Assembly (NCBI GenBank): GCA_028281795.1
Contig: JANQJE010000153.1
Location: 1 to 33,363 of the forward strand
Origin: Cohaesibacteraceae bacterium
GTDB taxonomy: Bacteria; Pseudomonadota; Alphaproteobacteria; Rhizobiales; MH13
Direction: 5' to 3'
Length of the DNA: 33,363 nucleotides
The notes under the pieces are model-generated. The model did no database searches, was not told where the DNA came from, and saw only the letters and a program-made list of their open reading frames with translations. This document shows, piece by piece, positions 1 to 33,363 of this stretch. A program made the position numbers and the translations under genes. Numbering within the stretch: position 1 is the stretch's first letter; every line of letters begins with the position of its first letter.

Positions 1-2
1 GG

Positions 3-620
3 CGGGCAGTGCGCATCGGGGCGTTGGCCACGCTGTCGCGCAACTTCCAGATGGGGTTTTTGCGCCCGCTTCTCGGCCGCCAGGATGTAGACCTGATCCT
101 GCGCTCGGGTTCCTCGGGCGATCTCTTGCGCGCCCTGGAAACATTGAATCTCGATGTGGTGCTTCTGACCCAGCCGCCGCAGCGTGATGCGGTGTCGCGC
201 TTCGTGGCACACAGGCTTGCCGAACAGCGGGTGAGCCTGATCGGAACGCCGGACCGGGTGTCAAAAGGCGTTCGGTTAGAACGGTTGCTTGTCGACCATC
301 CGGTGATTCTGCCAACGGCGGACAGTGGCATTCGCACAGGATTCGATGCCTGGATGGAGCGGTTGGACATCCGGCCTCAGATTGCCGCCGAGGCCGATGA
401 TATGGCGATGATGCGTCTGCTTGCGCGCGAAGGTGTCGGGCTGGCCGTTCTGTCGCCCATCGTCGTTCAGGACGAGCTGGCAAACGGCCTCCTGCTCGAG
501 GCGGCGCCGCTCCCCGATCTTGCCGAAACGTTTTACGCTGTCACCATGGAGCGGCAGTTTCCCAATCCGCTGGTTCGTGCGCTCCTGGTATCGGATACCA
601 AGCAAGGTGCTTCCATCTAG
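3..620 (+). CDS. LysR-family transcriptional regulator, C-terminal substrate-binding domain (5' end outside window)
   Basis: Open frame from the window edge; LysR effector-domain-like sequence (GFLRPLLGRQDVDLILRSGSSGDLLRALETLNLDVVLL...EGVGLAVLSPIVV). Confidence 0.8.
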   Translation, partial: RAVRIGALATLSRNFQMGFLRPLLGRQDVDLILRSGSSGDLLRALETLNLDVVLLTQPPQRDAVSRFVAHRLAEQRVSLIGTPDRVSKGVRLERLLVDHPVILPTADSGIRTGFDAWMERLDIRPQIAAEADDMAMMRLLAREGVGLAVLSPIVVQDELANGLLLEAAPLPDLAETFYAVTMERQFPNPLVRALLVSDTKQGASI

Positions 621-709
621 CAACCGGTTACAACCCTTGGGGAGGTTTCTTCCAGTGGGTTGGCTGTAAAATGTCAGCCATCCCGACCGATGTTTTTGGA
701 GGAACGATC

Positions 710-1189
710 ATGTCTGATATGCTTCAGGACAAAGCCGTACCGGCACTTGATATCGCGCCGCGCGCAAAGCCCTCGAACTATCCAGAACCTTTCGCCTCCC
801 GTGTTGCTGGCCGGACCAAACGAGCATTGGGCGATGCATTCGGGTTGCAGACTTTCGGCGTCAACCTAACGGAGCTTGCGCCCGGCGGTGCATCGGCACT
901 GCTTCATCGTCACTCCAAGCAGGACGAAATGATCTACATCCTGCAAGGCCGTCCAACGCTGCGCACAGAGCATGGCGAGCAGGTACTGTCTCCAGGCATG
1001 TGTGCCGGTTTTCCTGCCGGTGGTGTCGCCCACCACCTCATCAACCGCACCGATGAGCCTGTGCTCTACCTTGAGGTCGGCGACCGAACGCCGGGCGACG
1101 AAGGCTCCTACCCGGAAGACGACCTGAAGGCTGTCCTTATCGACGGCGCATGGGCTTTCACGCGCAAAGACGGAACGCCGTATGGCTAA
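710..1189 (+). CDS. Cupin-domain protein
   Basis: ATG at 710 preceded by GGAGG; cupin motif (LLHRHSKQDEMIYILQGRPTLRTEHGEQVLSPGMCAGFPAGGVAHHLINRTDEPVLYLEVG). Confidence 0.85.
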   Translation: MSDMLQDKAVPALDIAPRAKPSNYPEPFASRVAGRTKRALGDAFGLQTFGVNLTELAPGGASALLHRHSKQDEMIYILQGRPTLRTEHGEQVLSPGMCAGFPAGGVAHHLINRTDEPVLYLEVGDRTPGDEGSYPEDDLKAVLIDGAWAFTRKDGTPYG

Positions 1190-1237
1190 GTGAAGCCAGT
1201 GACTATGCGTCTTTGCTTCATCGCCCACAGAACAAGA

Positions 1238-1255
1238 AATACAAACGATTGTATT
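1238..1255. promoter_or_regulatory. Putative LacI-family operator (AATACAAACGATTGTATT) overlapping a TTGATT -35-like element, upstream of sugar-binding protein gene
   Basis: 7-4-7 inverted repeat AATACAA-ACGA-TTGTATT; near-identical palindrome at 16105-16122 next to the lacI-like gene. Confidence 0.75.
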
Positions 1256-1323
1256 GATTTGTCCGGCGGAATGCTGTTTCCTGTTTGAAAGGGCGCAGAC
1301 CCTGAAAACCGGGAGGACTTTCA

Positions 1324-2337
1324 ATGACACGTTTCACACGATTGGCGCTGGCCGTGTCGGCGTTTTCGCTGCTTACTGCAGCGCCTGCTGCGGCACAGGA
1401 CGCCTGTCTTGGTACAGCCGAGGCGCTACATTTGAGCGATGCACAGCTCGCCGATGTCATCGATCGCAATCTGACATTTGGCTTTCTGACCAACAACATT
1501 TCCGATGATTTCAGCCGCACCCTCGTGGCCGGTGGCGAAGCTTACGCTGAAGAGATCGGTGTGGAGCTGATCGTCAACAATGCCGATTTCGATGCCAACA
1601 CGCAGCTCTCGCAGTTCGATGCCCTCCTGCAGCGCCAGGTTGACGGCATCTTTCTGACGGCTGTGGATGCAAGCTCGATCGGTCAGGCGGTAAACCGTGC
1701 CAACCGGGATGGTGTGCCGGTTTTCATCGTTGGTGGTGCCCCGGCGCGCGGTGAGGTGATCGCCGTCATGAACGCATCCTCTTATCAGGGCAGCTTCGAT
1801 GCCGGTGCGGTGATGATGGATGCCATTGGTGAGGCCAACGCACAGGTTGCCATCCTTGGTATTCCCTTCGCGCTGCAGACCATTCGCGATCGTGAAAAAG
1901 GCATTCTGGATGCTGTCGGTGCAGCCGGTGGCCAGGTGATCTCCATGCAGTCCGATTTCAGTCAGGACCGTCTGCTGGAACTGGCGACCAACGTGATTCA
2001 AGCCAATCCTGACCTAAAGGGTATTTTCGCCACGTGGAGTCTCGCTGTGAATGCTGCCACTGAGGCCGTGGAACAGTCTGGCCGCGATATCGTCATAGCG
2101 GGTTATGACTCCGAAGTGCCGGGTTATGTGGAGCTTGCCGGCGGTGACACCAACATTGTCGCGTTGTCCGGCCAACAGGCCTCTGTGCAGGGGCGGGCAG
2201 CCATCGAGGGGTTGGTTCAGTCGATCCTCGGGGCGGAGCTTTGCGAAGAGATCATCACACCGAACCTGCTCGTGACGGCTGACAATTTCGAAGACAGCTG
2301 GTCCGTTCAATATCCAGGCGCCGAGCAACCCTGGTAA
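1324..2337 (+). CDS. Sugar ABC transporter substrate-binding protein (ribose/CUT2 type)
   Basis: Signal peptide (MTRFTRLALAVSAFSLLTAAPAAAQ) and periplasmic-binding/LacI-like fold sequence; followed by CUT2 ATPase and permeases. Confidence 0.9.
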   Translation: MTRFTRLALAVSAFSLLTAAPAAAQDACLGTAEALHLSDAQLADVIDRNLTFGFLTNNISDDFSRTLVAGGEAYAEEIGVELIVNNADFDANTQLSQFDALLQRQVDGIFLTAVDASSIGQAVNRANRDGVPVFIVGGAPARGEVIAVMNASSYQGSFDAGAVMMDAIGEANAQVAILGIPFALQTIRDREKGILDAVGAAGGQVISMQSDFSQDRLLELATNVIQANPDLKGIFATWSLAVNAATEAVEQSGRDIVIAGYDSEVPGYVELAGGDTNIVALSGQQASVQGRAAIEGLVQSILGAELCEEIITPNLLVTADNFEDSWSVQYPGAEQPW

Positions 2338-2360
2338 ATCCATCCCTCCCGAAGAAACTT

Positions 2361-2391
2361 GAGCGGGTCCTTTTCTGGATCCGCTCTTTTT
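2361..2391 (+). terminator. Intrinsic terminator/attenuator-like hairpin between the binding-protein and ATPase genes
   Basis: GAGCGGGTCC-TTTTCT-GGATCCGCTC (10-bp stem with one G-U) followed by TTTTT. Confidence 0.7.
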
Positions 2392-2415
2392 CGGGAAGCC
2401 TCCAGTGAGCCCTTC

Positions 2416-3948
2416 GTGACCTCACCGCATCGCCAGTCTTCACTTCGTCTCGTTCTGACGGGGATTACCAAACGCTTTCCCGGTGTGACGGCGTTGGATG
2501 ATGTGAGCTTCGATGTGCGGGCGGGCGAGGTGCACGCCTTTATGGGCGAGAACGGTGCCGGCAAATCGACACTGATGAAGATCGGTGCCGGTATCCACAA
2601 GCCCGATGCAGGACACATCGAGGTGGAAGGCGCGCGGGTGACGCTTGGAAGCCCGTCTGATGCCACCGATCTTGGCATTCACACTGTGTTCCAGGAACTC
2701 ACCGTGCTCGACAATCTTGACGTCGGGCAGAACATTCTGATCGGGCAGGAGCCGATGCGAGGTGGCGTCTGGCTTGATCGCGTGGCTCTTTACCGCGAGG
2801 CGCAGGCTGTTCTGGATCGCCTCGACATTAAGCTCGATGCACGCGCACCTATCCGCACGCTGTCCACCGGTCAGCGGCAGATGGTGGAAATCGCGCGAGC
2901 GTGCGGTGAAACGCCGAAGGTTCTGGTGCTGGACGAGCCAACCTCCTCATTGGGCCGCCAGGAAGAAGAACTGCTTTTCGCGCTGGTGGACCGGCTGCGT
3001 GCCGATGGTGTCGGCATTGTCTACATCACCCACCGTATGTCCGAAGTGTTTCGTCTGGCCGACCGTATTACGGTGTTGCGTGACGGCAAACATGTCGTGA
3101 CCGCGCCGCGCGCAGACTTTACGCGTGAGGCATTGATCGCCGCCATGGTGGGCCGGAGCGTCGATGAACGGCCCAGCGGTTCCGCGGTTGAGGATCTGCA
3201 CGTGGCGCTGCGCGTCGAGGGCCTGGCAAGGGGCTCGGTCGTGCGTGACGTGTCGTTTGACCTGCATGCCGGAGAGGTGCTCGGTGTTGCCGGGCTCATG
3301 GGGGCCGGGCGTACCGAACTGGCAAGGCTGATGGCGGGCGTCGATGCGGCTGATTCCGGTCAGATGCATCTGTTCGGTGAGCCCTTCGCGCCGGGCAATG
3401 TGGCAGACGCTATTGCCGCTGGCGTTGCCTATCTCCCGGAGGACCGCAAAACGCAGGGCCTCATCCTGTCACTGTCGGTGGCTGACAACATCGCGTTGCC
3501 AAATCTTGGCCGGTTGAGCCGTTCGGGCATTCTTTCCATGACGAAGCTCCGCGAGCTTGCCACAATATGGTCTGCCAAGCTCGGCATTCGTGCTGCGTCG
3601 CCCCAGGTGGCGGTGGATACGCTTTCCGGCGGCAACCAGCAGAAAGTGGCCATCGCCAAGTGGCTTGCCACAGAACCGAAAGTGATCCTGCTGGATGAGC
3701 CGACGCGCGGGGTGGATGTCGGTGCCAAAGCCGAGATTTATGCACTTATACGGGACCTTGCCGCGCAGGGTGCTGCTGTGATGGTGATCTCGTCGGAACT
3801 GCCGGAAGTCCTTCAGATCAGCGACCGGATCGCCGTCATGGCGCATGGGCGGATCGCAGGGATTGTCCCCGCTGAAGGGGCAACGGAAGAGAGCCTGCTC
3901 GATCTGGCGTTCACCGAAGTCCAAGACGGGCAGGGGGTGGCAGCGTGA
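2416..3948 (+). CDS. Sugar ABC transporter ATP-binding protein (two-domain, CUT2/RbsA-like)
   Basis: Two ABC domains: Walker A GENGAGKST, signature LSTGQRQMVEIARA, second-domain LSGGNQQKVAIAKWL and LLDEPTRGVDVGAK. The GTG at 2416 is preferred over the ORF-track TTG at 2359, which would translate the hairpin. Confidence 0.9.
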   Translation: MTSPHRQSSLRLVLTGITKRFPGVTALDDVSFDVRAGEVHAFMGENGAGKSTLMKIGAGIHKPDAGHIEVEGARVTLGSPSDATDLGIHTVFQELTVLDNLDVGQNILIGQEPMRGGVWLDRVALYREAQAVLDRLDIKLDARAPIRTLSTGQRQMVEIARACGETPKVLVLDEPTSSLGRQEEELLFALVDRLRADGVGIVYITHRMSEVFRLADRITVLRDGKHVVTAPRADFTREALIAAMVGRSVDERPSGSAVEDLHVALRVEGLARGSVVRDVSFDLHAGEVLGVAGLMGAGRTELARLMAGVDAADSGQMHLFGEPFAPGNVADAIAAGVAYLPEDRKTQGLILSLSVADNIALPNLGRLSRSGILSMTKLRELATIWSAKLGIRAASPQVAVDTLSGGNQQKVAIAKWLATEPKVILLDEPTRGVDVGAKAEIYALIRDLAAQGAAVMVISSELPEVLQISDRIAVMAHGRIAGIVPAEGATEESLLDLAFTEVQDGQGVAA

Positions 3949-4889
3949 ATCAGTCCGTGGCCAAGCTGCTGCGTGATGTCATGCCCTATCTGGGGCTGGT
4001 CCTGCTTGTCGGCTACTTCTCGTTTTCGTCGGAGTTCTTCTTCAACGCGCGCAACTTCGAGCGGCTCGCGACTGACAGTGCCACCTTGATGCTCGTCGCG
4101 TTCGGTATGACGCTGGTGATCCTGATCGGTGAGATCGACCTTAGCGTTTCAGCTGTTGTCGGTCTTTTGTCCGTGGTGCTGGCGCAGATGATGGTTGCCG
4201 GGCTTGCCTGGCCCATTGCGATGGTGCTCGTCATCGTTCTGTCGGTCGCCATCGGGACGATGAACGGTGTGATCACGGTCTATGGGCAGATACCCTCTTT
4301 CATCGTCACGCTCGGCATGCTGGCCATCGCGACGGGGCTCGCCTTTGTGTTCACCGGGTCGGTTTCGGTTGCGATCCTGCAGTATGATTTTCTGGATCTT
4401 TTCTACTCCGATCAGATTTTCGGCCTGCCCATACCGCTGATCATCGTGACGTTGGCCTTTCTGACCTGCGTTGGTCTCCTGAACAGAACCCGCTTTGGCC
4501 GTGAGCTTTTTGCCGTTGGGGCGAACATGGAAGCAGCGCGGCTTTCCGGCGTGCCGGTGAAGCAACGCAAGGTGACGGTGTTCGCCATCATGGGATTGCT
4601 CGTCGGTGTCGGCGCCGTGCTTAGCGCCGCGCGTCTGGGCAACGGAGCGCCTGGGTCCAGCCCGACGCTCACACTGGATGCGATCGCCGCGGTAATCATC
4701 GGAGGCGCGAGCCTGTTTGGCGGCTGGGCTTCTGTGGTGCGTACTTTGCTCGGTGCGCTTCTGATCGCCGTGCTCAACAATGGCATGGTGCTTCTGAACG
4801 TGAACATCGACGCGCAGTACATCGTCAAAGGGGTGATTATCCTTTTTGCGGTGGTGCTGGAGCGGCTGGCCTCGGGGGCGCGATCATGA
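3945..4889 (+). CDS. Sugar ABC transporter permease (CUT2/RbsC-like)
   Basis: Multi-TM; GEIDLSVSAVVGL motif; GTGA overlap with upstream ATPase gene. Confidence 0.9.
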   Translation: MNQSVAKLLRDVMPYLGLVLLVGYFSFSSEFFFNARNFERLATDSATLMLVAFGMTLVILIGEIDLSVSAVVGLLSVVLAQMMVAGLAWPIAMVLVIVLSVAIGTMNGVITVYGQIPSFIVTLGMLAIATGLAFVFTGSVSVAILQYDFLDLFYSDQIFGLPIPLIIVTLAFLTCVGLLNRTRFGRELFAVGANMEAARLSGVPVKQRKVTVFAIMGLLVGVGAVLSAARLGNGAPGSSPTLTLDAIAAVIIGGASLFGGWASVVRTLLGALLIAVLNNGMVLLNVNIDAQYIVKGVIILFAVVLERLASGARS

Positions 4890-5827
4890 CACGGGCCCAG
4901 ATCGCCAACTACGGAATCTTCTTCGCTTTTGCGCTGGTGGTCATCGGCCTGATGCTGGTCAGCCCGGCTTTCCGGGCGCCGGAAAACCTTGTTTCCATCG
5001 GTCGGCAGATCGCGGTGCTTGGCATCGCTTCCTTTGCCATGACGTTCGTCATCCTGGCCGGTGAGATCGATCTGAGTGTGGGCGCGGTGGCGTCGGCGTC
5101 GGGTGTCGTGACGGCCATGGCGCTTGCAGCCGGTATGGGACCATGGGCGATCCTGGTTGGGGTAGGCGTCGGCGCCGGTTTCGGTCTGATGAACGGGCTG
5201 CTGACGATCTATGCCGCAGTCCCGTCTTTTATCGCGACTCTGGTCAGTTTCTTCATTGCGCAGGGCGTGGCGCTGACGCTGACCGGTGGCCGCACGATCC
5301 TTTTCGATGCGGACTGGTTCCGCGATCTCTTCGCAACGGGTACCGTCTTCGGTCTGCGCAGCGCGTTTCTCTGGCTTATCTTTGCGTTTCTGGCGCTCTG
5401 GTGGCTGCTTGCCCGCACACGGTTCGGGGCACATGTCTATGCGATCGGCGGCAACCAGCAGTCCGCGCGGATGCTCGGCCTTGCGGTGGATCGGATCAAG
5501 CTCATCATCTTCACCATGGCTGGCGCGTTGATGGGTCTCGTCGGGATGATCCTCATCTCGCGCATCGGCAATGCACGCAGCGATGGCGCCATCGGTCTTG
5601 AGTTCGATGCCATTGCCGCCGTGGTCATTGGTGGAACAGCGCTTGGTGGCGGAACCGGCTCGTTGTTGCGCTCGCTTATCGGCGTGATGCTGATCGGTGT
5701 GCTGAACAATGGCTTGGCCATCCTCAATGTAGATTTCAACGCTCAGCAGGTGATCAAAGGTGTTCTGGTCATTGCCGTGGTGCTGCTGGACCGATGGGCG
5801 CGCGGCCTGAAAGGAGCCTCGGCATGA
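4886..5827 (+). CDS. Sugar ABC transporter permease (CUT2/RbsC-like)
   Basis: Multi-TM; GEIDLSVGAVASASG and GGTALGGGTGSLLRSLIG motifs; ATGA overlap with upstream permease. Confidence 0.9.
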   Translation: MTRAQIANYGIFFAFALVVIGLMLVSPAFRAPENLVSIGRQIAVLGIASFAMTFVILAGEIDLSVGAVASASGVVTAMALAAGMGPWAILVGVGVGAGFGLMNGLLTIYAAVPSFIATLVSFFIAQGVALTLTGGRTILFDADWFRDLFATGTVFGLRSAFLWLIFAFLALWWLLARTRFGAHVYAIGGNQQSARMLGLAVDRIKLIIFTMAGALMGLVGMILISRIGNARSDGAIGLEFDAIAAVVIGGTALGGGTGSLLRSLIGVMLIGVLNNGLAILNVDFNAQQVIKGVLVIAVVLLDRWARGLKGASA

Positions 5828-6714
5828 GTGTGATTGCAGGCGATATAGAACGATTGGCTACAGGTCTTGCCTTCACCGAAGGGCCTGTCTGGCTGCCCGA
5901 TCATCAGACGCTGTTGTTCACCGATATTCCGGGCAATGCGATCCATGCGTGGAGCCACGAGCGTGGCCTGTCGCTGTGGACGGATGATGCGCACTTTGCG
6001 ATCGGTCTGGCGCGCGCTACGGACGGCCGTGTGCTGTCGTGTGAACACTCCACGCGGTGCCTGACGGCATTGACGGTCAACGCAGACGGTTCCTATGGCG
6101 GGCGCGATGTGCTCGCCCGTTCGCTCGATGGCCGAGTGCTGAACTCCACCAACGATGTGATCTGCACCTCCGATGGCACGATCCTCTTCACCGATCCGCC
6201 ATTCGGCGTGCGGGCCGAAGACGGCGAACTGCATGGCTACCAGCAGGCGATGGAACTGCCGGGCTGCTATGTTTTCAAAGTCGGTGCCGATGCCGACAGT
6301 CCGGTGTCTGTGCTCACCGAGATCTACCGTCCGAACGGACTGTGTCTGTCACCCGATGAACGCACACTTTATGTGAGCGACAGTTCCGAAGTGCATCACA
6401 AGGTGCTTGCCTGCGACATCTCCAAGACATGGGAAGTGTCGAACCTGCGCGATTTTGCGGCGATGCCGGTCGGCGTGCCCGACGGCATGCGTGTCGACAC
6501 GGCGGGTAATCTTTGGGTCGGGGGCGGCGACGGCGTTTATGTCTATGATCCGGATGGGAGCCAGATCGGCCACGCGCCGGTGCCGGAAATGGTGACGAAC
6601 GTCGAGTTTGGTGGCGCTGACGGGGATGAGCTTTTCATCACCGCTGTTTCCTCGCTCTATCACCTGAAGACCGAGCTGCCGGGCGGGCGTGCCTGGCGCT
6701 ATGGTGACCGGTAG
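5824..6714 (+). CDS. SMP-30/gluconolactonase family protein
   Basis: ATGA overlap with upstream permease; LATGLAFTEGPVWLPDHQTLLFTDIPGN...RPNGLCLSPDERTLYVSDS...PDGMRVDTAGNLWVG typical of SMP-30 lactonases. Confidence 0.9.
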   Translation: MSVIAGDIERLATGLAFTEGPVWLPDHQTLLFTDIPGNAIHAWSHERGLSLWTDDAHFAIGLARATDGRVLSCEHSTRCLTALTVNADGSYGGRDVLARSLDGRVLNSTNDVICTSDGTILFTDPPFGVRAEDGELHGYQQAMELPGCYVFKVGADADSPVSVLTEIYRPNGLCLSPDERTLYVSDSSEVHHKVLACDISKTWEVSNLRDFAAMPVGVPDGMRVDTAGNLWVGGGDGVYVYDPDGSQIGHAPVPEMVTNVEFGGADGDELFITAVSSLYHLKTELPGGRAWRYGDR

Positions 6715-7106
6715 ATCGGTCCGCGTGCGATGACAGGTTTCAGCAAGGCTTCATCGTCGGGCGTCAGACCGCCCGAGCTGTCGCGCGCTTCCTGCCCCGG
6801 ATAGCCAATCGCAGCTCGGGTCTGCGGATGCATGAAGTAGGCGTTGGCCAAGACGATGCCGAGCGCCTCGAAACCCGCCCGATCCGTCTGGGCTAGCGCT
6901 TCAACGTCGGCCAAGGTGGCGATGTTACCCGGTAGGTCCAAGAATCGCACCATCGGTTCCAGACGGGATGGGTCTATGGCGAGAACCTCATCGATTGGAT
7001 CCCGCCAAAGCATCAAATCCTCAGCTGACGGCATGTCTGCTCCGCCGGGGATCATGACTTTGGCGAATTCAGCCAGGTGCATGCGCTGATCAGCCGAGAG
7101 TGTCAT
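6699..7106 (-). CDS. Small subunit-like protein of a GMC dehydrogenase (gluconate 2-dehydrogenase subunit 3-like)
   Basis: 136-codon ORF starting MTLSADQRMHLAEFAKVMIPGGADMPSAED, with ATGA overlap with the upstream GMC oxidoreductase gene; family call rests on context and weak motif resemblance. Confidence 0.55.
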   Translation of the reverse strand: MTLSADQRMHLAEFAKVMIPGGADMPSAEDLMLWRDPIDEVLAIDPSRLEPMVRFLDLPGNIATLADVEALAQTDRAGFEALGIVLANAYFMHPQTRAAIGYPGQEARDSSGGLTPDDEALLKPVIARGPIYRSP

Positions 7107-8710
7107 GCCGCTGTCCCGACCGTGGCGCGGTTTTCGATCAGCGCGAGCACGCATTTCGCCGCGACCGCCATGATGGTGGCCGTGGGGTTCATGCCGGATG
7201 AGGTGGGGAAGAGACTGCCATCGAAGATGTAGAGGTTCTCAACATCATGGCAGCGGCCCTCGGTGTTGGTGACCGAGGTCTCCGGATCGTTGCCCATCAC
7301 AGCGGTGCCCATGAGATGCCAGCCGCAATCCCGGATCAATGATGTGACGCTCGTCTCGATGGCGCCTGCTGCCTCCATCGCTTCAACGGCCCGGGCGGTG
7401 TGAAAGTCGAGCATGGCGCGGGTGTTGTCGGATACCGTGTAATGCACCTCGGCTGCCGGCAGGCCGCTGCTGTCCGTCTGCGTGTCGGAGAGCGCGATGC
7501 GGTTGACCTCGTCCGGCAGGTCTTCGCCAACGATCCCCCACTCGAACGAGCGGCCAAATTTGCGCCGTACGCGTTCGTGCAAGGTTGTGCCCCAGGCATC
7601 AGTCAGAGGACCATCGCCATAACCGGCGCGAAAGCTTTGCGGCCCGCCTGCAGGCATGCAGTTCCATTTCGCGCCGCGCACAAAGCCGCGCGATTTGTCG
7701 GTTTCGTAGAACTGCATGGAGGTGAGGATTTGCCCAGCGGGACCGACCCAGCTTTCCAGATCGTCGTCGAACGTGCCCATGACTGCGGCGAACGGATGCA
7801 TCATCAGCCGCCTTCCGACCAGACCGGAGCGGTTGGCCAGTCCGGACATCAGGAGCAGACGCGGGGTGCCGATGCCATTGGCGCAAAGGATCACCACATC
7901 CGCTTTATGACGATGACGTTCGCCCTTGCCATCGATCCAGACAACGCCGGATGCTCGACCAGGGCTATCGGTTTCGATCTCGCAAACGCGCGCGCCCGTC
8001 ACCAGGTTCACGCCCTGGTGGATGGCCTGTGGCCAGTGTGTCCGGTCGGGCGTGGCCTTCGCTTCATCGGAGCAGCCGGTCCCGCATGTGCTGCGCAGGA
8101 CGCAGGGTTGCAGCGAGCGGTAGGGGCGCGAGGGAATGGCGTTCGAGCCTGGCCACCAGTGCCAGCCAAGCTTGTTCATACCCGCCGCCGCTTTGCGGCC
8201 CACCTTGCCAATGGGCAGCGGCGGCAAGGGGCAGGGTGCGCCATCGGGGTAGGCGGTGTTGCCATCGCGGCCGGACACGGCCATGGCCTCCTCGACATAG
8301 GCGTAGAAGGGCTCCAAATCCTCATAGGTAAAGGGCCAGTCGTCGGCGATGCCGTCGAGCGTCTTGACGCGGAAATCCGATGGCATGAACCGCATCCAGT
8401 GCGCACCGTAGATCAGTGCCGCACCGCCGACACCGGCAAACATCAGAGGGTTCACATCCGAGTGTGACGTGTCGATCGGGTAGTCTTCCGCGCGACCTCT
8501 CACGTTGGGATTGGGGTGCCATTTCCGTAGCTGGGTCAGCTCCCAGTGGGGTGTCGCGCCATCGAAGGCATCGGCGGGAACCCAATCGCCCTGCTCCAGG
8601 ACTGTGACGGATATCCCGGCGGCGATGAGTTCACCGGCGGCGACCGCGCCTGATGGGCCGGCGCCGACGATCACCACATCGCTGTGCGCCGTCAATGAAG
8701 TCCCCGTCAT
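7103..8710 (-). CDS. GMC-family FAD-dependent oxidoreductase
   Basis: N-terminal FAD motif VVIVGAGPSGAVAAGELIAAGISVTVLEQG; C-terminal GMC signature YIFDGSLFPTSSGMNPTATIMAVAAKC. Confidence 0.9.
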   Translation of the reverse strand: MTGTSLTAHSDVVIVGAGPSGAVAAGELIAAGISVTVLEQGDWVPADAFDGATPHWELTQLRKWHPNPNVRGRAEDYPIDTSHSDVNPLMFAGVGGAALIYGAHWMRFMPSDFRVKTLDGIADDWPFTYEDLEPFYAYVEEAMAVSGRDGNTAYPDGAPCPLPPLPIGKVGRKAAAGMNKLGWHWWPGSNAIPSRPYRSLQPCVLRSTCGTGCSDEAKATPDRTHWPQAIHQGVNLVTGARVCEIETDSPGRASGVVWIDGKGERHRHKADVVILCANGIGTPRLLLMSGLANRSGLVGRRLMMHPFAAVMGTFDDDLESWVGPAGQILTSMQFYETDKSRGFVRGAKWNCMPAGGPQSFRAGYGDGPLTDAWGTTLHERVRRKFGRSFEWGIVGEDLPDEVNRIALSDTQTDSSGLPAAEVHYTVSDNTRAMLDFHTARAVEAMEAAGAIETSVTSLIRDCGWHLMGTAVMGNDPETSVTNTEGRCHDVENLYIFDGSLFPTSSGMNPTATIMAVAAKCVLALIENRATVGTAA

Positions 8711-9786
8711 CAGCCCGTCTGGCGCAGGGCTGCCTGCGTGTCCGGGTCGAACAGATGCACCTGATCGGGTGGGATGGCGAGGCCGACATTTTCACCGGCT
8801 TTCAGTGCGCTGGTCCCGTTTGTGACGAGTACCAGTTCCGGATCGTTCTCTGTGAACAGATAGCTGGACGATCCCGTCGCTTCGACAGCGGCTATGCGCG
8901 TCGGGACGGCGCCAGGTGCGTCGGGTGCAACGACCGAGACATGTTCAGGGCGTAGGCCCACGGTCACGGCTTGACCCGGCTGCATGGTCACATCGGTCGC
9001 GATTGTTGCGCCAAGCGCCGCGACGCTGGAGCCGTCTTCGGCCACAACGCCTGGGGCGAAGTTCATGGCCGGCGATCCGATGAAACCTGCCACGAACCGG
9101 TTGGCGGGACGCTCGTAGAGTTCGAGCGGTGCGCCTTGCTGCTCAATCACGCCAGCGCGCAGGACCACGACATGGTCGGCCATCGTCATGGCTTCGATCT
9201 GATCGTGCGTCACATAGACGGAGGTTGCACCGATCCTGTCGTGCAAGGCCCGGATTTCCTTGCGCATACGCACCCGCAAGGCGGCGTCCAGGTTCGACAG
9301 GGGCTCGTCGAACAGAAATGCCTTCGGCGAGCGGATGATCGCCCGGCCCATGGCTACCCGCTGGCGTTGACCGCCGGACAAGGCGCGGGGGAACCGGTCA
9401 AGCAGGTTTTCCAGACCGATGGTTTCGGCAACTTCCTGCGCGCGCTTTGCGCGTTCGGCTTTGGAGACGCCTTTCAAACGCAGCGCATAGGTGAGATTGT
9501 CGCGCACATTCATGTGAGGGTAGAGCGCGTACGACTGGAACACCATCGCCAGGTCCCGGTGGCGCGGCGCAAGATCGTTCACCAGCCGGTCCTCGATCCA
9601 CATGTTCCCGGCGCTGATCTTTTCGAGACCAGCGATGGTACGCAGAAGGGTCGACTTGCCGCATCCCGATGGCCCGACCAGCGCGACGAACCCGCCTTTG
9701 GGAATGGTCAGATCGACGCTCTTCAAGGCGTGGAACGCGCCATAGTGCTTGTCGACGTTCTCGATACGGATTTGAGGCTGACTCAT
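8710..9786 (-). CDS. Carbohydrate ABC transporter ATP-binding protein (UgpC/MalK-like)
   Basis: MSQPQIRIENVDKHYGAFHALKSVDL; Walker A GPSGCGKST; LSGGQRQRVAMGRAI; C-terminal TOBE-like region. Confidence 0.92.
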   Translation of the reverse strand: MSQPQIRIENVDKHYGAFHALKSVDLTIPKGGFVALVGPSGCGKSTLLRTIAGLEKISAGNMWIEDRLVNDLAPRHRDLAMVFQSYALYPHMNVRDNLTYALRLKGVSKAERAKRAQEVAETIGLENLLDRFPRALSGGQRQRVAMGRAIIRSPKAFLFDEPLSNLDAALRVRMRKEIRALHDRIGATSVYVTHDQIEAMTMADHVVVLRAGVIEQQGAPLELYERPANRFVAGFIGSPAMNFAPGVVAEDGSSVAALGATIATDVTMQPGQAVTVGLRPEHVSVVAPDAPGAVPTRIAAVEATGSSSYLFTENDPELVLVTNGTSALKAGENVGLAIPPDQVHLFDPDTQAALRQTG

Positions 9787-10610
9787 TTCAGGGCTCCGGA
9801 GGTCAGACCGTTGACGATCTGGCGTTGCAGGAGGACGAAGGCGGCGAGGATCGGCGTCACATAGGTCGCCGCGAAGGCCATAATCGCGTTCCAGTTCACC
9901 ACGTTGGGTTGGAGGAAATTCGTCATGCCGATGGACGCCGGTTGCAGGCGGTTGTCGGCGATCAGCGAGGCCGAATAGACGTATTCTCCGAAGCCCTGCA
10001 TAAAGATGAGAAGCGCGGCTACGAGGATGCCGTTGCGCGCCAGCGGCAGCACGATGAAGAAGAATGCCCCGGCGCGCGAGTTGCCATCGACGAGCGCCGC
10101 TTCCTCCAGTTCCCTTGGGATGGTCATGAAGGTTGCGCGGCAGAGAATGACGAAGAATGGCATCGTTTTCGCGGCGATGGCGAGCACGGCGGCCAGGCGC
10201 GGATAGTCGAGCAGGCCTATGGAGGCGAACCCGACAAAGATGGGCGTTACCATCAGGCTCGGCGGCAACACCTGAAGCATCAGGACTGTGAACAGCGCCA
10301 CATCGATCCAGCCATTGCGGTAGCGTGCAAGGACATAGGCTGCACCCGCTCCGATGATGGCCGTAATGGCGGTGACACCTGAGGCGATGAGCAGCGAGTT
10401 CCACAGATAGCGCGGGATGTTGGTGGTCGCCCAGACCTCCGCATAGGTGCTCCATTGCGGGTCTTCGGGAAGCAGCTGCGGCGGGACGGCGAAGATGGCC
10501 GAGCCGGTCTTCAGGCTGGTGACGTACATCCAGTAAAGCGGGAACAGGTAGATAACCGCCAGCAGTAGCGCAATGAGGAAGAGGATGCGGTTGTGAAGGG
10601 GTGATCGCAT
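9783..10610 (-). CDS. Carbohydrate ABC transporter permease (CUT1, MalG-like)
   Basis: MRSPLHNRILFLIALLLAVIYLFPLYWMYVTSLK; EAALVDGNSRAGAFFFIVLPLARNGILVAALL (EAA motif). Confidence 0.9.
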   Translation of the reverse strand: MRSPLHNRILFLIALLLAVIYLFPLYWMYVTSLKTGSAIFAVPPQLLPEDPQWSTYAEVWATTNIPRYLWNSLLIASGVTAITAIIGAGAAYVLARYRNGWIDVALFTVLMLQVLPPSLMVTPIFVGFASIGLLDYPRLAAVLAIAAKTMPFFVILCRATFMTIPRELEEAALVDGNSRAGAFFFIVLPLARNGILVAALLIFMQGFGEYVYSASLIADNRLQPASIGMTNFLQPNVVNWNAIMAFAATYVTPILAAFVLLQRQIVNGLTSGALK

Positions 10611-10618
10611 GGGCCGTC

Positions 10619-11521
10619 TCACATCCGCGTTTCGGCGCGCGTCGAGCGTACATAGACCAGCGACACGGCAAGCACGACGAGGATCATCATCACCGAGATC
10701 ACCGCGCCGCGCCCGAAGTCGAACTCCCGGAAGGACAATTGCCACGACCAGTACTGCGCCACGGTGGACGAGCCTGCTGGACCACCGGAGGTGATGGCGG
10801 CGAAGAGATCGAACTGTTGCAGTGTGAAGATGACCCCAAGTGCGAGAACGGCTCCGATGGTGGAGCGCATCATAGGCAGCGTGATCGTCCAGAATTTCTG
10901 CCAGGCCGTCGCACCATCCAGAGCCGCTGCCTCGTATAGGTCGTCGGGAATCGCGGCGAGCCCGACCGACAGCAGGATCATGTTGAACGGCATGCCGTAC
11001 CAGATGTTGGCAAGGATCACCGAGTAGAGCGACACGTCGATGTCGGAGCGCCAGAAGATCGGTTCGGAGATGAGCCCCATGCTCAAAAGGACGTGGTTGA
11101 TGACGCCAAAATCACCCGATAGCAGCCAGTTCCAAAGCACGCCGACGACAAGGCCAGGCATCACCCAGGCGGCCAGGAAGAGCCCTCGGAACCATGTCGC
11201 GCCCGGGAACTTCTGATGAAAGAACAGAGCAAACGCAAAACCGATGGTAAATTGAAAGGCAACCGATCCAACCGTGAAGATGATCGTGTTCCACAACACC
11301 ATCTGGGCCAGCGGGTCGCGGAAGATGGAGAGGTAATTGTCCCAGCCGGCGCCGGGGTGCAGCAGGGTCCCGAGCGAGAAGACGTCGACCTGCTGAAACG
11401 AGATGATGACATTGTAGAGAAGCGGCAGGCCGGCAAAGGCGAGCAGGTAGAGCAACGCAAAACCGATGAGCAGCGTATCGAAGCCGATGCCATCGCGCAT
11501 GCTTCTCAGAGGACCCATCAT
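10619..11521 (-). CDS. Carbohydrate ABC transporter permease (CUT1, MalF-like)
   Basis: Multi-TM; EAAALDGATAWQKFWTITLPMMRSTIGAV (EAA motif). Confidence 0.9.
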   Translation of the reverse strand: MMGPLRSMRDGIGFDTLLIGFALLYLLAFAGLPLLYNVIISFQQVDVFSLGTLLHPGAGWDNYLSIFRDPLAQMVLWNTIIFTVGSVAFQFTIGFAFALFFHQKFPGATWFRGLFLAAWVMPGLVVGVLWNWLLSGDFGVINHVLLSMGLISEPIFWRSDIDVSLYSVILANIWYGMPFNMILLSVGLAAIPDDLYEAAALDGATAWQKFWTITLPMMRSTIGAVLALGVIFTLQQFDLFAAITSGGPAGSSTVAQYWSWQLSFREFDFGRGAVISVMMILVVLAVSLVYVRSTRAETRM

Positions 11522-11540
11522 GGTGCTCCTGTTGGGTGGA

Positions 11541-11572
11541 TCAGGCGGCAATCCGGTGCCGCTGCCGCCTGA
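11541..11572. repeat. Perfect inverted repeat (intercistronic hairpin) between binding-protein and permease genes
   Basis: TCAGGCGGCA-N12-TGCCGCCTGA, 10-bp perfect stem, no T-tract. Confidence 0.7.
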
Positions 11573-11602
11573 CCTGTGTGCAGTGATCGGACCCCGATCC
11601 GA

Positions 11603-12820
11603 TCAGTTGAGGATACCATCGATGACGCTTTGTGCGTCATCAAGGGCTTCCTGCGGTTCTTTCTGGCCGGTTAGCGAGGACTGAATCGCGTCCTGAATGG
11701 CGCGGGAAATGCGCGGCCATTCGGGGTGTGGGCCACGGTTGGCGGCGTATTGAAGCTGCTCGGTGAACACTTCTGCTGCTGCGTCGATACGCGCATCGCC
11801 GGTCGAGGCGAGAGGAACGTCGACGCGGGAAGGCATGCGGGTAAACTCCGGCCACATGCGATGCGCCTGACTGTCAAAGTACTCCAGGAAGGCGAATGCT
11901 TCATCCGGGTGTTCGGTGTTGGCGAAGATCGCCAGATTGAAGTCACCCAAAGCTGAGGCGCGCGGGCCACCCTCTTCACGCACCGGAAGCAGCGTCACGC
12001 CCCAGTCGAAGTCCGCATCGGCCGCCATACGGCCAAGTTCCCATGGTCCGGAGATCACCATCGCGGCGTTGCCGCCATTGAAGGTTCCGGTGGAATCCCA
12101 CTGGCCGCGTGTCAGCGTGTCGGGGCTGGTAAGACCTTCATCGAGCAAAGTCTTCCAGAAGGAGAGCGCATCGGCCGCCCCATCGCCATTGACTTGCTCG
12201 AAGGAACCGCCGGTCATCTGCAGCCAGGGAAGGAACTGGAACGTGCCTTCTTCGGATGCCTTGGCGGAGAAGGCGATGCCATAGACATCATTGTCCGGAT
12301 CGGTCAGCGCGGAAGCGGCCTCGTAGAGTTCATCCCAGGTAGAAGGCGGATTGTCTGGATCGAGGCCGGCGGCTTCGAACAGATCCTTGTTGTAGTAGAG
12401 CGCGATGGTGTTGGAAGCACGTGGGATGCCATAGACGCCACCGTCCCAGGTGAAGGATGAGCGTGGACCGGGGAAGTAATTGTCCATGTCGATCTGGTCG
12501 GACGCTGTGGCGAGGTCCGTCAGATCGAGGAAGGCGCCACGTGCGGCAAAGGCTGCATGGTCGGGGTTGTCGATGGAAATGATGTCCGGATTGGTACCGG
12601 TTGCAAAGGCCCGCAGATTTTCCGTCACGATGTCATCGAAGCGGATCTCGCGAACGTCGATGGTGATGCCATTGTCCATTTCGGTGAACTCACCGGCGAA
12701 GGTGGCTTCGGCGCCGGTGGCGCTTTCGGTCCACAGGGTGAGCGTGACATCCTGGGCCGCGACGTTGGCGGTGGATGTCAGAAGCGCCGCGAAGGCAAGC
12801 GCTGTGAGTGTCTGTTTCAT
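11603..12820 (-). CDS. Carbohydrate ABC transporter substrate-binding protein (family 1/CUT1)
   Basis: Signal peptide [44 protein letters not shown]...[30 protein letters not shown]. Confidence 0.92.
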
Positions 12821-12880
12821 GATGGTCTCCCTTGTTGTCGGCGCCTTGGTGGCGCTTTTTGGATGTGGCTCTCCATAGGG

Positions 12881-14965
12881 TCAGGTGGGGGGCAAGAGTG
12901 CGGGGAAAGCCTGGGTGAAGCGTTGGATTGCGTCGGCGCGAACGAACACGCCGGGTTTGCCAAACGGTGCGTCGACGAGCGGCTGCGAGCCACCGCCATG
13001 GGTTTCTCCTGACCACACATGCACCCAGTCGGTGCCGTCAGGCAGCATGACGCGGAGCGTTGTCTCGCCAGGGTTCAGGACCGGAGCGACCAGCATGTCC
13101 GGTCCAAGCATGTAGCTCATGCCGTCGGCTCCAGCGTCTGTCTCGAAATGATAGAACAGCGGTGCCATCACCGGGTCGCCTGTCTTGGTGTAGTGGGCGA
13201 AAACCTCTTCCAGATAGGGTCTCAATGCCTCACGTACCTTCAGCAGGTCGGTCAGAACGGCCTCGACCTCCTCGCCAAAGGACCAGATCTCGTTCGGCCC
13301 ACCGGTGCTGGTGAAGATGTTGAATGTGTCCTGGCCGTAGCTCACCGGCTCCCCGTCCTCTGGAACGGGCACGCCTTCGGGCACACGGAAGCCATGCAGG
13401 CGGCAGATCGGCGAGAAAACACCGAATTCGAACCAGCGGATCAGCAGTTCGCGGAACGCGTTTGAGCCGCCATGACCGTCGTAAAACCCACCGATATCGG
13501 TGGTCCACCAGCCCATACCGGCCATTCCTGCATGCAGGCCCGCAGGTAGCTGTGCGCGGAACCAGTCCCAATCCGACCAGACATCGCCGGACCAGAGGAT
13601 CACGCCATGCTGCTGCGAGCCTGCCCAGGCGGATCGGCAGAGCAGCACACCATCTTGGTGACCCAGCGCATCGAGATTTTGACGGTAGTTGGCTTCGTGC
13701 AGGACCGGATAGCCGCTGAGCATTTCAGCGCCATTGCCAAGCGCCGTGCGGACATTTTCCGGATGGGCCGGCCTCATTTCCGGCTCGCACGCATCGAGCC
13801 AGAAATTCTTGAAGCCATTGTCGACGTAGTTCTCTTTCACCAGTTTCCAGTGGAAGTCACGCGCTTCAGGGTTGAAGGCATCGTAATAGGTGAAGAAGCC
13901 GGGCCCGAACGGGTCCTTGTCCGGGAACGGAATCATCACCGGTGAGCCACGCTCGGAGGTGAAGATCAATCCGCGCTCGGTCATGTGCTTGTAGTGGTCG
14001 GAGGCTGCGGACACCGTTGGCCAGATGGAGACCATGACCTCGATGCCCATGGCACCCAACTCGTCTACCAGGCCCTTGGGATCAGGCCATTCCTTGGGAT
14101 CGAACTTCCACTCGCCCTGACGGCTCCAGGCAAAGAAGTCGATGACGATGCAGGAGAGTGGGAGCCCGCGTGCTTTGTGTTCACGGGCCACGGAAAGGAG
14201 TTCGTCCTGTGTGCGGTAGCGCAGCTTGCATTGCCAGAAGCCCAATGCCCAATCGGGGATATCGGGCGATTTGCCCGTGGCGGTGATGTAGCTGCGCACA
14301 ATCTCGCGAGGGGTGTCTCCAGCAGTGATCCAATAGTCCAGCCCGTTGGTCGCGTCGGCTGTCCAGCGTGTAACGTTGCTGGCAAACTCGGCGCGTCCGA
14401 CGGCCGGGTTGTTCCACAGAAAGCCATAGCCGCGTGAGGAGACCACGAACGGGATCACCACATGGGCATTCTGCTGCATCAGCGTGGTGGAAACGCCTTT
14501 CAGGTCCATCCTGCCATGCTGCGGCTGGCCAAGACCCCAAAGCCGCTCACCATCATAGGCCTTGAACTGTTGTTCCAGTTTCCAGGAGCCCGATGCCAGG
14601 GCCTTGAAGTTGCGTGGACGCGGCCCGGCAAAATGAGAGCGGGTTTCACAGAGCAGTTCTTCACCCGTATCGGCGCGTACAAAGCGGAGCATCAGTTCGC
14701 GGCGAACGTCTGCACCATAGCGTGTTTTGATCCAAAGCTCGGCACGTAACCGGCCGCGCGTTATGGAAGCGGTTTCACCATCAATGGTGATCTCGGCATT
14801 CTGTCCATCGACGGGCAGAAGCGCATCGACATGCGGCGGCACAAGCTCCTGACCGGGACGCGCCCGCACACGCAGTGCATCCTCGCCCCATGGCTCGACC
14901 CGCAGTCGCTCTCCAAGAAAATCACAAACCAGCGCACTACCATCGCGTGTGAACACAGCGGTCAT
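12881..14965 (-). CDS. Glycoside hydrolase family 31 protein (alpha-xylosidase/alpha-glucosidase-like)
   Basis: GFWQCKLRYRTQDELLSVAREHKARGLPLSCIVIDFFAW; candidate catalytic FWLDACEPEMRP; WSGDVWSDWDWFRAQLPAGLHAGMAGMGWWTTDIGGF. Confidence 0.9.
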   Translation of the reverse strand: MTAVFTRDGSALVCDFLGERLRVEPWGEDALRVRARPGQELVPPHVDALLPVDGQNAEITIDGETASITRGRLRAELWIKTRYGADVRRELMLRFVRADTGEELLCETRSHFAGPRPRNFKALASGSWKLEQQFKAYDGERLWGLGQPQHGRMDLKGVSTTLMQQNAHVVIPFVVSSRGYGFLWNNPAVGRAEFASNVTRWTADATNGLDYWITAGDTPREIVRSYITATGKSPDIPDWALGFWQCKLRYRTQDELLSVAREHKARGLPLSCIVIDFFAWSRQGEWKFDPKEWPDPKGLVDELGAMGIEVMVSIWPTVSAASDHYKHMTERGLIFTSERGSPVMIPFPDKDPFGPGFFTYYDAFNPEARDFHWKLVKENYVDNGFKNFWLDACEPEMRPAHPENVRTALGNGAEMLSGYPVLHEANYRQNLDALGHQDGVLLCRSAWAGSQQHGVILWSGDVWSDWDWFRAQLPAGLHAGMAGMGWWTTDIGGFYDGHGGSNAFRELLIRWFEFGVFSPICRLHGFRVPEGVPVPEDGEPVSYGQDTFNIFTSTGGPNEIWSFGEEVEAVLTDLLKVREALRPYLEEVFAHYTKTGDPVMAPLFYHFETDAGADGMSYMLGPDMLVAPVLNPGETTLRVMLPDGTDWVHVWSGETHGGGSQPLVDAPFGKPGVFVRADAIQRFTQAFPALLPPT

Positions 14966-14968
14966 CGT

Positions 14969-15724
14969 CTATCCAATCGCAAGGTAAGCGCCGTCGAGAA
15001 TGACGGCGGTGCCGGACATGTAGTCGGCCTCATCAGAGGCTACGAACGCGGCCAGCGCCGCAACTTCTTCCGGTTGGGCAGCACGCCCCGCCGGGATACC
15101 TGCGATGACCTCATCCATGATGTCTTGAGGGATCGCCTTGACCGCCTCGGTGGCGATCAACCCGGGGGCAAGGGCAACGGCGCGGATGTCGGGTGCATGG
15201 TCGAGTGCCAGTGAGCGCGTCATGGCGAGCACGGCGCCCTTGGTCGCCTGATAGGCTGAAAAGCCCTTTTCGCCGACGAAACTCTGGACCGAAGCCGTGT
15301 TGACGATCACGCCCTTTCCCCCCTGTTCGCGCATCTGTTCGACGGCGACCTTGGCGCCCATCCAGTAACCGCGAATGCCAACGCCGGTGATGGCGTTGAA
15401 CTCTTCGAGCGTCTGTTCGTGAATCGGCTTGAAGACGGCGGTGAAAGCGTTGTTGTGCCAGATGTCGATGCGCCCGAACCGCTCGACCGTTTCGGAGGCC
15501 AGCGCCTGCACCTGATCCGGTTCCGCCATGTCTGTGTGGTGAAAGGCTCCGCCGATGGCATCGGCGATGTCAGCACCTTTCGGATTGATGTCGGCGATCA
15601 TCACCTTGGCGCCTTCTTGTGCAAAGCGCTCGGCGCAGGCCCGGCCAATGCCCTCGGCTGCGCCGGTGATCACGTAGACTTTGCCCTCGTGTCGGCCCGG
15701 TACGGGAAACATGCGGGCGCTCAT
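14969..15724 (-). CDS. Short-chain dehydrogenase/reductase
   Basis: GxxxGxG-type motif TGAAEGIG; NTASVQSF...YQATKGAV catalytic S-Y-K pattern. Confidence 0.92.
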   Translation of the reverse strand: MSARMFPVPGRHEGKVYVITGAAEGIGRACAERFAQEGAKVMIADINPKGADIADAIGGAFHHTDMAEPDQVQALASETVERFGRIDIWHNNAFTAVFKPIHEQTLEEFNAITGVGIRGYWMGAKVAVEQMREQGGKGVIVNTASVQSFVGEKGFSAYQATKGAVLAMTRSLALDHAPDIRAVALAPGLIATEAVKAIPQDIMDEVIAGIPAGRAAQPEEVAALAAFVASDEADYMSGTAVILDGAYLAIG

Positions 15725-16050
15725 GGACGATCCTTTGGCAGAATCACATGCTCGTCGGTGACGAGGAACGTCACGCTTTCCAGAAAGTTGTCGGTGTCCT
15801 TGGCGGCTATGTCGTTTTCCGGCGAGGCAAGGCCAGCCACCATGGATGCGCGGTCATCGAAGTAGATCTCGGCGGAGCCGTGGTAGGGCGCTTCGGGCAT
15901 GTCGCCCGGATCGCCTGCAATGTTGATGCGATAGCCGCGCATGCCAGGAATGGCGGCGGCGAGGGGAGCATGAACGTCCACCCAATAGTCGGCAAAGGCC
16001 TCATGGGTGAGGTCCGGCCGTCGGCGCACAAGGGCGACGAGTTTGATCAT
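15721..16050 (-). CDS. EthD-domain (dimeric alpha/beta barrel) small protein
   Basis: MIKLVALVRRRPDLTHEAFADYWVDVHAPLAAAIPGMRGYRIN; ATGA overlap with SDR; GGGAGGAAGC leader on the minus strand. Confidence 0.75.
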   Translation of the reverse strand: MIKLVALVRRRPDLTHEAFADYWVDVHAPLAAAIPGMRGYRINIAGDPGDMPEAPYHGSAEIYFDDRASMVAGLASPENDIAAKDTDNFLESVTFLVTDEHVILPKDRP

Positions 16051-16104
16051 GCTTCCTCCCGTTTTCTTATTGACCATAGTTCACGATGAATCCGCGCAAG
16101 CGTC

Positions 16105-16122
16105 AATACAAACCTTTGTATT
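16105..16122. promoter_or_regulatory. Putative LacI-family operator (AATACAAACCTTTGTATT) in the lacI/ethD divergent promoter region
   Basis: 8-2-8 perfect palindrome; on the minus strand it runs into TTGACG (-35-like), mirroring the site at 1238-1255. Confidence 0.8.
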
Positions 16123-16242
16123 TTTGCCGGACAGGGTGCAAAGTCGGTATGAGGGAGGGTATTCAAAGCATGATGCAAAGGGTTGTTTGTGCACGCAGGA
16201 GGCGGATCTGACGTGGTGGTTTCCGGTTATGGCGCGTAGTTC

Positions 16243-17262
16243 ATGAACACGCGCGTTGGGTTGAAACATATTGCCGAGCATCTCGGTCTGGACGTGTCGA
16301 CGGTATCGCGTGCATTGCGGTCCGACCCGCGCGTGAAGCCCGAGACATCCAGTACGATCCGTGAAGCGGCGGAGCGTATGGGCTACCGGCCCAATGCCAT
16401 GGCGCGCGCCTTGAAGGGTGGCACGACCAACCGCGTGGCCGTTCTTCTTTCACCGCCTCAGCAGCGTTTCGCGTCGCCGATCTTTCTGGAACTGCTCTCC
16501 ACGCTTGACCAGCGGCTGCGCGGGACGGGGCGCAGTCTGGCCGTTTTCGCCGCGCAGGAACGCAGCGAAGAACCGGAGATCGTGCGCGCCATCGTTGAAG
16601 ACAGGCTGGCCGATGGCATCGTCCTTGGCCGGACGCGGCTTGAGGATCCACGCGTTGCGTATCTGATGGAGACCGGCTTTCCATTTGTTACCTTCGGACG
16701 TACCGAATGGGAGCAGGATCATTCCTGGATCGAGATCGACTATGCGCATGCCGGTGAACTGGCCGTCGAAGCGCTCAGTCTTGCCCAACCGAATGCGCTT
16801 CATGTTCTTTCTGCTCCGGAAGGTCTGCGCTTTGCCGATCAGTATGTGATCGGCGCAAAGTCCGCTGCGTTGCGGTGCGGGCTGGGCAATGTCGTGATCC
16901 ACAGGATCGAGATGACCGAAGCGATGGGTGAAGAGGTGGCCATGGGGCTGCTGGAAAAAAACGGACGGCAAGCGCTTGCCTGCATTCAGGATTCGCTGGC
17001 GTTTGGCGTCTACCGTGCGGCCGCGAAGCTTGGGCTTGCGCTTGGCAAAGATGCGGCGGTCTTCGGCGGTCAGAACTTCCCCGGCTCAGAGCATACAGCC
17101 CCGCCGCTTTCGACCTTTTCCACGGAGGACAGCCGGGTGGCCCGTCTGCTGAGCGATGTGATGTTGCAACGGCTTGACGGGCCCAAAGATCAGCAGGCGT
17201 TTACCCATCAGGTGATCGAGCCGCGCGCGCTCTTGCGCGGCTCGCATCTGATGGATGATTAG
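16243..17262 (+). CDS. LacI-family transcriptional regulator
   Basis: N-terminal HTH VGLKHIAEHLGLDVSTVSRALRSDPRVKPETSSTIREAAERMGYRPNAMARALKGG. Confidence 0.95.
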   Translation: MNTRVGLKHIAEHLGLDVSTVSRALRSDPRVKPETSSTIREAAERMGYRPNAMARALKGGTTNRVAVLLSPPQQRFASPIFLELLSTLDQRLRGTGRSLAVFAAQERSEEPEIVRAIVEDRLADGIVLGRTRLEDPRVAYLMETGFPFVTFGRTEWEQDHSWIEIDYAHAGELAVEALSLAQPNALHVLSAPEGLRFADQYVIGAKSAALRCGLGNVVIHRIEMTEAMGEEVAMGLLEKNGRQALACIQDSLAFGVYRAAAKLGLALGKDAAVFGGQNFPGSEHTAPPLSTFSTEDSRVARLLSDVMLQRLDGPKDQQAFTHQVIEPRALLRGSHLMDD

Positions 17263-17267
17263 CCGCC

Positions 17268-18275
17268 CTACCGGCTGGCTTCCTGCGCCAGGAGGTCGTT
17301 GGTGTACCAGGCCGAGACGTCCGGCATTGCCTGTAGCGGGCGACCAGTTTCATCGTTGAGAATGCGGGCTTCGAACAGGAAGCCGGTGATGTTTTCAAAC
17401 ATCTCCTCATCGATCAGCCCGACAGGTTCGTCTGGGTCGCTGAGATAGCCGCCGTCCACCAGAGCCTGCATCGAGGCACGCACCAGATCCGGATTGGAGA
17501 GCATGCCTGCCGTTTCCCCGATCAGTATCTCTGCGGCTTCTTCCGGATTGCTTTCCGCGAAAGCGTAACCGCGTTGAGCGGCCTGGACGAAGGCGCGGGC
17601 CGTCTCTTCATTGTCGGCCAGCCAGCTTTCATTGACGCCAAGAAAGGTCGTGTGCTGGTCGGGCACACCATAGTCGGCATAGCGGAAGGCGCGTTGGGGC
17701 CGGTTCAGCAGAACGGAGTTGACCCCTTCCCAGGTGCTCACCTCCAGCGTGAAATCGACCGTGCCGTTGGCGAGCGCTTCGTAGGCCGATGTACCGAGCG
17801 TCACGGTGTCAAAGACGCCTTCGCCGCCATCGTTTGCGATGATAGTCGAGATCAGGGCTTCCTCCCATGCGCTGCCGAAACCTGCGTATGTCATGCCGTC
17901 CAGATCGGCGGGCCGCTGGATGTCTTCACGCTCGCCGTTGAATACCAGGCGGCCCGTTTCATGCTGCACAACCGCCAGCACGACTTTCATGTCGGCCCCG
18001 GTTGCACGCTGGCTGTGAAAGCCGACAGCGCTCAAAATACCGAACTCGGCCACACCGCTGGCGACGAGCGTTCCGGAGGATGTATCGGTGTAAGGCAGAA
18101 TGTCCACCGCAAGCCCAGCTTCCTCAAACCAACCTTTGGCCTGTGCCACGTACAGGCCGACATGGTTGGTGTTGGGCGTCCAGTCGAGTGCGACGCTGAG
18201 CGGTTCTTGCGCGGCTGCGGGTAATGAGAGGGGAAGGCTTGCAAGCAGAAGAGCGCCAACAACAAGATTTTTCAT
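17268..18275 (-). CDS. thiY: ABC transporter substrate-binding protein, NMT1/THI5-like (thiamine/pyrimidine precursor, ThiY-like)
   Basis: Signal peptide MKNLVVGALLLASLPLSLPAAAQ; VALDWTPNTNHVGLYVAQAKGWFEEAGLAVDI typical of THI5/NMT1 proteins; in operon behind a TPP riboswitch. Confidence 0.85.
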   Translation of the reverse strand: MKNLVVGALLLASLPLSLPAAAQEPLSVALDWTPNTNHVGLYVAQAKGWFEEAGLAVDILPYTDTSSGTLVASGVAEFGILSAVGFHSQRATGADMKVVLAVVQHETGRLVFNGEREDIQRPADLDGMTYAGFGSAWEEALISTIIANDGGEGVFDTVTLGTSAYEALANGTVDFTLEVSTWEGVNSVLLNRPQRAFRYADYGVPDQHTTFLGVNESWLADNEETARAFVQAAQRGYAFAESNPEEAAEILIGETAGMLSNPDLVRASMQALVDGGYLSDPDEPVGLIDEEMFENITGFLFEARILNDETGRPLQAMPDVSAWYTNDLLAQEASR

Positions 18276-18276
18276 A

Positions 18277-19026
18277 TCAGTCTCCGGTTTGGGCGAGCAG
18301 GGTTTGCAGGATCTCCGCTTCCAGCCCGACGAGGTCGGCATCGGCGTCTGGCTGAAAGCGGGGACGGGGGTGGGGCAGGAGGAATTCGGCGATGACCCGC
18401 GCCGGTTTGCGCGAGAGCACATAGATGCGGTCGGACAGGGCAACCGCTTCGCGGACATCATGGGTGATGAGTAGGGTGGTCCAGCGAGCCGCCCGCCACC
18501 GGGCCTCAAGCCAACGCTGCATGCCGACGCGTGTCAGGGCGTCCAGCGCGCCGAAGGGTTCATCGAGCAATTGGACTGGCCGGTCTTGGACAACTGTCCG
18601 CAGCAAAGCGGCGCGCTGGCGCATACCGCCGGAAAGTTGGGCGGGATAATGCTGCGCGTAGCCCTTAAGGCCGAACTCACCAAGCAGCGGCAGCACTTTC
18701 GCGCGTGCGGCCGTTCTGGAAACGCCCTGTACCTCCAGACCCAGCGTCAGATTGTCGAGTACCCGGCGCCAGGGCATCAGTGCATCGCGTTGCGGCATGA
18801 ATGCGAAAGGCGTCATACCGTCGTCCAGAGGTGCACCATCCAAAAGGATCGTGCCACGGTCGGCGACCAGATCGCCTGTCATGAGCCGGAAAAGAGTCGA
18901 TTTTCCCGCTCCTGAAGGGCCGAGAAGCGAAACGAACTCACCGGTTCCAAGGTTCAGGTTCACACGGTCGAGTACCGGTGTGCCGTCGAGCGCGACACAG
19001 ATATCGGTGAGTTTCAGCGCACTCAT
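18277..19026 (-). CDS. thiZ: ABC transporter ATP-binding protein (ThiZ-like)
   Basis: GPSGAGKSTLFRL; LSGGMRQRAALLRTV; LLDEPFGALDALTR; nitrate/taurine/THI5-type ATPase; operon context. Confidence 0.85.
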   Translation of the reverse strand: MSALKLTDICVALDGTPVLDRVNLNLGTGEFVSLLGPSGAGKSTLFRLMTGDLVADRGTILLDGAPLDDGMTPFAFMPQRDALMPWRRVLDNLTLGLEVQGVSRTAARAKVLPLLGEFGLKGYAQHYPAQLSGGMRQRAALLRTVVQDRPVQLLDEPFGALDALTRVGMQRWLEARWRAARWTTLLITHDVREAVALSDRIYVLSRKPARVIAEFLLPHPRPRFQPDADADLVGLEAEILQTLLAQTGD

Positions 19027-19823
19027 GTTGAGCCTCCGGAGCGGGCTCCTGCCTCGCGCCAACGCAGCATGATCGTCTGAAGAATGGCGGTGGCGGCAAA
19101 AAGGGTGAGTGTCAGCAAAGAACTGATAACCACCGCAGCCAGCATAAGGTCCGGCCGGAAGCTGTTTTTCGCGTTGAGGATAACGATGCCAAGACCCGCA
19201 CGGGCGCCGACATATTCTGCGAATATGGCCGCGACGACCGCATATGTGATGGAGATGCGCAGCCCGGCGAAGAAGTAGGGCAGGGCAGAGGGCAGCCGTG
19301 CCCGGACAAAGATCGTTTTGCGTGACGCCCCCATCGAGCGCAGGAGCGCCTCGATGTCGCGATCGGTCGAGGCGTAGCCGTCAACCAGGGCCACCAGCAT
19401 CGGAAAGAAGGTAACCAGCGCCACAAGCAGGATTTTCGGGGTCAGTTCGAAGCCGAACCAGAGCACCACCAGCGGTGCGATGGCGACCAGCGGCAGAGTC
19501 TGGCTGATGACGAAAATGGGGAAAAGCGCCCGGCGCAACCGCGGCAGAAAATCGATGACAATCGAAAAGGTGAAGGCGACCAGCATGGAGCAGGAGAAGC
19601 CGATCAGCGTCGCCTGCAGTGTTGGCAGTGTGTTTTGCCAAAGCAGCGCGCGATGCAGGATCATCTGATCGATCACGCGCGAGGGTGCCGGCAGCACCAG
19701 CGCCGAGATGCCCGATAGGCGGACATAGGCCTCCCAGACGGCAAAGGCGGCAAGGACGCTGAGCAGGGCGGGCAGGGCTGTCTGGACCCTTGCCCCCGCG
19801 CTGTGGGGCCGGTCGATACGCAT
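19023..19823 (-). CDS. thiX: ABC transporter permease (ThiX-like)
   Basis: SsuC/TauC-type permease sequence (QTLPLVAIAPLVVLWFGFELTPKILLVALVTFFPMLVALVDG); ATGA overlap with ATPase. Confidence 0.85.
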   Translation of the reverse strand: MRIDRPHSAGARVQTALPALLSVLAAFAVWEAYVRLSGISALVLPAPSRVIDQMILHRALLWQNTLPTLQATLIGFSCSMLVAFTFSIVIDFLPRLRRALFPIFVISQTLPLVAIAPLVVLWFGFELTPKILLVALVTFFPMLVALVDGYASTDRDIEALLRSMGASRKTIFVRARLPSALPYFFAGLRISITYAVVAAIFAEYVGARAGLGIVILNAKNSFRPDLMLAAVVISSLLTLTLFAATAILQTIMLRWREAGARSGGST

Positions 19824-19828
19824 AAGAC

Positions 19829-20437
19829 TTAGTGCGTCGACGGGCTGTTGGCGGAGACCGTCAGGTCCATCGTGACATGGCCGTTGGGCGGCCCGAACCG
19901 GCAGAACGCTTCCTGCAGCGTCGCGAAAACTGGTCCGGCATCGCCGATCAGGCGCGTGCAGAAATTCTTCGAGCGGTCGAACGTTCCGCTCTCCTTCAGA
20001 AAGCCGATGCAGCCCATGATTTCGGCCATGTGATCGCCCGATCCCATGACGTAGAGCGAGAATTGCGCCCGAGCGATTTCGCCTGTGGCGTCGGTACCCT
20101 GGACAGCGGCCAGCGCTTCGCTTTGCCTGGTTTCCAGTGGGGTGGTGTTCTGCGCCAGTGCATCGGTCTGGCAGATTGGATCGTCCGGCTCGCCGGGACA
20201 GCCGCGCGACAGGGTGACCCGCAAGACGCAGTGATGGCGTTTGGCGGCGGCGGCGACATAGAGATCGCGCAAGGCCGGCAACAGGACTTCAGGCGGTCCG
20301 ACCATCAGGGTCGACATGTCGTCGGTTTCGATGCGCAGACGGTCTCGCCAGGGATCGAGCGCCGACAGGGATGAAAGAATGACATCCACGAACCCATCGG
20401 TCATGGGGTACAGAGACACTTGAGCGCCGACGAACAT
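19829..20437 (-). CDS. ykoF: YkoF-like thiamine/HMP-binding protein
   Basis: MFVGAQVSLYPMTDGFVDVILSSLSAL... with an internal duplicated half (ARAQFSLYVMGSGDHMAEIMGCIGFL); directly downstream of a TPP riboswitch. Confidence 0.8.
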   Translation of the reverse strand: MFVGAQVSLYPMTDGFVDVILSSLSALDPWRDRLRIETDDMSTLMVGPPEVLLPALRDLYVAAAAKRHHCVLRVTLSRGCPGEPDDPICQTDALAQNTTPLETRQSEALAAVQGTDATGEIARAQFSLYVMGSGDHMAEIMGCIGFLKESGTFDRSKNFCTRLIGDAGPVFATLQEAFCRFGPPNGHVTMDLTVSANSPSTH

Positions 20438-20447
20438 GATCGTCCTC

Positions 20448-20537
20448 CTTGCTACGCTGGCATTACCCAGATCAGCTTTGAGGGTCCGAGGGCATGCGCC
20501 CTGCATCTCAGCCGCGGCTCTACGCGGCACCCCTGTG
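20448..20537 (-). ncRNA. TPP (thiamine pyrophosphate) riboswitch
   Basis: Minus strand reads CAGGGGTGCC...GGCTGAGA...ACCCTCAAAGCTGATCTGGGTAATGCCAGCGTAGCAAGGA, matching the THI-box core; abuts the SD AAGGAGGA of ykoF. Confidence 0.95.
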
Positions 20538-20605
20538 GTGATCACAAAACATCAGGTTTGAGAACTTAACGCAAGGGCATTTTCGCCGCAGGCGATGGCC
20601 TTACC

Positions 20606-23600
20606 TCAGTGGAAATCGCGCGATTTGGGGATGATCCGCACATCGCGCGGATGACGATGGCGGCTTGGAACCTTCGCATCTTTCACCAGACCGCCTTTCA
20701 CGCTGTCCGCACGTGACAGCACAGGCCGTATGACTTCGTCAGCGCGGGCAAGGCTTTGCGGTGCCGTATGGAGCGTGGAGAGCGTGGCCAGATCATCGGT
20801 GCGGTCGTAAAGCGAGGTTGCCATCAAGTGGATGACGCCTTCCTTGCTCTTTTGCACATGACCCATCACCAGCATCAGCTTGGAGCCCATCACCTCGCGG
20901 CGGAACCGTTCGAACCGGCGTGCCCAGACGACCACATTCACGATGCCGGTTTCATCTTCCAGCGTGATGAAGATGGCGTTGCCCTTGCCCGGCCGCTGAC
21001 GGATAAGCACGACACCCGCTGTTTTCACCCAATAGCCGTCGCGGGTGTCAGCCACTTCCTGACAGGTCAGAACCTTCTGCGCCCTCAAGGTCGGCCGCAA
21101 CAGCGCCATGGGGTGAGCTTTCAGAGAAAGCCGCACGGTCTGGTAGTCGGCGACCACATGTTCAGCCAACGCCATGGCGGGCAGGTTGGCATCGGGTTCG
21201 GTGCTGAGTTCGTGCTGGCTGGCCGCCTCGAACAAAGGCAGCGGGATGTCGTCGGGAAGGCGGCGCACCGCCCATAGTGCTTCCCGGCGATCCATGCCGG
21301 TGGAGCGGAACGCATCGGCCTCGGACAGAAGCTTCAGCGCCCGATGCGGCAGGCGGGCGCAGCGCCAGAGATCCTCGACGTCCTCATAGGGCCGGGCGCG
21401 TGCGTCCACCAACTGTTCGGCCCACTCTTCATGGAAACCATCGACCTGACGGAAGCCAAGTCTGAGTGCCAGACTTCCATCTTCGGAGCGCTCCAGCGTG
21501 TTGTCCCAGGCGCTATGATTGATGTCGACGGCACGGGCTTCAACGCCGTTCTCCTGCGCATCGCGCACGATCTGGGCAGGAGCATAAAATCCCATGGGCT
21601 GGGCGTTCAAAAGCCCGCAGGCGAAGACGGCCGGGTGGTGGTGTTTGATCCAGGAGGAGATGTAGACCAGCTTGGCGAAGGAGGCGGCGTGGCTTTCAGG
21701 AAAACCATACTCGCCAAAGCCCTTGATCTGGTTGAAACAGCGCTCGGCAAAGTCGCGTTCATAGCCGCGTCGCACCATGCCTTCGACCATCATCTTCTCG
21801 AATTTATGGATCGTGCCCATGTGGCGGAAAGTAGCCATGGCGCGGCGTAGACCGTTGGCTTGTTCGGGGGTGAACTCGGCGGCGACCATGGCGATTTTCA
21901 TCGCCTGTTCCTGGAACAGCGGGACGCCCAGCGTGCGGCCGAGAACCCCTCGTAGTTCATTCTGATCGTGCGGCTGTGCGGGCGAAGGAAAGACAACCTC
22001 TTCTTCGCCGTTGCGCCGGCGCAGATAGGGGTGGACCATGTCCCCCTGGATCGGGCCGGGGCGCACGATGGCGACCTGAATGACGAGATCGTAGAATTCT
22101 TTGGGTTTCAGGCGCGGCAGCATGTTGATCTGTGCCCGGCTTTCCACCTGAAACACGCCGATGGATTCGCCGCGTTGAAGCATGGCGTAGACGTCTTCAT
22201 CGCCGTCTTCGATATCGGGCATGTCGAGCTTCAAGTCTTCATGATCGTCCAGAAGCGTCAGGCATTTGCGGATGCAGGTAAGCATGCCGAGCGCCAGCAC
22301 ATCGACTTTCATCAGGCCGAGCGCGTCGATATCGTCCTTGTCCCACTCGATGAAGGTACGGTCGTCCATCGCCGCATTGCCGATCGGAACCAGTTCGTCG
22401 AGCCGGTCGCGCGTGAGCACGAACCCGCCGACATGCTGGGAAAGGTGGCGTGGGAAACCCATGATCTGATGTGCCAGATCGAGCACGCGGTGGATGACGG
22501 GATTGTCCGGATCGAGCCCGGCTTCTCGGATGTGTTTGGCTTCCACCTCGCGGCCAAAGGACCCCCACACCGTGCCGGCCATGCGGGCCGTCACATCTTC
22601 GGTGAGGCCGAGAACCTTGCCGACCTCACGCAGGGCGCTGCGCGGGCGGTAGCTGATCACAGTGGCGGCGATACCGGCTCGCTCGCGGCCATAGCGTTCG
22701 TAGATGTGCTGGATGATTTCTTCGCGCCGTTCATGCTCGAAATCGACATCGATATCGGGCGGCTCCTTGCGTTCCGATGAAATGAAGCGCGCGAACAGGA
22801 GGTCATGCTCGGCCGGATCGACGGCGGTGATGCCGAGGACGTAGCAGACGGCGGAGTTGGCTGCCGAACCGCGGCCCTGGCACAAAATGCCCTTGTCGTG
22901 GGCAACCCGTACGATCTCGTGAATGGTGAGGAAATAGGGCGCGTAGTCGAGCTGTTCGATGAGAGCGAGTTCGTCCTTTAGCAGGCGCTTCACCTTCTCC
23001 GGGACGCCGGTGTGATAGTAGCGGTAGGGCGCATGGCGCCAGACCAGTTCCTCCAGCCAGGCCTGCGCCGTCTTGCCAGGAGGGATCGGTTCGTCGGGAT
23101 AGGTGTAGGCAAGCTGGTCGAGGGTGAAGTCTATGCGCGCGAGAAAGCTGTCCGTTTCAGTCAGAGCTTGCGGCGCATCACGGAACAGCCGGGCCATCTC
23201 CTTTGGTGATTTCAGATGGCGTTCGGCGTTGGCTTCCAGCCGTTTGCCGGCGTTCTCCAGCGTGCAGCCCTCGCGGATGCAGGTCACTACATCCTGCAAG
23301 GAGCGCTGACCGGGCTGGTGGTAGAGCACATCGTTGGTGGCCAGAAGCGGCACGTTGGTGCGTTCGCTGATGGCGATAAGACCGGCAAGACGGCGGCGAT
23401 CATCACCGGCATAACGCATGCTGGCGCCCAGCCAGACGGCCCCAGATGCTGTTTTCTGCAATTTCTGCAGAACAGCGTCGAGCATGGTGGTGTTCAGGGT
23501 ACTTGCCGGAGGTGGCATGACGATCAGAAGCAGCCCTCGCACATGGCGTAAAAGGTCATCGAGCGTGAGGATGCAGTCACCCTTTTCAGCGTGCTTTTTG

Positions 23601-23941
23601 CCATGCGTCAGTAGGCGGCAGAGCCGCCCCCAGCCCTCCCTGTTTTCCGGGTAGGCTAGAATATCCGGCGTGCCGTCGGCAAAGACGAGCCGTGCCCCCA
23701 CCACAAGCTGAAAGGCCTGTGCCATGGCGCGCGTTTCGTCGTCTTCATCTTCGCGAAGATCCTTCAGCGCGCGGTAAGCCCGCGCGACGCCTGAGACGCT
23801 GTTGTGGTCTGCGATGCCGATGCCCGTATGACCGAGTGCAAGAGCCTGGACGACCAGATCGCCAGGGTGTGAGGCACCGCGCAGGAACGAGAAATTGGTC
23901 GTCACCGCCAGATCGGCATAGTTGGGCGCGGACGTGTTCAT
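20606..23941 (-). CDS. dnaE2: Error-prone DNA polymerase III alpha subunit (DnaE2/ImuC)
   Basis: 1111-aa DnaE-type polymerase (YADLAVTTNFSFLRGASHPGDLV...GRGSAANSAVCYVLGIT...DIDVDFEHERREEIIQHIYERYGRE), in cassette with imuA/imuB. Confidence 0.97.
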   Translation of the reverse strand: MNTSAPNYADLAVTTNFSFLRGASHPGDLVVQALALGHTGIGIADHNSVSGVARAYRALKDLREDEDDETRAMAQAFQLVVGARLVFADGTPDILAYPENREGWGRLCRLLTHGKKHAEKGDCILTLDDLLRHVRGLLLIVMPPPASTLNTTMLDAVLQKLQKTASGAVWLGASMRYAGDDRRRLAGLIAISERTNVPLLATNDVLYHQPGQRSLQDVVTCIREGCTLENAGKRLEANAERHLKSPKEMARLFRDAPQALTETDSFLARIDFTLDQLAYTYPDEPIPPGKTAQAWLEELVWRHAPYRYYHTGVPEKVKRLLKDELALIEQLDYAPYFLTIHEIVRVAHDKGILCQGRGSAANSAVCYVLGITAVDPAEHDLLFARFISSERKEPPDIDVDFEHERREEIIQHIYERYGRERAGIAATVISYRPRSALREVGKVLGLTEDVTARMAGTVWGSFGREVEAKHIREAGLDPDNPVIHRVLDLAHQIMGFPRHLSQHVGGFVLTRDRLDELVPIGNAAMDDRTFIEWDKDDIDALGLMKVDVLALGMLTCIRKCLTLLDDHEDLKLDMPDIEDGDEDVYAMLQRGESIGVFQVESRAQINMLPRLKPKEFYDLVIQVAIVRPGPIQGDMVHPYLRRRNGEEEVVFPSPAQPHDQNELRGVLGRTLGVPLFQEQAMKIAMVAAEFTPEQANGLRRAMATFRHMGTIHKFEKMMVEGMVRRGYERDFAERCFNQIKGFGEYGFPESHAASFAKLVYISSWIKHHHPAVFACGLLNAQPMGFYAPAQIVRDAQENGVEARAVDINHSAWDNTLERSEDGSLALRLGFRQVDGFHEEWAEQLVDARARPYEDVEDLWRCARLPHRALKLLSEADAFRSTGMDRREALWAVRRLPDDIPLPLFEAASQHELSTEPDANLPAMALAEHVVADYQTVRLSLKAHPMALLRPTLRAQKVLTCQEVADTRDGYWVKTAGVVLIRQRPGKGNAIFITLEDETGIVNVVVWARRFERFRREVMGSKLMLVMGHVQKSKEGVIHLMATSLYDRTDDLATLSTLHTAPQSLARADEVIRPVLSRADSVKGGLVKDAKVPSRHRHPRDVRIIPKSRDFH

Positions 23942-25617
23942 CAGGCAAACAGCCCATGTACGAACCAGCCGGGATGCTCCGTTTCCCGGCTGTACAGTCC
24001 TTCACGGAACACCCAAAAGCGGCGGCCTTTTGTATCTTCCACCCTGTAATAGTCGCGGGTGAGGCCTGCATCCTCGGATCGCCACCATTCCGGTGCGATT
24101 CGTTGCGGACCCTCGGCGCGTGCCACCTCGTGCAGAACGCGCCGCCAGCGGAATTTCAGCGGTGGACCATCCGGGATCTCCGCCAAAGCCTCGATACGCT
24201 GTGGGTGTTCGAACATGTGGACGGGCAGGTTTGGCGGTTCACCGGGCTCCGGTGCAGCCCATTCAAGGTCCGGCATGGCGATGGACTGGGTATGGGTAAG
24301 CCGGTGATCGGGATAATCCTTGGCGGGCACCTCATAGGCAGCCCGTTCGGGGATATGGGTCTGCGCGCCGACAAAGCGCAGCACTGCCTGTTTGCCATAG
24401 CGTGTGCCGAGTTGGTCGATGAGCGCAGCCACGTCTTCATCGGCCATCTCATGGCCATCGAGACTGGTCTGGGCTTGCTGAAAGGGGGCGCATGCACCAA
24501 CGGACAAACGTAAAAGATCATAACCAAAGCCGGGGTCGAGCGGATCGGCGAGCGTGTCGATCCGTTCCCTGAAAAGACGCATGATCGGCTTTCCTGCCCG
24601 GGTCGGCAGCGATGTTTCCACGCGCAGGCGGCGTACGGCACCATCGGTACGAAACAGGCTTGCCTCGAAAGATTTGCCCCCTTCGCCGCGTTTCTCCAGC
24701 ATCCGTGCTGCCTGTTCGATCAGATGCTCGATGGTGGCGAGCACATCCTCCTGCCGGCCAATGGGTTCGCCGAAGCGGCGTTCAACCGTGCAGGGCGGCA
24801 AGGGCCGGCGTGGGACGATGGAGATATCTTCCTCACCCAGAACACGGGCAAGCTTGGTGATCAGGCCGGTGCCGAACCGGGCGGCCAGTGGCGTACGGGG
24901 GCGGGCGGCCAGATCGCCGATGGTGGCAAGGCCTGCATGGTTCAACGCAAGGTCGATGTCCCGGTCGATGCCGAGGGCAGCTATCGGCAGAGTAGCAACT
25001 GTCTCTGCTTCCTGCCCGGTTGGTATGATGGCTTGGGTCTTACCGATGGTAAATCGGGCGATGGCGCGAGCCGTGTCGGGTGTGGCGGCAATGGCTGTTC
25101 TGACATCCATACCGGCTTTGATGCAGCGCGCCTGCAGATCGTCTTGCAGGGCCCGTTCCCCACCAAACAGATGAGCGCAGCCGGTGATGTCGAGCAGCAC
25201 GCCACCCGGCTCATCCAGAGCAACCAGTGGTGTGTAGCGGTCGCAAAAATCGGCCATCAGTTCCAACCAGGCTCTGTCCGCCGTTCGATCCCTGTCCATG
25301 GCAACAAGACCCGGCACACGGGCGCGGGCATCAGCCAGTGTCAGACCGGGGGTAAGGCCAAGCGCCATGGCCTCACGGCTGACGGCCATGAGCCTGAGGG
25401 CGCTACGCTCCTTCTCGATGAAAACGATCGGCGCTTCAGCCTGTCCGTTTGAAGGGGCTGGCGGTTGGGCTGCCTGACGCTGCAACCGGTTGGCGGGCAG
25501 GAACGGAAACCACACGGCCAGATAGCGGCTTGCCCGGTGCCGGTTTGCCGAGCCTGGGTCTGACGCTCTGGACTCTGTTCCATTCGGGTTTGGAAAGTTG
25601 GAACTGGCCAAGGTCAT
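23941..25617 (-). CDS. imuB: ImuB, DinB-like Y-family polymerase-related protein
   Basis: RYLAVWFPFLPANRLQRQ...ALRLMAVSREAMALGLTPGLTLADARARVPGL; ATGA overlap with dnaE2; start chosen as ATG 25617. Confidence 0.92.
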   Translation of the reverse strand: MTLASSNFPNPNGTESRASDPGSANRHRASRYLAVWFPFLPANRLQRQAAQPPAPSNGQAEAPIVFIEKERSALRLMAVSREAMALGLTPGLTLADARARVPGLVAMDRDRTADRAWLELMADFCDRYTPLVALDEPGGVLLDITGCAHLFGGERALQDDLQARCIKAGMDVRTAIAATPDTARAIARFTIGKTQAIIPTGQEAETVATLPIAALGIDRDIDLALNHAGLATIGDLAARPRTPLAARFGTGLITKLARVLGEEDISIVPRRPLPPCTVERRFGEPIGRQEDVLATIEHLIEQAARMLEKRGEGGKSFEASLFRTDGAVRRLRVETSLPTRAGKPIMRLFRERIDTLADPLDPGFGYDLLRLSVGACAPFQQAQTSLDGHEMADEDVAALIDQLGTRYGKQAVLRFVGAQTHIPERAAYEVPAKDYPDHRLTHTQSIAMPDLEWAAPEPGEPPNLPVHMFEHPQRIEALAEIPDGPPLKFRWRRVLHEVARAEGPQRIAPEWWRSEDAGLTRDYYRVEDTKGRRFWVFREGLYSRETEHPGWFVHGLFA

Positions 25618-26308
25618 GATGCCACTCCACACGCCAGCTTTGTCCATGGGTGCCGGCTTTGTTGCGTAAAAGGGTGATGTCGAAGGTTGGGTGCCCTGGC
25701 GCATTGGCTTCCAAGGCGCGGGATGGTGCGCTGGCAACCTGCCATCGCGTGAAAGCTGCACTTGGCTGTTCATCGGTGGCGGCGCGCAGCAAAAAAGGTG
25801 TTACGCCGGACTTTTCCGCTGCCAGTGCCAGACGGCGCGTGGCTGTCAGATCAAGTTCCTTTGGCGCTCCCCAGGCTTCAATAATGACGCCTGCCAAAGA
25901 GGTGCAGCGTACGGCCTCCAATCCGGCAGACAGAAAATGGATCGGTTGACGCACACGCACGAAGATCAGGTTGGCTGGATCAAACCCGAGACCCGCAAGG
26001 CCATGCGGGTAAAGCCGCCCCGTTTCGCTCTCGCTCATGGTCTGACGTATCCAGACCACAGGCCGCTTTTTGCGCCGGTCCCGGCCAGCGATCCGTTGCA
26101 TGAAGCTTGCCGCAAAGCCGCTGGAAGATGCCATATCGGCTGTTTCTGCGGCATAGGTTTCGTGCAACATGGCCAGCCCTAGTCCGCCGCCCAGATGTGC
26201 ATCGATCTCGCTCACGCCAAAACCGACCTGACCATGTTTCAGGCCATAGGTTTGGGACGGCGCCAGCGTTTCAAGCTGGCGGCGTAGCTGATGGATCGCT
26301 TGGCTCAT
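25436..26308 (-). CDS. imuA: ImuA, RecA-like/SulA-related mutagenesis protein
   Basis: FGVSEIDAHLGGGLGLAMLHETYA...KKRPVVWIRQ...; upstream of imuB-dnaE2; alternative GTG start at 26311. Confidence 0.9.
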   Translation of the reverse strand: MSQAIHQLRRQLETLAPSQTYGLKHGQVGFGVSEIDAHLGGGLGLAMLHETYAAETADMASSSGFAASFMQRIAGRDRRKKRPVVWIRQTMSESETGRLYPHGLAGLGFDPANLIFVRVRQPIHFLSAGLEAVRCTSLAGVIIEAWGAPKELDLTATRRLALAAEKSGVTPFLLRAATDEQPSAAFTRWQVASAPSRALEANAPGHPTFDITLLRNKAGTHGQSWRVEWHHDLGQFQLSKPEWNRVQSVRPRLGKPAPGKPLSGRVVSVPARQPVAASGSPTASPFKRTG

Positions 26309-26318
26309 CACGTAATAT

Positions 26319-26333
26319 GTTCACTTTTTGTTC
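26319..26333 (-). promoter_or_regulatory. LexA/SOS box (alphaproteobacterial type)
   Basis: GAAC-AAAAAGT-GAAC on the minus strand (GTTC-N7-GTTC on plus), 10 nt upstream of the imuA ATG. Confidence 0.92.
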
Positions 26334-26497
26334 TATATTAGAAAGACTCGGAATCCGCCAAGAGTCAATTGTTGTGGTGATGGGCTTGTGGCGGCGATCC
26401 GGCTCTTTGCGGGCCTTGACGGTTCTTTCCGCTACGGCTCTGACGTCACAGGCGACCTTGAAAAGAGACCGGGATCGCGATGTTCTTTATGCTTTTG

Positions 26498-26998
26498 TCA
26501 GTCTGGTTCAGTGCGTCGGGTTTGTAGCTGATCGGCAAAATGCTCGATACGCTCTACAAAGTCGGAACGTACGACGTCGTCCTGATGCACCGTCAGTACG
26601 TTGTTGATCTCTGCATCGAGCAGATCTTGCACCATCTCCACGGCTTTTTCTGGTGCTGAATGCCCGCCGAACGTCAGCGCAAGTGCGACAGGCTGCGCAA
26701 ACGGACGATTCTGGTCGATAAAGGCACGCAAGGGCAGTGCGGGATAACTTGTCCAGATGGGCGCCGCCAGGACAATGCAATCGTATTGGCTCAAATCGAC
26801 GGGTTTGACATCGATCTTTGGCAGTCTTCCCTGCACGCTATCGTAACCAGCGAGCAAATAGCGAAACCAGCCGAGGCGATAGCGTGGGCAGGCAATCTCC
26901 AGGACATCAGCCTTAAGGGCGCCCGCCAAAGCATAGGCTACCTTGGTAGTCGTCCCTGTGCGCGAGTAGTAGATGATCAGTGTTTTCAAAGCGGGCAT
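26498..26998 (-). CDS. Flavodoxin-family protein
   Basis: MPALKTLIIYYSRTGTTTKVAYALAGAL (FMN phosphate loop) ... YDCIVLAAPIWTSYPALPLRAFI. Confidence 0.85.
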   Translation of the reverse strand: MPALKTLIIYYSRTGTTTKVAYALAGALKADVLEIACPRYRLGWFRYLLAGYDSVQGRLPKIDVKPVDLSQYDCIVLAAPIWTSYPALPLRAFIDQNRPFAQPVALALTFGGHSAPEKAVEMVQDLLDAEINNVLTVHQDDVVRSDFVERIEHFADQLQTRRTEPD

Positions 26999-27000
26999 GC

Positions 27001-28095
27001 TCAAACGCCAGCAACCATGACATCTTCGACCGGTCGCCGTATCGACATGGGCAGAGCCGGTGCATGGCCAAACCGGATCACCAGATCCGGGCGGGCGTCC
27101 GGCTGACCCAGCCAGTTTGCGAATTCCAAACGGATGCTCTCGACCTCGACCGGTTGATTGACATGAGCTGTGCGGATGCCGAGCGCAGTGGCCTGCAAGG
27201 CAAAGCGCTCAAAACTCCGGCCGACCCTGATCCAGTGTTCCGGATCGGCACGATCGCCGATAAACACCGCAATCCCTGCCGATGAGCGGATATGGTCACG
27301 GTATTTGTCATTCTCGGCTTCCTCTGTGAAGAATCGGTCGAACATGAAACCTCCGAGTGGATTGGGCAGGACCGGATTGCCGGAACAGGCTGAAAACAGT
27401 CCATCCCGTGTGGTCATTGCTTCGTTCGGGCTGAAACGCAGCCACTCACGCAATTCCGCAACAAAGGCCGGATCGCGAATCTGTTGACTGTTGCCGGCTA
27501 CCACAAAGTCCAGAATGGCCTCGCGCTGTTCTGCATCTGTGAAGAACAGAACCTCGACACCGTCTTCCTGCGCTGCAATTTCCAAAGCTCGCATATCGTC
27601 CAATGAGAGTGCTTGTCCGTCATAGACGGAGCGGGTCGATTGGCGCAGTGGAATGGCATCATAAAGCTGGGAGCTTTGTGTGCCGCCACGGGCGAGTGCG
27701 ACATGGATTTCGGTCTCAGCGCCGGGCATGATTTCGACATCGGCAGGTCTGCCGTGCGCCGCAGCCGTCAGAACCAGATTTTCTGCGGCACAGCCAAGGC
27801 TGACAAAGATATGATGATGGTCAGGGTCGACCACCTCCGTCCCCCTGGTGAGATCGGGCAAGATGTCGATCTGCTGGCTATCCACGCGGAACATCCAGGG
27901 TTGGGTGTTGTGACCATTTGCGGCGAGGCAGGCATAGCGAACGAGTTCGGCAAGTTCGGGCGCATTGGCCAGTGCCTCGCGCTGGCGAGCAACTTCCTCG
28001 TTGTAGGCGTTAAGCCGTGGCCATCGTGCATAGCCCAACCCACCCAGTGCGACGGCAGATGCGCCTAGGATCAAGAGAGTGCGTCGAGACAACAT
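27001..28095 (-). CDS. Acg-family FMN-binding nitroreductase-like oxidoreductase with Tat-like signal
   Basis: MLSRRTLLILGASAVALGG; RYACLAANGHNTQPWMFRV nitroreductase-fold/Acg motif. Confidence 0.8.
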   Translation of the reverse strand: MLSRRTLLILGASAVALGGLGYARWPRLNAYNEEVARQREALANAPELAELVRYACLAANGHNTQPWMFRVDSQQIDILPDLTRGTEVVDPDHHHIFVSLGCAAENLVLTAAAHGRPADVEIMPGAETEIHVALARGGTQSSQLYDAIPLRQSTRSVYDGQALSLDDMRALEIAAQEDGVEVLFFTDAEQREAILDFVVAGNSQQIRDPAFVAELREWLRFSPNEAMTTRDGLFSACSGNPVLPNPLGGFMFDRFFTEEAENDKYRDHIRSSAGIAVFIGDRADPEHWIRVGRSFERFALQATALGIRTAHVNQPVEVESIRLEFANWLGQPDARPDLVIRFGHAPALPMSIRRPVEDVMVAGV

Positions 28096-28146
28096 GGCTT
28101 TTCCTTTCCTGTCTCAACTGGCTTAGGCGCTCTGACCGCGCGTTTG

Positions 28147-28160
28147 TTGATGACGGTCAA
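28147..28160. promoter_or_regulatory. FNR/FixK-type box upstream of the acg-like/flavodoxin operon
   Basis: TTGA-TGACGG-TCAA; centred about 58 bp upstream of the acg-like start codon; overlaps the end of the phosphoribosyltransferase gene. Confidence 0.65.
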
Positions 28161-28864
28161 CGCGAGGGTTGATTGCCGATCACCGGCCGTGCGTGGCTTT
28201 GCCGGACCGACTCCGCCGTGCTGCGGGCGAGCAGGCCGATAACCTCTGTGTCTTCGACCTGTGTGAAGTCGCGGTAGTGTTCTCCAACGGCATGGAAAGG
28301 CGACGGCGCCGAAAGGTACACAAGTTCGTCAACAAGCTCTTCGAACGTGCTGACGCTTTGCGCGGGCAGCACGGGGACAGCCAGAACGAGGCGCGCCGGA
28401 CGTGCTTTGCGCAGCATAGTGAGGGCTGCCTTGATGCTGCTGCCGGTGGCGATGCCGTCATCCACCAGAATGACGGTGCGTCCGCCGGGGTCAACCGCTG
28501 GACGATCACCGAGATACTCGCGACGGCGTTGCGCGATCTCCTCCAGCTTTCGCTTCATTTCTGCTTGGACGTAATCTTCGCTGGCGGCAATCAGGTGCGC
28601 CACGCGCTCGTTCAGGATCAGTTCCGGTCTTGGACCGTCGGCCACCGCGCCGATGGCCAGTTCTTTCTGATGCGGGGCTCCGATCTTTTTGACGAACATC
28701 GGTTCAAGCTGTGCATCGAGTGCAACGGCGATTTCATAGGCAACCGGTATCCCGCCGCGCGGCAAGCCAAGCACCAGGGGGTCAGCGTCTTTGAGGTGCG
28801 CGAGCTTTCGCGCCAGACGACGACCGGCGTCTGTACGATCTTCGGGAGCATCAAGGTTTGTCAT
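28157..28864 (-). CDS. Phosphoribosyltransferase family protein
   Basis: LVLGLPRGGIPVAYEIAVALDA; PRPP-loop VILVDDGIATGSSIKAAL. Confidence 0.92.
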   Translation of the reverse strand: MTNLDAPEDRTDAGRRLARKLAHLKDADPLVLGLPRGGIPVAYEIAVALDAQLEPMFVKKIGAPHQKELAIGAVADGPRPELILNERVAHLIAASEDYVQAEMKRKLEEIAQRRREYLGDRPAVDPGGRTVILVDDGIATGSSIKAALTMLRKARPARLVLAVPVLPAQSVSTFEELVDELVYLSAPSPFHAVGEHYRDFTQVEDTEVIGLLARSTAESVRQSHARPVIGNQPSR

Positions 28865-28908
28865 CACGTCCTTATCTCAAGGGCCTTGTGCCGTTGACCC
28901 CGTCTAGC

Positions 28909-29346
28909 TCAGGCGGCTTCAAGCAGTTTGATGATTGCCTCAATGGGCCGGTGCACATAGTTGCCCGCAATTTCCTTCAGGACGGCCCGTTGCACCCGGG
29001 TGCTCAGCGCCTCACGCAAAAGACCCAGCGTTTTGGCATCGGCGATCAGCACGACTTGCCGGTCGGCGTTGGTCTCAAGATCGTCATCGATCCACTTGGC
29101 CAAAGACCTGGCGAAGGCGGCCTTGTCCATCGCTTTCCAGTCGGTCTGTTCAACAGTTGTCATCCGCCCGCCGGAGACGGGGTAGCGTCCCGGTCTCTCG
29201 GTCCCCTGTTCACCGGCGCTTTGCAGCTGTTGTTCGTCGGTTGAACGGACCTGTAAATCCCACTGAACGGCTTTGCCGTGGTTTTCCAGAATCAGGTGCC
29301 GTTGACCGTCGGCCAGGATGACGAGAGCAGCATGCGGTAGCTTCAC
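28909..29346 (-). CDS. Host attachment family protein (protein required for attachment to host cells-like)
   Basis: VILADGQRHLILENHG...KAMDKAAFARSLAKWIDDDLETNADRQVVLIADAKTLGLLREALSTRVQRAVLKEIAGNYVHRPIEAIIKLL. Confidence 0.75.
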   Translation of the reverse strand: MKLPHAALVILADGQRHLILENHGKAVQWDLQVRSTDEQQLQSAGEQGTERPGRYPVSGGRMTTVEQTDWKAMDKAAFARSLAKWIDDDLETNADRQVVLIADAKTLGLLREALSTRVQRAVLKEIAGNYVHRPIEAIIKLLEAA

Positions 29347-29418
29347 GGCTGTATCTCCCTTCGCTGTATATGGTCGGCCGGTGTGGCATTGAGGTCATCA
29401 CATTGCGGCTGCACGATG

Positions 29419-29432
29419 TTGATATTGCTCAA
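29419..29432. promoter_or_regulatory. FNR/FixK-type box upstream of the host-attachment/phosphoribosyltransferase genes
   Basis: TTGA-TATTGC-TCAA in the 95-bp gap between the acyl carrier protein and host-attachment genes. Confidence 0.7.
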
Positions 29433-29441
29433 CGAAGGCTA

Positions 29442-29684
29442 TCAGGCCGCTTTGCTCAGATAGGCAGTAGCCAAGGCGGGCGTTGCGATCTGGGTGTACT
29501 CGCTCTCTGGTATGTCGATGCCGAAACGTGTGTGCAGCGCAGTGACCAGATTGAGAACGTCCATCGAGTCCAGTTCCAGATCGTCCTGGATGTGATCATC
29601 ATCCGATACCGTGTCGGGATCGATATCGGGCGCCACTTTGACCAGCTCTTCAAGGAAAGCGGCACGGATTTGCTGTGGGGTCAT
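29442..29684 (-). CDS. Acyl carrier protein
   Basis: 80-aa acidic protein with phosphopantetheine motif DDLELDSMDVLNLV; ATGA overlap with E2 gene. Confidence 0.88.
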   Translation of the reverse strand: MTPQQIRAAFLEELVKVAPDIDPDTVSDDDHIQDDLELDSMDVLNLVTALHTRFGIDIPESEYTQIATPALATAYLSKAA

Positions 29685-30889
29685 AGAGCCTCCGGGGTCT
29701 GCATCAGGTTTTCGAATTCGGTGAGGAACCGGGCGGCCTGACGCCCATCGCCGACCCGATGGTCGAGCGACAAGGTGACGGTAACGGTCTGGCGGGGAAC
29801 GACCGCGTCGCCAACAACCCATGGCCGGCGCTTTGGCGCGCCGATGCCGACCAATGCCACCTGCGGCGGGAAGATCACACCCGTCATGGCCTCCGCGCCG
29901 GTTTCGCCGAGCGCCGAGATGGTGATGGTTCCCATCGACATTTCCGAGCCGCGCAACCGGCCGGCCCGTGCGCGCGTGACCAGGTCGCGCATCGCGGCCA
30001 TGGTCTCGTCCAGTGTCAATGTCTCTGTGTCCATGATGGCTGGTGCCACCAGCCCGCCGCCACGCAACGCAACAGCCATGCCGGCATTGACCGTTTTGGA
30101 CGGCTGGAATCCGTCGTCATGATATTGTCCATTCACCACCGGAACTTTTGCAGCCGCAAACGCACCGGCACGCACAAAAAGCGCGCCGATCAGCAGGCGA
30201 TTGGCTGGCTCCCGATCCCGGTTGGCCTTTTCAAGCCATTCTGTTGCCGGTTTCAGGTCGATCGTCTGGCTGACATACAGATGCGGAATATCCCGATTGG
30301 CCCGTGACATGGCCGCTGCAATCGCTTTGCGCATTTCGGCCATGGGCGAGGAAGGCTTCGCGGCAGCGACTTCGGACGTTGTGCCAACGATGCGTTCCAC
30401 GTCGCCAAGCTGAATAACACCGCCCGGCCCCGATCCCTTCACGGTGGTCAGGTCAATGCCGTGTTCAGCCGCCCTGTGCCGTGCTGCCGGGGATGCGGCT
30501 AAGCCGCCAGACGGAAGAGCAGGCGTGGCCGGTCTGGGTGGTGCGGCCGGTGGAACTGGTGGTGGCGCAGCAGCTTCCTCGGACGGCGGTGCAGGTGCCG
30601 CCTTCGGCTCAACCACAACCGGTGCTGGTTTCGGCGCGGCTGGTGCCTTTTCGCCTTCGTCCAGAATCATGGCCAGAGGTGCGCCGACAGGCAGTTTTTG
30701 ACCGAGCTCGGCTTCCAGATGATGCACTGTGCCGGTCTGGAAAATCTCGATCTCGATGGCGCCTTTTTGTGTCTCGACGACTGCGATGACGTCGCCACGC
30801 TTGACCGTGTCGCCAGGCTCGATCAGCCATTCGACCAGCGTGCCGGCCTCCATGTCGGCTCCCAGCGAGGGCATTTCAAAAACGCCCAT
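29681..30889 (-). CDS. 2-oxo acid dehydrogenase E2 component (dihydrolipoamide acyltransferase)
   Basis: Lipoyl domain with ETQKGAIEIE, Pro/Ala linker, E3/E1-binding-like segment (SPAARHRAAEHGIDLTTVKGSGPGGVI), catalytic SLDHRVGDGRQAARFL. Confidence 0.93.
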   Translation of the reverse strand: MGVFEMPSLGADMEAGTLVEWLIEPGDTVKRGDVIAVVETQKGAIEIEIFQTGTVHHLEAELGQKLPVGAPLAMILDEGEKAPAAPKPAPVVVEPKAAPAPPSEEAAAPPPVPPAAPPRPATPALPSGGLAASPAARHRAAEHGIDLTTVKGSGPGGVIQLGDVERIVGTTSEVAAAKPSSPMAEMRKAIAAAMSRANRDIPHLYVSQTIDLKPATEWLEKANRDREPANRLLIGALFVRAGAFAAAKVPVVNGQYHDDGFQPSKTVNAGMAVALRGGGLVAPAIMDTETLTLDETMAAMRDLVTRARAGRLRGSEMSMGTITISALGETGAEAMTGVIFPPQVALVGIGAPKRRPWVVGDAVVPRQTVTVTLSLDHRVGDGRQAARFLTEFENLMQTPEAL

Positions 30890-30890
30890 G

Positions 30891-32885
30891 TCAGCGCCCC
30901 ATCATGGCTTTGACCCTGGCAACGATCTGCGGTGTTTGCGGGATCGCGGCGTCTTCCAGATGCTTCGGATAGGGGATCGGCACCTCGGCTGAGCACAGGC
31001 GGTCGACCGGCGCATCGAGATGCCAGAAACCCTGTTCCATGATCCGGGCGGAAATTTCGGCGGCCAGCGATCCGCTGCGCCAGCCTTCATCAATGATCAG
31101 GGCGTGGCGCGTGCGTGCCAGTGATCCGATGATCGTTTCGTCATCCAGTGGGCGCAACACGCGCAGGTCGATCACCTCGGCGTCAATGCCTTCCTTGGCG
31201 AGTTCTTCTGCGGCGTCCATCACCTTGTACAGTGATCCGCCATAGGTGATCAGCGATATGTCTTTGCCTGACCGGCGGATGGCAGCCTTGCAGATGTCCA
31301 CCGGACCGGCATTGGTGTCGATCATTCCGGTGCGGTTGTAGAGCATCACGTTCTCGAAGATGAGGACCGGATCGGGGTCTTCCAGCGCGGTCCAAAGCAT
31401 GCCGCGTGCGTCCTCGACCGTAGCTGGCGTGAGCACCTTAAGCCCCGGAATATGGGCGTACCAGCCTTCCAAGGAGTGGGAATGCTGGGCCGCCAACTGT
31501 TTGCCTGCGCCGGTCGCCATCCGAATGACCAGCGGTACACCGAACGCACCGCCCGACATATGCCGCATGGTGGCAGCCGTGTTGAGAATCTGGTCGAGTG
31601 CCAGCAGGCTGAAGTTCACCGTCATCAATTCAACGATCGGCCGCATACCAGCGGCGGCGGCCCCGATCCCGGCGCCAGTAAAGCCGGACTCCGAAAGCGG
31701 CGTGTCGCGGATACGGTCCTCGCCGAGCTCCTCCATCAGCCCTTTGGTCACCGCATAGCAACCGCCATAAGCGCCGACATCCTCACCCATCAGAAAGACG
31801 CGGTCATCGCGCTGCATGGCGTCGCGGATCGCCTGTTTGACCGCCTCCCTGTAGGTGATTTCGACGGTCTCGCCGGACGGTTCTGCGGGCGCGGGCTGTT
31901 GCTGTTGGTCGCCCAGAACGTGCTTTTCGAGATCTTCGACAGGCTCCCAGGTGCCGGCTTCGGAGAAGGCAACGGCCTCGGCAATCTCAGCGTCTGCATC
32001 GGCTTCGATTTTGGCGATATCGTCCCGGTGGATCAGTCCATTTTCCAGCAGCCAGCCCTGGAAGCGCACGATCGGTCCTTTGCCCCGCCACTCCTCGACT
32101 TCGTCCTTAGGCCGGTAGAGTTGCGCGTCGAACATGGAGTGGGCCCGGAAGCGGTAGGTCCGGCATTCCAGAAACACCGGCTCGCCGGTTTCGCGGATGT
32201 GCCCGACCGCCCGGCGCGCGGCCGCTTCGACCGCGACCACGTCCATCCCGTCGACGATCTCAGACTGAATGCCATAGGATGCAGCCTTCCGGTGAATGTC
32301 GGTTTCGGCTTCCGAACGGGCAAGCGCCGTGCCCATCGCGTAGCCATTGTTCTCGCAGACGAACAGGACCGGCAGGGACCATAGCCGGGCGAGGTTCAGC
32401 GTTTCATGAAACTCACCTTCGGCCACGGCGCCTTCGCCAAAGAAGCAGGCCGTGACGCCGTCATTGCCCTGCATTCTGTCGGCCAGCGCCAGTCCGCCGG
32501 CGAGGGGCAGACCGCCGCCGACGATGGCGTTGCCGCCATAGAAGTTGGTGTCCCTGTCGAACAGGTGCATGGAGCCGCCGCGCCCGCCTGAACAGCCTTC
32601 GGCCTTGCCGTACATCTCGGCCATCACCGTTGTCATCGGCACGCCACGCACCAGCGCATGGCCATGCTCGCGGTAGGTGGCGACGATGCGGTCCTCTTCA
32701 TTCAGAACCGGGATGATACCGGAGGCAATAGCTTCTTCTCCGTCATAGAGGTGCAGGAAGCCGCGTATTTTCTGCTGTGTGTAAAGCTCGGCGCATTTGT
32801 CTTCGAACCGGCGAATGCGGATCATGCTGGAGAGGAGTTCCAGAACATGGGTTTCGTCGAGGCGCGGTTTGTCGATCACACTCAT
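30891..32885 (-). CDS. 2-oxo acid (pyruvate-type) dehydrogenase E1, fused alpha and beta subunits
   Basis: 664 aa; N-half E1-alpha ([33 protein letters not shown]...[39 protein letters not shown]); C-half E1-beta ([40 protein letters not shown]). Confidence 0.93.
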
Positions 32886-33363
32886 GTTTCGTCGGTCTCC
32901 AGTGTTGAGATGTCGCCTTCAGGCAGGCCCAGCTCACGCGCTTTCAGCAGTCGGCGCATGATCTTGCCCGACCGAGTTTTGGGCAGGGTTTTCCGGAAGA
33001 CGATTTCGCGCGGAGCCACGGCCGGACCCAGCTTCTTGCGGGCATGGCCGCGGATGGCACGTTCCAGTTCTTCGGAGTGCTCAAAACCGGGGTTGAGCAC
33101 CACATAGGCTTTGACGACCTCGCCGGCCGTTTCGTCCGGAACGCCGATTACCCCGGCTTCTGCAATCGCGTCATGTTCAATGAGCGCGCTTTCGACCTCG
33201 AATGGGCCGATCAGATGGCCGGACGACTTGATCAGATCGTCGGCGCGGCCAACGAACCAGAAATAGCCGTCGCTATCGCGCATCGCCAGGTCGCCGGACA
33301 GGTACCAGCCGTCGACGAAACACTTGTCGTAACGCGCCTGCTCATGGAGGTAGGTCCGCATCA
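32882..33363 (-). CDS. Acyl-/acetyl-CoA synthetase (AMP-forming), C-terminal part; N-terminus outside window
   Basis: [58 protein letters not shown]...[19 protein letters not shown] overlap with E1 gene. Confidence 0.92.

Follow-up and report, generated by a model that had tools for sequence, protein, structure and literature searches.

A conserved acsA-E1-E2-acp operon of Pseudomonadota pairing a divergent pyruvate dehydrogenase-type E2 with a dedicated acyl carrier protein as its candidate acetyl acceptor

The stretch of DNA analysed here, 33,363 nucleotides of a Cohaesibacteraceae bacterium that make up the entire contig C63 (hereafter the window), ends on the right with a four-gene operon, which is best read, with somewhat better than even confidence, as an accessory pyruvate dehydrogenase unit passing acetyl from a lipoyl-E2 to a dedicated acyl carrier protein (ACP), instead of CoA or besides it. 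The end product of the textbook pyruvate dehydrogenase is acetyl-CoA; if the reading is true, some bacteria also form protein-bound acetyl in primary metabolism. To our knowledge, the E1-E2-ACP arrangement is otherwise known only from a few antibiotic pathways. An earlier report of an acsA-E1-E2-acp operon was not found in the literature searched, which mostly did not extend to subscription papers, and a prior mention is possible.

Gene set and layout of the operon

The genes lie on the minus strand and follow each other, in the order of transcription, as an AMP-forming acetate--CoA ligase, a fused E1 alpha-beta, an E2 and an ACP, with the start of each gene overlapping or abutting the stop of the gene before, as read from the sequence. 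The features are as follows.

32882..33363, minus strand: AcsA, AMP-forming acetate--CoA ligase, C-terminal part of at least 159 aa, cut by the contig end (Pfam/NCBIfam)
30891..32885, minus strand: fused E1 alpha-beta, a thiamine-diphosphate 2-oxo acid dehydrogenase of 664 aa, passing the NCBIfam cut-off for pyruvate dehydrogenase E1 alpha
29681..30889, minus strand: E2 of 402 aa, with a lipoyl domain (Lys42 in ETQKG), an E3-binding domain and a catalytic domain with DHRVGDG
29681..29695, minus strand: shortened E2 C-terminus (PEAL-stop), without the last hydrophobic pair of cage-forming E2s
29681..29684, minus strand: ATGA overlap of E2 stop and ACP start, translational coupling (overlap in 50 of 51 loci)
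29442..29684, minus strand: dedicated ACP of 80 aa, phosphopantetheine Ser40 in LELDSMD (PF00550; invariant DS.D; differs from the housekeeping AcpP)

Pfam and NCBIfam were concordant on the identities of the operon proteins. The ligase is incomplete because the contig, which belongs to a fragmented assembly (3.33 Mb, 78.6% complete), ends inside its gene. The 3' end of the E2 gene reads GAG-GCT-CTA-TGA, with the ATG of the ACP sharing the stop as ATGA and an SD-like GGAGG standing four bases 5' of this ATG; the version of 126 aa given in the ORF table, which reaches 29822, was rejected as an in-frame upstream extension of the ACP of 80 aa.

Conservation and co-occurrence of the four genes

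The search with the ACP alone, at one genome per species, returned 34 loci, in 33 of which an E2 lies directly upstream of the ACP and in 30 of which all four genes stand in the same order. The incomplete loci include two that are cut by contig ends (L029, L044) and one without acs and most of E1 (L034); in L047, also among the 34, the ACP occurs without the operon. With the ACP profile run against 399 Pseudomonadota genomes, 14 ACPs were found to have E2 and E1 directly upstream, the other and mostly weaker matches having no E2 or E1 close by and resembling ordinary ACPs. The E2 profile gave, in the same genomes, 14 matches at 510-587 bits, the next best being at 309 bits. A sequence-only reading of the window had named the lack of co-occurrence of E2 with this ACP as the genetic ground for abandoning their link, and the genomes strongly contradict such a lack, since those carrying the E2 lineage are those carrying the ACP (14/14 both ways), although the E2 profile had been built with members from most of these 14 genomes, so that the match is not a blind discovery of them. 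No E2 of the ACP-linked clade without an ACP, which the E2 profile is able to reveal, was seen among the 399 genomes. The ATGA overlap, reported from the window in the same reading, likewise proved to be kept in all but one of the loci compared.

In the 18-kb regions taken from the other 13 of these 14 genomes, the window's own being the fourteenth, a single strand carries acsA, E1 (as a fused gene or as two), E2 and ACP in every case. The same gene order, acsA-E1-E2-acp, is seen again in Rhodobacterales, Hoeflea-type bacteria, Methylocystis, Azospirillum and Cupriavidus, and the unit is plasmid-borne in Leisingera, Methylocystis rosea, Azospirillum oryzae, Ciceribacter thiooxidans and Cupriavidus oxalaticus, by which carriers it spans at least the Alpha- and Betaproteobacteria. 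Between these two classes the order and the overlap are held down to about 27-46% of ACP identity; the ACP and E2 distances correlate (Spearman 0.87), as co-inheritance predicts; and a genome of the same genus (G003, locus L009) has the full gene set with an ACP 87% identical to that of the window. The patchy spread of the unit, present in two of the four genomes of the genus and in 14 of the 399 of the phylum, fits an accessory, mobile trait. No natural fusion of E2 with ACP was seen, the ACP beginning in another, overlapping frame.

That the pairing reflects chance or an inherited neighbourhood, with no functional link between the genes, is scarcely credible: operons may hitch-hike between genomes, and this one travels on plasmids in several hosts, but the genes outside the four vary where their order and overlap stay exact from Alpha- to Betaproteobacteria. 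The chance neighbour was rejected as a candidate on the co-occurrence in both directions, together with the kept overlap.

The operon ACP and the housekeeping AcpP

The window ACP matches PF00550 at 38.3 bits (cut-off 20.8), and its D39, S40 and D42 are invariant throughout an alignment of 20 sequences that includes the housekeeping AcpP. It does not reach the cut-off of any NCBIfam ACP model, scoring 46 bits against the 70 required by the AcpP model. The helix II glutamates of AcpP aid its binding to the fatty-acid enzymes. At these positions, in the E. coli-type AcpP numbering, the place of Glu41 is taken by Asn in 49 of 51 loci, of Glu47 by His in 42 of 51 and of Glu49 by Arg in 44 of 51, a replacement that makes a partner other than the fatty-acid enzymes likely; judged by its residues, the operon ACP departs from the FAS-type recognition.

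The genome's own AcpP is encoded on contig C197, beside fabG and fabD, and has 28% identity to the operon ACP, which rules out the candidate identity of the two. They have in common the PF00550 family, the DSxD site and the acidic character, and differ in that the operon ACP is without the helix II Glu positions and lies away from the fab genes. Two statements of the sequence-only reading are upheld by these comparisons, namely that the phosphopantetheine serine is kept, the DSxD being invariant in the alignments, and that the ACP is dedicated, a distinct AcpP being present beside fabG/fabD. One phosphopantetheinyl transferase (PPTase), of the AcpS family, is encoded in the genome.

An ACP so placed could also be thought of as the dedicated octanoyl donor for the lipoylation of its E2, by the route from octanoyl-ACP through LipB to LipA. 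LipB modifies the E2 lipoyl domains from octanoyl-ACP. It recognises chiefly the C8-phosphopantetheine arm, with weak ACP binding (PMC9307952), so that a divergent ACP could serve. This role is very improbable, since the genome has an AcpP already, as well as two further E2s whose lipoylation presumably needs no ACP of this kind, the replaced acidic positions of helix II make it unlikely that the octanoyl-making enzymes would recognise the operon ACP, and the presence of Acs is left unexplained.

At L047 (3068-3301), the orphan ACP, which shares 58% identity with that of the window and lacks E1-E2, is flanked by LpxA/LpxD-like acyltransferases on one side and by an MBOAT membrane O-acyltransferase on the other (516-1328, 1356-2393, 3627-5057), a setting that possibly hints at the type of client for such ACPs.

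Domains, lineage and C-terminus of the E2

The 2-oxoacid_dh, Biotin_lipoyl and E3_binding domains of the E2 are all above the Pfam cut-offs, the lipoyl K42, H377 and D381 are invariant in the ACP-linked E2s with the HRxxDG active site kept, and in structure prediction (mean pLDDT 84) the fold matches the E2 cores in the PDB. The protein is nevertheless below every E2 equivalog cut-off of NCBIfam, with the best score of 237 bits vs 445, and the Methylocystis member scores 208 bits. The catalytic-domain tree, for which the comparison set was limited to 19 non-ACP E2s, places the ACP-linked E2s in a single clade with support of 100/99; the stem leading to it is long, at 1.34 changes per site. When compared with 17 other E2s, the ACP-linked ones differ consistently at about a dozen positions; among the changes are an invariant Arg276 inserted in the loop RGGGL and a missing Arg in the helix motif IAxRL.

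The C-terminus is changed as well: 20 residues follow DHRxxDG in 46 of 51 ACP-linked E2s, as against 22 or more in each of 17 other E2s, and the terminal hydrophobic pair is found in 1 of 51, as against 15 of 15 PDH-type controls, the loss amounting to two residues and to no whole domain. In cage-forming E2s, the trimers are held together as cages by a conserved knob-into-hole contact, for which a short helix at the C-terminus provides the knob, and CoA gets to the active site from the cage interior (PMC8421416). The actinobacterial E2p stays trimeric through its altered C-terminus (PMC10415282). With the knob missing, the ACP-linked E2 may therefore be an open trimer and not a closed cage, with the acceptor side reachable by a protein-borne thiol, and it is quite possible that the use of CoA is retained. 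The C-termini of the operon E2 and of the actinobacterial E2p (AceF), the latter belonging to a trimeric PDH/ODH supercomplex, both depart from the cage-forming knob, but AceF does it by an insertion of three residues and has no ACP, whereas the operon E2 is shortened by two (PMC10415282).

E1, the ligase and the supply of E3

The E1 scores 441 bits with TIGR03182, the model of pyruvate dehydrogenase E1 alpha (cut-off 394), and 402 bits with NF006667 (cut-off 321), which makes pyruvate, as judged from these models, the likely substrate. No E3 gene is found in the operon; two lpd genes above the cut-off are present elsewhere in the window's genome, each sharing its contig with an ordinary E2, and the lipoamide dehydrogenases encoded there can supply E3. 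A full-length orthologous ligase reaches 821 bits with PRK04319 (cut-off 729).

The AMP-forming ligase belongs to the four-gene unit as a constant part, and this, with the related L047 ACP lying beside an MBOAT gene and without E1-E2, so that other loaders or acceptors are possible, leads to the thought that the ligase, rather than the E2, loads the ACP, with E1-E2 merely supplying acetyl-CoA or acetate nearby. Pairs of the DltA/DltC type are the model for such loading. It is nonetheless quite improbable here, as the ACP gene is coupled by the ATGA to E2 and not to acsA, and as Acs passes the cut-off of an ordinary acetate--CoA ligase.

An unlikely, though weightier, alternative is that the operon serves to form acetyl-CoA under stress, from both pyruvate and acetate, the ACP belonging to E2 as a subunit with a structural or regulatory role and carrying no acetyl flux. 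The model is the mitochondrial acyl-ACP, which acts as a subunit both in complex I and in Fe-S assembly. Acs and PDH, in their textbook form, both yield acetyl-CoA, the E1 of the operon scores as an ordinary E1 of pyruvate dehydrogenase and its Acs as an ordinary acetate--CoA ligase, the catalytic residues of E2 are intact, and an ACP client is not conserved beside the operon; against this, the E2 stands in a lineage of its own and its C-terminus is changed, and the E1-E2-ACP sets known so far serve acyl loading.

Likeness to known systems

From the alphaproteobacterial pyruvate dehydrogenase complex (E1 alpha-beta type), with which it shares the E1 score and the lipoyl, E3-binding and catalytic domains of E2, the operon differs by an E2 that is far under the PDH E2 cut-offs, in a clade of its own and with the shortened C-terminus, by the lack of an E3 gene and by the added acs and acp; the earlier remark that an ACP is no part of the textbook complex stands.

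In the work on the Qnc and Nap systems, the C2 unit reportedly passes from the lipoyl group to the ACP thiol, and NapB/NapD of naphthyridinomycin is a further set like Qnc (quinocarcin) and Scl (scleric acid). QncN/QncL/QncM and SclQ1-4, the latter being an ACP, E1 alpha, E1 beta and E2, are the E1/lipoyl-E2/ACP sets making glycolyl-ACP for NRPS in Streptomyces, the C2 unit moving first from thiamine diphosphate to the lipoyl group (PMC6335953). The common trait of these sets and the operon is that E1, a lipoyl-E2 acyltransferase and a free-standing ACP are encoded together. The Qnc and Scl sets take in ketose phosphates, feed NRPS and belong to Streptomyces hosts, whereas the operon has a pyruvate dehydrogenase-like E1, an acetate--CoA ligase in place of the NRPS context and hosts of Pseudomonadota; QncL is a fusion of E1 beta to E2, whereas in the operon E1 alpha and beta are fused, or all are separate. 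An adjacent NRPS/PKS, as in Qnc/Scl, is absent beside the operon in the loci compared, and no ACP was found beside the one Streptomyces plasmid E2 inspected. By analogy of the gene set, the operon would work like the Qnc/Scl platform; membership in it is not claimed, because there is no NRPS client here.

Proposed route of the acetyl unit

The steps from E1 to the lipoyl-E2 are established chemistry of the 2-oxo acid dehydrogenase family. In the favoured reading, that of lipoyl-E2 handing acetyl to the ACP, the E1 would decarboxylate a 2-oxo acid, most likely pyruvate, to hydroxyethyl-ThDP, and the acetyl would move from E1 onto the lipoyl arm of E2 as acetyl-lipoyl. At the E2 core, the acceptor would be the phosphopantetheine thiol on the ACP translated together with E2, in place of free CoA or alongside it, the ACP having been turned into its holo form by AcpS, and the lipoyl arm would be re-oxidised by the E3 (lipoamide dehydrogenase) encoded elsewhere on the chromosome. 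The knob-less E2 would probably be an open trimer, and the acceptor side of its active-site channel, which in ordinary E2s faces the inside of the cage, would lie open to a protein-borne acceptor. The ligase may add acetate to the pool, as acetyl-CoA or directly as acetyl-ACP, and the client of acetyl-ACP would be encoded outside the operon. The transfer from lipoyl-E2 to ACP is inferred on four grounds: the coupling is strict, the E2 lineage stands apart, its C-terminus is altered, and the Qnc/Scl sets are a precedent.

A broader reading, in which the uncaged E2 trimer and the ligase together charge the ACP and acetyl-ACP acts as a CoA-independent acetyl currency, the unit being a widespread variant of PDH in primary metabolism, is offered tentatively and falls somewhat short of even confidence. 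The tie between the presence of the ACP and the shortening of the E2 C-terminus provides a structural test of the acyl-acceptor choice of E2. The question is testable now, as culturable carriers are found in Leisingera, Methylocystis, Azospirillum and Cupriavidus.

Neighbourhood of the operon

Across the loci compared, no conserved neighbour outside the four genes, whether NRPS/PKS or another ACP client, was found. The sequence-only reading had seen no ketosynthase or other ACP client in the window, and this holds more widely, no ketosynthase being conserved beside the operon in the other genomes. A conserved client adjoining the operon was rejected as a candidate, since the neighbours differ from locus to locus, such as a PPK2-like gene at L009 and a P-type ATPase-like one in eight loci, both assigned by reading.

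Stress genes lie near the operon in roughly one third of 50 loci, those of the Usp, Hsp20 and Crp type being found only in some, in Leisingera, Oceaniradius, Roseitalea and Azospirillum. A low-oxygen island as the general home of the operon was therefore set aside as a frequent but not a defining setting, and the stress neighbours are hints of low-oxygen or stress use, without defining the function. On the Leisingera plasmids (L078:2755-19400, L081), the operon is part of an island that also carries ppsA, a hexose kinase gene and genes of the Usp, Hsp20, CBS-domain and Crp/Fnr kinds. In the window, the genes adjoining the operon (27001-29346) encode an FMN oxidoreductase of the Acg family (Rv3131-type), a phosphoribosyltransferase and a host_attach/baeRF12 protein, a group that resembles the hypoxia/stress islands.

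Farther from the operon, the overlapping genes at 20606-26311 form an imuA-imuB-dnaE2-like cassette, known as an SOS mutagenesis set, with the imuA assigned by reading and the rest based on a C-family DNA polymerase and an impB/mucB-type protein. The region 7103-14965, with a solute-binding protein and a MalK-type ATPase of a sugar ABC importer, a GH31 glycosidase and a GMC oxidoreductase, is an ordinary cluster for alpha-glucoside use.
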